Made by a program: the position numbers and the translations under genes
Shown here: positions 1 to 64,000 of the stretch, piece after piece
Layout: the number at the start of each line of letters is the position of its first letter
Position numbering within the stretch: the first letter of the stretch is position 1
Notes under the pieces: model-generated
Database searches by the model: none
What the model saw: the letters and a program-made list of their open reading frames with translations, nothing else
What the model was told of the DNA's origin: nothing
Assembly (NCBI GenBank): GCA_004347695.1
Contig: SLTK01000009.1
Location: forward strand, 444,328 to 508,327
Length of the DNA stretch: 64,000 nt
Direction of reading: 5' to 3'
Source of the DNA: Chloroflexota bacterium
GTDB taxonomy: Bacteria > Chloroflexota > Anaerolineae > Anaerolineales > Anaerolineaceae

Positions 1-960
1 CCCATCCTGGAGCAAATTGAGCTGCCAACCGATGTCAACCTCAAGTTGACCGAATTTTCGATGAATCTGGCGCTCCAGGAAGACGAGCGTTTCGATGAGG
101 TCGGCCCTAGCGGTGAAACCTTATGGTTCTTGCAGCGTTTGGAACCTGAAGGGGTGCGGACTATACCCTTCCACCTGCGCTATCAGACCCCGGCAAATAT
201 GGCCGCAATGGAAAACACGGATCTGGCTGCTGCCCTCAACTCCATGGTCTTTGACGAACTTGAGACCGAAGGTGACCAGCCGTCGCGCGGAAACCACATT
301 ACGGTCAGTTTGATTTACCCGCACTGGCGCAGCGGCACAATCCCGCTCTCGAAAAGCATTGCCCGCCTGCTGCCCACCGCCTATGAAGCCCCCCGCGTCA
401 ACTTCACCTTCGTCGATGAAGATACCAGCAAGGAATTCCCAGGCTGGGTGGTACGCCCACATCGCTATGTTTACGGCCTCAAGGAATGGTACGAGGAAAA
501 ATCCTTGATCCCCGGTTCTCTGTTCGTCATCGAACAGGGCAAGATACCCGGGCAGGTATTAATCCAGGCATTGAAAAAACGCCCTACGAAAGATTGGATC
601 CGTACCGTTCTGGTTGGTACAGACGGGGGCGTTGTATTTACCATGCTCAAACAACAGATCAGCAACGACCTGGATGACCGCATGGCAATCATGGTTCCCG
701 ACCCTGAGGCGATCGACAAACTGTGGGAACAGACCGGAAAGGCGCGCGGGACCCTGGAAGTTTCCATCATCAATACAATGCGCGAATTGATCAAACTGTC
801 TCCACAGGGGCATGTTCATGCTCAGGAGCTTTATGCGGGCGTTAATATTCTCCGCCGCTGCCCGCCCGGCATCATCCTGCAAGTTCTCGCCAATCAACCG
901 CAGGTATCTCACCTGGGGGACTTATATTTCAAATTGGACGAGACGGCCTCCGAGGAGTAA
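1..960 (+). CDS. Hypothetical protein, 5'-truncated by window edge
   Basis: The reading frame is open from the first base, so the true start lies upstream; 319 residues are visible. I recognise no family. The visible part looks soluble and mixed alpha/beta, with no membrane segment or signal peptide. It contains a WxxSGTIPLSKS stretch near visible residue 110 and ends in a helical region resembling a small winged-helix module (roughly the last 60 residues). The next gene starts 4 bases after the stop, so the two are probably co-transcribed and functionally linked. An annotated start at the TTG at 46 is possible but unlikely, because coding-like sequence continues in front of it. Confidence 0.7.
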   Translation, partial: PILEQIELPTDVNLKLTEFSMNLALQEDERFDEVGPSGETLWFLQRLEPEGVRTIPFHLRYQTPANMAAMENTDLAAALNSMVFDELETEGDQPSRGNHITVSLIYPHWRSGTIPLSKSIARLLPTAYEAPRVNFTFVDEDTSKEFPGWVVRPHRYVYGLKEWYEEKSLIPGSLFVIEQGKIPGQVLIQALKKRPTKDWIRTVLVGTDGGVVFTMLKQQISNDLDDRMAIMVPDPEAIDKLWEQTGKARGTLEVSIINTMRELIKLSPQGHVHAQELYAGVNILRRCPPGIILQVLANQPQVSHLGDLYFKLDETASEE

Positions 961-964
961 GTTC

Positions 965-1399
965 ATGATTGCCTCCGGCAAATTTAGCCTGGTAAAACCT
1001 ACCATTGACACACCATTCAAAATCGATTTTGAATGGTGGAAAACACATGACCACAACTGGCGGGTTTATCTTTTCAGCTTTTTATGCGCCGAGCATCAGC
1101 AAGTGTTCGAGAATGTCGGCGACCAGGCCTGGATCGATTGGATCGACCCGGAAACTGCTGAAGTCACCCAGGTGGACGGTCTGCAACACATTTTGATGAC
1201 CCACTGCGCGCTCCAACCTGAATTCGTAAATTCAACGACCACCCTGGTCGATGCGGTTTTTCGCGTTCTGCTATCAAATGGCAACACCCCCATTTCGCCG
1301 GCTGAACTTTCAGAGCGCGTCAACAAGCCAGCCGAAACCATTTTGCGGACTCTTTCTGGCCCGCGGGTTTATCAGGGCATTCGACCGGCGCACTCGTAG
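965..1399 (+). CDS. Hypothetical protein, partner of the preceding gene
   Basis: A 144-residue protein. The ATG at 965 is chosen because a GAGGAG ribosome-binding site overlaps the end of the upstream gene. The sequence is rich in aromatic residues in its first half (EWWKTHDHNW near residues 22-31). The last 50 residues (PISPAELSERVNKPAETILRTL) resemble the helix-turn-helix part of a winged-helix domain, a pattern also seen at the end of the upstream protein. A DNA- or protein-binding role is conceivable, but no specific function can be assigned. It is followed by a palindromic element and the tRNA-Arg gene. Confidence 0.65.
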   Translation: MIASGKFSLVKPTIDTPFKIDFEWWKTHDHNWRVYLFSFLCAEHQQVFENVGDQAWIDWIDPETAEVTQVDGLQHILMTHCALQPEFVNSTTTLVDAVFRVLLSNGNTPISPAELSERVNKPAETILRTLSGPRVYQGIRPAHS

Positions 1400-1410
1400 T
1401 CTCAATCAAA

Positions 1411-1438
1411 GTAGAGGCGGCTCGCGAGCCGCCTCTAC
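1411..1438. repeat. 28-bp perfect palindrome, REP-like element
   Basis: Both halves, GTAGAGGCGGCTCG and its exact complement, abut with no loop, giving a GC-rich cruciform or hairpin. No T-tract follows, so it is not a textbook Rho-independent terminator, although it may stop or stabilise the transcript of the upstream gene pair. The core resembles widely dispersed palindromic intergenic repeats. No second copy was seen in this window. Confidence 0.6.
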
Positions 1439-1447
1439 CATACCAAA

Positions 1448-1474
1448 TTGACGGTCAGATACATGTGCTATAAT
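1448..1474 (+). promoter_or_regulatory. Promoter of tRNA-Arg and possibly the tpx operon
   Basis: A -35 TTGACG at 1448-1453 and a perfect -10 TATAAT at 1469-1474 are separated by 15 bases. The short spacing is offset by an extended -10 (TGC directly before the -10). Transcription would start near 1481, 24 bases before the tRNA. Confidence 0.65.
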
Positions 1475-1504
1475 AATTTTCAGGCGTCGAAACCCGCTTC
1501 GTAC

Positions 1505-1577
1505 GCCCCTGTAGCTCAATGGACAGAGCACCGGACTTCTAATCCGATGGTTGTGAGTTCGAGTCTCACCAGGGGCG
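1505..1577 (+). tRNA. tRNA-Arg (anticodon TCT)
   Basis: Cloverleaf seen by eye. The 7-bp acceptor is GCCCCTG (1505-1511) with CAGGGGC (1570-1576), discriminator G at 1577. The anticodon loop is CTTCTAA with anticodon TCT, and the T arm is GTGAG-TTCGAGT-CTCAC. CCA is not encoded. The outermost anticodon-stem pair looks like a C-A mismatch. tpx starts 28 bases downstream with no terminator between. Confidence 0.93.
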
Positions 1578-1605
1578 CTGTATCCTTCTTTCAGAGGAGA
1601 TAACC

Positions 1606-2124
1606 ATGATTGAAAGAAAAGGTGTTTTTACCTTTCGTAACCGTGATGTAACCGTTATCGGTGATGATGTTAAACCGGGCGACCAGGCTGCCGAGTTTGA
1701 AGTATTAAACCTGGATTTTGAAGCCATTAAAGGGTTGGCAAGCACTGCCGGCAAGGTGCGCATCATTGCCGCCGTTCCTTCTCTGGAAACCTCGGTTTGT
1801 GACCGCGAGACCCGCCGGTTTAATCAGGAAGCCGCCAATCTGAGCAAAGATATCGTTGTCCTGGTGGTCAGCATGGATCTGCCGTACACCCAAAAACGCT
1901 GGTGCGGCGCGGCAGGCATCGACCAGGTAACTGTGGTCTCAGACGCGATCAACAAAGAGTTTGGCCCCCACTATGGCGTACTATTGAAAGAAGTTGGCGT
2001 TTTTCGCCGGGCGATTTTTGTGGTCGATAAAAAAGGCGTCATTACGTACGCAGCTTATATGCCAGTGTTGGGCGATGAACCGAATTACGAGGAAGTCATC
2101 GCTGCTGCCCGAAAGCTGGTCTGA
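1606..2124 (+). CDS. tpx: Thiol peroxidase (Tpx, atypical 2-Cys peroxiredoxin)
   Basis: A 172-residue cytoplasmic peroxiredoxin that reduces alkyl hydroperoxides and H2O2 using thioredoxin. The peroxidatic cysteine is Cys65 in the family motif PSLETSVCDRETRRFN. The resolving cysteine is Cys100 in RWCGAAGI, at the Tpx-type spacing. Length and the N-terminal beta-hairpin (GVFTFRNRDVTVIGDDVKPGD) match the family. AGAGGAG precedes the ATG. It heads a co-directional run with hsp20 and lon, which suggests an oxidative/protein-damage stress unit, and it may share the promoter in front of tRNA-Arg. Confidence 0.95.
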   Translation: MIERKGVFTFRNRDVTVIGDDVKPGDQAAEFEVLNLDFEAIKGLASTAGKVRIIAAVPSLETSVCDRETRRFNQEAANLSKDIVVLVVSMDLPYTQKRWCGAAGIDQVTVVSDAINKEFGPHYGVLLKEVGVFRRAIFVVDKKGVITYAAYMPVLGDEPNYEEVIAAARKLV

Positions 2125-2157
2125 TTCAAGGTTTAGCGGGAAATTGGTGGAGGCAGG

Positions 2158-2589
2158 ATGATCACTGTAATATTTAAACCCAGACAGGTTCGCCCAGGGT
2201 ATTCGATCGTCGAGGATCCATTGGTCTATTTCTCCGGAAATCGCAATTATCGACCTACTTTTCAAACCCGGGCCTGGCGCCCCGCGACCGATATCTACGA
2301 AACGGAAGAGAACGTTATTGTTCTGGTCGAAATTGCTGGAATGAACGAAGATGATTTTTCGATCAGTATGGATCGGAATGCACTCATCATACAGGGACTT
2401 CGCAATTCCCCCATGGAAGACCGGCGAGCGGTGCACCAAATGGAGATCCCATTTGGTGAATTTTCGGTCGAAATCGTCTTTCCGATGGAAGTGAATTTGC
2501 ACCGGGTAACTGCGACCTACAGCAACGGTTTTCTGAACATCATCCTGCCCAAGGAACCACCCAAACACATCGACCTAACGAGAGAATAA
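2158..2589 (+). CDS. Small heat shock protein, Hsp20/alpha-crystallin family
   Basis: A 143-residue ATP-independent holdase chaperone. The alpha-crystallin domain starts near residue 40 (RPATDIYETEENVIVLVEIAGM) and ends with the characteristic YSNGFLNIILPK strand near residues 121-132. The N-terminal arm is short, and no canonical C-terminal I-x-I anchor is evident beyond the ILPK strand. A strong GGTGGAGG ribosome-binding site precedes the ATG. Directly followed by lon, which makes a hold-or-degrade pair for damaged proteins likely. Confidence 0.93.
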   Translation: MITVIFKPRQVRPGYSIVEDPLVYFSGNRNYRPTFQTRAWRPATDIYETEENVIVLVEIAGMNEDDFSISMDRNALIIQGLRNSPMEDRRAVHQMEIPFGEFSVEIVFPMEVNLHRVTATYSNGFLNIILPKEPPKHIDLTRE

Positions 2590-2598
2590 CGAGCAACC

Positions 2599-5181
2599 AT
2601 GCCAGCATCCAGGTGGAATGTCGATCTTAACCACATGTTATATGAAGCCGAAACGGAAGAAGAAAATTTCGAGGAAATCTATTTTGGCTCCACTGAATCG
2701 GAATTTGAAGGACTGATCGAAGAGCAAGCCGGTCCTGCGCCAGAATTTGTCGAAGAATCCACGGTAAAACTACCGGACGTACTGCCTATTCTGCCTCTGC
2801 GCGGATTGGTGGTTTACCCGCAAACAGGCGTGCCGCTCACCATCGGTCAGCCCCGTTCCATCCGGCTGGTGGATGATGTTGTGGTTGGCGACCGAATGAT
2901 CGGGTTGATTGCATCCAAGGATCCGGAACAGGAAAACCCCGGTCCAGAAAATCTCTACCAGATCGGCACAGCAGCCTTGATCCACCGCTTGTTCCGTGCT
3001 CCAGACGGGACAATTCGGCTATTGGTGCAGGGTATTTCCCGCTTTAAGGTAACTGAATATACTTCGCTCGAGCCGTATTTGCAGGCAAAAGTGGAGGCGT
3101 ATCCCGAGACCCAGGAGGAAGGGCTCGAGGTGGACGCCCTGGCGCGCAATGTGCGCGACCAGTTTGGTCACATCGCTGAGATGATCCCCTCGATGCCGCG
3201 CGAACTGGTGGCCTCGATTGCCAGCCTTACCGATCCGTTGGCGACGGTTTATTCCATCGCCAATTTACAGCGGATGGAAATTGCAGACGCCCAGGAAATT
3301 CTGGAAGTCGATTCGATCAGTGCCAAGCTACACAAACTGGTCACTTTGTTGACCCGGGAGAGTGAGGTCCTTGAGTTAAGCCAAAAAATCCAAAAGGAAG
3401 CGCGCTCAGAAATTGACAAGGTTCAACGTGAGTACTTTTTACGCGAACAACTCAAAGCCATTCAGCGCGAACTCGGCGAGGAGGATGAGCAAGCCGCAGA
3501 CGTTGAAGAATTTCGCAAGAAGATCGAAGCTGCAACCATGCCAGAGGAAGCCGGAACGCTCGCCCGGCGTGAGCTTGAACGCCTCTCCCGTCTGCCAACT
3601 GCAGCCGCGGAATACGGCGTCATCCGGACCTATCTTGACTGGCTGGTTTCGATCCCCTGGTCAACCAGTACCCCGGATAATCTTGATATCGCGCATGCGC
3701 GCGAAGTGCTGGACGCCGACCACTACGGTCTGGAGGACATCAAAGAACGCATCCTGGAGTATCTGGCCATCCGCAAGCTGCGTCAGGAACGGCAGGAAGA
3801 ATTTGCCAGTTCTCCCAGCGAAGATAAAATCCGTAAAGAACGTGAAGGCGTCATCCTGTGCTTTATTGGCCCACCCGGGGTCGGAAAAACCAGTCTGGGC
3901 ATGTCCATCAGCCGGGCAATGGGGCGTAAATTTATCCGCATCTCGCTTGGCGGCGTGCGAGATGAAGCTGAAATCCGCGGGCATCGCCGGACTTACATCG
4001 GCGCAATGCCTGGCCGAATTATCCAGGCGCTGCGGCGGGTGGAAACGCATAATCCGGTATTCATGCTGGATGAGATCGACAAGTTAAGTTTTGACTTCCG
4101 CGGCGACCCGGCCTCGGCTTTGCTGGAAGTCCTGGACCCGGAACAGAATGTTGAATTTCGCGATAATTACATGGAGGTCGCCTTCGATCTTTCGCAGGTG
4201 ATGTTTATCACCACCGCCAACCAACTGGAGACCATCCCCGGGCCGCTTCTCGATCGCATGGAGATAATTCAACTTTCCGGTTATACCGAAAATGAGAAAC
4301 TGCAAATCGCCAAGCGGTACCTCATACCCCGGCAGTTCCGTGAAAATAGCCTGCGCGAAGGTGAAATTGAATTCAGCGATAAAGCGATTGCCGCCATTGT
4401 CCGCTCCTACACCCGTGAATCGGGCGTACGTAGCCTGGAGCGGGAAATCGGTGGAATTTGTCGAAAGATCGTCACCCGTATTACAGAAGGCAAGATCGAA
4501 AAAGTGGTGATCGACACGGATATGGTACGCGAGCTGCTTGGCCGGCCGAAATATTTGGCAACCGAGGAAATTCAACGCCGCCTGGAAGTTCCCGGGGTTG
4601 CCACCGGATTGGCCTGGACGCCGGTTGGCGGAGATATTTTATTCATCGAAGCCACGCGCATGCCGGGCAGCAAAGGATTTATGACCACCGGTTCGGTTGG
4701 CAAGGTCATGCAGGAATCAGCTCAGGCGGCGCTGTCCTACGTCCGTTCGCGGACATCCATTTTAGGCATCGATGATGCATCCTTTGAGCGTTCCGATCTT
4801 CACCTGCACATTCCGGCTGGTGCTCAGCCAAAAGATGGTCCTTCGGCAGGCGTCACCATGGCTACCGCGCTGGTGTCGTTGATGACCGGTAAACTGGTAC
4901 GATCGGATGTTGGGATGACCGGAGAGATCACCCTGCGCGGCCAGGTGTTACCGGTTGGCGGCATTAAAGAGAAGATTCTGGCAGCCCACCGCGCCGGGCT
5001 TAAAACGATTATCCTGCCGCGCGAAAACGAACCGGACCTGGAGGAATTACCTGAGGAAGTTCACCAGGCGATTAATTTTATTCTGGTCGATACTATGGAT
5101 GAGGTACTTAGCCAGGCATTAGAACCCCTCCCTCAGCCCGACCCGCTTAAAACCTCAGACGCAACCCATTCAAGCGAATAA
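2599..5181 (+). CDS. lon: ATP-dependent protease La (LonA)
   Basis: An 860-residue LonA that unfolds and degrades damaged and regulatory proteins in the cytoplasm. Domains in order: an acidic N-terminal extension of about 50 residues; the Lon substrate-binding domain from [14 protein letters not shown] (about residue 55); a coiled-coil helical region around 270-330; the AAA+ module with Walker A GPPGVGKT near 424; and the C-terminal protease domain. The catalytic dyad is Ser749 (KDGPSAG) and Lys792 (GGIKEK), with the 43-residue spacing of E. coli Ser679/Lys722. It starts 9 bases after hsp20 with no separate promoter seen. The acidic N-terminal extension is longer than in E. coli. Confidence 0.97.
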
Positions 5182-5186
5182 TCCTT

Positions 5187-5558
5187 ATGACCCATGTTGT
5201 GCTGATCGAAGACGACCCGTCCATGCGGCATTTGCTCAAATTATTTTTAGAGATGGAGCAATTTAAGACCACGCTCATCGACCATTTTGAGCCGAATGCA
5301 GTCATTGCAGAGTTGCAGTCCAGCCAGGCGGATTTCCTGCTAATGGACGTCCACTTGAACGGAGCAGATGGTCTGGCGTTACTGACATCTCTCCGCGAGC
5401 AACAGGGGTTAAAAGACCTCAAAATTTTGATGACTTCTGGCGAGGATTGCAAGGATGCCTGCCTGGCAGCAGGCGCTAACGGATTCCTCCTCAAACCCTA
5501 TGCACCCACAGATTTACTCAACTGGCTGCGGTCAAAGGATTCGTCGCTCTCCAATTAA
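5187..5558 (+). CDS. Single-domain response regulator (receiver only)
   Basis: A 123-residue CheY-like receiver without an output domain. The acidic pocket is EDD (residues 8-10), the phosphoacceptor is Asp54 (LLMDVHLNGADG), the conserved Thr/Ser is at 83-84 (MTSGED) and the Lys is Lys103 (LLKPY). No histidine kinase is encoded in the window, so its partner must lie elsewhere. It sits 5 bases after lon and 17 bases before the PHP-fusion gene, inside the stress operon. Stand-alone receivers usually act by protein-protein contact; the target here is unknown. Confidence 0.9.
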   Translation: MTHVVLIEDDPSMRHLLKLFLEMEQFKTTLIDHFEPNAVIAELQSSQADFLLMDVHLNGADGLALLTSLREQQGLKDLKILMTSGEDCKDACLAAGANGFLLKPYAPTDLLNWLRSKDSSLSN

Positions 5559-5575
5559 ATTTGAGGAGCATACCT

Positions 5576-7324
5576 ATGGCAAGAAAACAAAACCAGGCTG
5601 CGAATCAATGGTATACCGTTGATTTGCACCTGCACACCCCAGCATCCACTGATTTTCAGCAACCGGATGCAACTTACATCGACATTTTAGAAAAGGCCGA
5701 ATCGCGCGGTCTGGATATGATCGCTTTCACCGACCATAATACGGTGGCCGGCTATCGCAAACTCAGCGACGAGATTCAGCAGTTGGAGCTGCTCGAAAAA
5801 TTAGGACGGCTGTTGCCTGAAGAGCGCACACGGCTTGACCAATACCGGCGGTTGATGTCCAAAATCCTGGTGCTACCCGGGTTCGAATTCACCGCAACCT
5901 TTGGTTTCCACATCTTGTGCATTTTTCCACCGGAAAAGCCTGTGCGCGAACTCGAGCATCTGCTGCTTACGCTAAATATCCCTCCGGAACACATCGACGA
6001 GGGTTCTCAAACGGTTGGCGCCACCTCGGATGCACTTACAGTTTACCGGGTGGTCAACCAGCATGGTGGTCTGGTGATCGCCGCACACGCCAATTCAAGC
6101 AACGGCGTTGCCATGCGTGGCTTTAATTTTGGCGGCCAAACCAAGATCGCCTTTACACAAGATATCAATTTGCACGCATTGGAAGTAACTGACCTGGAAC
6201 AAAAGGGACCGCGCAGCACGGCGGCATTTTTTAACGGCACCAAGCCGGAATACCCGCGCCGAATGCACTGCATCCAGGGTTCCGATGCCCACCGGGTAAC
6301 GGCTGACCCTTTGCGTAAGAAAAATCTCAGTATTGGTGACCGGGCAACCGATGTGCTGATGACCGAATGTACCTTCCAGGCGCTCAAGGAAGTTTTCCTT
6401 GGCAACGACTTTTCGCGTACACGCCCTCACAGCCATGCTGAAGAACAGGCGTATGACTTCATTCAATCCGCAGTCGAAGAAGGCTCGAATATCATCACGG
6501 AGTTCCATGACAGCATCACCGTCCGCGGCGGAAAACTGTACGATATTTTGGCGGATGTGTGCGCCTTTGCCAATACCAACGGCGGTACGCTCTACCTGGG
6601 GGTGAGCGAAGATGTCAAAAAGCCGCCAGTGGGCATCCCGGACCCGGAGCAGGCGATTCAGCAAATCGAAAAAGAGATCAACAATCGAATCAGTCCTCCT
6701 CTTCACTGCCAGATGGACATTCACGACTACCGCGGCAAGAAACTGGTGCGGGTGTTAGTGCCGCGCGGCGATGAACCACCTTACGCCGTGGACGACAACA
6801 AGATTTATGTGCGCGATGAAGCCGAAACCGGCCTGGCTGTGCGCGACGAAATTGTCAGTTTGGTGCTGCGCAACAAACGTGAACCACACGCCGTACCTCA
6901 ACCACCGACCAGTCCGACCGAACCGGTACCTCATGCCGAGGTGACAGTCAAAGAAGAAGCCGACATGGATGATGCGCCGCGTACCGGCGTGGAAGTGTTG
7001 AATCCCGAAGAGCGGCAGGGTAAAACCTACTTCACCATGCGGGATTTGCGCAACGGCAACATGGTCAAAAATGTCACCCGCGCATCCGCACGTAAATTGT
7101 GGCATTACGCCATCAATCGCTATAACGAGCTGGCGCCCAGTTTAGATAAAACGCATATCACCTGGCAAGGCGACCTTGGTTTTATTGGCCAGGTCAGACA
7201 GGGCAGTACGGTGCGCTACGACCTGATTCAACGTACCCCTGGCGGTTATCGCTTCTATTTTGGCGTCACTGCTGACGGCATTCACGGCGGCTGGAAGCAT
7301 TTGATCGGCGAGGATGAAGGCTGA
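5576..7324 (+). CDS. PHP domain / AlbA_2 (Schlafen AAA_4-type) fusion protein
   Basis: A 582-residue protein with two recognisable parts. Residues about 13-290 are a PHP phosphoesterase domain: the metal-binding HLHTPAS is near residue 18, TDHN near 52, and further histidines lie in FHILCIFP, AAHANSS and GSDAHRV. Residues about 296-420 match the AlbA_2/Schlafen nucleic-acid-binding domain (EFHDSI, ANTNGGTLYLGVSED, YVRDEAETGLA). The last 160 residues are unassigned. The ATG at 5576 is preferred over a TTG at 5561 because GAGGAG lies between them. Fusing a PHP hydrolase to a DNA/RNA-binding module suggests a nuclease or nucleotide phosphoesterase, but activity is inferred. The following gene overlaps by one base. 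Confidence 0.85.
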   Translation: MARKQNQAANQWYTVDLHLHTPASTDFQQPDATYIDILEKAESRGLDMIAFTDHNTVAGYRKLSDEIQQLELLEKLGRLLPEERTRLDQYRRLMSKILVLPGFEFTATFGFHILCIFPPEKPVRELEHLLLTLNIPPEHIDEGSQTVGATSDALTVYRVVNQHGGLVIAAHANSSNGVAMRGFNFGGQTKIAFTQDINLHALEVTDLEQKGPRSTAAFFNGTKPEYPRRMHCIQGSDAHRVTADPLRKKNLSIGDRATDVLMTECTFQALKEVFLGNDFSRTRPHSHAEEQAYDFIQSAVEEGSNIITEFHDSITVRGGKLYDILADVCAFANTNGGTLYLGVSEDVKKPPVGIPDPEQAIQQIEKEINNRISPPLHCQMDIHDYRGKKLVRVLVPRGDEPPYAVDDNKIYVRDEAETGLAVRDEIVSLVLRNKREPHAVPQPPTSPTEPVPHAEVTVKEEADMDDAPRTGVEVLNPEERQGKTYFTMRDLRNGNMVKNVTRASARKLWHYAINRYNELAPSLDKTHITWQGDLGFIGQVRQGSTVRYDLIQRTPGGYRFYFGVTADGIHGGWKHLIGEDEG

Positions 7325-7833
7325 TGACCGTCCGGTTTAGCGTGCTCACCGTGTCAGACCGATCGGCCCGCGGCGAGCGGGAAGATTTAGCCGGTCCAGC
7401 GCTGGTTAAACAAATCAAGGCTGCCGGTCATCAAATCGTCCACACTGCGATTGTTGCGGACGAAGCGACCGATATCAGCCGCATATTGAGCATCTGGTGC
7501 GACTCCGGTGAGACCGATGTCATTCTGACTACGGGCGGGACAGGTTTTGCCCCACGCGATGTCACGCCTGAAGCTACCGCTGCGGTTATTCAACGACCGG
7601 CTCCCGGCATTGCCGAAGCGGCCCGGGCTTTCAGTTTGCAGGTGACGCCGCACGCCATGCTGAGCCGCAATGCTGCTGGCATTCGCGGTCGTACATTGAT
7701 CATTAATCTCCCGGGCAGCCCAAAAGCTTCCCGGGAGATCCTGGATTACCTGCTGCCTGTGCTGCCGCACGCGGTTGAACTGCTAAAGGACGACCCGCGG
7801 GCCGAACAAGGGCATGGAAAGTTAAACGTATAA
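7324..7833 (+). CDS. Molybdenum cofactor biosynthesis protein MoaB/MogA family
   Basis: A 169-residue MPT-binding-fold protein that, in the family, adenylylates molybdopterin before molybdate insertion. It shows the signature TTGGTGFAPRDVTPEAT (about residues 75-91) and the later NLPGSPKASREILDYLLP segment. The start codon overlaps the upstream stop (TGATG), so it is translationally coupled to the PHP-AlbA_2 gene. A cofactor role would serve the molybdenum enzyme NarG of the nitrate reductase operon at the other end of the window. MoaB and MogA cannot be separated by eye. Confidence 0.9.
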   Translation: MTVRFSVLTVSDRSARGEREDLAGPALVKQIKAAGHQIVHTAIVADEATDISRILSIWCDSGETDVILTTGGTGFAPRDVTPEATAAVIQRPAPGIAEAARAFSLQVTPHAMLSRNAAGIRGRTLIINLPGSPKASREILDYLLPVLPHAVELLKDDPRAEQGHGKLNV

Positions 7834-7835
7834 AC

Positions 7836-9158
7836 TCATTCGCCGTTTTTGGGCGGCTCCGACACCGAACCACGGGGGAATTTTTCAAGTTCCAGGGCGG
7901 CCTGCAGCGAATCATCCCGCCGGATCAGGCTAACCGGGACATTGTACTGGCGTATTTTCTCCGCAATTTCGTCGGAACTGGTTGCCGAACCGAAGCCGCG
8001 AGGGTCAATCAGCACAACCACCGGCTGCAAATCACGGCGCTGCAAGATATCAACCGCCAGAACCATATTCTCTGTATTGGAAGCTGTGACCAGCACTACG
8101 GTGCTTCCCCTAACGATTTGATTGGCCTGCCCTTCAATCAACCCTAACAATGGAAGCTTACCTTCTGGTTTCAGGAAAGCGCAGACCTCGAGGATCTTTC
8201 CCAATTGTCGTTCGCCGCGCTCAGCCGGAATTAAATTGAGCTGGGTAGCTGAACTGGCAAACCCGACTGACCGGCCTTCCAAAATATAATAATTTGCGAT
8301 GGAAGCCGCAGCAGAGACTGCGTATTCAAAAGTGTCCGGCGGCAGCGGGACCTCGACCTTGTGCGGCAACACCCAGAATTGTTCACGCTGCAACTGGTCG
8401 TAAGGCTCATAAGGCAGCGCCAGGTTGACACCTTGCAATGCATCCAACAAAACCCACACATCGGCCTGGGGATCCTGCTCGAATTCCTTGACCATCAGGC
8501 GGTCCTTGCGAGCAGTGGAGCGCCAGTGGATGCGGCTCAGCGGGTCGCCTGGGGCATATTCGCGTACACCTGCCGCATACGGCGTAACCTCCAGACTCTT
8601 ACGCCGCAGCGCTCGCCCGCCCGGCAAGCGCCCAGTAGGCCCGGGAAATTTTTCCAGATCCACCATAAAAGGCAGCACCACCAGCTTATGGTCTGATTCG
8701 AATAATTTCTCTAAAGCAAATAGTCCAAATGGATCGCCTGATGAAATCATAGTCGGGCCAAGTAGAAAAGATCCGCGCTGGGTCAACAGAGTACGCGAGT
8801 AATATGAGCGGTACTGGTGCGGGCCGATATTGGCAACCACTTTGGAGCCACGTTTTCCAGGCAAATCCGTCAGGTCGCGTACTTCTAGCCAGAGGCGGCC
8901 CAGGCGTGAAAGGTTGATGATCTCAAAGCGTTCTTCGAAGATTTGCCCAACCTGCTGTCGGAGTACACGAGAAGATCGGTGAATTTCCAATCCGCGCAGC
9001 GATGCTGCCGTCCAGACAAGGGACACCAAGCCCACCAGAATCAAAAAATAACCGACGCGGTAATATACATAGGTGTTTTGCGGCTCGGACAAATAGGCAG
9101 CCAGGTACACACCCCCCAGCAAAACCAAATATACTAAAAAAGTACGCCGAATGATCAT
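7836..9158 (-). CDS. DUF58 family membrane-anchored protein
   Basis: A 440-residue protein with two N-terminal membrane helices (about residues 8-50) followed by a soluble region. The DUF58 signature YAPGDPLSRIHWRSTARKD lies around residues 205-225, followed by a vWA-like fold (DVWVLLDALQG). DUF58 proteins nearly always sit beside MoxR ATPases, as here, where the ATG overlaps the end of moxR by four bases. The pair is thought to act as a chaperone or assembly system for envelope or metal-dependent proteins; its substrate here is unknown. No transglutaminase-like gene follows, unlike many such operons. It converges on the MoaB/MogA gene with a 2-base gap. Confidence 0.9.
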   Translation of the reverse strand: MIIRRTFLVYLVLLGGVYLAAYLSEPQNTYVYYRVGYFLILVGLVSLVWTAASLRGLEIHRSSRVLRQQVGQIFEERFEIINLSRLGRLWLEVRDLTDLPGKRGSKVVANIGPHQYRSYYSRTLLTQRGSFLLGPTMISSGDPFGLFALEKLFESDHKLVVLPFMVDLEKFPGPTGRLPGGRALRRKSLEVTPYAAGVREYAPGDPLSRIHWRSTARKDRLMVKEFEQDPQADVWVLLDALQGVNLALPYEPYDQLQREQFWVLPHKVEVPLPPDTFEYAVSAAASIANYYILEGRSVGFASSATQLNLIPAERGERQLGKILEVCAFLKPEGKLPLLGLIEGQANQIVRGSTVVLVTASNTENMVLAVDILQRRDLQPVVVLIDPRGFGSATSSDEIAEKIRQYNVPVSLIRRDDSLQAALELEKFPRGSVSEPPKNGE

Positions 9159-10132
9159 TCCGCTTCGGTTTTAGTGCTCAGGTCTCCACCTGGTACAGGC
9201 AAATTCGCCATTACTTCATGCACAATTTGGTCGGCTGAAAGACTGCGCAGGCGGGCCGCGGGTTGCACCACCATGCGGTGCGCCAGAACATACTCCGCCA
9301 GAAACTTGACGTCATCTGGCAGGACATAATCACGGCCCTGCATGGCAGCCATTGCCTGCCCCGCCCTGAAGAGGCCCAGACTGCCGCGTGGGCTTGACCC
9401 CAGGTAAACATCCGAGTTATCCCGGGTCGCACGCACGATTTCCACAATGTACCGTTTGACTGGCGGAGAAACAAAAATCGTTTTTACCAACTCCTGGATT
9501 TCCAACAGCTCCCCAACTTCAGCTACAGATTTGAGATCCAGGATAGGATGTCTGAGCTGCTGCAGCTCTAAAATGTGAATTTCATCCACCAGAGCCGGGT
9601 AACCCATGCGCACTCGCATAAAGAACCGGTCCAATTGCGCTTCGGGCAGCGGAAAGGTTCCTTCGTATTCAATCGGGTTCTGGGTGCCAAGCACCATAAA
9701 TGGTTTTGGCAGCGGGTAAGTCACGCCATCCACCGTTACCTGGCGCTCCTCCATGGCTTCCAGCATCGCCGATTGGGTCTTTGGCGTAGCCCGGTTGATT
9801 TCGTCCGCAAGGATAATTTGCGCCATAATCGGACCAGGCCGGTATTCAAATTCCCGCGTGACCTGGTTGAATATAGCTACACCGGTTACATCGCTTGGCA
9901 GCATGTCTGGCGTAAATTGAATGCGGCTGAATTCACACCCCAGCGATTTGGCTAAACTACGTGCCAGAACGGTTTTGCCAACCCCAGGTACATCGTCAAT
10001 CAGTAAATGTCCCTGGCATAAAAGACCAACAACAACTAATTCGAGCGTCTGGTTTTTCCCGACAATGACTTTTTCCAAGTTGGTAATGATTCGTTTCGAA
10101 AAGCCCTGGATCTTTGGCGCGGGGTTATCCAT
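9155..10132 (-). CDS. MoxR family AAA+ ATPase
   Basis: A 325-residue AAA+ ATPase of the MoxR group. Visible motifs are Walker A GVPGVGKTVLA (near residue 47), Walker B LADEINRATPKTQSAMLEAMEE (near 110), sensor 1 LGTQNP and the C-terminal lid with SPRGSLGLFRAG. MoxR proteins work as chaperones with vWA or DUF58 partners, and the partner gene follows with a 4-base overlap. It lies 40 bases downstream of the YfhO-like gene and may belong to the same transcript as the three membrane proteins. Confidence 0.93.
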   Translation of the reverse strand: MDNPAPKIQGFSKRIITNLEKVIVGKNQTLELVVVGLLCQGHLLIDDVPGVGKTVLARSLAKSLGCEFSRIQFTPDMLPSDVTGVAIFNQVTREFEYRPGPIMAQIILADEINRATPKTQSAMLEAMEERQVTVDGVTYPLPKPFMVLGTQNPIEYEGTFPLPEAQLDRFFMRVRMGYPALVDEIHILELQQLRHPILDLKSVAEVGELLEIQELVKTIFVSPPVKRYIVEIVRATRDNSDVYLGSSPRGSLGLFRAGQAMAAMQGRDYVLPDDVKFLAEYVLAHRMVVQPAARLRSLSADQIVHEVMANLPVPGGDLSTKTEAE

Positions 10133-10172
10133 TCATGCTCCTTCAAAGTGCAGGTTGTTTCGTCTGTAAAGG

Positions 10173-12491
10173 TTATTTGGATTTTTGTCGAAGTGCCAGC
10201 CAGGCCAGCCCCATGAAAATCCATGATACCAGACTAATCCATAATCCTGAAGTAAAACTAACAGGCCTATATTCTAATTCAACCTGATGCCACCCGGCCG
10301 GAACGCTGACTGCTTTGAACAGATAATCTGCTCGTAAAACTGGCGTTTGTACACCATCTACAAATGCCACCCAACCCGGATACCAGGTGTCCCGAACCAC
10401 TACCCAGCCGTCATCGGAATTATTCGATGTAAGTACAATACGGTTAGGCGAATCTGTCTGGACTGTCAAACTTTCCTGTCCGTTACCTGAGCTATCTGTG
10501 ACAATTAGATTTTCCCCTTCTAAAACCACACAACCCGATATCGCGTCCTCAGCCAGACGATCACTGACCATTTCGAAGGCATCATCCGCTGACCCGGCCC
10601 ATACCGCACAATTCGACCAGCTAATCCGCGGACCTGCTTTCAGCGGCGTCAATCTCGTTCGCTGCAAACCAGTAGGGTCGGCGACGACTTCCGCGCCAGC
10701 ATTCATCATCGCCAGCCATCGATGCACAATTATTGGCTGAGCATTTTCCATCTGATCAAACCAGGTCGCAAATCGCGCGGGTATCAGCGGGTCAAAGTTA
10801 TTGATCATGGGGATCTCATCCAACAAATTAAGGTTGGGGACCAGAATGTCCCGCAATCCCCTCCAGTCCTTGCCGGGTCCGAAATCCGCAAAATCGAATA
10901 ATCGGGTATACACCGTTTCATACTGGACATCGGGATCGATCCACGCGCGCGCGCCTTCAAGCGTCTTATTAATTTGTTCTATTTGGCTATGCGCAGTATT
11001 AAATGTTTTGGCCGGGATAGTTGGGTTGACAACTGCTTGCGCGACCAGTAAATCAACCAGAATCCACGCGCCGGCAACATATCCCCAGCCGCTCAACCGC
11101 CCCGCAGTCACCAGACGCCTGGCGATAAAAGCGCTGACTGTCGCTGCCAAACCGAATATGATCAAACCGCGCACCATTCCCTGCTCCACCTGGGGCAGAG
11201 AGAACGAGATTAACGCGGTGCTTGCGGCCAGGATCAACCCGCCAAAGGCGATCAAATTGAACGCCACCCTCCCTTTCTTCCCTGGCTGAGTCCATCGGTC
11301 AGCAGCCAACCCAGCCAGCAGCGCCAGCGCGAAGGTTGGCCAGATCATCCAGCGGGCAGGCGCCTGGAACATCTCGAATGTCGGAATATGGTGAAATAAC
11401 CAGGGGAATAGGGGCGTGTTCGCACCCAGTGCAAGCAAAATTCCAACAATAGCAATTATCCACAGGAATCCAGCCAGATAGTACAAACCATCCGCCTGCT
11501 GCTTTTTTCGAAACAACCAGGAAAGTGTGGTTAAAGCCAGGATAAACGGGATTAGCCCGATATACACCGCGTCTTCCCAGTAGGTTGCGTAGCCATAAAA
11601 ATCACCATACCCCGGGTTGCCAAACAGGTCCGGCACCAGAAACCCGAGCAGCCGCAACGGCGAAAACGAATAAACCATGGCAGTTTCGAGGTCGTAGGCC
11701 GCAGCGCGCTGTGATTGAAGCAGGTATTCAAAAGTAGGCGCCAGTTGAACCGCAGTCAGCAACCCGGCAAAAATACCGCAGCCTACAAAGATACCGGCAC
11801 ATCGAAGCGATAATTGCCAACCGCCAAGCTGCCAGCCCCTGACCAACGCCCAAAATCCGGCAAAAAGCAGCGCATACCAGGCCACCTGTGCATGCCCTGC
11901 AAGCAGCAGCATGGAGAGGTAGAGCGCCAACTTCAGCCCGCCTCGCAGCACTTCGGTTTTCTTTTTGCTCACCAGCAGACCATCGACGGAAGTCAGAATC
12001 CATGGCAGCCAGACCGCTGTCCAGATCATGGAATAAAAACTTCCGCGAGTAACCAGATAGCCACTCATACCGAATGCCAGCCCGGCAACAATTTGTCCAC
12101 GCTGCCGGACGCCTAACCCACGCAGCAGCCGCACCACCCCGGCAGCGCCCCAGGCCAGGTGGAGCGGTACTAATAAGGTAAACCCCCAGGCCAAACCTGC
12201 CGCACCCCAGAGTTCATCCAGCAAAAATAATGGCCATGCGGGGGGATAAAATAATGCCAGTTGATAATTGGCCATTAGTGGCGCGCCAAGGCCGTTAAGC
12301 GGATTCCAAAGTGGAAAAACCCCTTCCCGGAGCAAAATCCAGGCATAATGCCGCCAGGGAATGAATTGCAGGCTTGGCAGTCCCCAGAAGATTACCCGGC
12401 CGAAAAGTAGAGGTAGCAAAAAGAGGAGGACAGGCGCAGCGCTTGCCCACCATGTTGGCGTAAGCCTTATTTCGATTCTATGGCTGGCCAT
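10173..12491 (-). CDS. YfhO-like large polytopic membrane protein
   Basis: A 772-residue protein with about a dozen predicted membrane helices over the first two thirds. A C-terminal extracytoplasmic domain of about 220 residues follows, then a final helix near the end. The first periplasmic loop (WRHYAWILLREGVFPLWNPLNGLGAPLMANYQ) and the C-terminal WYPGWVAFVDG motif are typical of the YfhO/GT-C-like family, which is linked to glycosylation of envelope polymers. The ATG at 12491 is preferred over an upstream in-frame codon at 12545 because GGGGAG lies 6 bases in front. It then overlaps the upstream gene by 14 bases, which implies coupling. Confidence 0.85.
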   Translation of the reverse strand: MASHRIEIRLTPTWWASAAPVLLFLLPLLFGRVIFWGLPSLQFIPWRHYAWILLREGVFPLWNPLNGLGAPLMANYQLALFYPPAWPLFLLDELWGAAGLAWGFTLLVPLHLAWGAAGVVRLLRGLGVRQRGQIVAGLAFGMSGYLVTRGSFYSMIWTAVWLPWILTSVDGLLVSKKKTEVLRGGLKLALYLSMLLLAGHAQVAWYALLFAGFWALVRGWQLGGWQLSLRCAGIFVGCGIFAGLLTAVQLAPTFEYLLQSQRAAAYDLETAMVYSFSPLRLLGFLVPDLFGNPGYGDFYGYATYWEDAVYIGLIPFILALTTLSWLFRKKQQADGLYYLAGFLWIIAIVGILLALGANTPLFPWLFHHIPTFEMFQAPARWMIWPTFALALLAGLAADRWTQPGKKGRVAFNLIAFGGLILAASTALISFSLPQVEQGMVRGLIIFGLAATVSAFIARRLVTAGRLSGWGYVAGAWILVDLLVAQAVVNPTIPAKTFNTAHSQIEQINKTLEGARAWIDPDVQYETVYTRLFDFADFGPGKDWRGLRDILVPNLNLLDEIPMINNFDPLIPARFATWFDQMENAQPIIVHRWLAMMNAGAEVVADPTGLQRTRLTPLKAGPRISWSNCAVWAGSADDAFEMVSDRLAEDAISGCVVLEGENLIVTDSSGNGQESLTVQTDSPNRIVLTSNNSDDGWVVVRDTWYPGWVAFVDGVQTPVLRADYLFKAVSVPAGWHQVELEYRPVSFTSGLWISLVSWIFMGLAWLALRQKSK

Positions 12492-14628
12492 TCTGACTCC
12501 CCAGCCGGTTTTTTCGAAATGAAGTGTAGCCAATTCCCAGAGCAATCAACCAGGTCAGAATAGAAATCCCCTGTCCAAAGGTCAGCAGCGGGGATTTAAA
12601 AGTCAAATCGACTTTGTGCAGGCCCGCACCAACCTCAGTGCCGATCAATAAATTGGCTATACGCAGTTTATTTGCGGGTTTCCCATCCACCATCAGGCTC
12701 CATCCAGGGTAATCTACCATGGAAAAGACCACCAACCCTGGACCATCTACTTCAACCTTTAGCTGATTCGGTTCATTCACAATAATACGACCTGCCGATA
12801 TGCGTCCAGTTCCCACCGCGTCGGCTGCCGGTTGAACCCACACCCGGGGTTTCACGTCAGGATTCTCATAAATGTGTGTGCTACCCGCCTGCCATACCTC
12901 GCTCAGGAGCACACCTGTTAGCGGGAATTCGGAAACGATGTATTTGACATTCAGCAGACCTAAAAGCACAGTATCCGGCATTGCACCGGCATTATCGACC
13001 TTCGGATCACCGCTGGCAAATGCCGGGATGGTAACCGAATAACCATTAGATGCCACACCACTGGCCCTTTCCATAAATCTGGCCGTGCTTGCCAGTTGCA
13101 TTGGATTTACGCCGTCGGCCAATTCGAGTCCGAAATCCGCAGCGGTCTGCTGTGGGATGGAATACGAGGGTGAGTAAATGCGAAATTCTCCGGCCTGGTT
13201 GGCTAAATAGAGCGCCGCTTCCGCTCCTTCACTCATCACATCACACTTCGAGCGAAATTGCATGCCTGACAAATTGACGCCACTCAGATCGGCGACGACC
13301 AGCATCACCAGACTCGCTGCCCAACCACTTTTGGCAGTTCCAAATCGGTTAATTAAAATGATCAGCGCCAACCCAAGGGGAAATGTCACGGCTGCCCAGA
13401 TCATGCCTGTTGGCAACGTTCCACCCATCATGACCAAACCAGCAGTGATAAAGACGCTCAGTGCAGTCAGCCCGACCATGGGCAATATCCACCGGGGTTT
13501 TTCCTGCCGGGTGGTCATTTCAAACAAATCATTGAATGCGTACGCGGCAACGATCACCAATGGGAGGCCAACGAGAAACCAGGCCCGACTGGGAACACGC
13601 AATAAATCAATCAGCGGCAGCCTTGCAATCATTTCAGCGCCAGGCCACATGGATCCAAGTGAGATAACTGTCCCGGTCAATGCCATTACCAGCCAAAACC
13701 CCGCTTGCTGGCGCACTCTTTTTACAGCCAGTGCATAAATCGCCAGCAGCACTACCGCTGCCCCCGGATAGACCACCCACTCCGCGTACCCGCCAATATT
13801 CGGAAAAATAAGCGCCGCCAATTGGACAGGTGGCAGAGATAAGGTTAAAACGTCTTTTGCAGTCAGACCTGAGCGGGTGGAAAGCTGGGTAAACTGTGCC
13901 ATGGGTAGCAACAATACTGCAGACACCCCCAACGCAATCAGCGCCTGCAAAATGCCCCCAGGCAGCCAGCGCAATAAATGGTTCCATGAATTCGCTCTCC
14001 GCGCTCGCCACAATCCCCATAGGATCCAGGCGCCAGCGGCATAGGCTGCCCAGCGTGGATCTGCTAAAAAAGTCACGCCCATCACCAGGCCAGGAAGGAA
14101 GGTTGTGGTAAACCCTGATTCTCCAAGCTGCTGCCGGCGAAGCTCAGCCAGGAAAAGCCACGGCGTCCAGCAAACTGCATAAACCAGCGTGATATGCCCG
14201 GCGCCCGCGTGCGCAAACAATTTCGGCATCAATTCGAATGCGATGCCTCCCAACAAGGCTGCTTCCCGGCGCAGCCCAAGCCGGCTGAGCAGCCAGACCG
14301 TTCCCAGCCCGCCCCACAGAACATGCAGCAGCAAAACAAGATTAAAACCAATGGGTTGCGGCAAGCCATACGCCAGCCAGCCCGGCAAGTACCATAATCC
14401 TGAGAGGGGATCAGCAGCAAAAGGTGCACCGCCAAGGATCAGGCTTGACCACAGGGGTATCGCGCTGCTTTCACGCAGCGAACGGAGCAAATAAGTGGCG
14501 TTTGGAAAGTGGCTGACAACCAGATCTGAATATTCCGAGTTGATGTTATAAAAATAATTGCCAGACTGAATTATCCACGGCAGAAGCGGTAGCAGCAAAA
14601 CCAGAATAACCAACGCCCAGCGTTTCAC
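12478..14628 (-). CDS. YfhO-like polytopic membrane protein
   Basis: A 716-residue relative of the next gene product, with the same architecture: an N-terminal helix, an external loop with SALIPLWSSLILGGAPFAADP-like spacing, about twelve membrane helices, then a C-terminal external domain with DYPGWSLMVDG (near residue 645) and a final helix. The paired YPGW-VDG motifs in both proteins suggest an old duplication. The family resembles GT-C glycosyltransferases that use lipid-linked sugars, but the catalytic residues were not verified. It overlaps the upstream gene by 4 bases. Confidence 0.83.
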   Translation of the reverse strand: MKRWALVILVLLLPLLPWIIQSGNYFYNINSEYSDLVVSHFPNATYLLRSLRESSAIPLWSSLILGGAPFAADPLSGLWYLPGWLAYGLPQPIGFNLVLLLHVLWGGLGTVWLLSRLGLRREAALLGGIAFELMPKLFAHAGAGHITLVYAVCWTPWLFLAELRRQQLGESGFTTTFLPGLVMGVTFLADPRWAAYAAGAWILWGLWRARRANSWNHLLRWLPGGILQALIALGVSAVLLLPMAQFTQLSTRSGLTAKDVLTLSLPPVQLAALIFPNIGGYAEWVVYPGAAVVLLAIYALAVKRVRQQAGFWLVMALTGTVISLGSMWPGAEMIARLPLIDLLRVPSRAWFLVGLPLVIVAAYAFNDLFEMTTRQEKPRWILPMVGLTALSVFITAGLVMMGGTLPTGMIWAAVTFPLGLALIILINRFGTAKSGWAASLVMLVVADLSGVNLSGMQFRSKCDVMSEGAEAALYLANQAGEFRIYSPSYSIPQQTAADFGLELADGVNPMQLASTARFMERASGVASNGYSVTIPAFASGDPKVDNAGAMPDTVLLGLLNVKYIVSEFPLTGVLLSEVWQAGSTHIYENPDVKPRVWVQPAADAVGTGRISAGRIIVNEPNQLKVEVDGPGLVVFSMVDYPGWSLMVDGKPANKLRIANLLIGTEVGAGLHKVDLTFKSPLLTFGQGISILTWLIALGIGYTSFRKNRLGSQNGQP

Positions 14629-16163
14629 GAATCTACTCCGGTCTTATAAATGGTTACCTCAGCATTTTCATACACTACCGGAAATTCTTTCGTCCAGGCT
14701 AAATTTCCACCCAACTCTCTCTCATACGGTCCAACGAATATGGTATCGATTCCAAGCGACTCGAAGTATTGCTGCATATCAACCAGACTCATTTCACCAG
14801 AAAAAATATCTTCGACTTCCCGCTTGCGTTGGTCCGCATGCGGGGTTTCAAAAGGGTGGCCATAAACTACCCGCCAACCGGTGGCGCCCGGAATAAGTGA
14901 CGAGGTACCAGGGGCTGCTAATACAACACTGTTATCCTGGCGATGGATCAACATCCAGTCAAATGCGTCCTGGATGCTGCCTGAATAATACAACTCGGGT
15001 TGGTGGCTGGCGGCGGCAGAAACACTTCCGATCCATATAAAAAGGTTACTGATAAGGGAAGCAGCGACTATTGCAACTACGCCGATCCGCGACCATCGCC
15101 GTGCTGAAATTGCCAGCCGATCAAGCGCAATCGCTGCCAGACAAGCAACAGGAATGAAATAACCGAATAAAAAACGGCGTTGGAGTTGAAATGGAACGTA
15201 AGCCAGAATTATTCCAGCCGCCAACCAAACAACCGGAAGTTTGTAATTTGCCACTTCACCAGACTTGATCCCCCAGATGACCACACCCACGGCAAGGATG
15301 AGTGCAGGGGAAAAACTGATCAGAAGATCCCAAAGAGGCGGAGTAGGGGTCAAATTTTGGGTGTTCCACCCGGACAAAACCGGATCAGACTGAATAACAA
15401 TGTATTGATAAACGAGGAATAACCCCCCTGGGGCTAGGAATCCAAGCATCCACCAGCGTATCGCGGACTCTTTTTCGATGATCTCCCACAATTGCACGCC
15501 GCCAGCCACCAGACCAGCTACAACCACTCCAAACGGCATCACGATTGCCAGCATAATTCCCTTAAAGACTAGCCCAAAAAAGCCGTTTCGAGTGACCGAG
15601 TTGCGCATTTGAACAAAAAAGTCGAGGATCAACGCCAGCCCAAGCGGAAAATGCGGGTTGGAATACATGCTTAAGAAGGGGTAGGCCTCAGCTACCCAAA
15701 AATCGGCGGTGAAGCCACCAAAAAAGGCGGACAACCAGCCCAAACCAGATCCAAAACACAACAGAGCAAAGGCAATCGTTTTTGTCCCCTGGCTGCGCTC
15801 TGCCAGATAAACGTCAATGAACCGGTATAGCATCAAACAGAGTAGAAAAGCGCTCATCACCCGGGCAGCATGGAACGTAAAGATAAGCGGTAACCCCAGC
15901 AAACGGGATACATGCCCGAGAAAAATATAAAATAAAAATAAAAAACTCCCCTCCGGCGCCTGACTGGAATTCAGCAAGGAAAATTGCCACTCGCCCAGCC
16001 AGCCTTCTCGCATCTTGCTGAGGTAGGAATTACCGTCAATAGGATTCAATAAAAATCCATTAAAGATTAAACGGTCCCCCCCGCTACGAGCCGCGAACAG
16101 GTAGGGGATCGTCACGAGCAGGATCGTCAGTGAAGTTAAGAAGATAAAGCTGCGCTTTGACAT
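14625..16163 (-). CDS. Polytopic membrane protein, GT-C glycosyltransferase-like
   Basis: A 512-residue membrane protein with about eleven helices. The first external loop carries NPIDGNSYLSKMREGW (about residues 37-52), with the acidic residue expected of GT-C enzymes. The C-terminal soluble portion has a segment of the type LIPGATGWRVVYGHPFET, which recurs in GT-C-like proteins. A role in transferring sugars from a lipid carrier is inferred. It is the first gene of a minus-strand run of five, with a clear promoter (16180-16208) and no evident Shine-Dalgarno sequence. Confidence 0.8.
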   Translation of the reverse strand: MSKRSFIFLTSLTILLVTIPYLFAARSGGDRLIFNGFLLNPIDGNSYLSKMREGWLGEWQFSLLNSSQAPEGSFLFLFYIFLGHVSRLLGLPLIFTFHAARVMSAFLLCLMLYRFIDVYLAERSQGTKTIAFALLCFGSGLGWLSAFFGGFTADFWVAEAYPFLSMYSNPHFPLGLALILDFFVQMRNSVTRNGFFGLVFKGIMLAIVMPFGVVVAGLVAGGVQLWEIIEKESAIRWWMLGFLAPGGLFLVYQYIVIQSDPVLSGWNTQNLTPTPPLWDLLISFSPALILAVGVVIWGIKSGEVANYKLPVVWLAAGIILAYVPFQLQRRFLFGYFIPVACLAAIALDRLAISARRWSRIGVVAIVAASLISNLFIWIGSVSAAASHQPELYYSGSIQDAFDWMLIHRQDNSVVLAAPGTSSLIPGATGWRVVYGHPFETPHADQRKREVEDIFSGEMSLVDMQQYFESLGIDTIFVGPYERELGGNLAWTKEFPVVYENAEVTIYKTGVDS

Positions 16164-16179
16164 GGGAAGTGTGAACTAA

Positions 16180-16208
16180 AGTATACTTGAGAAGAAAAAG
16201 AGGCGCAA
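16180..16208 (-). promoter_or_regulatory. Promoter of the GT-C/YfhO/MoxR gene run
   Basis: Read on the minus strand: -35 TTGCGC (16203-16208), a 17-base spacer and -10 TATACT (16180-16185). This leaves a leader of roughly 10 bases before the ATG at 16163. It diverges from the promoter of the zinc-ribbon gene. Confidence 0.6.
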
Positions 16209-16256
16209 CGCGCGCACCTTACATAATTGTTGACAAACCCTCTTCGATAAATAACC

Positions 16257-16262
16257 TATAAT
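16257..16262 (+). promoter_or_regulatory. -10 box of a probable leaderless transcript
   Basis: A perfect TATAAT ends 7 bases before the ATG at 16270, so transcription would begin at or next to the start codon. No Shine-Dalgarno sequence is present. A TTGACA occurs upstream (16230-16235), but its 21-base spacing is too long for a standard -35, so the promoter may rely on the -10 alone. Confidence 0.55.
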
Positions 16263-16269
16263 CTAAACT

Positions 16270-16971
16270 ATGAGCCACAGTTTTCACCTTTTCCAGCTCC
16301 AAAAAATCGATACGCAACTCGACCAGGGGACGGCACGCATTCTGGAGATCCAGGCAAAGATCGATGGTGACCAGCGCGTGCCGGAAGCAGAAACAAAGGT
16401 TGCAGAAAGTTTGGCAAACCTGAAGGCTGCACAAGCACGCCTGGCCAAAATCGAACAAGAAGTGACATCTAAACGGATGAAGCTGGAACAGAGCGAATCA
16501 ACCTTGTATGGGGGAAAGGTAAAAATACCCAAAGAACTGCAGGATTTGCAACATGAGGTGGCTTCCCTCAAACGTATCATTACGGGGCTGGAAGATCAAC
16601 AACTTGAAGCCATGATGCAGGTCGAAGAAGCACAGATGGGTTACGATGCCGCGCAAAAACATTTGCTTCGGGTGCAAGGTGTAACCACCGGTGAAAATGC
16701 GGTATTGATGGGTGAAAGCGGCATGCTGGCAGCCTTAAAAGCGCGCTTACAGGTTGAACGCGAGGCAGTTGTCAATCAGGTTGATCCGGTTTACCTTGAG
16801 GAATATGCAAGACTGCGGAAAAATAAGCGTGGTGTAGCCGTAGCCACCTTAACGGATGACACTTGTTCGGCCTGCGGCTCGCTCCTCACCGCCGCAGATC
16901 GTCAAAACGCTCGTTCACCCATCCAGGTTTCTCATTGCCCCTCCTGTGGGCGATTTCTCTATGGTGGTTAG
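16270..16971 (+). CDS. Coiled-coil protein with C4-type zinc ribbon (COG1579-like)
   Basis: A 233-residue protein. Residues about 5-165 are a long heptad-rich coiled coil (DTQLDQGTARILEIQAKI onwards). The C-terminus is a zinc ribbon with CSAC (near residue 199) and CPSC (near 225) in front of GRFLYGG. COG1579 proteins are cytoplasmic, with a proposed nucleic-acid or protein-binding role that is not established. The start is the ATG directly after a TATAAT box, consistent with a leaderless mRNA. The NACHT gene follows after 8 bases. Confidence 0.88.
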   Translation: MSHSFHLFQLQKIDTQLDQGTARILEIQAKIDGDQRVPEAETKVAESLANLKAAQARLAKIEQEVTSKRMKLEQSESTLYGGKVKIPKELQDLQHEVASLKRIITGLEDQQLEAMMQVEEAQMGYDAAQKHLLRVQGVTTGENAVLMGESGMLAALKARLQVEREAVVNQVDPVYLEEYARLRKNKRGVAVATLTDDTCSACGSLLTAADRQNARSPIQVSHCPSCGRFLYGG

Positions 16972-16979
16972 GCCAAAAT

Positions 16980-19490
16980 ATGTTACAAAACTTTGACAAA
17001 ATTTCTTTCTGGCTGGGCTTTTTAGCTGCAAGCTTATTCTGGTGGATCGTTATTCGCCTGTGGCGGCAATTTCCTCAGGTGAAGGAACAGTTAAAAAATC
17101 GTTTTACCAATCTACGTGCCCGCCAGGTTGCAGGAATTGATGGAGCATTACGCCGCGAAGTGCTCAAACGAGCCCAGCGCAACCATCTAGCCAGTCCTCT
17201 GTTTTCATTAGACGAAATCCTGGTTGTTCCGCGTCTCCTGGCCCCTCCTCCGCAGGTCGATCCGGATAACCCGGACCCGTTTGGCAGTTTCCGTCCGCCG
17301 ATTATTCCGAACCTTCCATACGTCCCACAGTTTTCCGCCCAATACGATGGAGATAGCCTGTCCTTGGTACGGACCATCCGGTCTGGGGTGGATCTCGCGA
17401 TCATCGGCCATCCCGGTGCAGGAAAAACAACTGCCCTGGCTTATCTGGCAACACTTTTTGCTCGAAAAGATGAGTCCCTTAGCTCGATAGCCCAGCATTT
17501 CCCTATTTATCTTCATATCAACGACATCGAAGACGCGACGGATTCAAATCAGGATGCTGTAGATATCCTCACCAAAGCATTGTCATGGCACACATCTGCC
17601 AGCAACCGCCCTCAGTTGTCCGGGTTCATCCGGAAAACTATCGCCGCCAAAAAAGCGATATTGCTTTTGGATGGATTGGACGAAATTCCTTTTGATGCCT
17701 ACCAGCAAGCGGTTGGGTTCCTCACCCGCCTGATTAAAACCCAGCCTAAATTACGCATTGTAACAACCGCTGCAATCGATCGCGCAGAAGGTTTATTCGA
17801 TTTAGGCATCGAACCATTGCCGATTGCGGGGTGGAATCGGAGCGATATCACCAGTTTCACGAAAAGGTGGGGCAAACTATGGAACACCCATATTGCCCCC
17901 CAGACCGCCGCGAACAATGTCGACTCCATCGATGATTTGCTGATCGGTACCTGGCAGGCGGCTGAAGGTGATTTTTATACACCCGTCGAATTAACGTGCC
18001 GGCTGTGGGGAGTATATTCAGGAGATCTACTTGGTATGCGCGGAGTGGATGCCATATCGGCCTATTTCAGTCGACTCGAGAGCAAAGGCATCAATCTACA
18101 AACTCTGGCCAGCCTGGCCGATCGACTCATCTCGATGAAACAGAGCTATACAACCTACATCGAAGCTGAAAAAGATTTCTCAACTTCGGGAACTTCTTAC
18201 AACAACTTTATCGACGAACGAACGCACAAGGGTGAAACGCAAGCCCCAATGATCCAGATTCCATTGGAAACCCTGGGTTTGGATAAAAAACTGCGCATCG
18301 CCACCGATGAGGAAAAAAGCATCGATAAATTGGTTGAAATGGGAATCCTGCGCGAGCATCCACATGACCGGCTTTCTTTTTCAAGTCCAGTGCTGTGGGG
18401 ATACGCCGGTTCGCTGTCCAATTACACCTATGATCTGTCATCCAAATCGCCGGAAGATGATCCCTGGAGCGCCGAAACTGAATTTTTCCATTATTTGATG
18501 TCCAGTACACCCGCAGAGTGGCTTAAGCCGTATCTCGCGGAAGACAAGGCGCCGTTTTATTGGCGGACAACGCAAGTTGCCCTGTGGATGCGCGATCTCA
18601 CTCCCAGCAGTGCTAATCGATCATTCATCATGCGTCACTTGTTAGCGCTCACCCAGCTAGAATCCCTGCCGTATCCCACCCGGCTCGGGTTGTTGGGCGC
18701 AGCTGCAATGTCCAATGACCCGGCGCAGATCCTTCTAATGAAACAACTGGCAAGCTCTCCCTCTGTACCATTGAAGCAAATCGCCACCCTCTGCACCGGG
18801 ATCCTGCGCGAGCCGAAATCGATTACGGAACTCACCACTGCCGGCACGGATGAGCAAGAGCTGGTTCGTTTTGCTGCGTGTTTTGCGATTGCCGCCCTGG
18901 AGACACCGGAAGCTCAAGCGACCCTCGAAAGCACCATCAATCAAGGCGACGAGCACATGCGGTTGGCAGTTGCGGAAGCAGTGGCTCTGCGACCTCCCTG
19001 GGGTCACAAGTTGCTGCGCGAGGCTGCAGCCTCCGCAGATATTTTGACCCGCCGGGCGGCGATTTACGGCCTGATGCAGATCAAAGCGCCGTGGGTTGCC
19101 GAGGTGGTTGAAAAAATAGCTACAGAAGATGGGCAATTTGTTGTGCGAAATCTGGCCGGAAGCGCCCTTGAGCTTTTACAGCGTGCCCGAAACAAAAGCC
19201 GTGTCGTGCTGGGTCCACCGACCGAAACCCCATGGCTGATTACTTATGCCGCCAAAAACGGGCATGGAATCCCCCGCAACGAATCCCCTATTCCGCTTTT
19301 GCTAAAGGTGGCTAATTCCGGCAACCCGGATCAACAAATCGCGGCAGTGCAACTGCTGGCGCGCTGCCAGGATGAATCTGCTGCCAATGGAATCCGCACT
19401 GCGCTGGCCGCTGCCGATCTAGACCTGCGGGTTGCTGCCTACCACGCACTATGGTTCGCGAATCTGACTCGCAAGAATTCAGAGCAATAA
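16980..19490 (+). CDS. Membrane-anchored NACHT-type STAND NTPase with HEAT-like repeats
   Basis: An 836-residue protein. One N-terminal membrane helix (about residues 8-28) is followed by a linker with LFSLDEILVVPRLLAPPP. The NACHT module has Walker A GHPGAGKT (143-150) and Walker B LLLDGLDE (228-235, with the NACHT-typical extra acidic residue). After a winged-helix-like region near 440-480 comes an alpha-solenoid from about 600 to the end, with repeated ALETPEAQATLES- and AVQLLARCQDES-type helices. STAND NTPases act as signal-sensing switches, and some bacterial NACHT proteins defend against phage. No effector domain or defence neighbour is seen here. The ATG at 16980 is chosen because earlier in-frame codons lie inside the upstream gene. 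Confidence 0.85.
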   Translation: MLQNFDKISFWLGFLAASLFWWIVIRLWRQFPQVKEQLKNRFTNLRARQVAGIDGALRREVLKRAQRNHLASPLFSLDEILVVPRLLAPPPQVDPDNPDPFGSFRPPIIPNLPYVPQFSAQYDGDSLSLVRTIRSGVDLAIIGHPGAGKTTALAYLATLFARKDESLSSIAQHFPIYLHINDIEDATDSNQDAVDILTKALSWHTSASNRPQLSGFIRKTIAAKKAILLLDGLDEIPFDAYQQAVGFLTRLIKTQPKLRIVTTAAIDRAEGLFDLGIEPLPIAGWNRSDITSFTKRWGKLWNTHIAPQTAANNVDSIDDLLIGTWQAAEGDFYTPVELTCRLWGVYSGDLLGMRGVDAISAYFSRLESKGINLQTLASLADRLISMKQSYTTYIEAEKDFSTSGTSYNNFIDERTHKGETQAPMIQIPLETLGLDKKLRIATDEEKSIDKLVEMGILREHPHDRLSFSSPVLWGYAGSLSNYTYDLSSKSPEDDPWSAETEFFHYLMSSTPAEWLKPYLAEDKAPFYWRTTQVALWMRDLTPSSANRSFIMRHLLALTQLESLPYPTRLGLLGAAAMSNDPAQILLMKQLASSPSVPLKQIATLCTGILREPKSITELTTAGTDEQELVRFAACFAIAALETPEAQATLESTINQGDEHMRLAVAEAVALRPPWGHKLLREAAASADILTRRAAIYGLMQIKAPWVAEVVEKIATEDGQFVVRNLAGSALELLQRARNKSRVVLGPPTETPWLITYAAKNGHGIPRNESPIPLLLKVANSGNPDQQIAAVQLLARCQDESAANGIRTALAAADLDLRVAAYHALWFANLTRKNSEQ

Positions 19491-19505
19491 ACCCTGATTG
19501 CAGAC

Positions 19506-19823
19506 TTAATCGGCTGCGGCAGTAATTTTGCGCTGAAGATCTTCTGTGGTTAACCCGGTAATCGTTACCAGGCGTTCATTCGAGGCTGGATTGCCAAGCA
19601 ATTCCACCTGATGCGTTTTCACGCTGAAAAATGCCGCCACAAAAGCAACCAGGTTTGCGTCAATTTCCGATTTATTTTTAGCCGCAAGCTGGATATAGAC
19701 CTTGCCTTCGCGGCTTATGCGCAAAATGCCATCCTGGGCAGCGTTGACTTTGATATGGACTGCAATTGCAGCGCCGCCGCGGCCGTTGTGGAATTGGGGG
19801 TTGATAAGCCGTTTCGGTTTCAT
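19506..19823 (-). CDS. DUF167 (YggU) family protein
   Basis: A 105-residue protein of the YggU family, whose function is unknown. The segments AIAVHIKVNAAQDGILRISREGKVYIQLAAK and KTHQVELLGNPASNERLVTITGL match the family fold. The ATG at 19823 is preferred because it forms an ATGA overlap with the yggT stop; an in-frame ATG at 19856 would overlap more deeply. YggU often follows YggT and YggS, as here. It is the last gene of a long minus-strand run, converging on the NACHT gene. Confidence 0.88.
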   Translation of the reverse strand: MKPKRLINPQFHNGRGGAAIAVHIKVNAAQDGILRISREGKVYIQLAAKNKSEIDANLVAFVAAFFSVKTHQVELLGNPASNERLVTITGLTTEDLQRKITAAAD

Positions 19824-20086
19824 CGCAACCTGGAGAGAATCGATATCAATATCCATTCGACTACCTGAATCAAGATAATCAGTACGACCGGGCTGAAATC
19901 GATCATCCCCAGCGGTGGCACCACCCGACGAATGGGTATCAATAGCGGGTTAACAATGCGGTCGAGAAACACGCGGATATTGTTATAGGGCGGCAAAAAA
20001 TAAGATAGCAACACTGAAGCGAGTACTGCCAGGAGCAATACCGTACTTAAAGTCTGAATGATATTGATCAAAATAGAAATCAGCAT
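19820..20086 (-). CDS. YggT family membrane protein
   Basis: An 88-residue integral membrane protein with two hydrophobic segments (residues about 3-28 and 60-84). The family signature NPLLIPIRRVVPPLGMIDFSPVVLIILI lies between and within them. YggT proteins have been linked to osmotic and ion homeostasis and to division-site organisation in various bacteria. The ATG follows the yggS stop directly (TAAATG), and the ribosome-binding site AGGCAGG lies inside yggS. Confidence 0.92.
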   Translation of the reverse strand: MLISILINIIQTLSTVLLLAVLASVLLSYFLPPYNNIRVFLDRIVNPLLIPIRRVVPPLGMIDFSPVVLIILIQVVEWILISILSRLR

Positions 20087-20854
20087 TTATACCTGCCTTA
20101 AATTTGCGGTTTGGGATAGATGTCTGGGCTGCCTTGGCCCAAGGATGGATGTACCGATCCGGACAAAAGTGGCGCCTTCTTCGACTGCGGCCTCATAATC
20201 TGAGCTGGTCCCCATCGACAATTCATCCCAATTTGCCTGCGGGAATTGCACTCGTAAAGTCTTTTGCAGCTCAACGAGTTTTTTGAAGTGGCCGCGTGCT
20301 TCTTCCCGGTTGGCGGTTAATGGCGGCATGGTCATCAGACCACGCACTTGAAGGTGGGGTAACTCCAAAATTTGCCCAATGTCCGGTAATATTTGAGGCC
20401 AATTGATCTTTTCGCCTGCCAGCCATCCCGACTTGGTCTCTTCGCCGCCGACGTTAAACTCGAGCAGAACGGGTAGTGTTCGGTTATGTTCCGCGAGCAG
20501 ACGTTCCATTTTCTCTGCAAGGTGCAGGCTGTCCAGAGATTGCATCCAATCAAAATGGCTGCAAACCAATTTTGCCTTTCGGCTCTGTAAATGACCGATC
20601 ATGTGCCAGGCTACATCCATTGCAGGGGCTGCCTGTATTTTTTCTATGGCTTCTTCCGGGTAATTTTCCCCAAATATTTTTACTCCGGCCGTAATTGCTG
20701 CCTGAATTGTTTCCACTGGCTGTCCTTTGGAGACGACAACCAACCTGACTTCGTCCGGCTTCCGCCCGGCGCGAAAAGCAGCCGAGGTGATATTCTCATA
20801 AACCTGCTCTAAATTTTGTTTGATTTCAAGAGAGCGATCCATTATGGTTCTCAC
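20087..20854 (-). CDS. YggS family pyridoxal phosphate homeostasis protein
   Basis: A 255-residue PLP-binding, single-domain TIM-barrel protein that buffers free PLP and affects amino-acid metabolism. The PLP lysine is Lys43 in RLVVVSKGQP. Other family segments are FGENYPEEAIEKI, WHMIGHLQSRKAKLV and MTMPPLTANREEARGHFKKL, and the phosphate-binding ELSMGTSSDYEAAVEEGATFVRIG. The GTG at 20854 overlaps the pgeF stop (GTGA); an ATG at 20842 is a possible alternative. The order pgeF-yggS-yggT-yggU is common in bacteria. Confidence 0.95.
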   Translation of the reverse strand: MRTIMDRSLEIKQNLEQVYENITSAAFRAGRKPDEVRLVVVSKGQPVETIQAAITAGVKIFGENYPEEAIEKIQAAPAMDVAWHMIGHLQSRKAKLVCSHFDWMQSLDSLHLAEKMERLLAEHNRTLPVLLEFNVGGEETKSGWLAGEKINWPQILPDIGQILELPHLQVRGLMTMPPLTANREEARGHFKKLVELQKTLRVQFPQANWDELSMGTSSDYEAAVEEGATFVRIGTSILGPRQPRHLSQTANLRQV

Positions 20855-21636
20855 GATGAAAGTGCCAGAAATGCGCCAAAGCGGCCGGTCTTACCGTGTT
20901 CAGCGCGGTGAGAGTACCAACGACCGAGGTCACAGGCGGTGCATATTCCTGCGATTGCGACTGAACCAACCTGTGCTTCCTCCAACAGAATGGCATTCGC
21001 CTTCCACAAATCCAGATGCATTCTCTCGTTCGTGTTGATCAGAATTTCATCCGCTCGTTTGCCAAAGCTGGTCTGTACCTGTTCGAGCACATCCGTCCCA
21101 ATCTGATAGTGATCTGGACCAATGGATGGCCCAATGCCTGCAATAATATCGTCGGAATGCGAGCCGTACTGATCCATCATCTTTTCAACTGCGTGCCTGA
21201 CTACCTTTTTGACCGTCCCCTGCCAGCCGGCATGCACCACACCAATGACCTGGCGAACAGGATCATGAAGCAGAACAGGCACACAATCGGCAAAACGCAT
21301 GAAGAGGGTCACTTCCGGGTTATCGGTCAGAATTGCATCGCCTTTTTCATGGGCAGCCTCCAGCGGCCGCGGGTGGCTGGTGCAGATCACATCGGCGCTG
21401 TGTACTTGCCAGACATCGAAAATGGATTCTACACTGCGTTCCATCGCTTCATAGATCCTCCGCCGATTTTCAACAACGTTCGCGCGTTCATCTCCCACAG
21501 TGCCCCCCAGATTTAATGACACCCAGGGAGTTGGGCTGACGCCGCCTTTGCGGGTAAAAATGCCATGATTAACCTTGGAGCGATCGAAACTTTCGAACTG
21601 AAAATATTCCAAACCATTTCGTTGAATATAGGGCAT
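20851..21636 (-). CDS. pgeF: Peptidoglycan editing factor / polyphenol oxidase family (PgeF, YfiH)
   Basis: A 261-residue multicopper-laccase-fold protein of the YfiH/PgeF family. In E. coli the member removes wrongly inserted L-Ser from peptidoglycan precursors; other members deaminate purine nucleosides. Metal-site residues are visible in WQVHSADV, MRFADCVPVLLHD and VHAGWQGTVKKVV, plus the final CTACDLGRWYSHRAEHGKTGRFGAF. No signal peptide, in keeping with a cytoplasmic enzyme. It lies 5 bases after the DUF2085 fusion gene, in a run with other envelope genes. Confidence 0.92.
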   Translation of the reverse strand: MPYIQRNGLEYFQFESFDRSKVNHGIFTRKGGVSPTPWVSLNLGGTVGDERANVVENRRRIYEAMERSVESIFDVWQVHSADVICTSHPRPLEAAHEKGDAILTDNPEVTLFMRFADCVPVLLHDPVRQVIGVVHAGWQGTVKKVVRHAVEKMMDQYGSHSDDIIAGIGPSIGPDHYQIGTDVLEQVQTSFGKRADEILINTNERMHLDLWKANAILLEEAQVGSVAIAGICTACDLGRWYSHRAEHGKTGRFGAFLALSS

Positions 21637-21641
21637 GTGCT

Positions 21642-22658
21642 CTAGTTTGCCTGCCGGATTTGGGATACAACTGCGAATTTGCCTGCCAGCATCTTGCGCG
21701 TCTCGCGCATGCTCTCTTCGATCATTGGAAAAAGATACCAGGCTGTCGTAATGCCGAAAAGCGCTCCGGTAATGGTTCGTAATACGGGTGTGCTCTCACG
21801 GATCAACATCCAATCCGGCAGTTGAGCAATCAGGCTTGGCAATTGCGAAAAGCCGTCAATGCCAATCGGAATTAACCCGAATAACAACCAGAAGTACCAG
21901 CGCAGAGGCTTGATTCTGCGGCCGGAAGCGATAAAAATGAGCGCGAACAACGCCATTGCCCCATAAATAGCTACGTCGCGCTGGCACAACGCTACTTTGT
22001 ACCCAATAGCCTCGGCGCCAAACCCCTGCTCTTCTCTACCGGTGAACTTCCGTTCCTCAGTCAAGTTCAAGACCTGTGAGCCGGTGATTTCTTCGTAGCT
22101 GGCAACCCCCTGGATTCCCGCCAGTTCACGCGGATAATAGGGCTGCGAACCATATAAAAACCAGGAACGGAAGGGTAATTGGTGGCAGAGCGGGCTGTAA
22201 ACTTTATAAATCACATCGGCAGCCCCGGTCGCACCGGCGCGCGAAAGGACGGGAGCCAAAAAGGGAAGGCCGACATATAAGACCAGAACGATAGCGATAA
22301 CCACCATGTACCAGCGACTTAACCACCAGGAGAACCGGTCGCTACCCGATATGTTACGCCCGCGTTCGACCCTTCTGGCGTGTTTCTCATCCCCAACGCG
22401 GGTCAGGTGGTCACTGCGGTCGCTGGCCGCTCCCAGAGCCACCTGAAGCTCTTGGCGGGTGATAGGAGCCTGCAGCTTGTAAGGCCCAATCTGCACAACC
22501 GGCACAAGCGCTGAGAATGCGGCGCTGAGTTCGGGCGCCGTTTCGACATCGATAACTGCCACCTGGTGTGGATACTTGTTGCCAAGCGATTTCAAATCCT
22601 GCTCAACCTGTTCGCTGGCAGCATGATTCTTTTTCACATAAAGCGTAACAATAATCAT
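21642..22658 (-). CDS. Glutaredoxin-like domain fused to DUF2085 membrane domain
   Basis: A 338-residue protein. Residues 1-78 have a thioredoxin/glutaredoxin-like fold (IIVTLYVKKNH, ending with VPVVQIGPYKLQAPITRQEL), but the usual CxxC is replaced by KKNHAAS, so it cannot do standard dithiol exchange. After a basic linker come about five membrane helices with the DUF2085 signature YSPLCHQLPFRSWFLYG (near residue 155) and KVALCQRDVAIYGAM. The ATG overlaps the tlpA stop (ATGA). With TlpA and CcdA upstream, a role in extracytoplasmic redox or metal handling is likely but unproven. Confidence 0.82.
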   Translation of the reverse strand: MIIVTLYVKKNHAASEQVEQDLKSLGNKYPHQVAVIDVETAPELSAAFSALVPVVQIGPYKLQAPITRQELQVALGAASDRSDHLTRVGDEKHARRVERGRNISGSDRFSWWLSRWYMVVIAIVLVLYVGLPFLAPVLSRAGATGAADVIYKVYSPLCHQLPFRSWFLYGSQPYYPRELAGIQGVASYEEITGSQVLNLTEERKFTGREEQGFGAEAIGYKVALCQRDVAIYGAMALFALIFIASGRRIKPLRWYFWLLFGLIPIGIDGFSQLPSLIAQLPDWMLIRESTPVLRTITGALFGITTAWYLFPMIEESMRETRKMLAGKFAVVSQIRQAN

Positions 22659-23200
22659 GATTCGATCCCTATCTGCGCCAGGTACGCATCAAGTAAAGTC
22701 GGAGTAAGTTGACCAAGGTGGACAGCCTGGATTACTCCCTGGGCATCCATAAAATAAGTGGTTGGCAGGCCAATAATCTTCAGCCGATCAGTGATCTTAT
22801 TTTCCGTGTCGAGCCAGACGGAGAAAGTTATATCATACTTGGCTACAAACGGCTGGATGGCGGCTGCCGTCTCACCAGAGTTGATACCAATGACGGCAAT
22901 TTGTGGATAACGTTCAGAGGTCGCCTGCAGCAGCGGCATTTCGATTTCGCAAGGTTTGCACCAGGTCGCCCAGAAATTGATCACGGCGGGTTTGCCAGCC
23001 AGGCTGGCGGGTGAATGCGCATCGCCGTTAAGATCTGCAAGCAGAAATGCTGGCAAGGTATCGCCAGCATTGACGGCTGGTTGATTAGCATCCGCCAAAT
23101 TCTCGGCAGGTGAAAACAAAAAAAGCAAGCCGCCCAGCGCCAGGCTGATCAGCAACCCGGCTGCGCTAAACAGGACCAATTTCCTTTCCAAGTCCGGCAC
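22655..23200 (-). CDS. TlpA/ResA-like membrane-anchored thioredoxin
   Basis: A 181-residue protein with an uncleaved N-terminal signal anchor (residues about 8-30), then a thioredoxin fold outside the membrane. The redox motif is WATWCKPCE, Cys81 and Cys84, and the cis-Pro loop is GLPTTYFMD. Such proteins reduce apocytochrome c or other extracytoplasmic disulfides using electrons from CcdA, encoded just upstream. The start is GTG at 23200 with AAAGGGT in front. No cytochrome c synthesis genes are nearby, so the target is uncertain. Confidence 0.92.
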   Translation of the reverse strand: MPDLERKLVLFSAAGLLISLALGGLLFLFSPAENLADANQPAVNAGDTLPAFLLADLNGDAHSPASLAGKPAVINFWATWCKPCEIEMPLLQATSERYPQIAVIGINSGETAAAIQPFVAKYDITFSVWLDTENKITDRLKIIGLPTTYFMDAQGVIQAVHLGQLTPTLLDAYLAQIGIES

Positions 23201-23203
23201 CCT

Positions 23204-23923
23204 TTACAAGCCAAAATCGACAAAGAAGCCAAATTGGCTGAGTGTATTGAACACGCCAAAGAACAGTAGAATGCCCACGGTTATTAAAATAACGCCCATA
23301 CCAATTTCGATGTAGTGCATGACTCTGCTGTACTTCTTTAGAATCGTGGTTACCCAACCAATCCCAATGGCAGCGAGCAGAAAGGGAATGGCCAGACCAA
23401 TTGAATAGAATGCCAGCAACACCACGCCCCGTGATACGGAGCCACCATTGATTGCCAGTGTCAATATCATGCCCAGGATGGGTCCAATGCATGGGGACCA
23501 ACCTGCCGAAAAAGTGATGCCAAGCAGGGCAGATGAAAAATAACCGCGGCGGCGGTCCATTTGAGTTTGTGGGCGCAAATCATATTCCAGAAATGGGAGA
23601 CGCAGGAGTCCGGTCATATGCAGCCCCAGAATCACCACAATTACACCGCCAATTTTTGACAGCCAGAAACGCATTTCGTACAACAAGCCACCCACTGCCG
23701 ACATGGTCAGGCCCAGTGTAAGGAAGATCAGGCTGAAACCGCCTACAAAAGCCAACCCGTGAAAAAACGTTTCGAGTTTGCTGGGAGTGGTTTCCACCTG
23801 ATTGGCGGCAATTGACCGGCCGCTCAGGTAACCGACATACGCCGGCACCAGTGAAAATACACACGGTGAAAGAAAAGACGCCAGCCCTGCCAGAAAAGCC
23901 AACCCGATCGTCAAATCTACCAT
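23204..23923 (-). CDS. ccdA: Cytochrome c biogenesis protein CcdA (DsbD transmembrane family)
   Basis: A 239-residue integral membrane protein with six helices that carries electrons from cytoplasmic thioredoxin to extracytoplasmic thiol proteins. The two conserved redox cysteines are in FLSPCVFSLVPAY (Cys21) and GWSPCIGPILG. The first helices start at residue 5, as usual for CcdA. It is followed after 3 bases by the TlpA-like gene, its likely electron acceptor. Confidence 0.95.
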   Translation of the reverse strand: MVDLTIGLAFLAGLASFLSPCVFSLVPAYVGYLSGRSIAANQVETTPSKLETFFHGLAFVGGFSLIFLTLGLTMSAVGGLLYEMRFWLSKIGGVIVVILGLHMTGLLRLPFLEYDLRPQTQMDRRRGYFSSALLGITFSAGWSPCIGPILGMILTLAINGGSVSRGVVLLAFYSIGLAIPFLLAAIGIGWVTTILKKYSRVMHYIEIGMGVILITVGILLFFGVFNTLSQFGFFVDFGL

Positions 23924-23944
23924 TGGTGCACCGATAATAAAATG

Positions 23945-25057
23945 TTACGCTTCACGAATATCAATTTGGGTTCCCCCTGGCATTGCTATGGTCATATCAC
24001 CCGGGTCGTAAGGGATTTCCGGCAGCGTCCAACGAAAAACATATTTGGCATCGTCCGGCGCACAATTGACACAGCCGTGGGAACGCGGTGTGCCAAAGTC
24101 ATTATGCCAGAAGGTCGAATGCACTGCTACGCCTTCGCCAGTAAACAAGGTGGTCCAGGCAACACCCGGCAGGTCATAGCCCGTTCCTGTTTGACCGCCA
24201 GACATGTGGGTGGATATCATTTTTCGCCAGATGCGATGGTTCGGGCCAATGGGGGTACCCCATTCTTCCACAATCGCCCCTTCAGCGTTCCACTTTGCGC
24301 CCGACGAGATGCGGCAGGCATAAACTTCCGAATTACCCTCGTATAACGATAGGATTTGGCGGGTGGGTGTTACATCCACCACTACCTTTTTGTTTTCCAC
24401 CTCAGGCGAGATGGGCGCAATTTCTTCGACCGTCAGCGGGCGGAAAGCCTCTGCCGCAGCCCAGAACAAATCCCCCGGACCAAAACGTTCGTTAACCCGG
24501 TACAAAACCTGCCCCTGAGAACTGGTTCGAATGTCATCCACCCAGATTACCTGGCTGTAGTACAGACGCGGAACCAGGCCATAATCCAGCGCATATTGCA
24601 ACCAGGCTGAGGCGGCAGTATCTCTTTCCAGAAAAATTTGTGTCTGCGGGACGCTGACTTCAACCCACATTCCCTTACCCAGACTGCTTTGCGGCATATC
24701 GGTAACGGGAACATTCGGTTGATTGCGTACCGGTTGTACGCTGGGAGCGTATACATAACCGTCTGGAGTTTCGACCCAGCGACGGCTCTGACGGCCCATA
24801 GGAGCTTCGCCAACCACTTCACGCAGCCAGATGACGATAGCATCTTCGTACAGTACACCCACCGACTCGGCATCGACCGACGGTCGAGAGCGGACGTCAA
24901 CTTTGCCCACACAGATACGTCCAAGCTGTTCTGCGTCAGGAAATTCGTCCAGCAACTGGCTCCAATTATTCCAGGGACGTAGCGCCAGTGCGCCCAAGCT
25001 TAATGCCCCTAATTTTAAGAAACTGCGGCGGGAATATGAGGTATCAATCCATTTCAT
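23945..25057 (-). CDS. Tat-exported L,D-transpeptidase (YkuD family)
   Basis: A 370-residue protein that probably forms 3-3 crosslinks in peptidoglycan or attaches protein to it. The ATG at 25057 gives a classic twin-arginine signal SRRSFLKLGALSLGALAL at residues 9-26; a TTG start at 25093 would bury it. Two SH3-like or repeat segments follow (CVGKVDVRSRPSVDAESVGVLY near residue 50). The C-terminal YkuD domain has HSTFWHND and the catalytic SHGCVNCAP near residue 345. Peptidoglycan editing factor PgeF lies downstream in the same run. Confidence 0.92.
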   Translation of the reverse strand: MKWIDTSYSRRSFLKLGALSLGALALRPWNNWSQLLDEFPDAEQLGRICVGKVDVRSRPSVDAESVGVLYEDAIVIWLREVVGEAPMGRQSRRWVETPDGYVYAPSVQPVRNQPNVPVTDMPQSSLGKGMWVEVSVPQTQIFLERDTAASAWLQYALDYGLVPRLYYSQVIWVDDIRTSSQGQVLYRVNERFGPGDLFWAAAEAFRPLTVEEIAPISPEVENKKVVVDVTPTRQILSLYEGNSEVYACRISSGAKWNAEGAIVEEWGTPIGPNHRIWRKMISTHMSGGQTGTGYDLPGVAWTTLFTGEGVAVHSTFWHNDFGTPRSHGCVNCAPDDAKYVFRWTLPEIPYDPGDMTIAMPGGTQIDIREA

Positions 25058-25064
25058 GCGGATT

Positions 25065-25093
25065 AGGATAATATCAATAAAAGGTTTTGTCAA
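25065..25093 (-). promoter_or_regulatory. Candidate promoter of the transpeptidase-ccdA-pgeF run
   Basis: On the minus strand a perfect TTGACA (25088-25093) is followed after 17 bases by TATCCT (25065-25070). The -10 ends 7 bases before the ATG at 25057, and no Shine-Dalgarno sequence is seen, so this transcript may also be leaderless. An overlapping TATTAT would give a 14-base spacer. Confidence 0.45.
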
Positions 25094-25114
25094 TCAAGCC
25101 TGGATTAAACCCGA

Positions 25115-26641
25115 TTAAGAGAATGCTTCTTTTTCAATCAAAGTTGCAACTGTCTCGATCTCGGGGCCCCAAAGCGCATCGCCGGCCTGATAGGGAACGG
25201 CCGTCCGCAAGACGTCATATGCCTTGCGAGTGCCAACCCCTAATTGCGCCTCTGGTTGCTGCTTCAAGCGCAGGTCTAACGCCCGGGCCGCAGTATACAA
25301 TTCAATTGCCAATACATGACGTGTATTATTCAATATCTGTCGCGCGTGGCGGGCAGCCGTCATGGCATTGGCATTGTGATCTTCCTGTTCACCGGAGGTT
25401 GGCAGCGAGTGGACGCTATCTGGGTGAGCAAGAGTCTGGTTTTCGAGCACCAGCGATGCAGCCGTATATTGCGGCATCATCAATCCCGAGTTCAAACCGG
25501 CTGCTTGAAGGTGATCCACCAGCATAGGCGGTAATCCGGTATTCAAATTCCCATCCGTCATGCGAAAAATTCGGCGTTCTGATATGGCAGCCAGTTCTGA
25601 CAGGGCAATGCCTAAGTAGTCCATCACCAGGCCTACAGGCTCGCCATGGAAATTACCGCCAGAGAGAATATCCAACGGTGAAAAAAGCAACGGATTATCG
25701 GTGGCGGCATTGATTTCCCGCTCGATGATCTGAGCGCAGAATTCGATCGTATCCAGCACCGCTCCCTGCACCTGAGGTGCGCAGCGCAGCGAGTAGGCAT
25801 CCTGCACCCGCCCTGCGCCATCCATCAGCGTGGAACCGCGGGTGTGTTCGTTTATGGCTTTGGCCACACGCAACTGGCCTGCCTGTTCACGAACAGTATG
25901 CAGACGCAGGTCAAAGGCGGTGCTGGTACCCATTAAAGCTTCGAGAGTCATGCTGAGCGCCAGTTCAGCCACATGCGCCAGACTGCGAGCATCGCAAACG
26001 GCTAAAGCGCCAATGGCGGCTGAAAAAGTCGCGCCATTATTGAGCGCCAATCCCTCTTTGGGACCAAGCACCAGCCGCTGCAAATTTGCCTTTGCCATGG
26101 CATCCTTGCCGCGCAAGATATTCCCCTGGTAGGTTGCCCAGCCTGAATCCTCTACACGATCCAACGCATCGGTCGTCATGACCAGCGCCAGATGGGAAAG
26201 CGGACCTAAATCGCCAGACGATCCCAATGAACCCTGAGACGGAACGATGGGAGTTACGCCGGCCATGAGCATATCCAGCAGGGTCTGTACGATCTCGGTG
26301 CGGACGCCAGAATAGCCTTTGGTCAGGGTATTGGCACGCACCAGCATTGCCCCACGCACAATTTCACCATCCAGAGCAGGCCCGGTGCCGACAGCATGGC
26401 TGAGAATCAAATTGCGGCTGAGCTGGTTGCTGTCCTTTAATGTTATGTGTCGGTCTGCGAAAATGCCAAAGCCGGTGTTGATGCCATAAACCGGCAGATC
26501 GGTGGCCAGGACGTTTTCAAGCCATCCGCGCGCACGTTCGAGATTAGTCAGGCCTTCCGGTGAGATTTCAACCGGCTCATTTTTCCTGGCAACAGCGACG
26601 ACATCTTCAATACACAGGTTGTGACCATGAATCGAGATCAT
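25115..26641 (-). CDS. hutH: Histidine ammonia-lyase family (HAL/PAL) enzyme with Ser-Ser-Gly triad
   Basis: A 508-residue aromatic amino-acid lyase that deaminates its substrate without redox change (histidine to urocanate if a true HutH). HAL residues are present: Tyr52 (YGINTGFG), His82 (LSHAVG), the ALNNG motif, DAYSLRC, ERRIFR and the late EQEDHNANAM. The MIO-forming triad, normally Ala-Ser-Gly, is Ser141-Ser142-Gly143 (GSLGSSGDLGPLSH). The ATG at 26641 is preceded by GAGGT and favoured over a GTG at 26653. No other hut genes are nearby, so the physiological substrate is open. Confidence 0.88.
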   Translation of the reverse strand: MISIHGHNLCIEDVVAVARKNEPVEISPEGLTNLERARGWLENVLATDLPVYGINTGFGIFADRHITLKDSNQLSRNLILSHAVGTGPALDGEIVRGAMLVRANTLTKGYSGVRTEIVQTLLDMLMAGVTPIVPSQGSLGSSGDLGPLSHLALVMTTDALDRVEDSGWATYQGNILRGKDAMAKANLQRLVLGPKEGLALNNGATFSAAIGALAVCDARSLAHVAELALSMTLEALMGTSTAFDLRLHTVREQAGQLRVAKAINEHTRGSTLMDGAGRVQDAYSLRCAPQVQGAVLDTIEFCAQIIEREINAATDNPLLFSPLDILSGGNFHGEPVGLVMDYLGIALSELAAISERRIFRMTDGNLNTGLPPMLVDHLQAAGLNSGLMMPQYTAASLVLENQTLAHPDSVHSLPTSGEQEDHNANAMTAARHARQILNNTRHVLAIELYTAARALDLRLKQQPEAQLGVGTRKAYDVLRTAVPYQAGDALWGPEIETVATLIEKEAFS

Positions 26642-26652
26642 CCAATACCTCA

Positions 26653-27360
26653 CTAAAACAACAGTAAACCCAGCGCAACTGCTGTTACGGGAACGGTCAG
26701 GTTGTCCAAATCGCGCACTGGTAAGGATTCAACCGCTGCACAGACAACCGAAATCAGCAGCAGTCTGGGAAGAAGTTCACCCAGGCGGAGGTCAAAAATG
26801 CCAAATTGGATAAAAACTGCCAGCACCAGCAAGGAAAAAACGAAACCACCCACCAACACTGCCAACGAACCCGCCCAGGTCTTGCGCGGAGACCACGGCA
26901 GCGCCAGCGAGGTGATTCGTTTGCCAATTACATCGCCAAAGCCGTCGCCGCCGCATAACACCATCAATGCAATAATACCGACTGGACTATCCAGCCAGAA
27001 GGTCACAGTCAATACGACAAAAACGATACCGTAATAGAGCGGGCCGCGTAAAATCTCGCGCCGGTCGCCGTTGCGAGCCATTGCATCCACCGCCGCTTTA
27101 TCCTTTATGATTCCCGCGCCCACCATAAAGAATTGGAGGGTAATCCCCAGTGGGACGATTGCCGCCACAAAGCGCGCTGACGGCGCCGAGGTAAACAGCA
27201 GCCAACACAGAACAAAAATAGGGCCGGTGCCAATATGAATAATTTTTCGGCTCAGGGCTGAGCTGATGATCCCACGGTGCGCCAGGAAATCATTAACTCG
27301 CAGCCATGCCAATGCGGCAACCAGGGTGATCACAAGAGCGAGCAGGTCACTACCAAGCAT
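26653..27360 (-). CDS. Dolichol/phytol kinase-like membrane protein (SEC59/VTE5 group)
   Basis: A 235-residue protein with about seven membrane helices. The signature RKIIHIGTGPIFVLCW (near residue 38) and the later GGDGFGDVIGKR and RKTWAGSLA are typical of the CTP-dependent polyprenol/phytol kinase and phosphatidate cytidylyltransferase superfamily. It could recycle phytol or phosphorylate a polyprenol. The ATG at 27360 with AAGGAT in front is chosen because longer starts run into smpB. It ends 11 bases before the hutH start. Confidence 0.85.
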   Translation of the reverse strand: MLGSDLLALVITLVAALAWLRVNDFLAHRGIISSALSRKIIHIGTGPIFVLCWLLFTSAPSARFVAAIVPLGITLQFFMVGAGIIKDKAAVDAMARNGDRREILRGPLYYGIVFVVLTVTFWLDSPVGIIALMVLCGGDGFGDVIGKRITSLALPWSPRKTWAGSLAVLVGGFVFSLLVLAVFIQFGIFDLRLGELLPRLLLISVVCAAVESLPVRDLDNLTVPVTAVALGLLLF

Positions 27361-27389
27361 ATCCTTATTCCAATCGGAAGAAAATAATT

Positions 27390-27851
27390 TCAGGAACGCT
27401 CTTTTTGTTCGCGTTCCAATTCCCGCGCCTGGTCCCGGCGGGCGATATCCTGGCGCTTGTCGTACAGTTTTTTGCCTTTGGCCAGTGAAATCTCGACCTT
27501 TGCGCGGCCTTCTTTCAGGTATACCTGCACAGGAACGATGGTCATCCCCTTCTGGCGTACCGCATCCCACATTTCACGAATCTCGCGTTTGTGAAGCAGC
27601 AATCTTCGCGGGCGTTTCGGATCATGATTGAACCGGTTGGCCTGCTCGTAAGGCGCAATGTGCGCATTCATTAGCCAGGCTTCGACGCCGTCGGTTTGAA
27701 CAAATGCCTCCGCCAGACTGATCTGGCCGGCGCGCACCGATTTGATTTCGCTGCCAAATAATGAAATTCCTGCCTCGTAGTGTTCCAGCAGGAAGAATTC
27801 GAAACGCGCTTTACGATTGGTGGCAACGACCTTGACGTTCATAGGGAGCAT
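27390..27851 (-). CDS. smpB: SsrA-binding protein SmpB
   Basis: A 153-residue RNA-binding protein that carries tmRNA to stalled ribosomes in trans-translation. Signature segments are NRKARFEFFLLEHYEAGISLFGSEIKSVR, HIAPYEQANRFNHDPKRPRRLLLHK and the basic tail KLYDKRQDIARRDQARELEREQK. The length is normal. An internal ATG at 27842 would shorten it by three residues; neither start has a strong Shine-Dalgarno sequence. The tmRNA gene itself is not in the window. Confidence 0.97.
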   Translation of the reverse strand: MLPMNVKVVATNRKARFEFFLLEHYEAGISLFGSEIKSVRAGQISLAEAFVQTDGVEAWLMNAHIAPYEQANRFNHDPKRPRRLLLHKREIREMWDAVRQKGMTIVPVQVYLKEGRAKVEISLAKGKKLYDKRQDIARRDQARELEREQKERS

Positions 27852-27861
27852 TTTAACATAA

Positions 27862-29178
27862 CTACTTCTCGCGAGCTATGATAATGCCTGTAATTAATCG
27901 GACTACCGCAAATACAGCCAGCGCCAGTCGGATACCAACCCAGTTGGAAACCAGCGGTCCGATCAACGCGCCAAGCAGCATCCCGGCATTGGCAAACAAT
28001 GTAAACCAGGCCAGATATGGGGCTGGCGGATTTGGGGAAGCTTTTTCAAGCCCATAGTTATACATAGCGCCGCTGGCCAGCGCCCAACCGGTGCCGCCAA
28101 AAATATTAGCAGCCAGATACAGCCACTCATCCCGGGCGACTGCGAGAAAGATTGGAAATATTGCCAGTGAGATCAAGCCTATACCCGTGGTGCGGCGATA
28201 TCCAAACCGGCCGGCGATCTGGGGGATACGAGTGGAAGCCATGAACATAAACAGGTAAAACAAAGCACTGCCGATGCTGATAATCTGATCCGACAAATGC
28301 AGGATTTTGACGGAAAGGATGGGGAACAGAGGCAGGGGTAAGTATTGCGTCAGGTGAAAAGCAAAAATAAGCAAAAGTACCTTATTGTACGGACTCTGTA
28401 CAATATCAAACCGCAGCCGATCATTTTCGCTGCGTGCGGCCAGGCTGCCTTGCGGTTTGCGGCCTACATGCAGAGACGCACCAGCGAACATTCCATCAGA
28501 GCTGATACCCGTGGCATGGGCAGGTTCATTCGCTTGAACAACTGCCATGGGTAGCGGGCGCATAAAGTACAACGAAGCCACACTCAAGGCAGCCCCGACG
28601 AAACCGATCGCAAATACAATCTGGTAACCGCCTGGAAATGGGGTGGATTTCAGAATGAAGCCACTAACCAGCGCGGTCAGAATGCAGACAACGGCAAAAA
28701 TGGCATTGCGCGTCCCGGCAACATACGCCCGCCATTCCTCGGGAACCGCTTCTCCAAAGAGGACCGTAAACCCAACCTGTACCCCGGTGCCAGGGATGCT
28801 CATCAAAAACGCCATAATGATGATCAACCAGATCTGGAGGGGTGCGGATAATATTACTGGTAACAGAATAAGCGGCAGGTAATAAATCCGCATCAAGGCG
28901 GCGTTGATCAATACCACCAGACGAGTGGACTTGCCATACATCCATGCGCCGAAGGCCAGCGAAAAAAGCAAGCTGACAAAGGCTGGGGCGGCGTTGATCA
29001 GCCCGATTTGCTCCGTACCTGCTCCCAGGCGCGCAACATAGATAGCCAGAAAAGAAATCGTGCTGCCGGAAAGGACGCCAAACCAGCCGATGTCGCTGAA
29101 CAGCAGCCAAAAATTCCGGCGATATTCTGGCGGTACCAACCGCATGGGCGAAAGGATTCTGGCAAACAAAGGAGTCAT
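27862..29178 (-). CDS. Major facilitator superfamily transporter
   Basis: A 438-residue protein with about twelve membrane helices and a central cytoplasmic loop (around residues 215-255) between the two six-helix halves. No specific substrate motif was recognised. The second half has AGRFGYRRTTGIG, a degenerate MFS loop motif. It diverges from the class V aminotransferase gene with a 52-base gap and lies 10 bases upstream of smpB, so it may drive smpB transcription. Confidence 0.85.
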   Translation of the reverse strand: MTPLFARILSPMRLVPPEYRRNFWLLFSDIGWFGVLSGSTISFLAIYVARLGAGTEQIGLINAAPAFVSLLFSLAFGAWMYGKSTRLVVLINAALMRIYYLPLILLPVILSAPLQIWLIIIMAFLMSIPGTGVQVGFTVLFGEAVPEEWRAYVAGTRNAIFAVVCILTALVSGFILKSTPFPGGYQIVFAIGFVGAALSVASLYFMRPLPMAVVQANEPAHATGISSDGMFAGASLHVGRKPQGSLAARSENDRLRFDIVQSPYNKVLLLIFAFHLTQYLPLPLFPILSVKILHLSDQIISIGSALFYLFMFMASTRIPQIAGRFGYRRTTGIGLISLAIFPIFLAVARDEWLYLAANIFGGTGWALASGAMYNYGLEKASPNPPAPYLAWFTLFANAGMLLGALIGPLVSNWVGIRLALAVFAVVRLITGIIIAREK

Positions 29179-29230
29179 CTAGCGGGATGCAATGTTACAA
29201 TCTAGCCCGTGAAAGGTGCAAGGCTGAACT

Positions 29231-30424
29231 ATGAAAGAACTCTTCCTGCTCGATCCCGACGTTACCTTTCTAAATCACGGCTCGTTTGGGGCCACCCCCA
29301 GTCCGGTATTCGAGAGTTACCAACGCTGGCAGCGTGAACTGGAACGCCAACCGGTCGAGTTTTTAGGGAGGCGGAGTGACGAACTGCTCAATTTCGCCCG
29401 GGGCAGGTTAGCTGCCTACCTGGGTACCAGCCGCGATAACCTGGTATTCGTAACCAATGCCACCCTGGGCATCAACATTATGGCTCGCAGCCTTGCGCTA
29501 GGCTCGGGCGACGAAGTCCTCGCCAGCAATCATGAATATGGAGCGTTAGACCGTACCTGGGGGTTTCTCTCGCAACAATCCGGCTTCAAGTATATCAATC
29601 ACCGGGTATCCGTGCCAGTCAAAACCATTGACGAATGGGTTGAGGAATTTTGGGATGCGGTTACCCCTCATACCCGCGTGATTTTCCTGAGTCACATCAC
29701 CTCACCCACCGCCATGATCTTCCCGGTGGAGGAAATTTGCCGCCGCGCCCGCCAGCACGGCATACTGACTGTGATCGATGGCGCACATGCCCCTGGGCAG
29801 TTAGATCTGGCGCTCGACGTGGCAGGCGCAGATTTCTATACCGGCAACTTGCACAAATGGCTATGCGCACCAAAAGGCGCGGCTTTTCTTTATGCGCGGC
29901 CTGAAGTTCAGCACCTGGTTCAGCCGCTGATCGTGTCCTGGGGTTGGCGGAGCGACAACCCCGGCTCATCCCCTTTCGTCGACTGGCAGCAATGGACTGG
30001 AACGCGCGATATATCTGCTTTTCTGGCTGTCCCCGATGCCATCGACTTCCAGGCGGCACGCAATTGGCCGGCTGTGCGCGAAAGCTGCCACAAGCTGGCA
30101 TCCGAGCTGCGGCAGCGTATCACCGCCATTACCGGCCTTGAAGCACTCTACCCCGATTCACCGCAATGGTATCGCCAAATGGGAACCGTTCCGCTGCCAT
30201 CTTACGTAGACATTAACAACCTCAAGATAAAATTGTATGATGAATACAAGATCGAGGTGCCGCTCATTGAATGGAACGGCTACAAATTAATTCGCTTCTC
30301 GCTGCAAGCCTATAACAGTGCAAAGGATGTTTTAGCGCTGGAAGAGGCATTAAAAACTTTATTGCGTGCTAAGCGTAATTTCACCGTGTCATCATCTGAG
30401 GAGGGGACATCATGGAAGAAATAG
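29231..30424 (+). CDS. Class V aminotransferase (isopenicillin-N-epimerase-like)
   Basis: A 397-residue PLP enzyme of the class V aminotransferase/cysteine desulfurase fold. The N-terminal FLNHGSFGATPSPV (residues 13-26) and the RRSDELL region are typical of the isopenicillin-N-epimerase subgroup. Asp183 in VIDGAHAPGQ would contact the PLP ring, and Lys209 in GNLHKWLCAPKG forms the Schiff base. The substrate cannot be told from sequence; racemase, lyase and aminotransferase members all exist. The patatin gene starts inside its last 13 bases. Confidence 0.9.
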   Translation: MKELFLLDPDVTFLNHGSFGATPSPVFESYQRWQRELERQPVEFLGRRSDELLNFARGRLAAYLGTSRDNLVFVTNATLGINIMARSLALGSGDEVLASNHEYGALDRTWGFLSQQSGFKYINHRVSVPVKTIDEWVEEFWDAVTPHTRVIFLSHITSPTAMIFPVEEICRRARQHGILTVIDGAHAPGQLDLALDVAGADFYTGNLHKWLCAPKGAAFLYARPEVQHLVQPLIVSWGWRSDNPGSSPFVDWQQWTGTRDISAFLAVPDAIDFQAARNWPAVRESCHKLASELRQRITAITGLEALYPDSPQWYRQMGTVPLPSYVDINNLKIKLYDEYKIEVPLIEWNGYKLIRFSLQAYNSAKDVLALEEALKTLLRAKRNFTVSSSEEGTSWKK

Positions 30425-31323
30425 CCCTGGCTCTCGGCGGCGGGGGCATCAAAGGGGTTGCCCATCTGGGAGTCATTTTCCGCCTTCAGGAGGCAGGTTA
30501 TAAAATAAAAGCAATTGCCGGGACCAGCGCGGGCGGCGTTGTAGGCGCAGTGATCGCATCCGGCGCCAAGGAAGCGGAAATTCTGGCCGTGCTTGCGCAA
30601 TTAAGCGGGCATAACTTCTTCTCCCACCGCAACCAGGATGGCCCCTCTCTTTTAGGTCTGTCCGGTCTTGTTAAGCTGCTCTCCCCATTCCTGAAAGACA
30701 AAACATTCGCCGACTTGAAAATCCCATTTGCGGCCACAGCTGTTGATATTCTCACCAAACAGGAGTTCATCTTAAACCGAGGCCCGGTGATCGATGCAGT
30801 CGTGGCAACATCCAGCATACCGGGTGTTTTTCCGCCGGTTAAAATGGGCAAGGCCGAACTGATTGACGGCGGTGTTTTGGATCCGGTACCGGTGGCAGTG
30901 GCGCGCTGGCTGGCGCCAAAACTACCCATCGTGGCAGTATGCTTGAGCCCGGTGCCGGAGCAATGGCGGGAAATTCCTGAAATCAGCCTGCCGCTGGACA
31001 CAAGAATCCCAAAGCCCATCCTCAGCCGTATTGTAAACATGCGAATCAGTCAGGCGATCCGGATTTTTGCAGATTCGATGGACATCACCAGCCGGATGAT
31101 TACCGAACTGAGGCTTCAAATCGAAAAACCCGATGTAATTATCCGCCCGGATGTGTTGAAATTTGGTTATTTGGATCCGGGCGACCCGCACGAGTTAATT
31201 CAGGTTGGTGTAAAAGCAGTGGAACTACACCTCCCGGAGATTCGGCACTCGTTAACCTGGCGGCATAAACTGGGGAGGCAGTTTCAGAACCCGCAGCCGC
31301 CGAGCAAGGTGTTCGAAGACTAG
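30412..31323 (+). CDS. Patatin-like phospholipase/acyl hydrolase
   Basis: A 303-residue patatin-fold lipid acyl hydrolase. The oxyanion loop GGGGIKG is at residues 9-15, the nucleophile Ser39 in GTSAGG (G-x-S-x-G) and the catalytic Asp152 in DGGVLDP, giving a complete Ser-Asp dyad. No signal peptide; probably cytoplasmic or membrane-associated, related to the RssA/YlbK group. GAGGAGGGG precedes the ATG at 30412, which lies within the end of the upstream gene. A small membrane protein gene follows 17 bases later. Confidence 0.94.
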   Translation: MEEIALALGGGGIKGVAHLGVIFRLQEAGYKIKAIAGTSAGGVVGAVIASGAKEAEILAVLAQLSGHNFFSHRNQDGPSLLGLSGLVKLLSPFLKDKTFADLKIPFAATAVDILTKQEFILNRGPVIDAVVATSSIPGVFPPVKMGKAELIDGGVLDPVPVAVARWLAPKLPIVAVCLSPVPEQWREIPEISLPLDTRIPKPILSRIVNMRISQAIRIFADSMDITSRMITELRLQIEKPDVIIRPDVLKFGYLDPGDPHELIQVGVKAVELHLPEIRHSLTWRHKLGRQFQNPQPPSKVFED

Positions 31324-31340
31324 AAAACGACCTTCCGGAA

Positions 31341-31565
31341 ATGTCTGATTTGCGTCGTTACTCCCGCCAGACCATGCGCCGGTTAATTACCGGTGGATTG
31401 ATTCTGCTGATTGCCGTCGGTGGAATTTTGATTTATTGGATTTACGGCGCCGGAGCTGCCTTTCTTGGCATTTTGTGTATACTGATCGGGCTGGTCCCGG
31501 TTGGTATGATTATCTTGATTTTAGGAATCATGGAGTGGATTGTTGAACGCAACCGAGAGCAATGA
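31341..31565 (+). CDS. Small two-helix membrane protein
   Basis: A 74-residue protein with a basic N-terminus (RRYSRQTMRRL) and two hydrophobic segments (residues about 14-34 and 38-62). I recognise no family. It sits between the patatin and esterase genes; the downstream start codon lies inside its last 26 bases, so it is likely translated as part of the same lipid/ester-hydrolase unit. Confidence 0.72.
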   Translation: MSDLRRYSRQTMRRLITGGLILLIAVGGILIYWIYGAGAAFLGILCILIGLVPVGMIILILGIMEWIVERNREQ

Positions 31566-32211
31566 TGCCCAGATCCTGCTGCTAAACAATTGGATCGTTC
31601 GGGTTCGCTCCCCGCTGACCCGGGGCAATGACAGAGTATTTCTGATGCTGCACGGCCTTACCGGCGACGAAAATTCGATGACGGTCTTCACCCGTAATCT
31701 ACCTCGCGACGCCTGGATTTTTTCACCGCGGGCGCCAAATCCAGCGGATGAGAGCGGTTTCAAATGGATCATTTCGAAAAACGGCATGAGTGCATCATTT
31801 GCGGAGTTTCAACGGGCAACCTTCCAACTGCACGAAGCATTAGGCGGTTGGATGAAATCGTTCCACATTCATGCACAATCTCTTGATGTGATTGGTTTTA
31901 GCCAGGGCGCGGTGATTTCAGCCAGCTACATACTGTTATATCCGCAGGAAGTTAACCGGGCGGCTTTTCTTTCCGGCTTTTTACCCGCCGATACGCCGGA
32001 TTTTATACCGCAGGGTCGACTAAAAGGTAAGCAGGTATTTGTTGCCCACGGCAGCCAGGATAAGACTGTCCCACTTACTAAAGCACAGCAAACCGCAACC
32101 TGGCTGGAACAATGGGGCGCCGAGGTCATCTTCTGTGAAGCGCCGGTTGGCCACCGGTTGAGCGCGAACTGCTTCAAAGGGTTCGCCGATTTCTTCAGAA
32201 ACCCGGTATAG
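31540..32211 (+). CDS. Alpha/beta hydrolase, phospholipase/carboxylesterase type
   Basis: A 223-residue serine hydrolase. The oxyanion strand is FLMLHGLTGDE, the nucleophile Ser121 in GFSQGA, the acid is Asp in AHGSQDKTVP and the base is His in VGHRLS, giving a complete triad in family order. It resembles the short carboxylesterase/lysophospholipase group and has no signal peptide. No ATG fits; the start is TTG at 31540 or 31543, with GGAG just upstream inside the preceding gene. Confidence 0.88.
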   Translation: MLNATESNDAQILLLNNWIVRVRSPLTRGNDRVFLMLHGLTGDENSMTVFTRNLPRDAWIFSPRAPNPADESGFKWIISKNGMSASFAEFQRATFQLHEALGGWMKSFHIHAQSLDVIGFSQGAVISASYILLYPQEVNRAAFLSGFLPADTPDFIPQGRLKGKQVFVAHGSQDKTVPLTKAQQTATWLEQWGAEVIFCEAPVGHRLSANCFKGFADFFRNPV

Positions 32212-32235
32212 TTCTCACTCCCCCTGGGTTTATGG

Positions 32236-32886
32236 TCAGCGTCGCTGGATAAACGAGAAAACACCCAATAAAATCCCAATACTGAACAGAATGAGGATCA
32301 CCAATCCCATCGGCACGCCGGAAAGGACCTGTCCACTATTCGATGGCGCAAAAGTTGGCACGGTCAAAGGCGGCGGCGGGGTGAAAGTTGGCAGTCGGGT
32401 CGGCGCAGCGGTAACGATAAACTGAGCCGCCAGGGTGGGATCGATGGTTTGGGTCACTTCAGGGGTTGGGCTGGCAGGCGGCTGCACAACGGGCAAATTA
32501 CCCGGCGAAAGATCGACATATTTGCTAAAAACCCAGCCCTGCCCGCTTGGGACGCCGGCATAGCTGATCAAAATCCAATCCGACCCGGTCGACCGGCCCA
32601 GTGCTGGAACACTCTGGCCTTCCATCAGCACGCCAATTTTCGGGTAATAAAGGGCATTCGGCCCGGAACGCACATTGATGGTGTCTTCATTTAATCCGCT
32701 CTTGACCGTAGCCATCACCCCGAGAGGAGTACCGGTAACTGTTGGGATCGAACCGGTCGGAATCTGCGCATTTGCCGAATTGGTCCCCGCTGAAAGCAAC
32801 CCCAAAGCCAGAAGACTCGTAATAATGATAGAATACAACAGATTTTGCGCGGAGCGACGGCGCATTCGCAATCCAGAAATTTTCAT
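32236..32886 (-). CDS. Secreted or anchored bacterial SH3 domain protein
   Basis: A 216-residue protein. The ATG at 32886 has GAGGTTGG in front and is preferred over a GTG at 32904. A basic N-terminus and a signal peptide (about residues 13-40, ending SANAQ) lead to a bacterial SH3 domain with INVRSGPNALYYPKIGVLMEGQSVPALGRS, then a Pro/Thr-rich linker. The C-terminal helix with a basic tail (FSIGILLGVFSFIQRR) probably anchors it in the membrane. SH3b domains usually bind cell-wall peptides. Confidence 0.85.
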   Translation of the reverse strand: MKISGLRMRRRSAQNLLYSIIITSLLALGLLSAGTNSANAQIPTGSIPTVTGTPLGVMATVKSGLNEDTINVRSGPNALYYPKIGVLMEGQSVPALGRSTGSDWILISYAGVPSGQGWVFSKYVDLSPGNLPVVQPPASPTPEVTQTIDPTLAAQFIVTAAPTRLPTFTPPPPLTVPTFAPSNSGQVLSGVPMGLVILILFSIGILLGVFSFIQRR

Positions 32887-32919
32887 AAAATCCAACCTCG
32901 CCACCGATTATAACCGACT

Positions 32920-33510
32920 ATGGACCAACGTATTTACCACGGGAAAATATCCCCTCACGATTTTGCCCAGAGTTTGATCGCGCATTTCAATCGCGGTAAT
33001 TTACGCGTACAGCAAGTCGGCAGCGGTCAACAAGTAGGTGTTCAAATCGCCAGCCGTCAGGGGGCGGAATCCGGCGGGCAAACCGCACTTGGGATCATGA
33101 TGCAAACCGTCGAGGACGGCGTTTCCGTTCAAGTTGGCCAACAAGCCTGGCTGGGCGTGGCCGCCAGCCTGGGGATGACTGCGCTGGCAGCCTTGCGGAA
33201 CCCGTTATCCTTGCTTTACCGTATGGATGACCTGGCCCAGGATATCGAGTACGTTCAATTGACCGACGAAGTCTGGCGGGTGATCGATCAAACCGCTCGT
33301 TCCCTAAAAGCCGGGCATGAACTCTCGGAACGGCTAAGGCGGCTGGTATGCGACTACTGCGACACACCCAATCCGGTTGGCGAACCCAGTTGTATTGCCT
33401 GCGGCGCTCCCCTGGGGAGCGTCCAGCCTTTGGCCTGCCCCAAATGCGGGTTTGTCGCCACCTCCCGCACGTCTCGCTGCTCAAACTGCGGCACGCTGCT
33501 GCCCTTCTGA
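32920..33510 (+). CDS. Zinc-ribbon protein of unknown function
   Basis: A 196-residue protein. The first 140 residues (RIYHGKISPHDFAQSLIAHFNRGNLRVQQVG...) form an unrecognised domain with a Gly/Gln-rich, weakly hydrophobic middle. The C-terminus carries two zinc-ribbon modules: CDYC with CIAC, and CPKC with CSNC. No signal peptide. No Shine-Dalgarno sequence is seen; a TATAAC box ends 5 bases before the ATG, so a leaderless transcript is possible. It diverges from the SH3 protein gene. Confidence 0.75.
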   Translation: MDQRIYHGKISPHDFAQSLIAHFNRGNLRVQQVGSGQQVGVQIASRQGAESGGQTALGIMMQTVEDGVSVQVGQQAWLGVAASLGMTALAALRNPLSLLYRMDDLAQDIEYVQLTDEVWRVIDQTARSLKAGHELSERLRRLVCDYCDTPNPVGEPSCIACGAPLGSVQPLACPKCGFVATSRTSRCSNCGTLLPF

Positions 33511-33551
33511 AACAGGGAATTTGCCCGGTTAATCTCGAATCTACCGGCCGA

Positions 33552-35039
33552 TTAACGCCAGGTAAGTCCGTTCAAATGAATAAATTCATCTAATCCGGGC
33601 GGCCCCCAGGTTCCAGACTCATAAACCGGCAGATTGCGGACCGGATTGTTTTTCCAACCATTAATGATATCCGTTACGTAAGACCATTGCCCGCGCACTT
33701 CGTCTGCGCGGGTGAATAATGTGGCGTCACCCATAATGCAGTCAAGGAGCAGGCGTTCATAAGCGTCAGGCGGCTCGCTGCCAAAGGTTTCGTCATAATC
33801 GAATTCCATATTGACCGGTAGAATCTCATTGACCGGGCCGGGTGCTTTTGCGCCAAACTCCAATCGAATCCCTTCATTGGGCTGCAAATTTAAAATCAGG
33901 GTATTGGGCGCATCGCCTGCCAGATTGGTCCAGTTGAACAATGAAAGCGGGGCTTGCCGGAAGCGAATCAAAATTTTGGTCATGCGGCCAGGCATGCGTT
34001 TGGCGGAACGTACGAAGAATGGTACGCCAGCCCAGCGCCAATTATCGACGTACATGCGAACTGCCAGCAAAGTCTCGGTCACTGAATCGGCCGGAACCCC
34101 ATCTTCGTCTTTATATCCAGGTACCCTTTTTCCGTCGATCAATCCCGAGACGTATTGCGCCCGGAATGTATTCGTGATCGCTTCCTGATCGCGTATTGGC
34201 CGCAATGCCTTCAGGACTTTTACTTTTTCGTCGCGTACTGCGTCTGCATTAAAACCGACCGGCGCTTCCATGGCAGTCAATGTGACCAGTTGCAGCAGGT
34301 GATTCTGGAACATATCCCGAATAACGCCAGAATTGTCGTAGTACCCGGCGCGAGTACCAACCCCCATTGTCTCTGCGACAGTAATTTGAACGTGATCGAC
34401 ATAGCGCCGGTTCCAAAGCGGCTCAAAAATAGCGTTGGCAAAACGGAATACCAGAATATTTTGCACAGTTTCTTTGCCAAGGTAGTGGTCGATCCGGTAA
34501 ACCTGGTGTTCAGCGAACACCTTATGCACTTCCGTGTCCAGCGCAATGGCGGATTCAAGGTCGCGACCATAGGGTTTCTCGATGATAATGCGAGTCCAAC
34601 CCCGCGGCTGTTTGTTAATCCCCGCAGCGCCGATCTGCGCGATGATCGTGGCATACTCCTCCGGCGGCGTTGCCAAATAATACAGAATGTTTTTTACCTG
34701 CAGCGCATCCAATTTGTCGCACAGGCGTTTGTAGCCATCCGGATCCTCGAAGGTAGAGCGCAAATAAAAAGAATTTTGCAAGACCTTGTTCATCGGGTCT
34801 TTGGCTGGTTTCTTGGGGGAAATATCTTCATTAATCCCCGCTTTGAAGGTCTCACGCAAGTTTTCATCTGACCATTCCCGGCGAGCAAACCCGATGATAT
34901 AGGTTTCCGCCGGCAATTTGCCGGCCTCTGTTAATTCATAAATCGCCGGAATTAACTTGCGGTGGGTCAAATCGCCGGTTGCTCCGAAAATAATGATTGC
35001 CAGAGGCGAATCGTTGTTGTTCACATGATCTGCATTCAT
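33552..35039 (-). CDS. zwf: Glucose-6-phosphate 1-dehydrogenase
   Basis: A 495-residue enzyme that oxidises glucose 6-phosphate to 6-phosphogluconolactone and forms NAD(P)H, the entry to the oxidative pentose phosphate pathway. The nucleotide-binding [10 protein letters not shown] is near residue 19, and the substrate-binding/catalytic [13 protein letters not shown] is near residue 177. Also present are [11 protein letters not shown] and the C-terminal [29 protein letters not shown] precedes the ATG. No 6-phosphogluconate dehydrogenase or lactonase gene is adjacent. Confidence 0.97.
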
Positions 35040-35080
35040 GGTTTTTCCTTGTTATCGCGCATAAATGGTCACCAACTCCA

Positions 35081-35110
35081 TGACCCGCTGATGGATCATC
35101 CGGTTATAAT
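35081..35110 (+). promoter_or_regulatory. Candidate promoter of the P1 peptidase gene
   Basis: TGACCC (35081-35086) and a perfect TATAAT (35105-35110) are separated by 18 bases, with about 36 bases of leader before the ATG at 35153. The -35 match is weak. Confidence 0.45.
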
Positions 35111-35152
35111 GGGAGAATCATATCAGAGAACGCCTGAAATGTTATTCCCATT

Positions 35153-36136
35153 ATGAAACTTTTTCCAGGATCGATTACTGATGTACCCGGGATAAAAGTC
35201 GGGCACGATCAGGACCTGAATGCCCTCACAGGCTGCTCGGTGGTGCTGTGTGAAAGCGGCGCCATTGCAGGGATCGACCAGCGCGGCGGCGCTCCCGGCA
35301 CCCGCGAAACTGACTTGCTGCGCCCGATGCATCTGGTCGAGAAAGTACATGCCATTATGCTGGCAGGTGGGTCGGCCTTTGGCCTGGATGCTGCCGCTGG
35401 CGTCATGCGCTACCTTGAGGAACGCAAAATCGGTTTCGACGTGCGGGTTGCCCATGTTCCCATCGTTCCGGCCGCAATTTTATTTGATCTGGAAGTCGGC
35501 GATGCTACAGTGCGCCCGGACGCAGCCATGGGATACCGCGCCTGCCAAAATGCGGCGTCACCGATGGTTGACCAGGGGAATGTCGGCGCGGGCACTGGCG
35601 CTGCGGTGGGCAAAATGTTTGGGGTAAAACGGGCAATGAAGGGTGGGATCGGCACTGCCAGTATGGATCTGGGCGGCGGGGTGGTCATCGGCGCGCTGAT
35701 AGCCGTAAATGCTTATGGCGATATTCTGGACCCTGCCTCCAACCGTTTAATCGCCGGCATGCTGGGCCAAAATGGCGTATTAGCCGACACCATGGCGACC
35801 ATGAAAACATTCATGGGGCGCAAAGTTCTCCAGTTCAGCAGCCGCCACAACACGGTGATCGGCGCTGTAGCAACGAATGCCAAATTGAATAAAGAACAGA
35901 TCAACAAAGTCGCCCAGACTGCCCATAACGGTCTGGCGCAAACCATCCGACCGGCGCATACCATGTTCGACGGCGATACGATATTCGCGCTCTCGACCAA
36001 CCAGCGTCGCACGGACGTCAATATTGTGGCGGCCTTTGCTCCGGAAGTGGTTGCGCGAGCAATTTTGAATGCCATTCTGGCTGCTGAACCGGCTGGCGGT
36101 CTGCCGACAGCACGCTCGCTTGGATTTATCGATTAA
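35153..36136 (+). CDS. P1 family peptidase (DmpA/L-aminopeptidase-D-esterase type)
   Basis: A 327-residue member of the self-processing Ntn-type P1 peptidases, which cleave N-terminal residues, beta-peptides or ester substrates. Family segments are ITDVPGIKVGHDQD at the N-terminus, LAGGSAFGLDAAAGVMRYLEE, GNVGAGTGAAVGKMFG, and the cleavage-site region NTVIGAVATNAKLNKEQ followed by HTMFDGDTIFALST. Autoproteolysis probably exposes Thr in NTVIG as nucleophile, but that is inferred. No signal peptide is visible. No clear Shine-Dalgarno sequence. Confidence 0.92.
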   Translation: MKLFPGSITDVPGIKVGHDQDLNALTGCSVVLCESGAIAGIDQRGGAPGTRETDLLRPMHLVEKVHAIMLAGGSAFGLDAAAGVMRYLEERKIGFDVRVAHVPIVPAAILFDLEVGDATVRPDAAMGYRACQNAASPMVDQGNVGAGTGAAVGKMFGVKRAMKGGIGTASMDLGGGVVIGALIAVNAYGDILDPASNRLIAGMLGQNGVLADTMATMKTFMGRKVLQFSSRHNTVIGAVATNAKLNKEQINKVAQTAHNGLAQTIRPAHTMFDGDTIFALSTNQRRTDVNIVAAFAPEVVARAILNAILAAEPAGGLPTARSLGFID

Positions 36137-36282
36137 TTGAGCACCTTCTTCGTTATCGGGAAATAAGTAAAACTCCGACCAGGTACGGCAGGGCTGTTGC
36201 CAACCTTTCCGTATAATAAACGGAGATAATGTGATCAGTCCGCTGTTTTCATCAAATATTTATCACCGAAGGGAATAATCAA

Positions 36283-37128
36283 ATGATCACCATAATCGCA
36301 GATACAATATCGAGCATTCCACCCTCCCAGGCCGTTGAAATGGGAATCCCCTACGTCCCGCAAATCATTATTTTCGGCAGCGAATCTTTTAAAGACGACT
36401 ACGAGATGGACACCGACACCTTTGTCAAACGTCTGCGTGCATCTCCAGAATTACCCAAAACGGCTGCGCCGTCGCCTGCCATGTATGCCCCGCTTTACGA
36501 AAAATTCTCCGCTGACGGAAATACCGTGGTGGTGATTGCCCCCTCCGGCGATGTCAGCGGCACGCTGCGCGGCGCAACCGTTGGCGCTGAAGATTTCCCA
36601 GGGAGGGACATCCGGATCATTGACACCCGCACTGTAGGCTCCGGATTAGGGTCACTCGTTCTTCAGGCGCATCAATGGGTGAAAGAAGGCATGGATGCAG
36701 ATACACTGGTCGCCAAAGTGAAAGCGATGGCCAGCCGACAACGGGTCTATTTTATTGTCGACACGCTCGAATATCTTTACAAAGGCGGCCGGATTGGCGG
36801 CGCAAAAATGTTGATGGGCAGTTTGCTTCAGGTTAAACCCATTTTACAATTGACAGATGGCCACATTGAACCGTTGGAGAATCAACGCACAAAACGCCGG
36901 GCGATTGCCCGCTTGAAAGAATTGGTTGCCGCCGAATGCCCGCGGGACGACAGCGCCTGTCTCACCATCATGCATGGTGACGCCCTGGATGAAGCCAATG
37001 CAATTGCCGATGAAATTTCAGCCGAAACCGGAATGCCACGTCCGGGAATTTTCAATCTCCCGCCTGCTGTTCTGGTCCATGCTGGTCCGGGGGTAATCGC
37101 AGTGAGCTTTTTCATCAAACCTGATTAA
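36283..37128 (+). CDS. DegV family fatty-acid-binding protein
   Basis: A 281-residue two-domain DegV protein; family members (FakB) bind a fatty acid for phosphorylation by FakA. Family segments are IIADTISSIPPSQAVEMGIPYVP, KTAAPSPAMYAPLYEK, VVVIAPSGDVSGTLRGA and YFIVDTLEYLYKGGRIGGAKMLMGSLLQVKPIL. AAGGGAA precedes the ATG. No fakA homologue is adjacent. A TATAAT at 36212-36217 may be its -10, without a good -35. Confidence 0.95.
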   Translation: MITIIADTISSIPPSQAVEMGIPYVPQIIIFGSESFKDDYEMDTDTFVKRLRASPELPKTAAPSPAMYAPLYEKFSADGNTVVVIAPSGDVSGTLRGATVGAEDFPGRDIRIIDTRTVGSGLGSLVLQAHQWVKEGMDADTLVAKVKAMASRQRVYFIVDTLEYLYKGGRIGGAKMLMGSLLQVKPILQLTDGHIEPLENQRTKRRAIARLKELVAAECPRDDSACLTIMHGDALDEANAIADEISAETGMPRPGIFNLPPAVLVHAGPGVIAVSFFIKPD

Positions 37129-37223
37129 TCCCATTGCCTGGCGCACCAGCCCTTTATGCCCGTCACCATCCATGCACACTGCTGGGGCAATATAGAACAT
37201 ATTGGCAGTTCTGAGCCAATAAT

Positions 37224-37260
37224 AAAAAAGGTGGTCAGTTGAGAAAATCTGACCACCTTT
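37224..37260 (-). terminator. Rho-independent terminator of hppA
   Basis: A 9-bp stem, GGTGGTCAG (37230-37238) and CTGACCACC (37249-37257), with a 10-base loop. On the minus strand it is followed by a run of six T, about 20 bases past the hppA stop. The TTT on the other side could let it serve degV weakly as well. Confidence 0.85.
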
Positions 37261-37280
37261 CGCTTTAATACCGTTCAGGT

Positions 37281-39575
37281 TTATTCCAGTTCAGGCACCG
37301 GGCGCTTGCTCTGCCAGACCGCCCAGAGGAAGCCACCGAACAGCACGATCACGGCCAAAATACCTAACGGACTCTTCAAAGTGAAGTTGACCAGGATCGG
37401 GGCTGCCAGCAGGCTGACCAGATTGACCACTTTGATCATCGGGTTGAGCGCCGGGCCAGCGGTATCCTTCAGCGGATCGCCAACGGTATCTCCAACCACG
37501 CCGGCTTTGTGACGTTCAGAACCTTTGCCGGTATTGGCAACCAGGTCGCGCGGCTCATCTTCGATCGATTTCTTGGCGTTATCCCAGGCTCCGCCGGCGT
37601 TGGCCATAAAGACCGCCAGCAGTTGGCCAGAAAGAATGACCCCGGCCAGGAAACCGCCTAGCGCCTCGACGCCCAGCACCAAACCAACAACCAGCGGCAT
37701 CGAAATCGAAATCACTGCCAGCGGGATCAGTTCTTTCTGTGAGGAGCGGGTGGAAATGGATACCACGCGGGCATAATCCGGTTTGACGGTGCCCTCCATG
37801 ATCCCAGGCAAGCGGAACTGCTTGCGAACTTCCTCTACAATCTGGCTGGCAGCGCGAGAGACTGCGCGAATGGAGAGGGAAGAGAACAACCAGGGCAGCG
37901 CGCCGCCCAGCAGGAAGCCAATGAATACGGTGGTATCCGAGATGCGGATTGCATCCAGCATCCCCGGTTTGACGCGGTTCACGTCAGCGATGTAGGAGGC
38001 AAACAGACTGACCGCCGCGATCACTGCCGAAGCGATAGCCACCCCTTTGGTGATGGCTTTGGTCGTGTTACCGACCGCATCCAGGTCCGCCATAATCTGG
38101 CGAGCGCGCAATGTATCCGGATCGGTCAATCCCTGCCAGGCCATTTCAGCAATACCATTGGCATTATCCGAAATTGGGCCATAGGAATCCATGGCGACGT
38201 TGTTGCCGGTGTGGCTCAACATACCAATACCGATCATGGCGACAGCGTACAGCACATAGGTTGGGCCATCACCCTGGTACAGCAACAGCGCACCCACAAA
38301 AGAGATGGCGATCACAACAACTGCCCATACACTGGATTCCATCCCGACCGAAAGGCCGGAAAGGATGGTGGTCGCAGGGCCAGTTTTTGTCGATTTCACA
38401 ATTTCCTTGACCGGAGAGCGCTTGGTAGCCGTGAAGTATGAAGTCAACGGGTTGAAAGCCACTGCCAGAGCAACGCCCAGAGCAGTCAGGGCGCCTAACC
38501 GCCAATCGTGTGCATAGAAGATCGCCAGCAGGAAGGCAAATACAACCGTATTGACGCTGGAAACTTCATATGAACGGAACATGGACTCTTCCGCATCGTG
38601 CGCTCGCAAGAACTTGATCGGGAATTTTTCCCAGATCGGCACAGCGAACGTCCCCAGGATAGAGCTGATTACGCCGATGGCGCGGATGATCAACGGGTAA
38701 ACAATATATACGATCTGGCCGGTGGCTTCGTAGAGCACCAGACCGAGGATCAACGCGGAAACAATGGTGACTTCATAACTTTCGAAGATATCTGCCGCCA
38801 TACCGGCACAGTCACCGACGTTATCGCCTACCAGGTCAGCCACAACCGCAGCGTTGCGGGGGTCATCCTCAGGGATATCTTTTTCAACCTTGCCAACCAG
38901 ATCGGCACCAACGTCAGCAGCTTTGGTATAGATACCGCCGCCAACCCGCATGAACAAAGCCAGCAGCGTTCCACCAAAACCGAATCCCAGCAGTGCATCA
39001 GGCGCGGCCCGGCCAAAAATAATAAAGATAACAGTACCACCCATCAAACCGAGGCCGTCGGTGAGCATGCCCGTAATTGTGCCGGCATAATAAGCGATGG
39101 ACAGTGATTCGTTGAACGATCGCCGGGCAGCCGACGCTGAACGTACGCTGGCCTGAATGGCCATGCGCATGCCCAACTGACCAACAATCAGCGAAAATGA
39201 GGCGCCCAAAATAAACGCAATCGTACGGCCAAAGGCGACAATTAGAATAACTGCTTGCTCACCCAGGTGGCCAAACTCGCGTTGGGCTTCCAGACTTGGT
39301 TTGGCAGTGATGACACTCAGGAAGAGTGCGACTGTCAAAATTGCCATTGCTGGAAGGATGGTTTTCATCTGGCGTTGGAGATAGCCGTTGGCGCCAACGC
39401 GGATCGCATCCCAAACTTCTTGCATTTTCTCGGTGCCCTTATCCTTCTTCAGTACCGATCCGCGTAAGAACCAGGCGTACAACAAGCTCAAAAATGCAAC
39501 CACCAATACCCCAAGCACGGCAAGCTGCTCAAATGCAGTTGTCAACCCGTGCCTGGACATTCCAAAGATATCCAT
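37281..39575 (-). CDS. hppA: Membrane-bound proton-translocating pyrophosphatase, K+-independent type
   Basis: A 764-residue polytopic enzyme (about 16 helices) that couples pyrophosphate hydrolysis to cation pumping. The substrate site is visible in DVGADLVGKVEKDIPEDDPRN and DNVGDCAGMAADIFESYE. The C-terminal site is in NAGGAWDNAKKSIE and HKAGVVGDTVGDPLKDTAGPALN. Lys506 in GNTTKAITKG occupies the position that is Ala in K+-dependent enzymes, with Thr three residues on, so it should be K+-independent and H+-pumping. GGAGG precedes the ATG. It has its own promoter, a structured leader and a terminator, so it is monocistronic. Confidence 0.97.
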   Translation of the reverse strand: MDIFGMSRHGLTTAFEQLAVLGVLVVAFLSLLYAWFLRGSVLKKDKGTEKMQEVWDAIRVGANGYLQRQMKTILPAMAILTVALFLSVITAKPSLEAQREFGHLGEQAVILIVAFGRTIAFILGASFSLIVGQLGMRMAIQASVRSASAARRSFNESLSIAYYAGTITGMLTDGLGLMGGTVIFIIFGRAAPDALLGFGFGGTLLALFMRVGGGIYTKAADVGADLVGKVEKDIPEDDPRNAAVVADLVGDNVGDCAGMAADIFESYEVTIVSALILGLVLYEATGQIVYIVYPLIIRAIGVISSILGTFAVPIWEKFPIKFLRAHDAEESMFRSYEVSSVNTVVFAFLLAIFYAHDWRLGALTALGVALAVAFNPLTSYFTATKRSPVKEIVKSTKTGPATTILSGLSVGMESSVWAVVVIAISFVGALLLYQGDGPTYVLYAVAMIGIGMLSHTGNNVAMDSYGPISDNANGIAEMAWQGLTDPDTLRARQIMADLDAVGNTTKAITKGVAIASAVIAAVSLFASYIADVNRVKPGMLDAIRISDTTVFIGFLLGGALPWLFSSLSIRAVSRAASQIVEEVRKQFRLPGIMEGTVKPDYARVVSISTRSSQKELIPLAVISISMPLVVGLVLGVEALGGFLAGVILSGQLLAVFMANAGGAWDNAKKSIEDEPRDLVANTGKGSERHKAGVVGDTVGDPLKDTAGPALNPMIKVVNLVSLLAAPILVNFTLKSPLGILAVIVLFGGFLWAVWQSKRPVPELE

Positions 39576-39656
39576 GTTGCCTCCAGGTATTAAAATATAG
39601 AAAAAGAGGGATATATACCCCCTGGTAGTGGCAGGGGGTGCTCGTAGAACAGCACT

Positions 39657-39684
39657 ATTGTATATATAAGCGCAAAATTGTCAA
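39657..39684 (-). promoter_or_regulatory. Promoter of hppA
   Basis: On the minus strand a perfect -35 TTGACA (39679-39684), a 16-base spacer and -10 TACAAT (39657-39662, 5 of 6). Transcription would start near 39650, leaving a leader of about 75 bases that contains a perfect 8-bp GC-rich hairpin before the GGAGG site. Confidence 0.75.
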
Positions 39685-39912
39685 TAATAATGTGAAACAT
39701 TAGTATTTCATTAGAAATTTCACAACCTAGTTGTATTTGATTTTTGATTGTTGTATATTGTTATGCGGCCGTTTTCCAGAGCGTAAAATCGCTCTTGTGA
39801 GGCTTCGCGGGCGGAATCTGCATTCCGCTCGTTTTGTGTGTCCATTAAAAACATGATGATCATCACCGGATGGCTTTATTCATAAGGTGCGCTTACGGTG
39901 GCGAAACAGGTA

Positions 39913-39941
39913 TTGAAATTCAGACGTAAAAAGTGTATTCT
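39913..39941 (+). promoter_or_regulatory. Promoter of the primary sigma factor gene
   Basis: TTGAAA (39913-39918), a 17-base spacer and TATTCT (39936-39941), about 30 bases before the ATG at 39972. It resembles a housekeeping promoter, which would make rpoD expression self-sustaining. Confidence 0.6.
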
Positions 39942-39971
39942 GAAATGGCAACCTGACCAGGCAGGCGACCG

Positions 39972-41258
39972 ATGGAATTGGATAATCGTAAAATTCGGAG
40001 GATTTTGAAATCCTTCTATCATAAGAGGCAATTGGCAAGCAGAATGGATAACCCTTTAATTAATGTTGTTGACGACGAAGATGAAGAATACCCTGCGATT
40101 GCAAGGTTAATTGAACTTGGGCGTCAGAAAACGTACGTAACCATCGATGATATTCTGCATTTCTTCCCCGATGCCGAGCAAGATGTAGAACAGCTCGAGG
40201 AAGCCTTTGCGGCTTTGATGAGTGCCGGGATTCCATACCTTGAGGATGAATCGCTGGCACCTGAACCGAGTGAGGACGAGCTCAATCTCGACGAGGACGA
40301 GTCCGAAGAAACAGGTCCAGAGATCGTTTTTGACGATCTTCAAAACATCGACACGGACGACACCATCGGTCTTTATCTCAAGGAGGTCAGCCGGGTTCCC
40401 CTGCTAACCGCTGAAGAAGAAGTCGAATTGGCGCAGCGGATTGAGCGCGGCCGGATGGCCCGCGAGGAATTGGCTCGCGGCAATGTCAGCATCCGCCGGC
40501 GGCATGAACTGCGGCGATTGATCGAAGACGGTTGGGCTGCCCGCGAACACCTGATCACCGCCAATTCCCGTTTGGTCATCAGCGTTGCCAAGAAGTACAT
40601 GGGGCGTGGGGTACCCTTCCTGGATCTGATCCAGGAAGGCAACATCGGCCTGATCCGCGCCACAAAAAAGTTCGATTACCGTCGCGGGCACAAATTCAGC
40701 ACCTATGCCACCTGGTGGATTCGCCAGGCGGTGACGCGCGCTATTGCCGATCAAGGGCGAACCATTCGCGTTCCGGTTCACATGGGTGACCAGATTAACA
40801 AGCTTCTGCGCACGCAGCACCAGTTGACCCAGCGCCTTGGCCGCGAGCCATCGGTGGATGAGTTAGCGCTGGCATTGGACGTGCCGCCCAAAAAAGTTGA
40901 AAATATGATCCAGGTAGCACGCCGGCCGTTATCACTTGAAACCCCCACGGATGACGAAGAAGATTCCGTACTGGGTGATTTCATCGAGGATAACGATGCC
41001 CCTCCACCGGATGACACAGCAACCTATAACCTGCTTCGTGAACACCTGGAAGAGGTTCTGAATTCTCTTCCGCCGCGCGAGGTGCGCATCCTGCAGCTAC
41101 GCTACGGATTGCTCGATGGCCAGGCTTACACACTGGAAGAAGTCGGCCGTAAAATGGGCGTCACCCGTGAACGGGTACGCCAGATCGAAGCCCAGGCGCT
41201 TAGCCGTTTGCGACACCCGACTATCCGGCGGAAGCTGCGCGACTATCTGGGCGAATAA
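39972..41258 (+). CDS. rpoD: Primary RNA polymerase sigma factor (RpoD/SigA)
   Basis: A 428-residue sigma-70 factor. A short region 1.1-like N-terminus with an acidic stretch (about residues 85-120) precedes region 1.2 ([30 protein letters not shown]). Region 2 is complete ([43 protein letters not shown]), and region 3 begins near [12 protein letters not shown]. Region 4 ends with the -35-binding helix [22 protein letters not shown]. The completeness of regions 1.2-4.2 argues for the housekeeping factor rather than an alternative sigma. A terminator follows directly. Confidence 0.95.
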
Positions 41259-41275
41259 CTTCTCCGTTTGATTCT

Positions 41276-41310
41276 AAGACCGCATCTTCTTCGGAAAATG
41301 CGGTCTTTTT
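41276..41310 (+). terminator. Rho-independent terminator of rpoD
   Basis: A 10-bp stem, AAGACCGCAT (41276-41285) and ATGCGGTCTT (41298-41307), with a 12-base loop containing CTTCGG and followed by T residues. It lies 18 bases past the rpoD stop. Confidence 0.9.
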
Positions 41311-41340
41311 CATTTATTAAAGCGTCTCCTGGCAAAATAC

Positions 41341-41369
41341 TTGCAATATTAAACAAGTTAGTGCATACT
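41341..41369 (+). promoter_or_regulatory. Candidate promoter of the TPR/PDWL protein gene
   Basis: TTGCAA (41341-41346), a 17-base spacer and CATACT (41364-41369), 19 bases before the ATG at 41389. GGGAG serves as ribosome-binding site. It lies just after the rpoD terminator, so the gene appears to be transcribed separately. Confidence 0.5.
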
Positions 41370-41388
41370 AAATGCCGGGAGAATAAAC

Positions 41389-44300
41389 ATGGCCACGATC
41401 TCTTTGCGCGCGTATAACAAAGAAATTGATGCAATGATCGACAATGGAGAAGTGAAAGAAGCCATCGCCCATTGCCGACATATTTTACGTCTTTATCCAA
41501 AGCATATCGAAACCTATCGCTTATTGGGCAAGGCCTACCTGGAAACACAGCGATTTACTGAAGCCGCTGATGTGCTGCAAAGAGTCCTCTCCTCATTGCC
41601 AGATGATTTTATCTCCCAAATTGGCATGAGCATGATTCGTGAAGATGAAGGCAATCTGGATGCAGCGATTTACCATATGGAGCGCGCATTCGAAGCGCAG
41701 CCTTCCAACACGGCGGTACAGGACGAACTAAAGCGATTGTATGGCCGCCGCGATGGTGTTATTCCAGCTAAAATTCGGCTGACTCGTGGCGCATTGGTCC
41801 GAATGTATGCGCGCGGCGATCTTTACCAGCAGGCTATTGCTGAGGCGTGTGTTGGTCTGGCAGAACAACCAGACCGGGTTGATCTTGAAGTCATACTGGC
41901 GCGCATGTATTTTCTTTCTGGTCAAAAGGCGCTGGCCACCGAGGCGAGTAGCCGCCTGGTCGAAAAACTCCCTTATTGCTTCGAGGCCAATAAAATTCTG
42001 GCCGAGGTATTGCCAAACACCTCCCGCGCAGAAGATGCGGATATTTATAAACAACGGATTTTTGCCCTGGATCCGTACCTGGCTTATCTGCCTGTTGGTA
42101 GTGAATCCAGTGCAGATGTACCTGAAGAATCGGTTATGGTTGAAAAATTTGAAGGCGAACTGGAAGAGGAACCCGGGACTCAACCAGATTGGGCTCAGGT
42201 TGCCGGAGTAAAACTGGAACAAATAAACGAAGAAGAAAACCTGCCAGACTGGTTGACATCGGTTGAGACCCAGGAACAGCAGCCCGAGGTTACACCGGCG
42301 GAAGAGGGCGCAATAGAAAAAGATTGGGGGAAGATAGATATCGAAACCAAACCGGAGGACATTGCCCCGGACGAAGAAACGAAAAAGCCAGAGGAAGAAT
42401 TACCGGACTGGATGCAGGCCGCTGGCTGGCAAACTGCAAGTGGCGATGCCACCAAAGAAGCGCCTGACGAAGAACAAATTGATGAGATTGTCGAAGAATT
42501 AACCGCCAATGAAGCTGAGATCCCTGAATGGCTGCAAGAGATTGCCCCGGGGGAGGAAACAGAATCGTTTGCCGGGAAAAAAGAAGAACCCACTGACGGG
42601 GAAGATAACGCCTGGTTGGATAGCATATTTGCTAATGCCGAGCAAAAAGCTGACGCAATTCCGGATCTCGATCTTACTTCACCGGAGAAAGCACCGGACT
42701 TAACCGGATCAATCGAAAGCGGCGTGGACCTGCCGGATTTGGCAGGCGAAGAATTTGCTGCAAAAGCTGAGGAAGCGGAATCCCCTTCAGCCGACGCCAT
42801 GGAAATTCCAGATTGGTTGACGGATATGAGATCGGCAGAAGAACCAGCCGAAGCCGGTGAAGGGCAGCCGGATTTGGCAGGCGAAGAAGTTGCTGCAAAA
42901 GCTGAGGAAACAGAACCCCCTTCAGCCGACGCCATGGAAATTCCAGATTGGTTGACGGACATGAGATCGACAGAAGAACCAGCCGAAGCCGGTGTAGGAC
43001 TGCCGGATTTGGCAGGCGAAGAAGTTGCTGCAAAAGCTGAGGAAACAGAACCCCCTTCAGCCGACGCCATGGAAATTCCAGATTGGTTGACGGACATGAG
43101 ATCGACAGAAGAACCAGCCGAAGCCGGTGTAGGACTGCCGGATTTGGCAGGTGAAGAGGCAATTGCAAAGGCTGAGGAGGCAGAAACCCCCTCATCAGAC
43201 GTTACCGAAATTCCAGATTGGTTGACGGAACTGGATATGGCAGAAGAGTCAGCCGAAGCCGGCGTAGAGTCGCCGGATTTGGCCGGCGAAGAGGCAGAAA
43301 CTCCCTCATCAGACGCTACCGAAATTCCAGATTGGTTGACGGAACTGGATAAGGCAGAAGAGTCAGCCGAAGCCGGTGTAGAGTCGCCAGATTTGGCCAG
43401 CGAAGAGGATTTTGCGAAGGCGATTGAAGCAGATTTTTCATCATCAGGCGTTGCTGAAATTCCAGAATGGTTGACGGATTTGGCATCGGAGGAAGAACCT
43501 GGTGAAGAACCGATTACATCGCCTTCATCAGTAACGGATGATGACGACTGGTTGGAAATTTTACAGCCGAAGGATGAAGGAGCCGCTAAAGAAGGTCCGG
43601 ATTTGGGAGACTTTTTTGCTAATGCCGAAAAAGAAACTCCTCCTGAAGCGGATGCAACCCAGCCAACTCGCGTCCATACTCCAGAATTTGATGCCGCTCC
43701 TTTCGCACCAGTCTTCAAGGATTTTGATGTTGAAACAAAAGCCGACGAAGAAGTTGAACCTTTTTCTGTGGAAAGTGCTTTCACTGAACGCCCAGAGGAC
43801 GCGAATGAAGAAGAAGTTTCTGCTTTACCTGGCGAAGACGATTTCCTGGAATTTGGCTTAACCGAACACCAAGGCGAGCCTGTTGCAGAAGATTTATCGA
43901 CAGGGATGGAAGAAGCCGAAGAAATGGCTGTGCCTGATTGGCTGATGGAATCGATGGACACAAAAACCGGTGAAAGCGAATTTTCGACCGGAGAAACAGC
44001 ACTTGATGAAGTGGTTACCGCCGACGCGGAGTCAGCCGGCCAAATAGAAGAAGAGATCGCGGCTACGGGCAGTCTTGACGAAACTGTGGACGATGATGCG
44101 GCCTTTGCCTGGCTCGAAGCTCTGGCAGCCCGCCAGGGAGCGGATGAAGATTCTCTTCAGGTTGCTGCAGAAGACCGGATAGAAGAGACCCCTGACTGGG
44201 TCAAATCTGAGATCGAGAAACACGAGTTCGAATCCGAAGTTCCAGCAGGGGAACCGGAAGTGTCCCTCGAACCCGAATCAGCCGACAATCTGACGCCAGC

Positions 44301-45267
44301 CACTACGATGGACATGAGTGATATTGAAGGTGCAGGCGAAGAGATAATTTTCAATCCGACCCTGGAAGAAACAACTGTCGAAGAAGAAGAAGTGGAACCG
44401 GCAGCACTTTCTGCAGAAGAACCCGCTCCAGCGCTGGAGACCACTGAACCTGTAGCAGCGGAGCCCGATCACGAAGAATTGCCGGAGTGGCTTAAAGAGA
44501 CGCTGGAAACGGAACAGGAAGCGCCACAAGAAGAGGTCGAACAAACCCCTGAACCGCGTATCTTCCGCCGAGTTAGCGAATGGGTGACCGGCGAAGCAGA
44601 AGAACCTCCGGCCGAAATTGAACCTCAAGCCGAAATTCAATCTCTCTCGGAAGAACCGACAGGCATCGAAGCCCCGGCTGAAATACTGGCTGAGCAACTT
44701 AAGACACCGCCACCGGCTGAGCCTGCGGCACAACAAGAAGAAGGCGAAGTTGAAGCGGTTCCTGAATGGCTGCAAGGCCTGACAATAGAACCTCCCAAAA
44801 AAGTTACAGGCATGCTGGTCAATGCAGAGACGCCGCCTGAATGGTTGAAGGAATTGGAAAGCGAAGGGATTGAACAGACGCCGGAGGAGCTCCCTGACAT
44901 AGTTGCAGAACCTACGGCCTGGGTGGCTGAAGAAGAAGAAATATCCAAAGGTGGGATCGTGGATGATACCAGCCCGCTGCGTCCCGGCCCATCGCCTGTT
45001 GCAACGTCAGCATCCAGTAGCAGCGATCTTTACAACGCCCAGGCAGCGCTCAACCGCCAGGATATTGAAGGCGCGCTTGAACACTACAACACACTCATAA
45101 GCCGGGGGGAGGCTCTCGAAGACACCATTCACGATTTACGCGATGCACTGTATCGCTATCCCATCGACATTTCGATCTGGCAGGCGCTAGGCGATGCCTA
45201 TGCGCGCAGCAACCAGCTGCAAGAAGCGCTGGACGCCTACACTAAAGCAGAAGAATTGCTGCGTTAA
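41389..45267 (+). CDS. Giant TPR protein with disordered acidic PDWL-repeat region
   Basis: A 1292-residue protein with three parts. Residues about 1-215 are TPR-like helical repeats (IAHCRHILRLYPKHIETYRLLGKAYLETQRF and following). Residues about 250-1190 are highly acidic and apparently disordered, with 15 Pro-Asp/Glu-Trp motifs (mostly IPDWL, LPEWL, VPDWL) plus several near copies. Six of these sit in tandem 45- or 38-residue units. Residues about 1215-1292 return to TPR helices (ALNRQDIEGALEHYNTLI, WQALGDAYARSNQLQEALDAYTKAEELL). No signal peptide or membrane segment. A scaffold using the Trp motifs as docking sites is inferred; no function is known. ndk follows 29 bases later. Confidence 0.85.
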   Translation: MATISLRAYNKEIDAMIDNGEVKEAIAHCRHILRLYPKHIETYRLLGKAYLETQRFTEAADVLQRVLSSLPDDFISQIGMSMIREDEGNLDAAIYHMERAFEAQPSNTAVQDELKRLYGRRDGVIPAKIRLTRGALVRMYARGDLYQQAIAEACVGLAEQPDRVDLEVILARMYFLSGQKALATEASSRLVEKLPYCFEANKILAEVLPNTSRAEDADIYKQRIFALDPYLAYLPVGSESSADVPEESVMVEKFEGELEEEPGTQPDWAQVAGVKLEQINEEENLPDWLTSVETQEQQPEVTPAEEGAIEKDWGKIDIETKPEDIAPDEETKKPEEELPDWMQAAGWQTASGDATKEAPDEEQIDEIVEELTANEAEIPEWLQEIAPGEETESFAGKKEEPTDGEDNAWLDSIFANAEQKADAIPDLDLTSPEKAPDLTGSIESGVDLPDLAGEEFAAKAEEAESPSADAMEIPDWLTDMRSAEEPAEAGEGQPDLAGEEVAAKAEETEPPSADAMEIPDWLTDMRSTEEPAEAGVGLPDLAGEEVAAKAEETEPPSADAMEIPDWLTDMRSTEEPAEAGVGLPDLAGEEAIAKAEEAETPSSDVTEIPDWLTELDMAEESAEAGVESPDLAGEEAETPSSDATEIPDWLTELDKAEESAEAGVESPDLASEEDFAKAIEADFSSSGVAEIPEWLTDLASEEEPGEEPITSPSSVTDDDDWLEILQPKDEGAAKEGPDLGDFFANAEKETPPEADATQPTRVHTPEFDAAPFAPVFKDFDVETKADEEVEPFSVESAFTERPEDANEEEVSALPGEDDFLEFGLTEHQGEPVAEDLSTGMEEAEEMAVPDWLMESMDTKTGESEFSTGETALDEVVTADAESAGQIEEEIAATGSLDETVDDDAAFAWLEALAARQGADEDSLQVAAEDRIEETPDWVKSEIEKHEFESEVPAGEPEVSLEPESADNLTPATTMDMSDIEGAGEEIIFNPTLEETTVEEEEVEPAALSAEEPAPALETTEPVAAEPDHEELPEWLKETLETEQEAPQEEVEQTPEPRIFRRVSEWVTGEAEEPPAEIEPQAEIQSLSEEPTGIEAPAEILAEQLKTPPPAEPAAQQEEGEVEAVPEWLQGLTIEPPKKVTGMLVNAETPPEWLKELESEGIEQTPEELPDIVAEPTAWVAEEEEISKGGIVDDTSPLRPGPSPVATSASSSSDLYNAQAALNRQDIEGALEHYNTLISRGEALEDTIHDLRDALYRYPIDISIWQALGDAYARSNQLQEALDAYTKAEELLR
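42720..43520 (+). repeat. In-frame tandem repeats of 135 bp (one unit 114 bp)
   Basis: The sequence GAAATTCCAG opens each unit at 42802, 42937, 43072, 43207, 43321 and 43456, giving periods of 135, 135, 135, 114 and 135 bases. The units starting at 42937 and 43072 are nearly identical at the DNA level, which implies recent duplication; outer units have diverged. All units stay in frame (45 or 38 residues) within the TPR/PDWL gene. Confidence 0.92.
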
Positions 45268-45296
45268 TACTCAACCATACAGCCCGGAGGATTATT

Positions 45297-45752
45297 TTGG
45301 AGCGCACTTTCGTTATAGCCAAACCCGACGCCGTTCAGCGCGGTCTGGTCGGTGAAATCATCGTCCGCCTTGAACGGCGCGGCCTGAAACTGGTCGGCGC
45401 AAAATTCTTACAGGTTAGCCGCGAACTGGCCGAAAAGCACTATGCGGTTCATAAGGGTAAGCCATTTTATGAAGGGTTGATTCGTTACATCACTTCTGCA
45501 CCTGTTATGACGATGGTCTGGGAAGGTCCTCAAGCCATCGCAGCAGTACGGCAGACTATGGGAGCTACGAGGCCGGTCGAGGCAGCGCCAGGGTCAATTC
45601 GACATGATTTCGGATTGTCGGTAGGTCGAAATTTAACCCACGCTTCAGACAGCCCGGAAACCGCTGCCTTTGAAATCGGTCTGTGGTTCACCGAAACAGA
45701 GTTGGTCAACTGGCAGCGCCCCACCGACGCCTGGATATTCGAAGGCAATTAA
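45297..45752 (+). CDS. ndk: Nucleoside diphosphate kinase
   Basis: A 151-residue enzyme that balances NTP and dNTP pools by transferring phosphate through a phospho-histidine. The N-terminal ERTFVIAKPDAVQRGLVGEII matches the family. The active-site histidine is in NLTHASDS (usually N-x-x-H-G/A-S-D), and GATRPVEAAPGSIRHDFG carries the nucleotide-binding Arg. The start is TTG at 45297 with GGAGG 6 bases in front. A perfect inverted repeat lies just after the stop. Confidence 0.96.
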   Translation: MERTFVIAKPDAVQRGLVGEIIVRLERRGLKLVGAKFLQVSRELAEKHYAVHKGKPFYEGLIRYITSAPVMTMVWEGPQAIAAVRQTMGATRPVEAAPGSIRHDFGLSVGRNLTHASDSPETAAFEIGLWFTETELVNWQRPTDAWIFEGN

Positions 45753-45765
45753 TCGGGTGCAAATC

Positions 45766-45820
45766 GAGTATAAAAGGACTGGCCATAGTAAAGCCTTTTA
45801 TACTCTTAAATTTTAAGTGG
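45766..45820 (+). terminator. Inverted repeat after ndk, probable terminator
   Basis: A perfect 12-bp stem, GAGTATAAAAGG (45766-45777) and CCTTTTATACTC (45794-45805), with a 16-base loop. It is followed by TTAAATTTTAAG, an interrupted T-rich tract. It lies 14 bases past the ndk stop and just before the tRNA-Asp promoter. Confidence 0.5.
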
Positions 45821-45825
45821 AATAC

Positions 45826-45854
45826 TTGACGGTCTGTCAGGATCATGATAAGAT
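45826..45854 (+). promoter_or_regulatory. Promoter of tRNA-Asp
   Basis: TTGACG (45826-45831), a 17-base spacer and TAAGAT (45849-45854), 12 bases before the tRNA. The -35 is identical to the one in front of tRNA-Arg (TTGACGGTC in both). Confidence 0.65.
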
Positions 45855-45866
45855 ATCGCTCGTTCG

Positions 45867-45939
45867 GGGGGCGTGGTGTAGCGGCTAACATGCGGCCCTG
45901 TCAAGGCCGAGACCGCGGGTTCGAATCCCGTCGCTCCCG
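45867..45939 (+). tRNA. tRNA-Asp (anticodon GTC)
   Basis: Acceptor GGGGGCG (45867-45873) pairs with CGCTCCC (45932-45938) with one G-T pair; discriminator G at 45939. Anticodon stem CGGCC/GGCCG encloses CTGTCAA with anticodon GTC. The T arm is GCGGG-TTCGAAT-CCCGT. CCA is not encoded. A strong terminator follows 10 bases later. Confidence 0.94.
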
Positions 45940-45949
45940 CTCCGAGTAA

Positions 45950-45972
45950 GACCTCCACCCGGAGGTCTTTTT
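45950..45972 (+). terminator. Rho-independent terminator of tRNA-Asp
   Basis: A 7-bp stem, GACCTCC (45950-45956) and GGAGGTC (45961-45967), with loop ACCC, directly followed by five T. Confidence 0.9.
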
Positions 45973-46039
45973 ACATATTAGGCCGGGACGTGCCTATTCG
46001 AATCCGGTCCCCACAGGGGGGATGTTATCGTTCTCGCAC

Positions 46040-48400
46040 TTACATCTGCGCCAATTCTCCGGTAGCCAGCCTGGCTATGCGCATCCAACGTGCTGATGTT
46101 TCTTGCCAGCCGGAAACGTTCATCTGCTGGGCCATTTCAGCATAGATCTTTGCGTAAGCATATATCTTTTCCCGGTCATGAATGAAGGTGTAACTTTCTC
46201 CAAGCAGATGGATAATTTCGAGCATGGATACTGCTGGAATTTGTATTTTTGCACCAATTTCTTCGGCTTCCTGCAACACCGCAGCCGCCGTGGCATAATC
46301 CGATAGACCGATCGCCTGCCTGGCAGCAATTACCGCCCACCGGACGAATGCTTCAAAATCGCTAGAATTGCGATAATGGTAAAGGATCCGGGAAGCTGCC
46401 CTTTCACCGCGCTCCTCGATCAATTTACGCGCCATTTTCCGATGCAACAGCGCTCGAGCCGGGGGCAATATCATTTCATACACCGCCTGTTGAATCAGGT
46501 GATGGCTAAATTCAAATTCATGTTTTTTAGGAGGTGCATTGACTTCGATAATATGCGCGGCTACCAATTCCTCAAGATCTTTAAAGATAGGCTGCTCTTC
46601 ACGGCCAAGGATCAACTGGACCTCATGGACATCAAAGTAGGTTCCTATCACTGCTGCTGCCTGGATTGTTTCGACCGCTTTTGCGCCCAGCGGCTGCAGG
46701 CGCGCTTCAATGAGTTGTTGAATGGAGGTCGCCAAGGGCAGACGCAGTGGACCGGTTTTCATGATTGGCCCTTCCCAGGTGACATTATCTGTTCGCAGTT
46801 TCCCATCACCAATCAGCGCGCCCAATGTTTCACGAATAAATAAAGGATTCCCCAGAGTTTTGTTATAAAGCGCATCCGCTAACCGTTTTGCATTTTTTGC
46901 CCCGCCCGAAGCCGAGATGATCCATTGAGAAACATCCTCGGGCAATAAATTGCTGATCATTATGTCGCGAACCAGATGGTCGCGGCGCAATCGAACAAGC
47001 GAAATGGTTTGATTGATCAACTGCGTCGTGTCCGACGAGATGGTTAGAATGCATACTTTCTGATTGGCGCCGGTTTGAACCGACAGCAAATATCGCACAA
47101 GAAATTCCAACAAGTGAAAAGTGGATTTGCTCGCCCAGTGGATATCATCCAAAACGAACAGAATGGAGACTGATTTACTGATGGTACTGACCACATTGCA
47201 AATTGCTGAAAATATTTGATTCTGATCCAACTGTTGCGTGCCAGAGATGGTCTTTATCCCAAAAACATCAGCCAATTCCGGCACAAACCGCGAAATTTCA
47301 GCCGCTTGCCATTCCGGAATGGAGGCGCGAACAGCAGGTGGGATGTTGGAGATCAGATCCAATAAAGCCATCCGAATTGAAAAATGAGGTACGCCCTGCC
47401 CAACCGGTAAGCAACGACCCCAACCAATAGAAACCCCCGTTGACTGCAACCGCCGTACGAACTCCTGGGCCAGACGGGTCTTGCCAACCCCCTGTTCACC
47501 TTTAAGCACAGCCACCATTTCACTGCCCTTTTCCCACCACTCCGTCAGGCTTTGATATTCCCTTTCCCGCCCAAATAAACCGGTGTCTTCGAGATGTTTT
47601 TCACTGGCGATGGATTGGTGGCGCAGGCTCTTTTCTAATGTCTCAGGGGATAAGGACCCGGTAACTGGCTCAGTGTATGTGATCCTTTCATCTAATATGG
47701 ATTGATATAGACCGCGAGTTTCTTCCGATGGATCAATATTTAATTCTTTGCGGAGCAGGCGCACGCAATCATTGTATTGTTCAATCGCCCCCGATCGGTT
47801 CCCAAGGTGGTAATGGGCAGTCATAATTGCCCGGTGAGCGATTTCATTCAGCGGATCAGCTTTCAATAGCAATCGGCTGGTCTCCATAGCCCTGGTGAAA
47901 CGATTACCGCTCAAATAATGGGTGATAAGTTTGGTCAGCGCTCTTAAATAATAAGCTTCCAGCCTGTAGCGTTCTTCCAGACACCAATCTTCATACACAT
48001 TGGAAAGAAAACTCCCACGGTACAGGTCGATGGCGTTTTGCAACATCTGCGGAGATGCCTGAGTCGCTGCTTTTTCAAATTCCGGCACATCCATCCAGCA
48101 TTCCACCTGCGGCGTCCAGGTGACTGTGCTGCTCGTCGTGACCAAAAAATCATCAGGGTTTAGACCTGTCTCCTTCAAGACTGATCGGATTTGCCAGAGT
48201 GCTGTATGCAAACTGCGGCGCGCATTGACACGCGGACGGTCTGGCCAAAATAATTCGGCCAGGTGCTCCCGGCTCAATTCTTTTCCAGAATGAACGGCCA
48301 GATAGCCCAATAGCCCCACTGCTTTTTGGGTCGGCAAGACAGGCAATATGTTTCCGGCGACGGATAACTGTAAAATTCCCAACAACCGGATCTGCAGCAC
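46040..48400 (-). CDS. BTAD/SARP-type transcriptional activator with AAA ATPase domain
   Basis: A 786-residue regulator. Residues 1-95 form an OmpR-like winged helix (LGYLAVHSGKELSREHLAELFWPDRP, ARRSLHTALWQIRSVL). Residues about 100-240 are the BTAD helical domain (DLYRGSFLSNVYEDWCLEERYRLEAYYLRAL, NEIAHRAIMTAHYHLGNRSGAIEQYNDCVRLLRKEL). An AAA_16 module follows with Walker A GEQGVGKT (301-308) and Walker B LFVLDDIHWA. It stops after a short helical tail, without the long TPR region of many relatives. The start is GTG at 48400. It diverges from the glycan cluster and is a natural candidate for its activator, but this is inferred from position only. Confidence 0.9.
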   Translation of the reverse strand: MLQIRLLGILQLSVAGNILPVLPTQKAVGLLGYLAVHSGKELSREHLAELFWPDRPRVNARRSLHTALWQIRSVLKETGLNPDDFLVTTSSTVTWTPQVECWMDVPEFEKAATQASPQMLQNAIDLYRGSFLSNVYEDWCLEERYRLEAYYLRALTKLITHYLSGNRFTRAMETSRLLLKADPLNEIAHRAIMTAHYHLGNRSGAIEQYNDCVRLLRKELNIDPSEETRGLYQSILDERITYTEPVTGSLSPETLEKSLRHQSIASEKHLEDTGLFGREREYQSLTEWWEKGSEMVAVLKGEQGVGKTRLAQEFVRRLQSTGVSIGWGRCLPVGQGVPHFSIRMALLDLISNIPPAVRASIPEWQAAEISRFVPELADVFGIKTISGTQQLDQNQIFSAICNVVSTISKSVSILFVLDDIHWASKSTFHLLEFLVRYLLSVQTGANQKVCILTISSDTTQLINQTISLVRLRRDHLVRDIMISNLLPEDVSQWIISASGGAKNAKRLADALYNKTLGNPLFIRETLGALIGDGKLRTDNVTWEGPIMKTGPLRLPLATSIQQLIEARLQPLGAKAVETIQAAAVIGTYFDVHEVQLILGREEQPIFKDLEELVAAHIIEVNAPPKKHEFEFSHHLIQQAVYEMILPPARALLHRKMARKLIEERGERAASRILYHYRNSSDFEAFVRWAVIAARQAIGLSDYATAAAVLQEAEEIGAKIQIPAVSMLEIIHLLGESYTFIHDREKIYAYAKIYAEMAQQMNVSGWQETSARWMRIARLATGELAQM

Positions 48401-48591
48401 GGGTTTACCCTATGATCCCAAGAAATAATTATCCTGACCTGACTTTTACCAATTGTTAATCAAATTGTAACATTAATGCCTTGCAAATTTACAATCATCA
48501 ATCTCTTTTATCAATTTTTTACTGATTTTTGCAGTCTTTTTGCACCTCCCCGCTTATGCTTACATAGACAAGGCAGTAGAGAGGGTGTCTT

Positions 48592-48843
48592 ATGGAATTT
48601 TTATCGAAGCATGAGTTAAGTTCTTTTGTGATTCGATTGTGGAATGATGACGATCGCGGTCACTGGCGCGGTCATATTACACACATTCAAAGCCGCCAGG
48701 GTTGTTATTTCCTTACCTTAAGCCAGATGGAAGACTTTGTTTCGAGATTTTTTTCGACCATGCAAGAAGAAACCTTACAGGTCACCCAATCAACCACCGC
48801 TACACCTGATCTGCTTGGCAAAAATGTAAAACCCGGGGTTTAG
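48592..48843 (+). CDS. Small conserved-looking hypothetical protein
   Basis: An 83-residue soluble protein. The first 58 residues (FVIRLWNDDDRGHWRGHITHIQSRQGCYFLTLSQMEDFVSRF) look like a compact alpha/beta domain. The tail is Thr/Gln-rich and probably flexible. I recognise no named family. AGAGGG lies a few bases before the ATG. It is the first gene of the plus-strand cluster opposite the BTAD activator, so it could be a small regulator or target of it. Confidence 0.7.
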   Translation: MEFLSKHELSSFVIRLWNDDDRGHWRGHITHIQSRQGCYFLTLSQMEDFVSRFFSTMQEETLQVTQSTTATPDLLGKNVKPGV

Positions 48844-48935
48844 GAGCAAAACACCTTGTAGGACGGGAGAATTTTGTAAGCAGGATTTCGGACTTTATCG
48901 TTAATTATGAGTAATAAGGATGTTAGGAGGGTGAT

Positions 48936-50282
48936 ATGGAACACTTGATTAATATTCAGAACCAATTAGCCCAAAAGGCTAATTTGTCCAATAGCACGTC
49001 ATTTCTTGATGGCGCTACCCTTGAAAGCGGGCTTCTTAATATTTATCGGCAGCGCCCGCGTGTCTCTGTCATAATTCCAACTTTAAATGAGGCCAAGAAT
49101 CTACCGCTGGTCTTGCCATATCTACCATTAGCCTGGATCGATGAGGTGATATTGGTGGACGGCCGCTCCACCGACAACACCGTAGAGGTTGCCCGCACAC
49201 TGCTTCCTGCCATTAAAGTTGTGATGGAGCAAAAGAAGGGTAAAGGCGCAGCCATGAATGCCGGCTACCGGGCTGCGATCGGTGAAATTCTGATTGTGGT
49301 AGATGCTGATGGCTCCAATGATCCTCGCGAGATTCCGCGTTTTGTCCAGGCACTAATGATGGGCGCCGATATGGTCAAAGGCAGCCGGTTTGCACACGGG
49401 GCTGGCACCACCGACATGCCTTTCATCCGGCAGCTCGGCAATCGTTTCTTCACCATCACCTGCAATGTACTGTTTGGCACCCATTGGACAGATTTGTGCT
49501 ACGGATACCATGCATTCTGGCGACATTGTCTGGAGGTTGTGGATGTTTCAGACACGCCTGGCTTCGAGATCGATACTGCGCTTTACCTGCGGGCTGCGCG
49601 CGAACAATTGCATGTGACTGAAGTACCAAGCTTCGAAGGCTACCGCTTTTTCGGGATCGGTAAACTTCAGACTATTCCAGACGGTTGGCGGGTATTAAAA
49701 ACGATTGTTCACGAACGTTTGAAGAAAAGACGCACACCGGAATCCAACCGTTATCTGGGATTCCGTGGACTCCAGCCAGTTTTGGAATACGCCGCAGCGC
49801 CAAACGCTATATCCGCTCCGGAGGTTAATTTACAACTGCTCCGCACCATTGGAATGATCTTATCTGCCGGCTACAGTTTGAATGAGCTCATGACACAGGT
49901 TTTGCACCTTTCGCTCCAGGCGATGAACGCTGTAAGCGGTAGTCTGCTCATCCTGGATGAAAATGGCCAGGTGGCGAATGTTTGTATGGTTTACGGCGAC
50001 AAAAAAGTATCCGCATCAGAAAAAAACGTGTCGGAATTGCTGGACCAGGGTGTGGCAGGCTGGGTCTTGCGCAATCGGAAGCTGGCGCTCATAGCCAATA
50101 CCAACGAAGATCCCCGCTGGCTGCCGCGAACCTGGGAACAGGATATGCCGCGCTCGGCAGTAGCAGTCCCGGTCGCGCTACAAGACTGCCGTTTGGGCAT
50201 TTTAACGCTGGTACGCTCGCAGGAACATCAGTTCACAACGGATGATCTGAAAATACTGGAAAGCCTGGCAATGCCAGCATAA
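48936..50282 (+). CDS. Family 2 glycosyltransferase fused to a GAF domain
   Basis: A 448-residue protein. Residues about 40-270 are a GT2 (GT-A fold) domain: SVIIPTLNEAKNLPLVLPYL, ILVDGRSTDNTVEVA and the metal-binding VVDADGS (Asp123/Asp125). It is of the dolichyl-phosphate-sugar-synthase-like type. Residues about 300-448 form a GAF-like sensor domain (LSLQAMNAVSGSLLILDENGQVANVCMVYGD, GVAGWVLRNRKLALIANTNEDPRW). A GAF fused to a GT2 is uncommon and suggests a small molecule or redox state controls sugar transfer, which is inference. AGGAGG precedes the ATG. Confidence 0.87.
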   Translation: MEHLINIQNQLAQKANLSNSTSFLDGATLESGLLNIYRQRPRVSVIIPTLNEAKNLPLVLPYLPLAWIDEVILVDGRSTDNTVEVARTLLPAIKVVMEQKKGKGAAMNAGYRAAIGEILIVVDADGSNDPREIPRFVQALMMGADMVKGSRFAHGAGTTDMPFIRQLGNRFFTITCNVLFGTHWTDLCYGYHAFWRHCLEVVDVSDTPGFEIDTALYLRAAREQLHVTEVPSFEGYRFFGIGKLQTIPDGWRVLKTIVHERLKKRRTPESNRYLGFRGLQPVLEYAAAPNAISAPEVNLQLLRTIGMILSAGYSLNELMTQVLHLSLQAMNAVSGSLLILDENGQVANVCMVYGDKKVSASEKNVSELLDQGVAGWVLRNRKLALIANTNEDPRWLPRTWEQDMPRSAVAVPVALQDCRLGILTLVRSQEHQFTTDDLKILESLAMPA

Positions 50283-50305
50283 TCAGAGATTTATTGACTG
50301 AGATC

Positions 50306-51289
50306 ATGAATCCTTTTATAAATCAAATTTCCGTCATCGTTTGCGCGTATACCGAGTTGCGCTGGGACGATTTGCTCACCGCAGTTGACTCGCTGCGCGC
50401 GCAAACGCATCCTGCCAGTGAAATCATTCTGGTGATTGATCATAACCCAGCCTTACATGAACGTGCTCAGGCTCAGTTTTCGGATCTTTCCGTGGTGACA
50501 AATACTGAAAAACGCGGCTTATCCGGTGCACGCAATAGCGGGATAGCTGTTGCTCACGGGGATTTGATCGCCTTTATGGATGAAGATGCGGTTGCTGATG
50601 CTGAATGGCTGGAACATCTGAACGCTGGATTCTTGGATCCAAAAGTCATTGGAGTCGGCGGCGCAATCATTCCCTGGTGGATAGCAAAACAATCCGCCTG
50701 GTTTCCTGAAGAATTCAACTGGGTGGTTGGCTGCACTTATCGCGGTATGCCCGAGATTGCCAGCCCGGTTCGCAATTTAATCGGCTGTAACATGGCTTTT
50801 CGCGGTGAAGTTTTTAGCCAGGCCGGCGGTTTCCGCGGTGAGATCGGACGCGTTGGTACTTTTCCAGCCGGATGTGAAGAGACCGAATTGTGCATCCGGG
50901 CAAGCCAAATCCTACCCGGCCACATCTTCCTCTTCGACCCACATGCACAGGTACACCATCGAGTACCGGCAGCACGCACCAGCTTACGGTATTTCACCGA
51001 CCGATGTTTTGCCGAAGGGTTATCAAAAGCCCTTGTTTCACGTCTGGTTGGCGCTCAAGACGGGCTTTCTTCGGAGCGTTCTTATACTTTCAATACCCTC
51101 CCTCGTGGGGTGCTGCGCGGGCTGAAGGACGCGTTTGTGCATGGGAAATGGTCCGGTCTTGGCCGGGCTGGAGCAATCATTATCGGTCTGGGATTTACCA
51201 CTGCAGGCTATCTTGCCGGGCGGCTGATGTTGTTGCGAAATAAAAACAGATCAATCGCTTCGCAGAATTTATCGTTAGATCAGGCATAA
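50306..51289 (+). CDS. Family 2 glycosyltransferase
   Basis: A 327-residue GT2 enzyme with QISVIVCAYTELRWDDLLTAVDSL at the N-terminus, GARNSGIAVAHGDLIAFMDEDA (metal-binding DED at 92-94) and a second half with GCNMAFRGEVFSQAGGF and a C-terminal hydrophobic segment near residues 290-310. It probably adds a sugar to a lipid-linked glycan. The ATG at 50306 is preferred over an upstream TTG at 50294. It lies 23 bases after the GT2-GAF gene. Confidence 0.9.
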   Translation: MNPFINQISVIVCAYTELRWDDLLTAVDSLRAQTHPASEIILVIDHNPALHERAQAQFSDLSVVTNTEKRGLSGARNSGIAVAHGDLIAFMDEDAVADAEWLEHLNAGFLDPKVIGVGGAIIPWWIAKQSAWFPEEFNWVVGCTYRGMPEIASPVRNLIGCNMAFRGEVFSQAGGFRGEIGRVGTFPAGCEETELCIRASQILPGHIFLFDPHAQVHHRVPAARTSLRYFTDRCFAEGLSKALVSRLVGAQDGLSSERSYTFNTLPRGVLRGLKDAFVHGKWSGLGRAGAIIIGLGFTTAGYLAGRLMLLRNKNRSIASQNLSLDQA

Positions 51290-51311
51290 TTACTCAGGAG
51301 TTTTTGGATCC

Positions 51312-52481
51312 ATGACCATCACAGCAAGCAACGATACCCAGATTGAAATCAGCATGCCAGATAAACCGAACGCCCCATCGAACGCATTGGCGCCAAAATG
51401 GTGTGAATTTGACCTTCATGGAGTTAGTGCATTTCGCGTGGAAGCTTCCTCGGGGATTGCGACCCTCTTCAAGGACATGTTTCGCCCCTTCTTGTCAGAA
51501 GGATTGGAACATTTCGATCTAACCATAAGCGAAGCCTTTGAACCGTTGATCGACGCGGCCTACGGGGAAGCCCACGGCGAATCCGATTTTTACTATAACG
51601 ACCATGGCGTCTATATCGAAAATCTGGATGTCCAGGTTTTCGTGGATGAAGATAGTATGCGCTTGCACGGCAAGGGTGAATTACTGGTGATGGCAGTGCC
51701 GCTGATTGACCGGATAATGGTGCAGCACGGTGCAGCCATGCTGCATGCCATGACGGTGGATTACAAAGGCCACGGTATTCTCATGCCCGCCTGGGGCGGC
51801 ACCGGCAAGACCAGCACCATGTCGAAGCTGGTTAAGACCCCCGGGTTCTCCTTCATGGGTGACGATTGGACGTTCCTCACACGCCAGAGCAATTTGCTTG
51901 GCTTTGCAAAACCCTTGTTCATCAAACCGTACCATCGCACACTATATCCCCACCTGTTTGCAAAGACACACAAGCCTTTGGTTCCTGTGGCGCTTTCAAA
52001 GCCCATCTCGCGCCTGACCACCCGCATTCATCCTTACATTACCCGTTTCCCGCACATGGCTTCCTTGATCCGCAAATGGTCGCCTGAACACATGATGGTT
52101 CATCCAGATCAAGCCTTCCCGAATTCCCCAATTTCTAGCGGGGCTCCACTGGCAGCATCATTGTTTGTCGAGCGGTTCGAGGGCGACTCCACAGAACCAC
52201 AATTCTTCGAAAAAGATGCAAGGTGGATGACTACCAAGCTGATTGGGAATTTCTTCTCGGAACTGCCGCGTTATTCAAGGTTGGTCATGACCACCCTTGG
52301 CGCTTCAGGCATCATCCCCATTGAACGATCATTCGGCGAGAAAGAAGATATTCTGCTACAGGCATTGGCTGGAAAACCTGCTTTCTACCTGCGCGTCCCG
52401 CGCGCTTTTGGACCCGACCAGGCATCTGACATCATCGTCGAAACAATCAAAAACGTTGTCAAAGCAGCCGGGATCGGGTAG
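51312..52481 (+). CDS. HprK-like P-loop kinase-related protein
   Basis: A 389-residue soluble protein. The centre resembles the C-terminal domain of HPr kinase/phosphorylase: Walker A in MPAWGGTGKTSTMSKL (about residues 158-173), then FMGDDWTFLT (GDD at 183-185) as the likely acidic/catalytic loop, and FAKPLFIKPYH. The N-terminal 130 residues are unassigned. HprK-related proteins lacking an HPr partner occur in polysaccharide and peptide-modification clusters, where their substrates are unknown. It lies between glycosyltransferase genes, with 7 bases to the next start. Confidence 0.8.
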   Translation: MTITASNDTQIEISMPDKPNAPSNALAPKWCEFDLHGVSAFRVEASSGIATLFKDMFRPFLSEGLEHFDLTISEAFEPLIDAAYGEAHGESDFYYNDHGVYIENLDVQVFVDEDSMRLHGKGELLVMAVPLIDRIMVQHGAAMLHAMTVDYKGHGILMPAWGGTGKTSTMSKLVKTPGFSFMGDDWTFLTRQSNLLGFAKPLFIKPYHRTLYPHLFAKTHKPLVPVALSKPISRLTTRIHPYITRFPHMASLIRKWSPEHMMVHPDQAFPNSPISSGAPLAASLFVERFEGDSTEPQFFEKDARWMTTKLIGNFFSELPRYSRLVMTTLGASGIIPIERSFGEKEDILLQALAGKPAFYLRVPRAFGPDQASDIIVETIKNVVKAAGIG

Positions 52482-52488
52482 AGGCGCT

Positions 52489-53331
52489 ATGCTGCCCATC
52501 ACTGTTATTGTGCCGGTCCGTAATTCAGAGCATCTGGTCGAAGGTTGCCTGACATCGATCTTCAAGGCCAATCCGGCGGAAGTCATTGTAGTTGACGGCC
52601 TCTCGACCGACCGTACCCTGGAAATTGCGCAGAGATTCCCTGTCGTTATCATCTCTGACGGGGGCCAAGGGGTTCCAGCCGCGCGTATGATGGGAGTTCG
52701 CGCGGCTAGCAACCCAACCATCGGGCTGTTTGACGTCGATATCCGCATTCCTGATGGTGCTCTGGAAAACTTGTATAAACAATTTTATGAAGATCAATAC
52801 GATGCTCTCCAGGCAGGGTTAATCAGCTATTCCGGCCAGGGGTACTGGGGGCGAGCGCTGGTCAATCACCATAATAACGGGCGCAGCAAGCACTGGCCAG
52901 GTTTGATGGCGTCGTTATTCAGGCAGCAGGTGCTGCTCGATAATCCGCTCGATGTGCGTTTTCGTTCCGGTGAGGACATCGAAATCCGCTGGCGGCTAAA
53001 GAATGCCGGATACAAGATGGGCGTATCCAGCACAACCACCGTCCAGCATTGGTTTGGCGACAGCTATGAGTTCGCCAAGGATCAATGGCTGCAAGACGGG
53101 AAAGGTCTTGGCCGAATGGTTGTCAAGTACGGCCTGCGTGCCCTCCCTCTGATTGGCATTCCGCTGGTTGGCGCTGTGCGGGGAATTTTGTTGAGCCTGA
53201 CACACCTCCAGCCTCGATGGATTTTGTATTACCTGGGTTACTTCCTATATAACTACACCTCCATCTTCAGCGGCCTGACAGAACGCCTGATAAAACCAGA
53301 ATTGTGGATGCAATCCGGGGCCAGTCAATGA
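52489..53331 (+). CDS. Family 2 glycosyltransferase
   Basis: A 280-residue GT2 enzyme: LPITVIVPVRNSEHLVEGCLTSIF at the N-terminus, EVIVVDGLSTDRTLEIA, and GLFDVDIRIPDGALENL with the metal-binding DVD. FRSGEDIEIRWRLKNAGYKMG is the acceptor/ED-type motif of the family. The ATG at 52489 is chosen since longer in-frame starts lie within the HprK-like gene. A C-terminal hydrophobic stretch may associate it with the membrane. The flippase gene overlaps its stop (ATGA). Confidence 0.9.
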   Translation: MLPITVIVPVRNSEHLVEGCLTSIFKANPAEVIVVDGLSTDRTLEIAQRFPVVIISDGGQGVPAARMMGVRAASNPTIGLFDVDIRIPDGALENLYKQFYEDQYDALQAGLISYSGQGYWGRALVNHHNNGRSKHWPGLMASLFRQQVLLDNPLDVRFRSGEDIEIRWRLKNAGYKMGVSSTTTVQHWFGDSYEFAKDQWLQDGKGLGRMVVKYGLRALPLIGIPLVGAVRGILLSLTHLQPRWILYYLGYFLYNYTSIFSGLTERLIKPELWMQSGASQ

Positions 53332-54752
53332 AAACCGGGCAAATTCATAAACGGATGAATAATCTAAGCGCCTCCCATGAGTTCCCGCAAAACGGAACCC
53401 GGCGCGCCCGGGGTTTATTCAAGCTATGGGACAACCTAAACCTGGAGAAACGGGAGGAATATTCTAGATTTTATAACTCCGGCACGCTCATATTGGGTCG
53501 TGTGGCCGCCTCGGGATTGGGCTACCTCACCTGGCTGATTACCGCCCGGTTGTTTGACGCCCGCGAGGTCGGCATTGCCTCCGGTATCGTCTCCGCAATG
53601 ATGCTATGCGTCCAACTGGCCCTGTTTGGCATTGGGGCAGCGGTCATCAAAACTTATCCGCTCCACCTCCAATCCCCTTCAAGAATGATCAACACGGCGC
53701 TTAATTTGATCGCAGCGGCGTCGTTGGCAACTGCCGCGTTATTTCTGATCTTTGCCAGAGTCTTTTTCAACGAACTTAACGTCGTCAGCGCACTCCCCCT
53801 ATATGCGCTTCTCTTTCTTGGGATCAATATCTTCGGCGCGATTAATGTGTTGATGGATCATGTCTCCATCGCAATCAAACGCGGCGATCAGGTCCTGACA
53901 CGCAATGTACTTTTCGGCCTGGTCACGATTGCTGGAGTGGCAGCTTTACCGCTTCTGGCGGAAACGACCACCTCGATCGCCATCGTCTCAGCCTGGGCTG
54001 CTGCAGGCTTTTTCGCCTGCCTTATCGGCGCCATTCAAATATTCCGTTCAATCCCGTCTTACAGTTACACACCGGCGATCGAAAAGGAGACTGCCAGACA
54101 ACTAATCGGAATTGGCCTGCCCAACTACTTGTTGACGCTGGCGGAAAGGGCGCCCAATTGGATTCTGCCAATCATCATCACCGAAATGCTCTCACCGGTC
54201 GAAAATGCGCGCTGGTACGCCGTTTGGATGATGGCCTGGGTTGTATTTCTCGTACCCATCTCAGTCGGGCAGAATTTGTTCGCTGAAATTTCGCACCAGC
54301 CAGAGAAATTCCGCCGCCCACTACGCCTTAGCTTCCGCAACTCACTGGTTGGTGGCCTGGTCGCGGCCATTCTGGTGATCGTTTTAGCGCCTTTCATGCT
54401 CGGTCTGCTCGGCAAGGATTATGCGGCCGCCGGCACAACCCCGCTACGCATTCTGGCGTTGGCAATCCTACCTATTACTGTGATTCAGATGTACTACGCA
54501 GTATGCAGGGGTACTCAACGTTTGGGGGAAGCAACCGTCACCGGGCTTGCCAGCGGCGCGGCTGGCATTGCCGCTGCCACCTTGGCGGGTATCCAATATG
54601 GATTGACCGGCATGGCTGTTGCCTGGCTGACAACTCAATCGATTGCAGCCGTTTGGGCCGGGTTTCGTATTGCCGTGTTCATGCGCCACTCAGATCAAAC
54701 CTCTGCCAGGACCGAGAATCCACCCGATTCGTCGTCCCAAAGCAGCAGTTGA
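53328..54752 (+). CDS. Polysaccharide flippase (MOP superfamily, Wzx-like)
   Basis: A 474-residue membrane protein with about twelve to fourteen helices starting near residue 50, after a basic cytoplasmic N-terminus (KREEYSRFYNSGTLILGRVAASGLGYLTWLITARLFDAREVG). This first-helix pattern is typical of the polysaccharide-transport/MOP family that flips lipid-linked glycans across the membrane. The C-terminus is Ser/Thr-rich. Start at the ATG overlapping the upstream stop. With three GT2 genes upstream it supports an exopolysaccharide or surface-glycan pathway. Confidence 0.9.
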   Translation: MKTGQIHKRMNNLSASHEFPQNGTRRARGLFKLWDNLNLEKREEYSRFYNSGTLILGRVAASGLGYLTWLITARLFDAREVGIASGIVSAMMLCVQLALFGIGAAVIKTYPLHLQSPSRMINTALNLIAAASLATAALFLIFARVFFNELNVVSALPLYALLFLGINIFGAINVLMDHVSIAIKRGDQVLTRNVLFGLVTIAGVAALPLLAETTTSIAIVSAWAAAGFFACLIGAIQIFRSIPSYSYTPAIEKETARQLIGIGLPNYLLTLAERAPNWILPIIITEMLSPVENARWYAVWMMAWVVFLVPISVGQNLFAEISHQPEKFRRPLRLSFRNSLVGGLVAAILVIVLAPFMLGLLGKDYAAAGTTPLRILALAILPITVIQMYYAVCRGTQRLGEATVTGLASGAAGIAAATLAGIQYGLTGMAVAWLTTQSIAAVWAGFRIAVFMRHSDQTSARTENPPDSSSQSSS

Positions 54753-54894
54753 GGGCGAGGAAAATCGATATGGCAGCCTGTCTGAATGCGCGCAAATGTG
54801 AAGGTCGGGGTGGAAGCAGTCCCTCCATTACCGGCCAGCATCCTTTATTCGTTTCCAAAACGAGATACTTTAATATTACCGGGAGATTGTAACG

Positions 54895-56229
54895 ATGAAA
54901 ACAAAATTGTTACGGGCACTCATCATCAGCACCTGCCTGTTGGCGCTTGGCTTTACTGCTCCAACCAAAACATCTGCCCAGGGTGATGTTGGTTACAAAG
55001 ACTTTGGTTACGGCACAGCCGTTGCCCCAACTGCCGATAAGCCCCAGAGCAAATTGTGGTATCACGATGGAACCTGGTGGGGCGTGCTGTATAATTCCAC
55101 ACCCGCGATAAAGCAGCATCAAATCTACCGGTTTAGTTGGGCCAATCAGTCCTGGACCAGCATGAATGTTGCTGTGGAGGGGCGGTTGCGCGTGACCTAT
55201 GATGTTCTTTCCGATGGCGATAATTTATATATCGCATCGGCCGCTGATATTCTTGGGAGCGAAACAGAAACGTATATTAAAATTCAGACCTTTTTGTATG
55301 ACCCTAACCAAAAGACATATTTCCTCAGCAATACCAGGCAAATAACCAGCAACGCCCTTGAAGCCGTGGTCATCGATAAAGACACCACCGGCAGGCTTTG
55401 GCTCACTTACACGGATATCGGCCTTAACCTGAATAAGAATGTGTTTGTCACACACACCAGCGGAGATACACCGAATTGGGTAACGCCTTACGTTTTACCG
55501 GTCACCCCGGGGGCAGCCGACAATTTAAATAATGACGATATTTCAACTCTGGTTGCCTATACCGAACCAGGGGCTCCGCCAAAGCCAAAGATTGGTGTGA
55601 TGTGGAGCAACCAGACGAATAACGCCGTGTATTTCGCCTCTCATATCGATGGCAACAATGATCAAATCTGGACGATGGTCCCTGCGCTTTCCGGCCCCAA
55701 TTATGCCGATGACCATTTAAACATCAAAAGTCTGCAAGCCGATTCTGCCGGACAGGTATTTGCGGTAGTGAAAACATCCCTGAATTCCGTTTCCGTCCCT
55801 GATCCTGGACAGCCGTTGATTATCTTGCTAACGCTGGAAAATAGTGGAAGCTGGAGCCGACGCACGGTAAGCCAGGTAAAGGACAATCACACCCGTCCGA
55901 TCCTCCTGATCGACGAACAAAACCGTCAGATTTACGTTTTCTATACTTTGTTAATTGGAGCGCAGACGACCGGGCATATTTATTACAAACAAGCCAGCCT
56001 GGACGTCCCTGGCACGCAATTTCCAGACGGCGCAGGGACGCCATTTATTGCGCTTGCCAACGACACGCATATCAACAATGCTTCCTCGACCAAGCAGGTC
56101 TTGAATGGAACGATGGATTTGTTGGTCATTGCAAGTGATGATACTGAAAAATCGTATTATCACAATGTTATCGATCTTGCTCCATCGTTTACCCAGTACA
56201 AGGTGTTATTGCCGTTGATCATGAGGTGA
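54895..56229 (+). CDS. Secreted beta-propeller-like protein with C-terminal LPLIMR motif
   Basis: A 444-residue protein with a signal peptide (residues 1-29, cut likely after TSAQ). The mature part has repeated strands of the type KLWYHDGTWWGVLYN, IYRFSWANQSW, GRLWLTYTDIG and PKIGVMWSNQTNNAVYFASH, suggesting a six- or seven-bladed propeller of the sialidase/BNR type. Enzymatic residues were not identified. The last residues, YKVLLPLIMR, match a hydrophobic-basic ending common on exported Chloroflexota proteins. It lies inside the glycan cluster, 142 bases after the flippase gene. Confidence 0.8.
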   Translation: MKTKLLRALIISTCLLALGFTAPTKTSAQGDVGYKDFGYGTAVAPTADKPQSKLWYHDGTWWGVLYNSTPAIKQHQIYRFSWANQSWTSMNVAVEGRLRVTYDVLSDGDNLYIASAADILGSETETYIKIQTFLYDPNQKTYFLSNTRQITSNALEAVVIDKDTTGRLWLTYTDIGLNLNKNVFVTHTSGDTPNWVTPYVLPVTPGAADNLNNDDISTLVAYTEPGAPPKPKIGVMWSNQTNNAVYFASHIDGNNDQIWTMVPALSGPNYADDHLNIKSLQADSAGQVFAVVKTSLNSVSVPDPGQPLIILLTLENSGSWSRRTVSQVKDNHTRPILLIDEQNRQIYVFYTLLIGAQTTGHIYYKQASLDVPGTQFPDGAGTPFIALANDTHINNASSTKQVLNGTMDLLVIASDDTEKSYYHNVIDLAPSFTQYKVLLPLIMR

Positions 56230-56434
56230 CATGGGGACTCTAACTAAAGCCCATGTTACACTTATCCCAGCAGCCAGAGTATCGCATACCGCAACCAGAG
56301 CTGTACGTTGTCCCACTTAACCAAGCCTGTTCTGGTCTACATGTTTCACACTCAGTACCATCCTTACTGGATAAAGATTTCGGCACAAACCGCGAAGAAG
56401 GTTGCGAAGCCTATTCGAGCAACACGGTAAAAGC

Positions 56435-58351
56435 ATGACAGAGCAAACCCAAAAACCTGTGGAAAGAAAGCTAATGGCGCAGGCGTCAGCCGAGCCGCTG
56501 CGCCTCAGGCGGTTGCCCCAGCCGGGAGCTTCTTTTCATGCTCTGGAGCTGGTAAAAACCTGGATAAAAAAATGGCAACCCTCCCAGGTTCTGCCAATAA
56601 TATTGATCATCATCGGCAGTGCGGTCTGGTTGTCTTCCCTGTCACAGGTCAAGGTGGAGCAGATGAACGACCTGGGGTTGGTATCTGTCATACCGCCTAC
56701 TGGCTGGATTGCGCTTGCGCTGCTGGCGGTCAGCTTCAGCCTGGTTTTGACCGCACAAAAGGTCAATTCTGTCTTAATTTTTTTCCACATGGCCATCCTG
56801 GTTTTCATGCTGTATGGAATAACCGCAATCGTGGAGACCGTGCCGCGTTTTGGGCCTTCCTGGCGCCATGCGGGAGTCATCGATTACATCTTACGCAACG
56901 AAAATGTGAATCCCCGTATCGATGCGTATTTCAACTGGCCAGGTTTCTTCATTATGGGCGGTCTGATCACCCAAATTGCCGGCCTGGATAGCGCCGTATA
57001 TTTCCTCAAATGGTCCCCCTTCTTTTTCCAACTGCTCTATATGGGACCGCTGTGGATGATCAACAATTCACTGACCAGTTCGCGGAGGCTGGTTTGGTTC
57101 GGCATCTGGGTTTTCTACCTGGTCAATTGGGTCGGACAGGATTATTTTTCGCCCCAGGCAATGAATTTCTTTTATTTTCTGGTCATCCTGGCCATCTTAT
57201 TGTGCTGGTTCCGGTCTTCGGAAGTCACTATACCCCGGCTGGTAAATGGGAAATTGCTGCAGAAAATACCGAAAATTCAGGGGGTTATTACGCGGGTGTT
57301 TACCAGTGAGAAGGCGCCACCCGTACCCACATCACTGACGCAAAAGACTTTTTTCCTGCTGATGATGGTGATGATTTACTTTGTCAGTGTCACCAGCCAC
57401 CAACTGACCCAATTTGCCATCTTGTTTTCTGTCCTCCTGCTCCTGATCTTCCAGCGAATTACACCCAAAGCCCTGCCAATTATCATGCTGGTTCTCAGTG
57501 GAATGTGGATCGCCTACATGGCCAGCGCCTTCATGGCCGGGCGATTGAAAGGCATGCTCGAAGCGTTCGGGCAGCTTGAAACGGCGTTGGATGCCAACCT
57601 GGTCAATCGAATGAACGGCAGCCCAGGGCACATGGTCGTTACCCAACTCCGTTTAGGGTTAACCCTGGGCGTCTGGCTGGCAGCCATGCTCGGGTTCATC
57701 CGGCAATGGATACGCGGCACGCTGGAAACCAGCGCAGCATTGCTGGTGGCAGCCCCCTTTCCTCTGCTGATCATGCAGACCTACGGCGGCGAGATGTTGA
57801 TGCGCATCTACATGTTCTCGCTGCCGCTGGCAGCATTTCTAGCAGCAGCACTAATTTTTCCAATCATCAAAGAACCGCCGTCATGGCGCTACACAGTAGC
57901 TGTGGGCCTGGCAAGCGCGGTTTTACTGGGGGTGTTCTGGTTTGGCAGATATGGTAATGAACGCATGGAATATTTCACCCCAGCCGAAGTGGATGCGGTC
58001 GAATTCATTTACCAACATGCAGAACCCGGATCATTAATTGCGACTGTGACTACCAATCTACCGTATAAATATATCAATTACGAAAAATATAAGTACGTAA
58101 AGCTTGAAAAAGAGCTGGTTCTGGGCGATATGGTCTCGTTGTTTACCACACTGAAGAATCCAAAATACGATCATGCTTATTTGCTGCTCACCCGTGCTCA
58201 AGAAGCGTATGTCGAAATGTACTACGATCCTGGACTGATCGATTTCGAGAAACTCGAGAACCAATTGCTGCTCGATCCGCAAATCAAGGTGATCTACACC
58301 AACCCGGATGCAAAAATACTGGAGATTACCAATCGCGAGGCTATCCCATGA
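56435..58351 (+). CDS. Large polytopic membrane protein, glycan polymerase-like
   Basis: A 638-residue protein: a basic cytoplasmic N-terminus, about twelve to fourteen membrane helices (from residue 50 to 520), then a C-terminal soluble domain of about 120 residues starting EVDAVEFIYQHAEPGSLIATVTT. The first large external loop contains RNENVNPRIDAYFNWPGFF. The architecture fits a GT-C transferase or O-antigen polymerase-like enzyme, and position in the cluster agrees, but no decisive motif was found. The 205 bases in front hold no evident gene. Confidence 0.8.
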   Translation: MTEQTQKPVERKLMAQASAEPLRLRRLPQPGASFHALELVKTWIKKWQPSQVLPIILIIIGSAVWLSSLSQVKVEQMNDLGLVSVIPPTGWIALALLAVSFSLVLTAQKVNSVLIFFHMAILVFMLYGITAIVETVPRFGPSWRHAGVIDYILRNENVNPRIDAYFNWPGFFIMGGLITQIAGLDSAVYFLKWSPFFFQLLYMGPLWMINNSLTSSRRLVWFGIWVFYLVNWVGQDYFSPQAMNFFYFLVILAILLCWFRSSEVTIPRLVNGKLLQKIPKIQGVITRVFTSEKAPPVPTSLTQKTFFLLMMVMIYFVSVTSHQLTQFAILFSVLLLLIFQRITPKALPIIMLVLSGMWIAYMASAFMAGRLKGMLEAFGQLETALDANLVNRMNGSPGHMVVTQLRLGLTLGVWLAAMLGFIRQWIRGTLETSAALLVAAPFPLLIMQTYGGEMLMRIYMFSLPLAAFLAAALIFPIIKEPPSWRYTVAVGLASAVLLGVFWFGRYGNERMEYFTPAEVDAVEFIYQHAEPGSLIATVTTNLPYKYINYEKYKYVKLEKELVLGDMVSLFTTLKNPKYDHAYLLLTRAQEAYVEMYYDPGLIDFEKLENQLLLDPQIKVIYTNPDAKILEITNREAIP

Positions 58352-58776
58352 ACTGGAAAGGTTGGAACTGGAAACGCTGGGTTTGGCCGGGGGTGTTGAT
58401 ACTTTCGACTCTTGCGGTGTCGCTGGCTGCCTTTCAGAATTGGCAGTCGCCGCTGCGGCCTTTGATTACGCTCTGGTTCATGGCCGTTTGTCCAGGAATG
58501 GCCCTGCTGCGCGTCTTCGGGTTCCGGCTGGCGGCTGCTGGCTGGACACTGGCGATCGCCTTCAGCCTGGCCATCGATACAACGGTTGGGATTGCGCTGC
58601 TGTATTCCGGACGCTGGTCCTGGCAAGCCGGGTTGGTTATTTTGGCGGCCATCACAATTATTCCCACCCTCTTCGAGCCTTTCCTCAAACGGATTGAGGG
58701 ACCGCAGCCGTTGATCGTCGTCACAAAGGTCCCGGCGCATCCCAGGAAGCCCCGCTCTGCCGCCAAATCAGAATAG
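58348..58776 (+). CDS. Small membrane protein of the glycan cluster
   Basis: A 142-residue protein with four hydrophobic segments (residues about 10-28, 36-50, 56-84 and 91-108) and a basic C-terminal tail. No family recognised. Its ATG overlaps the upstream stop (ATGA), so it is translationally coupled to the polymerase-like protein and may be its subunit. Confidence 0.75.
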   Translation: MNWKGWNWKRWVWPGVLILSTLAVSLAAFQNWQSPLRPLITLWFMAVCPGMALLRVFGFRLAAAGWTLAIAFSLAIDTTVGIALLYSGRWSWQAGLVILAAITIIPTLFEPFLKRIEGPQPLIVVTKVPAHPRKPRSAAKSE

Positions 58777-58781
58777 AGCTA

Positions 58782-59015
58782 ATGATGTCAACGATTGTTT
58801 CAGAATTTACAACTCAACTGACTGTCAGTTCCAGCATGCCTGGCGTTATTGCGATCGGTTTTTTGATCGCCTTGCTGCTTGAAATTGAAATCATCCGCGC
58901 TTTCCGAAAAACTTCGTCTCAACCTGGAGTACGCGCATTGTCAACCGCTTTGGCGCCATTGGTCCTGGTATTTCTAACCTGGATGATCGTTCGGATCGTT
59001 GACCTCGTAAATTAG
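58782..59015 (+). CDS. Small two-helix membrane protein
   Basis: A 77-residue protein with two hydrophobic segments (about 18-36 and 54-75) separated by a basic loop (RAFRKTSSQPGVR). No family recognised. It starts 5 bases after the preceding gene; a second in-frame ATG at 58785 is equally possible. Its size and place suggest an accessory membrane subunit. Confidence 0.7.
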   Translation: MMSTIVSEFTTQLTVSSSMPGVIAIGFLIALLLEIEIIRAFRKTSSQPGVRALSTALAPLVLVFLTWMIVRIVDLVN

Positions 59016-59046
59016 CCTGCCCATTATTCCAAATGCTTATCCATCG

Positions 59047-59868
59047 ATGAAGAAAAACATCGTCAAAATCGATCCATTTTATAGTGAACTGGATGCTCTG
59101 ACCCGCATCACTCCGGCCAAAATATTGGCTTATCTGATTGCTTTTGCAGTTATCGAATTCCAGGCTGTCTGGGTCGAGCCCAAATTAAGTACGTTTTATT
59201 ACGGCTTCATCCTGGTTATCCTGCTTCACCATTACCTTTTTGCGAACGCCGATCCCAATCGTTACAAACTTCTCTTGCTCTCTGCCATTCCCTTGCTGCG
59301 GCTGATAAGCATGGCCATGCCGGTCGGTTTGGTAGAGCCATTGTACCGCTACCCGATGGTTGGAATTCCGATATTCTTATCCGTGGCGCTGATTTTAAGA
59401 GAGACAGCCCTGCCGTGGAGCCAACTGGGATTGCAACTTCCACCCATCCAGAAAACGGAACAGGTATGGGAAAACATCCTTATCGCTTTAAGTGGAATCC
59501 CATTAGGAATCATGGGATATTATTTTGCCGACCCAATCCCGCTGGTGACCACCCTCAATTGGGCTGAGATTTTCGCCTCGCTGCTGGTCGTCATCCTGTA
59601 TGTCGCCCTTTTGGAAGAAATTGTATTTCGCGGTATGCTGTTGCACGTCCTGGTTCACACCTTCGGGCTGATAGGGGTTATCTTCTCCACCATTATCTAT
59701 ACCGTGCTGTTTTCGAGCTATTATTCGATCCAAGGGATTATTTTGATGGGAGTTGCCAGCCTGCTTTATGGCTGGCATGTGCATGAATCGGGCTCCATCC
59801 TGGCAGCCACTATCAGCCATACTTTAATGATTGCGGGGATGGTTATTATCTGGCCAATTGTATTTTAA
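59047..59868 (+). CDS. CPBP (Abi/CAAX-protease-like) membrane protein with degenerate motifs
   Basis: A 273-residue protein with about eight membrane helices. The first CPBP motif EEIVFRG is intact near residue 190. The second (F-x-x-x-H) is replaced by LFSSYYS and the third retains only its His (ISHTLMI, without the following Asn/Asp). The family includes intramembrane metalloproteases and non-proteolytic members; loss of metal-binding residues suggests the latter. It is the last gene of the glycan cluster, converging on the nitrate reductase operon. Confidence 0.8.
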   Translation: MKKNIVKIDPFYSELDALTRITPAKILAYLIAFAVIEFQAVWVEPKLSTFYYGFILVILLHHYLFANADPNRYKLLLLSAIPLLRLISMAMPVGLVEPLYRYPMVGIPIFLSVALILRETALPWSQLGLQLPPIQKTEQVWENILIALSGIPLGIMGYYFADPIPLVTTLNWAEIFASLLVVILYVALLEEIVFRGMLLHVLVHTFGLIGVIFSTIIYTVLFSSYYSIQGIILMGVASLLYGWHVHESGSILAATISHTLMIAGMVIIWPIVF

Positions 59869-59946
59869 CCCCCAGCATGTGAAACAGAATTCCCTGAAAA
59901 GAGAAATTTTGATTCAGAAGCCACTTGTATACGGGTTCCCGTAAAG

Positions 59947-60561
59947 TCAAACCCCGACTTGTTTGGGTTGCAGCACTTCGACCGGGAACTGGAGCCCATA
60001 ATATGCCTGGCCAATGCAGGCGCGGCAGAATGGTTCACCGGCGACCAATACTTCGCGCTGGTTGATAATCTCCTCACCGCAGGATTTGCACCGCGTGCGA
60101 ACACCAGGCCGGCTGATTATTTGGTCCACCGAAGGAGATAAATTCACCCAGGATGCGGTGAATAACTCTTCATCCGGCATGATCTGGTAACCATGCAACT
60201 GTGCAAAATAATGGCGGTTTTCGCCGGGAGCGTATCGGTAAGCTTCTTCTCGCACATTGGACTGCGGCGCCAGACGGATTGCCTGACTGGAATTAACCGC
60301 CACAAAAGTGGCAGCGATTTTACCGTAATCTTCGATACGCAAGGTGCGATGCCCCGGTGTGACCCCGGTCGCAACCTCCAACCCATCCAAAAAACAGCCA
60401 TCTGTTTCAGCAATCACCAGCATAGCTTTATCGCTGCGCGGGAGATCAAACCCCAGCAAACTGGCTCCTGCCAGCGCCATACGGACGCCCAGTACCTGAC
60501 GGGGGCATAAATGGCTGTGGCGTGCGCTTACCTGTTTCAGCAAAGATCCCAGGTCATGCAT
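59947..60561 (-). CDS. FmdE family protein with zinc finger
   Basis: A 204-residue protein of the FmdE type (named for subunit E of formylmethanofuran dehydrogenase). The N-terminal signature HSHLCPRQVLGVRMALAGASLLG includes His and Cys, followed by TDGCFLDGLEVATG and RTLRIEDYGKIAATF. The C-terminus has a zinc finger CKSC...CRAC. FmdE-like proteins often accompany molybdenum enzymes and may assist their cofactor. The ATG at 60561 has a strong AGGAGGTGA; longer reading frames run into narK. It is the last gene of the nitrate operon. Confidence 0.9.
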   Translation of the reverse strand: MHDLGSLLKQVSARHSHLCPRQVLGVRMALAGASLLGFDLPRSDKAMLVIAETDGCFLDGLEVATGVTPGHRTLRIEDYGKIAATFVAVNSSQAIRLAPQSNVREEAYRYAPGENRHYFAQLHGYQIMPDEELFTASWVNLSPSVDQIISRPGVRTRCKSCGEEIINQREVLVAGEPFCRACIGQAYYGLQFPVEVLQPKQVGV

Positions 60562-60572
60562 CAGGTCACCTC

Positions 60573-61880
60573 CTATGAAGGCTTGACAACGGCTGGGGTT
60601 ACCGCTGACATAGGCCTGAATGCTTTCTTCAGCACAAATGCCAGCGCCAATGCGACGATCCCAAAACCAACGAACAAGCCAAACCCGGCTGAATACCCGG
60701 CTGAACCCTGAACGGATACCATAGCGCCGAGAATGGGCGGAATGGTGAACCCGCCAAACGCTCCCAGTCCACCTACCCAGCCCGATGCGCCGCCGACCGC
60801 CTGGGGTACGTATTGCGGCACCAGCTTGAATACGGCTGCATTGCCAACGCCCATGCCCACAGCCATGACGATAGTCGCGAAAATCGAAAGCACAAAATTC
60901 TGCGATAACGTCATCAGCACCGCCCCGCCAAGCATGACCCATAAAGAGAGGATAGTAGTCTTCTCGCCACCCAGTTTATCGGCAATACGCCCGCCGAAAA
61001 CGCGCAATACCGAAGCGGTAATCGAATAAATGGCCGTCAACGTACCCGCAGTTACAGCCTGCAGACCAAAAAACTCGCGCCAGTAAGTGGGCAGCCATGA
61101 AGTCAAAGCAATAAAACCGCCAAAGGTGGTGAAGTAAATTGCCACAAGCATCCAGGTTTTCCACGTCTGCGCTGACTTGACCAGGCTATCCTTCAACTTG
61201 CCCTGTGGAAACATTTCCTGCCCATGCTGCCGGCCAATTTCAACGGCCTGCTCCAGTGTGTTTCCTTGCGCCATTGCCTGAAAATAGGGTGCGTTCCTGC
61301 CCGCGACCGCATAACCAAGCGTCCCAATTACCAGCAGGCTCAACCAGATCAGGTATGAACCGCTCATGCCAAAACTTACCAGCGCCAGCGGCAGCAAAAA
61401 GGAAAAAATTCCAGGAGCCAGATTACCAATACCCGCAAAAGTTCCCAAAGCTGTCCCCTGACGGGCTTTGGGGAACCAGTAAGAAACCTGGGCAATGCCA
61501 ACCGAAAACGTAGCGATTCCACAGCCGACCAACGCCCCAAGCACAAACAAAAGCGGCGTCATGGCCGGGGTCAGGCGATTGGGGTAAAACAACGTAATTA
61601 AAACTGCCAGGCCGATCATGCCGACGATGGAAGTGGTTAACAGGACCAGGAAGGGTTTCCGACCCCCGGCCGTATCCACCCAGGCAGCAAATGGAATACG
61701 CAGGAGCGACCCGGAGAGCGACGGCATCGCTACCAAAAACCCTACCTGCAGCGGGGTTAACCCCAGGGTCTGCTTAATGGCGGCTGCGGTCGGGCCAAAC
61801 AAAGCCACTGCAGCAAAACCGATAAAGAATCCAAGGGTTGCGCCAAACAAACCCTGTTGGGGTGTACCTCTGATTTTCAT
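60573..61880 (-). CDS. narK: Nitrate/nitrite transporter, NarK family
   Basis: A 435-residue MFS protein with twelve helices. NarK-type features are FFIGFAAVALFGPTAAAIKQTLGLTPLQVG near the N-terminus, a Gly-rich nitrate-signature helix (TFSVGIAQVSYWFPKARQGTALGTFAGIGNLAPG) with the conserved WFP, and a second Gly-rich segment GNAAVFKLVPQYVPQAVGGASGWVGGLGAFGGF. It imports nitrate or exchanges nitrite for the reductase encoded upstream. A good gap (11 bases) separates it from the FmdE-like gene. Confidence 0.95.
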   Translation of the reverse strand: MKIRGTPQQGLFGATLGFFIGFAAVALFGPTAAAIKQTLGLTPLQVGFLVAMPSLSGSLLRIPFAAWVDTAGGRKPFLVLLTTSIVGMIGLAVLITLFYPNRLTPAMTPLLFVLGALVGCGIATFSVGIAQVSYWFPKARQGTALGTFAGIGNLAPGIFSFLLPLALVSFGMSGSYLIWLSLLVIGTLGYAVAGRNAPYFQAMAQGNTLEQAVEIGRQHGQEMFPQGKLKDSLVKSAQTWKTWMLVAIYFTTFGGFIALTSWLPTYWREFFGLQAVTAGTLTAIYSITASVLRVFGGRIADKLGGEKTTILSLWVMLGGAVLMTLSQNFVLSIFATIVMAVGMGVGNAAVFKLVPQYVPQAVGGASGWVGGLGAFGGFTIPPILGAMVSVQGSAGYSAGFGLFVGFGIVALALAFVLKKAFRPMSAVTPAVVKPS

Positions 61881-61914
61881 ATACCTTTCCCTCCGCCCTC
61901 AGGGGCTTTCTTGA

Positions 61915-62484
61915 TTATGAATCCTGGCTATGCGCAGTTTTACTGGCAATTTTTTCGGCCAGGGCTTTCTTTTTTTGGATGGTGTAGCCGCTGGCAGTAC
62001 GGCCTTGCCGGCTGCTCCAACACAACACTTCAGTCAACGAATGCAGCAGTTCCGCCACGCCGACTGCCGCTGTGGCATAAAGGAAGATGCGAGTACCGGC
62101 TGGCACAACCAGCATCAATGTGACCAGTACGGCTGCCACCCAGGTACCTACGCAGGTTGGACAGCAGATGAGCTGCCCCATGGCCTGGCGAAATCCGGTT
62201 CCACGTGGGACAACTGCCTTGCCATCGCCCGAGTTGTCATCCACAACTTTGGTAAACGGTGCCCTTAAGGGGTCCATAATCCGGTCGAATGCGATCATGC
62301 GGCCTAACCGAAAAGTTGCCAGTCCGATCAAAATGAAGTCCAGCGCCGATAAGTCAAAAACTTTGATCCAGCCAACTTTCTGTTCCACCCAAAATCCAAG
62401 CAGCCCAAAACCAATAAGGAATATTACCGACAATAAAATTTTTGTGATGGTTTCCTGATTTTTAGCTCCCGGTTCCTGGGTCAT
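61915..62484 (-). CDS. DUF1360 family membrane protein in the nar operon
   Basis: A 189-residue protein with about three to four membrane helices. DUF1360 features are FILIGLATFRLGRMIAFDRIMDPLRAPFT and the cysteine pair motif MGQLICCPTCVGTWVAAV near residue 105. The function of the family is unknown. The ATG at 62484 with GAGGGAG in front is chosen over an ATG at 62541 inside narI. It lies between narI and narK, in place of narX/narL-type accessory genes seen elsewhere. Confidence 0.87.
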   Translation of the reverse strand: MTQEPGAKNQETITKILLSVIFLIGFGLLGFWVEQKVGWIKVFDLSALDFILIGLATFRLGRMIAFDRIMDPLRAPFTKVVDDNSGDGKAVVPRGTGFRQAMGQLICCPTCVGTWVAAVLVTLMLVVPAGTRIFLYATAAVGVAELLHSLTEVLCWSSRQGRTASGYTIQKKKALAEKIASKTAHSQDS

Positions 62485-62497
62485 TGCTCCCTCTTTT

Positions 62498-63187
62498 CTA
62501 CTGTGTGTTTTGTGTTCGAATTTTGCGATTCCACAGCACAATTTGCCATGGGCGAATTAAATAGCCAATGGGATAGGTGAAAATGTGAACCAGCCGCGAG
62601 AATGGAAAAATTACAGCCAATACAAAGTTATTGATCACATGCAGCTTGATGAGCCACGGCAGCGGCGCAACCAGATCCACCCGAGGGGTAAAGGTTGCCA
62701 GCGACAGCAGATAAGGCGAAAAGACGCCGGTGAACCAGTATGAGCCAAATCGGTAAAGCGTTGCAACCAGAACCCCGCTGATAACCGATACCAGCAGCGC
62801 CGCCAGTACAACCACATCCATCGGGGTAGTAACAACCTGCACCCTCCGCACCGTCACCCGGCGAAACACCAGGATCAGCAGACCAGCCAGCGACCACAGC
62901 CCAAGACCGAGACCAGTGATCTCGAGTAGATATAACCGCAGCGGGACAGCGTTCCACAACACTACGGACCGGGGTATCAATAACGCCAGCAAATGGCCCA
63001 ACAGTACGAGCACGATGCCGTAGTGGAAAGAGATGGAACCCCAGTACAGTTGTTTATTTTCCAGCAGTTGCGAAGAAAGGCTGGAAATGGAAAACGGCCG
63101 TATGATCGAGCGGTAAACGGTGACCACAACAAAAATAGTCAGGCTGATGTACGGCCAAATGACGAAGAAAATTGTGTTCCAGTCCAT
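62498..63187 (-). CDS. narI: Respiratory nitrate reductase gamma subunit (cytochrome b)
   Basis: A 229-residue membrane subunit with five helices that passes quinol electrons to NarH through two b hemes. The first heme-ligand pair is in SFHYGIVLVLLGHLLALL (10 residues apart) and the second in KLHVINNFVLAVIFPFSRLVH (18 apart), matching His56/66 and His187/205 of E. coli NarI. It lies 35 bases after narJ. Confidence 0.95.
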   Translation of the reverse strand: MDWNTIFFVIWPYISLTIFVVVTVYRSIIRPFSISSLSSQLLENKQLYWGSISFHYGIVLVLLGHLLALLIPRSVVLWNAVPLRLYLLEITGLGLGLWSLAGLLILVFRRVTVRRVQVVTTPMDVVVLAALLVSVISGVLVATLYRFGSYWFTGVFSPYLLSLATFTPRVDLVAPLPWLIKLHVINNFVLAVIFPFSRLVHIFTYPIGYLIRPWQIVLWNRKIRTQNTQ

Positions 63188-63222
63188 AAGTCACTACCCT
63201 CCTGAGTGGAAGTACCGTAGCG

Positions 63223-63747
63223 TCAATTTCTGTTACCCGTCGGAATTGAGGTGCGCATGATTGATGAGCAGGTTATTGCGATGGCTTTCATTAAATTCAC
63301 GTACGGATTGGTTGGATCGTCTTTTTCCATTGCGGCATGAATGCGGCCAACCGCCGGGGATAAAACCTCGATCAGTTCGTCAAGCGGTTCATCCAGCGCA
63401 TCGACCAGCCGTAATACCGGGATCAAGTGGTCGGGTAATTCACCATCGCTATCCACCTGGTGGGCAGCGATGGCCCGATTCATCATCGACATAAATGTGC
63501 CGCGCTGATAGTTGTCTCCCCAGGTCTGGTAACCGATATACGGCGCTGCCGGCGGGTTTAAATCCAGCGTCCGGGTGTGCAGTTCTTCCCAATCACCCAG
63601 ACTCAACCGGGAAATTCCATTAATGAAGTGGCTATACGCAGATTTGCAGTTCTCATCTACCAGTTCCATGCCATTCTGCCGAAGAAGATCCAGTCTGCCC
63701 GGAGCCGGGTAGCGCAAAGCTTCCGCAAGAAGTCCTAACTGTCCCAT
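63223..63747 (-). CDS. narJ: Nitrate reductase delta subunit, molybdenum cofactor assembly chaperone
   Basis: A 174-residue TorD/NarJ-fold helical chaperone, not part of the final enzyme, that helps load the molybdenum cofactor into NarG. Family segments are LLAEALRYPAPGRLDLLRQNG, EELHTRTLDLNPPAAPYIGYQTWGD and RGTFMSMMNRAI with DHLIPVLRLVDAL. The ATG at 63747 sits one base after the narH stop (TGACATG); an in-frame start at 63861 would lie within narH. Confidence 0.93.
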   Translation of the reverse strand: MGQLGLLAEALRYPAPGRLDLLRQNGMELVDENCKSAYSHFINGISRLSLGDWEELHTRTLDLNPPAAPYIGYQTWGDNYQRGTFMSMMNRAIAAHQVDSDGELPDHLIPVLRLVDALDEPLDELIEVLSPAVGRIHAAMEKDDPTNPYVNLMKAIAITCSSIMRTSIPTGNRN

Positions 63748-63748
63748 G

Positions 63749-64000
63749 TCATTCCCCCCTCTGCGGCGGCTGGATGGCGCCAAATCCGACTTCGCCCTTG
63801 TGCGCCAACGGATCCTTCCAGGCTTCCACAGCAGTCTCTCGATGGTATTGCGGGATGACAAACTGCTCTTTCACATTGGGCAGGGTGGTCAGCTTGTAGA
63901 TCGCCTCGGCCTTTTCGACCGTCAGGCCAGCCTCACTGAGATAACCCAGCGTATCGCTATTTACCGCGCCACGTACAGTCTTATGCCGCATATACAAACG
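63749..64000 (-). CDS. narH: Nitrate reductase beta subunit, C-terminal fragment
   Basis: Only the last 83 or so residues lie in the window; the gene continues past its end. The segment EAIYKLTTLPNVKEQFVIPQYHRETAVE is typical of the C-terminus of NarH, the iron-sulfur subunit that links NarG to NarI. The [4Fe-4S] cysteines are outside the window. narG is expected further upstream on the minus strand. Confidence 0.9.
   Translation of the reverse strand, partial: RLYMRHKTVRGAVNSDTLGYLSEAGLTVEKAEAIYKLTTLPNVKEQFVIPQYHRETAVEAWKDPLAHKGEVGFGAIQPPQRGE

Follow-up and report, generated by a model that had tools for sequence, protein, structure and literature searches.

FimV-type polar hub proteins of Gammaproteobacteria have a long, acidic, low-complexity cytoplasmic region carrying TPRs, along with a transmembrane segment and, in the periplasm, a LysM domain. 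In the case of PEX5, a TPR domain is joined to a long disordered region with several short, tryptophan-containing helical motifs, and a membrane-anchored partner belongs to the same pathway (PMC8086558). For kinesin light chain, a TPR surface has been described that recognizes short peptides with a tryptophan beside acidic residues (PMC6224480). In this study, we have analysed a window of DNA (the whole stretch considered, 64,000 nucleotides) from an Anaerolineaceae bacterium of the phylum Chloroflexota, which encodes a TPR protein with a long acidic disordered middle, hereafter the scaffold.

The scaffold resembles FimV in its long acidic region with TPRs; no LysM domain (Pfam) and no transmembrane segment (highest 19-residue hydropathy, 0.81) were found in it. 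With PEX5 it shares the presence of a folded TPR and of a disordered region with several tryptophan-containing motifs, helical by prediction. The likeness is in layout only, as homology is limited to the TPR fold and the motif, WxxxF/Y in PEX5, has the consensus [LIV]-P-[DE]-W-L-x-x-[LA] in the scaffold. Furthermore, the scaffold has TPRs at both ends, up to 24 motif copies were counted in one orthologous gene, and the membrane protein described below carries the motif itself instead of a reader domain. Kinesin light chain is a eukaryotic motor adaptor, whereas the scaffold has its putative docking motif, in many copies, and the TPR in one chain.

The reading frame of 1292 residues lies beside rpoD, as the preliminary description had it, and has ndk on its other side (Table 1). 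The rpoD neighbourhood holds for the source locus and near relatives only; the deep neighbour is ndk, whose adjacency to the scaffold gene is retained across much of Anaerolineae and beyond in the synteny comparison. The gene had also been credited with its own promoter after the rpoD terminator: the terminator hairpin is there, but a consensus scan of the gap between rpoD and the scaffold gene found no promoter. Members of the family occur throughout Anaerolineae, one copy to a genome. Among PADLOC models, 0 families matched the scaffold or the zinc-ribbon protein described below, and in the open-licence PMC literature we found no publication describing the scaffold and no relevant paper on DUF6754, on PDWL in Chloroflexi or on the combination of genes at the locus.

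Table 1. Features of the scaffold locus; positions are those of the window, residues those of the scaffold.
Feature	Positions	Strand	Residues	Basis or remark
rpoD	39972-41258			upstream of scaffold gene
Terminator hairpin after rpoD	41276..41307	+		fold -18.3 kcal/mol, z -6.2
Scaffold gene (TPR, acidic disordered region, TPR)	41389..45267	+	1292 aa	ORF; TPR Pfam matches; homologues in 38/41 related genomes
N-terminal TPR domain	41389..42108	+	1-240 (folded, 1-235)	AlphaFold pLDDT ~93-97 over most of 1-230, alternating helices; best-conserved part of protein
Acidic disordered region	42109..45015	+	241-1209	composition, charge, low pLDDT; 22 W, of which 15 in P[DE]W
Motif 1, QPDWA	42184..42195	+	P266	W268 invariant in 55 orthologues
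Motif 2, LPDWL	42244..42255	+	P286	W288 at least 90% conserved
Motif 3, LPDWMxxAGW	42403..42414	+	P339	
Motif 4, IPEWLQ	42523..42534	+	P379	P and W invariant in 26 full-length orthologues
Tandem repeat, 135 bp (4.2 copies) into 114 bp (2 copies)	42730..43408	+		Tandem Repeats Finder; one IPDWL per unit
Motif 5, IPDWL	42808..42819	+	P474	
Motif 6, IPDWL	42943..42954	+	P519	
Motif 7, IPDWL	43078..43089	+	P564	
Motif 8, IPDWL	43213..43224	+	P609	
Motif 9, IPDWL	43327..43338	+	P647	
Motif 10, IPEWL	43462..43473	+	P692	
Motif 11, VPDWL	43933..43944	+	P849	
AFAWLEALAARQGADEDSLQ helical module, followed by motif 12	44095..44163	+	903-925	repeatedly matched in relatives; conserved in alignment; helix in orthologue model
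Motif 12, TPDWV	44191..44202	+	P935	
Motif 13, LPEWL	44482..44493	+	P1032	
Motif 14, VPEWL	44761..44772	+	P1125	
Motif 15, PPEWL	44836..44847	+	P1150	
C-terminal TPR hairpins and stop codon	45016..45267	+	1210-1292	TPR_2 at 1263-1290; pLDDT 92-96 in orthologue model
ndk, nucleoside diphosphate kinase	45297..45752	+		downstream of scaffold gene; NDK Pfam match; conserved synteny

The TPR helices proposed for both ends are borne out. The only real Pfam matches in the scaffold are to TPR families (TPR_2, TPR_19, TPR_14, TPR_12 and others exceed their gathering scores), at about residues 13-110 and 1211-1292, and AlphaFold places a TPR array in residues 1-230. Among the matches listed in a fold search with the N-terminal model are OGT, PEX5, APC/C, SPINDLY and many other TPR proteins, the full-length ones with a high overall rmsd; as far as the model goes, these matches indicate a TPR fold and no function. 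Identities with MamA (NF040959; 57.1 bits against a cut-off of 200) and with the XrtA/PEP-CTERM protein PrsT (TIGR02917; 56.6 bits against 312.2) were rejected as generic TPR similarity.

Between these ends, about 970 residues with a net charge of -245 are predicted to be disordered, as had been proposed: in the model of the window protein, pLDDT is under 50 for most of residues 260-300, in a 938-aa orthologue it is 30-40 for most of the middle, and no globular domain appears in the middle in a full-length AlphaFold model of an orthologue. The count of 15 P[DE]W motifs, mostly followed by leucine, is exact (12 are P[DE]WL) and far exceeds what composition gives (mean 0.57, maximum 4, on shuffling the disordered part); with the tandem repeat collapsed, 10 are still observed against 0.49 expected. 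The regular spacing claimed for them is found as a 45-aa period inside the 135-bp tandem-repeat block (residues ~448-700), but the motifs are irregularly placed everywhere else. When the Bellilinea orthologue is modelled at full length with AlphaFold, the disordered part shows 11 short helices, every one of which holds one tryptophan, and the tryptophan-bearing blocks of the orthologue model reach a pLDDT of 59.6 versus 38.4 (p=1e-6). A genome search found no second AWLE module beyond the one in the scaffold gene. That the protein is a scaffold with multivalent docking motifs is well supported, and neither of the two outcomes named beforehand as refuting it was observed; the preliminary description was right in seeing a disordered chain with a constrained, many-copy, short helical motif, but overlooked a second, membrane-anchored carrier.

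Over 55 orthologues, P[DE]W totals 442 observed against 27 expected, and a context logo over 562 tryptophans gives 0.65 for proline at -2 and 0.64 for leucine at +1. In three relatives, identity is 83/92/69% at motif residues versus 66/50/34% at the surrounding disordered residues. Differently worded repeats of the motif occur lineage by lineage, suggesting a separate expansion of copy number in each. It could be argued that the acidic linker is under little constraint and that repeat expansion spread functionless tryptophan motifs in it, given that the 135-bp tandem duplication is recent and that length changes rapidly among relatives. However, motif residues out-conserve their neighbours, W positions are invariant, the enrichment survives repeat collapse, and a second gene family has the motif with joint presence and absence. 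This explanation is therefore highly improbable, low-complexity drift having been rejected on grounds of conservation.

The second carrier is a zinc-ribbon, membrane-anchored protein that bears the motif in its cytoplasmic arm; by sequence, it has no meaningful solved relative. In an exact scan of the whole 3.3-Mb genome, the stricter pattern [DE]-Phi-P-[DE]-W-Phi has 16 matches, namely 9 in the scaffold, 4 in the zinc-ribbon gene and 3 that are not comparable, and as real sites in this genome it is confined to these two genes. The loose DNA pattern P[DE]W[LF] has 128 matches versus 42 in a reversed control; an acidic disordered setting was seen at none of the first 30 places examined, and most of these matches are hence ordinary proteins or wrong frames. 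The zinc-ribbon protein was found in 37 of 41 relatives. In some lineages it was not found, an outcome that may also come from incomplete assemblies.

Of 65 genomes, 52 have the motif in both proteins and 12 in neither; in the remaining one, the membrane protein keeps the motif and the copies in the scaffold are all degenerate PxW (G157). Motif counts in the two proteins correlate (rho 0.69; family means rho 0.62, p=1e-4), in statistics that ignore shared ancestry. The motif was lost repeatedly on the tree, although the independent losses seem to number only a handful, several of them being loss of the whole disordered arm. In motif flavour, the fraction of PxW sites that read P[DE]W, the scaffold and the membrane protein do not follow one another (rho 0.10). 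The 50 genomes that appeared to have the zinc-ribbon protein only seemed to break the link; of those followed up, f29 and f52 have short, motif-less TPR orthologues, f55 and f59 have PDWL-rich scaffold pieces upstream of ndk, and G088 and G129 are also without ndk, and so probably without the contig. As the membrane protein gains and loses the motif together with the scaffold, the motif has the look of a docking code common to both proteins.

The explanation that we favour, and hold to be somewhat better than an even bet, is that the motif helices common to the scaffold and the membrane protein dock multivalently on one reader, in a PEX5-like manner. The cytoplasmic scaffold would consist of two folded TPR ends and a long, strongly acidic, disordered linker with up to about two dozen motif copies, each a linear docking motif forming a short amphipathic helix that would present W, L(+1) and L(+4) behind a Pro-Asp/Glu cap. 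One reader surface would recognize the motif in the scaffold and in the zinc-ribbon protein; as the same motif is present in both and kept or lost together, one reader would join the soluble scaffold to a membrane complex through many weak contacts, clustering both proteins at the membrane. We infer motif binding, one common reader and membrane clustering, and likewise the partner and cellular role of the scaffold. The tryptophan helices might instead be amphipathic anchors in membrane lipid, carried by the zinc-ribbon protein as one already located at the membrane; the W/L motifs are predicted to form helices, and some PEX5 tryptophan-motif helices bind membranes (PMC8086558). Nevertheless, the acidic residues in and around the motifs and the charge of the region disfavour anionic membranes, and the strict P-[DE]-W-L order exceeds the needs of amphipathicity, which leaves lipid anchoring improbable.

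As to the reader in the docking explanation, a third protein is a slightly better than even choice and the scaffold's own N-terminal TPR domain a slightly worse than even one; the TPR ends may add further contacts, as suggested beforehand, or may themselves do the reading. Were the motif helices of the scaffold and of the zinc-ribbon protein to bind one and the same third protein, as PEX14/PEX13 bind the PEX5 WxxxF/Y motifs, the TPR ends would be left to bind other cargo. The layout of PEX5, with its TPR, its disordered region with many tryptophan motifs and its membrane docking (PMC8086558), is a precedent, two unrelated proteins carry the motif, and genomes without the motif, or with another in its stead, still have the TPR domain. 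However, no candidate reader was found, and the membrane operon neighbours that were checked occur also in motif-less genomes (f50 and f43) and are thus not obviously motif-specific. Taken in full, this arrangement is a tentative, minority possibility.

In a special case that requires no unknown component, the groove of the scaffold's TPR domain would bind the motif both in cis and in trans; a homotypic network (condensate or mesh) would result, and the zinc-ribbon protein would be pulled into it through its motif copies. In genomes that lost the motif, divergence is faster in the TPR domain than in the linked Ndk (bit ratio 0.65 vs 0.91, p=0.002, in a test that leaves out phylogeny); in motif-less genomes, N201 goes from 0.91 to 0.05 and E113 from 0.89 to 0.15, and D73 is lost too. 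The concave TPR face of kinesin light chain binds tryptophan-acidic peptides (PMC6224480). On the other hand, in the single-chain AlphaFold model, motifs 1 and 2 are not docked on the attached TPR domain and the pLDDT around them is mostly <50; the N-terminal TPR domain has a net charge of -4 and so lacks the basic character that might suit an acidic peptide; and, in the genomes sampled, a recognizable TPR domain persists outside the class beside a different, tryptophan-free repeat motif. We regard self-reading in this form as rather unlikely.

That different repeated motif, PFSLEELGLSPEEIA, is often borne by the TPR-ndk locus of the Chloroflexota sampled outside Anaerolineae. One may conjecture, with doubt prevailing, a Chloroflexota-wide scaffold system with a lineage-specific docking code, P[DE]WL in Anaerolineae and PFSLEELGLSPEEIA elsewhere, which the membrane protein would match and which would have been swapped between lineages. 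To our knowledge, scaffolds of such size built on multivalent short motifs are well known from eukaryotes, with few descriptions from bacteria. The scaffold occurs widely, beside housekeeping genes, within a large phylum that has been little studied; its motif is defined sharply enough to be used directly in a peptide pull-down, and the membrane carrier names a concrete interaction. If the conjecture is true, bacteria would have here a multivalent scaffold, associated with the membrane, whose specificity can be rewritten. The different repeated motif elsewhere in the phylum provides a natural experiment on changing docking specificity.

The scaffold encoded between rpoD and ndk gives real Pfam matches to TPR families only, at both termini. 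AlphaFold modelling of its residues 1–300, with 54 orthologues, yields a confident TPR array (pLDDT ~93–97 over most of 1–230) that runs into a disordered linker start, and in the full-length model of the Bellilinea caldifistulae orthologue (938 residues) the middle is mostly at pLDDT 30–40 and the C-terminal TPR is confident. The linker is acidic (D+E 30%, K+R 4%; net charge −245), and the protein has no evident transmembrane segment (highest 19-residue hydropathy, 0.81). The preliminary description of a disordered, TPR-flanked scaffold with 15 P[DE]W motifs is confirmed, the predicted disorder included. The frame antisense to the gene is probably a by-product of repetitive acidic coding sequence. 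In some orthologues the disordered region is separated from the C-terminal TPR by a helix-hairpin-helix domain, a fold common among DNA-binding proteins (L076; by pattern match only in L211, L226, L232, L234, L238 and L245), and a AFAWLEALAARQGADE module that recurs among orthologues shows similarity to part of DUF494.

Features of the scaffold locus and of related loci (window positions unless a stretch, L, is named)
Feature	Location	Strand	Remarks
H+-pyrophosphatase gene, membrane-bound	37281-39575	-	adjoins rpoD
rpoD	39972-41258		upstream neighbour
Scaffold gene	41389-45267	+	1292 residues
Antisense open frame	42195-43961	-	588 residues, S-rich
P[DE]W motif 4	42523..42534
AFAWLEALAARQGADE module, window	44095-44163		DUF494, 9.7 bits, non-significant
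ndk	45297-45752		downstream neighbour
AFAWLEALAARQGADE module, L262	L262:7001-9294		DUF494, 27 bits (cut-off 22.6)
Orthologue with helix-hairpin-helix	L076:4110-8018		HHH_3, E 6e-13
Zinc-ribbon protein	L098:2913-5096		727 residues, contig other than the scaffold's
Conserved gene cluster	L098:1543-7517		includes zinc-ribbon protein
ndk-linked TPR proteins with many PFSLEELGLSPEEIA copies	L408-L412, L414, L419, L420		genomes outside the class

Of 41 close relatives, 38 have a homologue of the scaffold, and of 249 genomes sampled from the class Anaerolineae, at least 130 do so at a strict cut-off. From public genome contigs, scanning retained 80 loci, titled nearly always Chloroflexota or Anaerolineae (with the genera Bellilinea, Anaerolinea, Longilinea and Ornatilinea) and once Chlorobiaceae. 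The upstream neighbour rpoD is found in the window's own family, and ndk follows the gene across much of the class and in several genomes outside it. Several relatives also have an H+-pyrophosphatase homologue close to the scaffold gene, on one strand or the other.

The motif is far denser than chance allows, with 15 copies in the window protein vs 0.57 expected from composition, and 442 vs 27 across 55 orthologues. The regular spacing first reported is seen as a 45-residue period, but its source is a 135-bp tandem repeat; with the repeat collapsed, 10 copies are observed and 0.49 expected. The consensus context across 562 tryptophans is [LIV]-P-[DE]-W-L-x-x-[LA]. Identity to three relatives reaches 83, 92 and 69% at motif residues vs 66, 50 and 34% elsewhere in the linker, W268 is unchanged in all 55 sequences, and P and W of motif 4 are invariant among 26 full-length orthologues. 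Other lineages carry differently worded repeats of this motif (e.g., EIPEWLREVAPPE and GLPDWLDELADTEPQ), and this lineage-specific wording suggests that the copies expanded separately. In the Bellilinea model each of the 11 short linker helices holds exactly one tryptophan, and W-containing blocks are predicted with higher confidence than the others (59.6 vs 38.4, p=1e-6), a pattern that docking motifs which form helices would be expected to show.

The DNA of the window's genome matches a stricter form of the motif, [DE]-Phi-P-[DE]-W-Phi, at 16 sites. Nine are in the scaffold gene and four in the gene of a zinc-ribbon protein, and the other three, which fall in a 23-codon frame, a short frame and an unrelated predicted protein, are not comparable; this exclusivity to two genes holds for the window's genome, the pattern having background matches in others. 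The second carrier comprises an N-terminal zinc ribbon, an acidic arm with IPDWLARIRALKG, LPDWIKEI, FPDWLRNL and LPDWLLED, a hydrophobic segment that presumably spans the membrane, and a further domain. Its conserved cluster also encodes a MutL/GlmL-type protein, another two proteins predicted to lie in the membrane, and DUF6754, for which a literature search gave no paper mentioning it. Among the 41 relatives, 37 encode the zinc-ribbon protein, as do 160 of the 249 genomes of the class, and its occurrence is associated with that of the scaffold (odds ratio 7.6, a statistic that ignores ancestry).

Among 65 genomes of 33 families, both proteins carry the motif in 52, neither does in 12, and one alone does in a single genome (G157), where the membrane protein has the motif and the scaffold a few degenerate PxW copies. 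The numbers of motifs in the two proteins are correlated, with rho 0.69 over genomes and rho 0.62 (p=1e-4) over family means; these tallies all ignore ancestry. Families f29 and f52 have a TPR protein reduced to ~244–260 residues, still adjoining ndk in two checked cases, and a zinc-ribbon protein without P[DE]W; in f50 and f43 both proteins have lost the motif; the f56 scaffold has a linker that is A/P/E-rich and free of P[DE]W, and a zinc-ribbon protein was not found there. Several separate losses are visible on the TPR-domain tree. DUF6754 and the two membrane proteins likewise adjoin the motif-less zinc-ribbon proteins of f50 and f43. Genome G022 has a scaffold without P[DE]W and a reduced zinc-ribbon protein (L288, ~205 residues) that apparently lacks the membrane part and bears a single IPDWLKRIREK motif.

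Beyond the class, the TPR protein linked to ndk often has a length of 1000–2100 residues in the genomes sampled. Seven complete genes contain 11–26 copies of L-x-PFSLEELGLSPEEIA (~0.1 expected) and no P-x-W-Phi, and other genomes, such as G395 and G305, keep PxW motifs in different flavours. On these comparisons, the layout is conserved while the motif changes across the phylum.

Two readers of the motif can be considered. Two observations speak for the scaffold's own TPR domain: it has diverged more in motif-less orthologues at similar Ndk similarity (bit ratio 0.65 vs 0.91, p=0.002), and N201 (0.91 to 0.05), E113 and D73 are among its residues that disappear where the motif does; an Asn on a TPR A-helix commonly serves as a backbone contact in peptide-binding TPRs. 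The TPR domains of kinesin light chain, which read tryptophan-acidic motifs (PMC6224480), provide a precedent. However, the motifs are not docked on the TPR domain in the model of residues 1–300, the domain is without basic charge, and it persists in genomes whose repeated motif is different. We give this reading slightly less weight than that of a third protein, which would bind the motif as PEX14 does for PEX5 (PMC8086558), an arrangement that suits the scaffold layout equally well.

All together, the kind of mechanism, a multivalent docking scaffold, is well supported, whereas the cytoplasmic partner proposed with it and the cellular role can only be inferred. Judged from sequence, the motif is common to the scaffold and a membrane protein, the two being evolutionarily tied, and through this sharing the biology is better defined than in the initial proposal.

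Follow-up and report, generated by a model that had tools for sequence, protein, structure and literature searches.

What does this Chloroflexota locus build, and why does a protein resembling HPr kinase stand among its glycosyltransferases? The locus comprises 12 genes at positions 46040-59868 of the window, the 64-kb stretch of DNA that was analyzed as a whole. The original prediction described a surface glycan or glycolipid system gated by small-molecule sensing and possibly by phosphorylation, with a BTAD protein as activator. The glycan system itself is supported, and all of the named genes (GT2s, flippase, HprK-like, CPBP, and small proteins) are open and recognizable at the coordinates given below. 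We tentatively favor, at a little less than even confidence, polyprenyl-phosphate-linked assembly of a surface glycan in the style of the archaeal agl system, with an HprK-fold kinase that would phosphorylate an intermediate and a SARP-type switch.

Gene Content and Conservation

N-glycosylation in haloarchaea uses the agl pathway, which includes AglJ, AglG, AglR, and AglB. AglJ-like and AglG-like GT2s, a flippase, and a protein with an AglB-like predicted fold are likewise found in one locus here. The first GT2 (48936-50282, + strand) is AglJ-like, resembling polyprenyl-phosphate hexosyltransferases (PF00535, E 1.8e-24), and has a C-terminal GAF domain (PF13185, GAF_2, E 1.2e-15). The adjacent GT2 (50294-51289, +) is AglG-like (NF041394, 224.7 bits), and this placement fits enzymes acting in sequence, which are often neighbors. 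Neither is a member of the archaeal family it resembles, because scores fall below the cut-offs for AglJ (TIGR04182, 115.3 bits versus 325) and AglG (NF041394, cut-off 440). The locus also differs from the agl pathway in lacking the WWDYG motif and an STT3 Pfam match. It has additional members as well: an HprK-fold protein and a small membrane partner, frequently joined by a phosphoesterase. A third GT2 (PF00535) is placed at 52489-53331 (+); its longest reading frame begins with TTG at 52297, and relatives (L100 and L101) start at the equivalent of 52489. It is followed by a MOP-type flippase (53304-54752, +; PF01943, Polysacc_synt, 38 bits, cut-off 28.2).

The core of the locus consists of the AglJ-like and AglG-like GT2s, the HprK-fold protein, the third GT2, the flippase, a secreted protein, and a large and a small membrane protein. 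This set also occurs in other Anaerolineae, in Actinomycetota (mostly Micrococcaceae), and partly in Thermomicrobiota. Carriers in Actinomycetota include Arthrobacter-type soil bacteria, and their gene order is as in Chloroflexota. The 50 comparison loci, mostly from Micrococcaceae, came from one scan requiring one of two short peptide patterns and are biased toward relatives that retain them. Outside the genus, the order HprK, GT2, flippase, membrane protein, small protein is kept in 32 of the 41 HprK occurrences with at least 6.5 kb downstream (8 of 49 were shorter and were left out), so the arrangement is not chance. The genes therefore stay together in related genomes, as the original prediction anticipated, and also in distant ones. 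A calcineurin-like phosphoesterase accompanies the core set in 37 of the 50 loci and was found in none of the eight genus genomes, in a search run without a positive control.

At the right end of the locus, a 77-aa membrane protein (58782-59015, +) was found in two of the 50 loci, both of the genus, and a CPBP-type (Rce1-like) intramembrane protease (59047-59868, +; PF02517, 40 bits, cut-off 22.4) in three, Anaerolineae only. Export genes of the Wza/Wzc families had been reported as missing, and none was present among the ten locus products scanned.

Three of the eight genus genomes (G000, G008, and G010; MAG completeness 91-94%) bear the cluster. Genes on the left flank vary between these copies. 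An MFS gene on the right flank occurs only in the same three genomes, so co-occurrence within the genus may reflect a subclade and not linkage alone. Among 400 genomes of the phylum, only G000 gave a full-length match to the HprK-like protein.

Membrane Glycosyltransferase and Secreted Protein

The large membrane protein (56402-58351, +; 649 aa) had been called polymerase-like. The gene is real, and its label is better replaced by GT-C fold on the basis of a predicted structure (pLDDT 78.9). The model matches Stt3 (8agc; Z 19.8, rmsd 5.2, 423 residues aligned) and AglB (3waj; Z 19.1, rmsd 4.6, 401 aligned), and also AftA (Z 14.7) and ArnT (Z 13.3). Oligosaccharyltransferases thus appear to be the closest structural neighbors of the modeled protein, with Z being size-dependent. 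The predicted fold includes a C-terminal globular part as in STT3, AglB, and PglB, and residues D174 and D247 are invariant in 36 family members. Membership in the STT3 family was rejected: a WWDYG-type motif was absent by eye from the aligned C-terminal stretch of eight members, and none of the 36 matched STT3/PMT-type Pfam families, including PF02516. The genome's own PF02516 match sits on a different contig (C10). The protein belongs to no Pfam family, its family showed no similarity by hhalign to one STT3, one PMT-like, one MFS, and one flippase protein, and a PDB sequence search returned no matches. The gene is present in 41 of the 50 loci, and the small membrane protein that follows it (58348-58776, +) in 38.

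Upstream lies a secreted protein of 444 aa without a family (54895-56229, +), present in 22 of the 50 loci; a PDB sequence search gave only weak PUF-domain matches. Copies in relatives often extend into Ig-like and CBM96 domains, and GH16, CBM96, and pectin-lyase-like genes neighbor the set there, which is also compatible with a secreted polysaccharide. Under such an exopolysaccharide export model, the GT-C protein would polymerize or decorate a secreted polysaccharide, the polyprenyl-phosphate hexose would serve as a single-sugar donor as for ArnT or AftA, and secreted CBM96 and GH16 proteins would bind and trim the product. The secreted CBM96, Ig-like, and GH16 proteins of relatives, the ArnT and AftA matches, and a weak EpsG match (E 0.017) in one of the 36 GT-C members are consistent with this model, whereas the closer structural likeness to oligosaccharyltransferases (again with size-dependent Z) and the MOP flippase, which suggests oligosaccharide transport, argue against it. 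We consider export possible but on balance unlikely, and retain lipid-linked surface glycan assembly as the preferred reading.

HprK-Fold Protein

The third gene of the core (51312-52481, +) encodes a P-loop protein of the HprK/PEPCK fold and is a predicted kinase (Hpr_kinase_C, 16.0 bits; HprK_rel_A, E 9e-6). Its predicted model (pLDDT 85.4) matches PEPCK (1yvy; Z 15.5, rmsd 4.7, 297 aligned) and HprK/P (2qmh; Z 12.6, rmsd 2.8, 143 aligned), and its alignment with 1jb1 is weak (E 0.74). It shares the fold and the Walker A, H, and DD residues with HPr kinase/phosphorylase and HprK-related families. In the family alignment (A3, 43 rows including the window, with 8 of the 50 HprK rows found left out), H145, D184, and D185 are conserved in 43 of 43 and the Walker A residues K166 and T167 in 42 of 43. 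Two other alignments, A4 and A5, omit 3 of 38 and 1 of 20 rows, respectively. The protein differs from HPr kinase/phosphorylase in about 140 extra N-terminal residues, and it falls outside the classical family (PF07475) at 16.0 bits versus a cut-off of 33.3, with 4 of the 43 members matching at E 0.1.

It is quite improbable that the protein is a PEPCK-like nucleotide binder with a scaffolding or other non-kinase role. The top Z score comes from PEPCK and the N-terminal part does not resemble that of classical HprK, both of which fit such a role, but the near-invariant Walker A K and T and the invariant H and DD point to phosphotransfer.

Phosphorylation had also been suggested as a possible gate. 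HPr was found in none of the three cluster-bearing genus genomes versus three of the five cluster-free ones, by a search that gave matches in 7 of 14 control genomes. Its absence from three MAGs that are 91-94% complete could be due to chance; nevertheless, HPr is an unlikely target of the HprK-like protein, and a phosphorylation gate in the HPr sense is unlikely as well. The gene's fixed place within the biosynthetic set speaks for a role in biosynthesis, and the best reading is a kinase that would act on a glycan or lipid intermediate. HprK-like kinases of lasso-peptide systems offer a parallel of an HprK-type kinase within a biosynthetic cluster, but no lasso-peptide enzymes were present among the locus products scanned here. 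Titles and opening parts of abstracts retrieved in a literature search made no mention of HprK-like proteins in such glycan loci.

Regulatory Genes

The BTAD/SARP-type regulator (46040-48400, - strand) lies outside the 48592-59868 span and combines a weak winged helix, a BTAD domain (PF03704, 96.8 bits, cut-off 22.1), and an AAA ATPase (AAA_16). Its N-terminal OmpR-type winged helix scored 25.7 bits for Trans_reg_C against a cut-off of 26.2. Among the eight genus genomes, an orthologue occurs only in the three that bear the cluster and is adjacent and divergent in each. The intergenic region shared with the first cluster gene contains a predicted SARP operator and -10-like hexamer (48528-48559, +; TTTGCAG-N4-TTTGCAC-N8-TTATGC). 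Its 8-bp exact repeat at offset 11 is matched in 21 of 5000 dinucleotide-shuffled sequences, and that of the diverged G010 copy, which is laid out in the same way, in 6 of 5000. The pattern TTTGCA-N5-TTTGCA occurs nowhere else in the window on either strand. The 11-bp direct repeats end 8 bp before a putative -10, taken as a bare hexamer (TTATGC/TTATCC), in agreement with the rule for SARP operators given in PMC10936776. That a divergent copy keeps the predicted SARP-type operator ahead of the first cluster gene supports the proposed role of the BTAD protein as activator; the direction of regulation is our inference. AfsR-type large SARP regulators share the BTAD and AAA ATPase domains and the predicted operator arrangement, whereas the present regulator belongs to a Chloroflexota glycan locus and has an 83-aa protein as its partner.

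This small protein (48592-48843, +), between the BTAD gene and the cluster, does not appear membrane-bound and is one of a family of Chloroflexota proteins associated with BTAD regulators. Of 29 loci of its relatives, 18 have a BTAD-type reading frame at a distance of up to about 1.5 kb, versus 0 of 48 control loci; the remaining 11 have no BTAD match, and the flanking frame looks TPR-like by eye in several. Pairing of the BTAD gene with unrelated clusters had been named as evidence against its role, and this was partly observed: the 18 loci, elsewhere in the phylum, pair 83-aa relatives with BTAD-type genes, apparently without the glycan cluster, given that G000 alone had a full-length HprK match among the 400 phylum genomes. 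The BTAD and 83-aa proteins therefore look like a reusable regulatory module.

GAF and BTAD are local accessories. The GAF domain is present in 5 of the 33 loci that have the AglJ-like GT2, all Anaerolineae, so gating by a small molecule is not supported as a defining property. BTAD is missing from 47 of the 50 loci and restricted to the genus. These counts also bear on a regulatory gate in which the HprK-like protein would be a protein kinase/phosphatase acting on cluster enzymes or the BTAD activator while GAF senses a small molecule. The HprK/P fold and retention of GAF in both diverged genus copies and two further Anaerolineae would suit such a gate, but the HprK gene remains where GAF (28 of 33) and BTAD are absent, and HPr was not found in the cluster-bearing genomes; we judge it improbable.

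Proposed Pathway and Implications

In the lipid-linked assembly that we favor, the AglJ-like GT2 would load a hexose onto polyprenyl phosphate, the AglG-like and third GT2s would extend the chain, and the flippase would turn the lipid-linked glycan outward. The GT-C protein and its small partner would then pass the glycan to an extracellular acceptor, for which the secreted protein encoded in the locus is a possible candidate. The HprK-fold kinase would place phosphate not on HPr but on one of the pathway's intermediates, be it a sugar, a glycan, or a lipid, with the calcineurin-like phosphoesterase as its probable counterpart in many relatives. In the genus, the SARP-type BTAD protein would switch on the operon through the operator of 11-bp period. 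The locus may thus add phosphate to a cell-surface sugar.

A broader possibility, which we put forward with considerable reserve, is that Chloroflexota and Actinomycetota share a class of phosphoglycan assembly not yet described in bacteria: an HprK-fold kinase acting on carbohydrate or lipid would phosphorylate polyprenyl-phosphate-linked glycans, and a new oligosaccharyltransferase-like GT-C family with a small membrane partner would transfer them. The locus places HprK-fold proteins that are not part of the PTS in a concrete pathway that can be tested. The GT-C family without a Pfam model occurs in culturable Arthrobacter strains, so its chemistry is open to laboratory test. For Chloroflexota, the analysis also yields two predictions: a SARP operator, and a small protein that accompanies BTAD regulators across the phylum.

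Gene content and distribution of the locus

The assembly that contains the window (3.3 Mb, 14 contigs) carries a plus-strand gene set at 48592-59868, and a BTAD gene (46040-48400) is divergent from it. Gene and profile checks located every gene named in the original prediction. The third GT2 glycosyltransferase most likely starts at 52489, because its relatives begin there. The right flank (60573-63187) has one gene for an MFS transporter and another for a nitrate reductase gamma-type protein; the MFS orthologue occurs in the genus only in the three cluster-bearing genomes.

Among 147 family genomes, full-length or near full-length relatives of the HprK-like protein (51312-52481) are found only in three genomes of a single genus, G000 (the window's genome), G008, and G010, and the GT-C membrane protein (56402-58351) is confined to the same three. 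Any HprK-like match extends to 15 genomes, those beyond the three covering the P-loop stretch only. Genome G010 has a second, diverged cluster copy (51-75% identity by gene); it is possibly a mixture of two strains, given the low coverage stated in the titles of the copy's two contigs and approximately 6% contamination of the assembly.

A scan with one genome per species identified a relative at 50 loci, distributed over Anaerolineae, Thermomicrobiota, Micrococcaceae, and a small number of other Actinomycetota. HMM counts, which include loci at contig ends, were HprK 50, third GT2 45, flippase 44, GT-C 41, small membrane protein (58348-58776) 38, phosphoesterase 37, AglG-like 35, AglJ-like 33, secreted protein 22, GAF 5, BTAD 3, 83-aa protein 3, CPBP 3, and 77-aa protein 2. 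With the genus left out, HprK reached a score of 300 bits or more in 49 occurrences, of which the 41 with at least 6.5 kb downstream were kept; HprK, GT2, flippase, GT-C, and small protein follow in this order within 7.5 kb in 32 of them. The nine exceptions include L101 (same order, longer insert) and L107 and L146, where none of the four partners lies downstream. AglJ-like and AglG-like genes occur within 7 kb upstream in 24/39 and 21/39 cases, respectively. Locus L101 also encodes a pectate-lyase-like beta-helix protein (8592-9950) between its AglG-like and HprK-like genes. Three Arthrobacter loci, L108 and L141 (~16.8-20.2 kb) and L110 (~15.7-19 kb), have a second, inverted HprK-GT2-flippase set adjoining the first, each with its own AglG-like gene.

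The window clusters with Anaerolineae in a tree of HprK sequences, and next with Thermomicrobiota. Most Actinomycetota are apart, but L107, also from that phylum, joins Chloroflexota and Thermomicrobiota through a long branch. The tree argues against recent transfer between phyla.

Regulator and predicted operator

The BTAD protein has BTAD and AAA domains. The intergenic region contains a predicted operator in which 8 bp lie between TTTGCAG-N4-TTTGCAC and a downstream TTATGC. In the diverged copy, the same spacing separates TTTGCAC-N4-TTTGCAC from TTATCC. This layout agrees with the SARP operator rule as given in PMC10936776. The 8-bp run at offset 11 was equalled by 21/5000 (window) and 6/5000 (diverged copy) dinucleotide shuffles; when any offset from 7 to 24 was allowed, 76/1000 shuffles equalled the window's run, so the operator argument depends on the repeat period.

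The 83-aa gene (48592-48843) sits between the BTAD and GT2 genes. Pfam and NCBIfam gave no match of note for its product, and relatives occur in 39/400 phylum genomes (E up to 0.01, weak matches counted). A BTAD-type ORF lies within approximately 1.5 kb of the relative at 18 of 29 fetched loci (the window's own left out), compared to 0/48 control loci fetched with HprK-like and STT3 queries. This family could possibly be a partner or co-regulator of SARPs. Its members, including those at L176-L204, are small Chloroflexota proteins with a WRGxIxHxxSG-type motif.

HprK-like and GT-C proteins

The AlphaFold model of the HprK-like protein (pLDDT 85.4, 43 sequences) aligns with ATP-dependent PEPCK over 297 residues (Z 15.5, rmsd 4.7) and with HprK/P over 143 residues (Z 12.6, rmsd 2.8). 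H145, D184, and D185 are present in 43/43 sequences, and K166 and T167 in 42/43. PTS HPr was detected in none of the three cluster-bearing genomes, three of five other genus genomes, and 7/14 controls. Given the fold match, the conserved residues, and the HPr result, this family is probably a kinase with a substrate other than HPr.

The GT-C protein model (pLDDT 78.9, 36 sequences) has a GT-C fold, with Foldseek matches to DPY19, AglB, ArnT, and PglB. VIA-align ranked yeast Stt3 (Z 19.8) and AglB (19.1) highest, followed by Pmt4 (15.2), ALG12 (14.8), AftA (14.7), and ArnT (13.3). The protein is thus OST-like in predicted fold. Membership in STT3 was ruled out: STT3- or PMT-type Pfam families matched 0/36 members, profile comparison with one STT3 yielded nothing, and no WWDYG-type motif was seen by eye in the alignment. 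EpsG gave a weak hit in one member (E 0.017).

Secreted proteins and proposed pathway

Secreted proteins of the genus (54895-56229; L099 13420-14757) end in LLPLIMR or LYLPIVVK, which may be a sorting tag. The CPBP protease gene (59047-59868) is in the same locus as a protein with this type of end. The phosphoesterase passes the Pfam cut-off in L100 and falls short in L109. Thermomicrobiota L104 (18656-20494) and L105 (8618-13780) encode large proteins fusing CBM96 to a calcineurin-like phosphoesterase.

The gene set would operate in the manner of an agl-type pathway for lipid-linked glycans, to which an HprK-fold kinase has been added. Its product may be attached to protein or may be a free polysaccharide, and the GH16 and CBM96 proteins encoded at loci of relatives leave room for the free form. 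Kinase-type residues, the fixed position of HprK, and the frequent phosphoesterase suggest that the product may carry phosphate.
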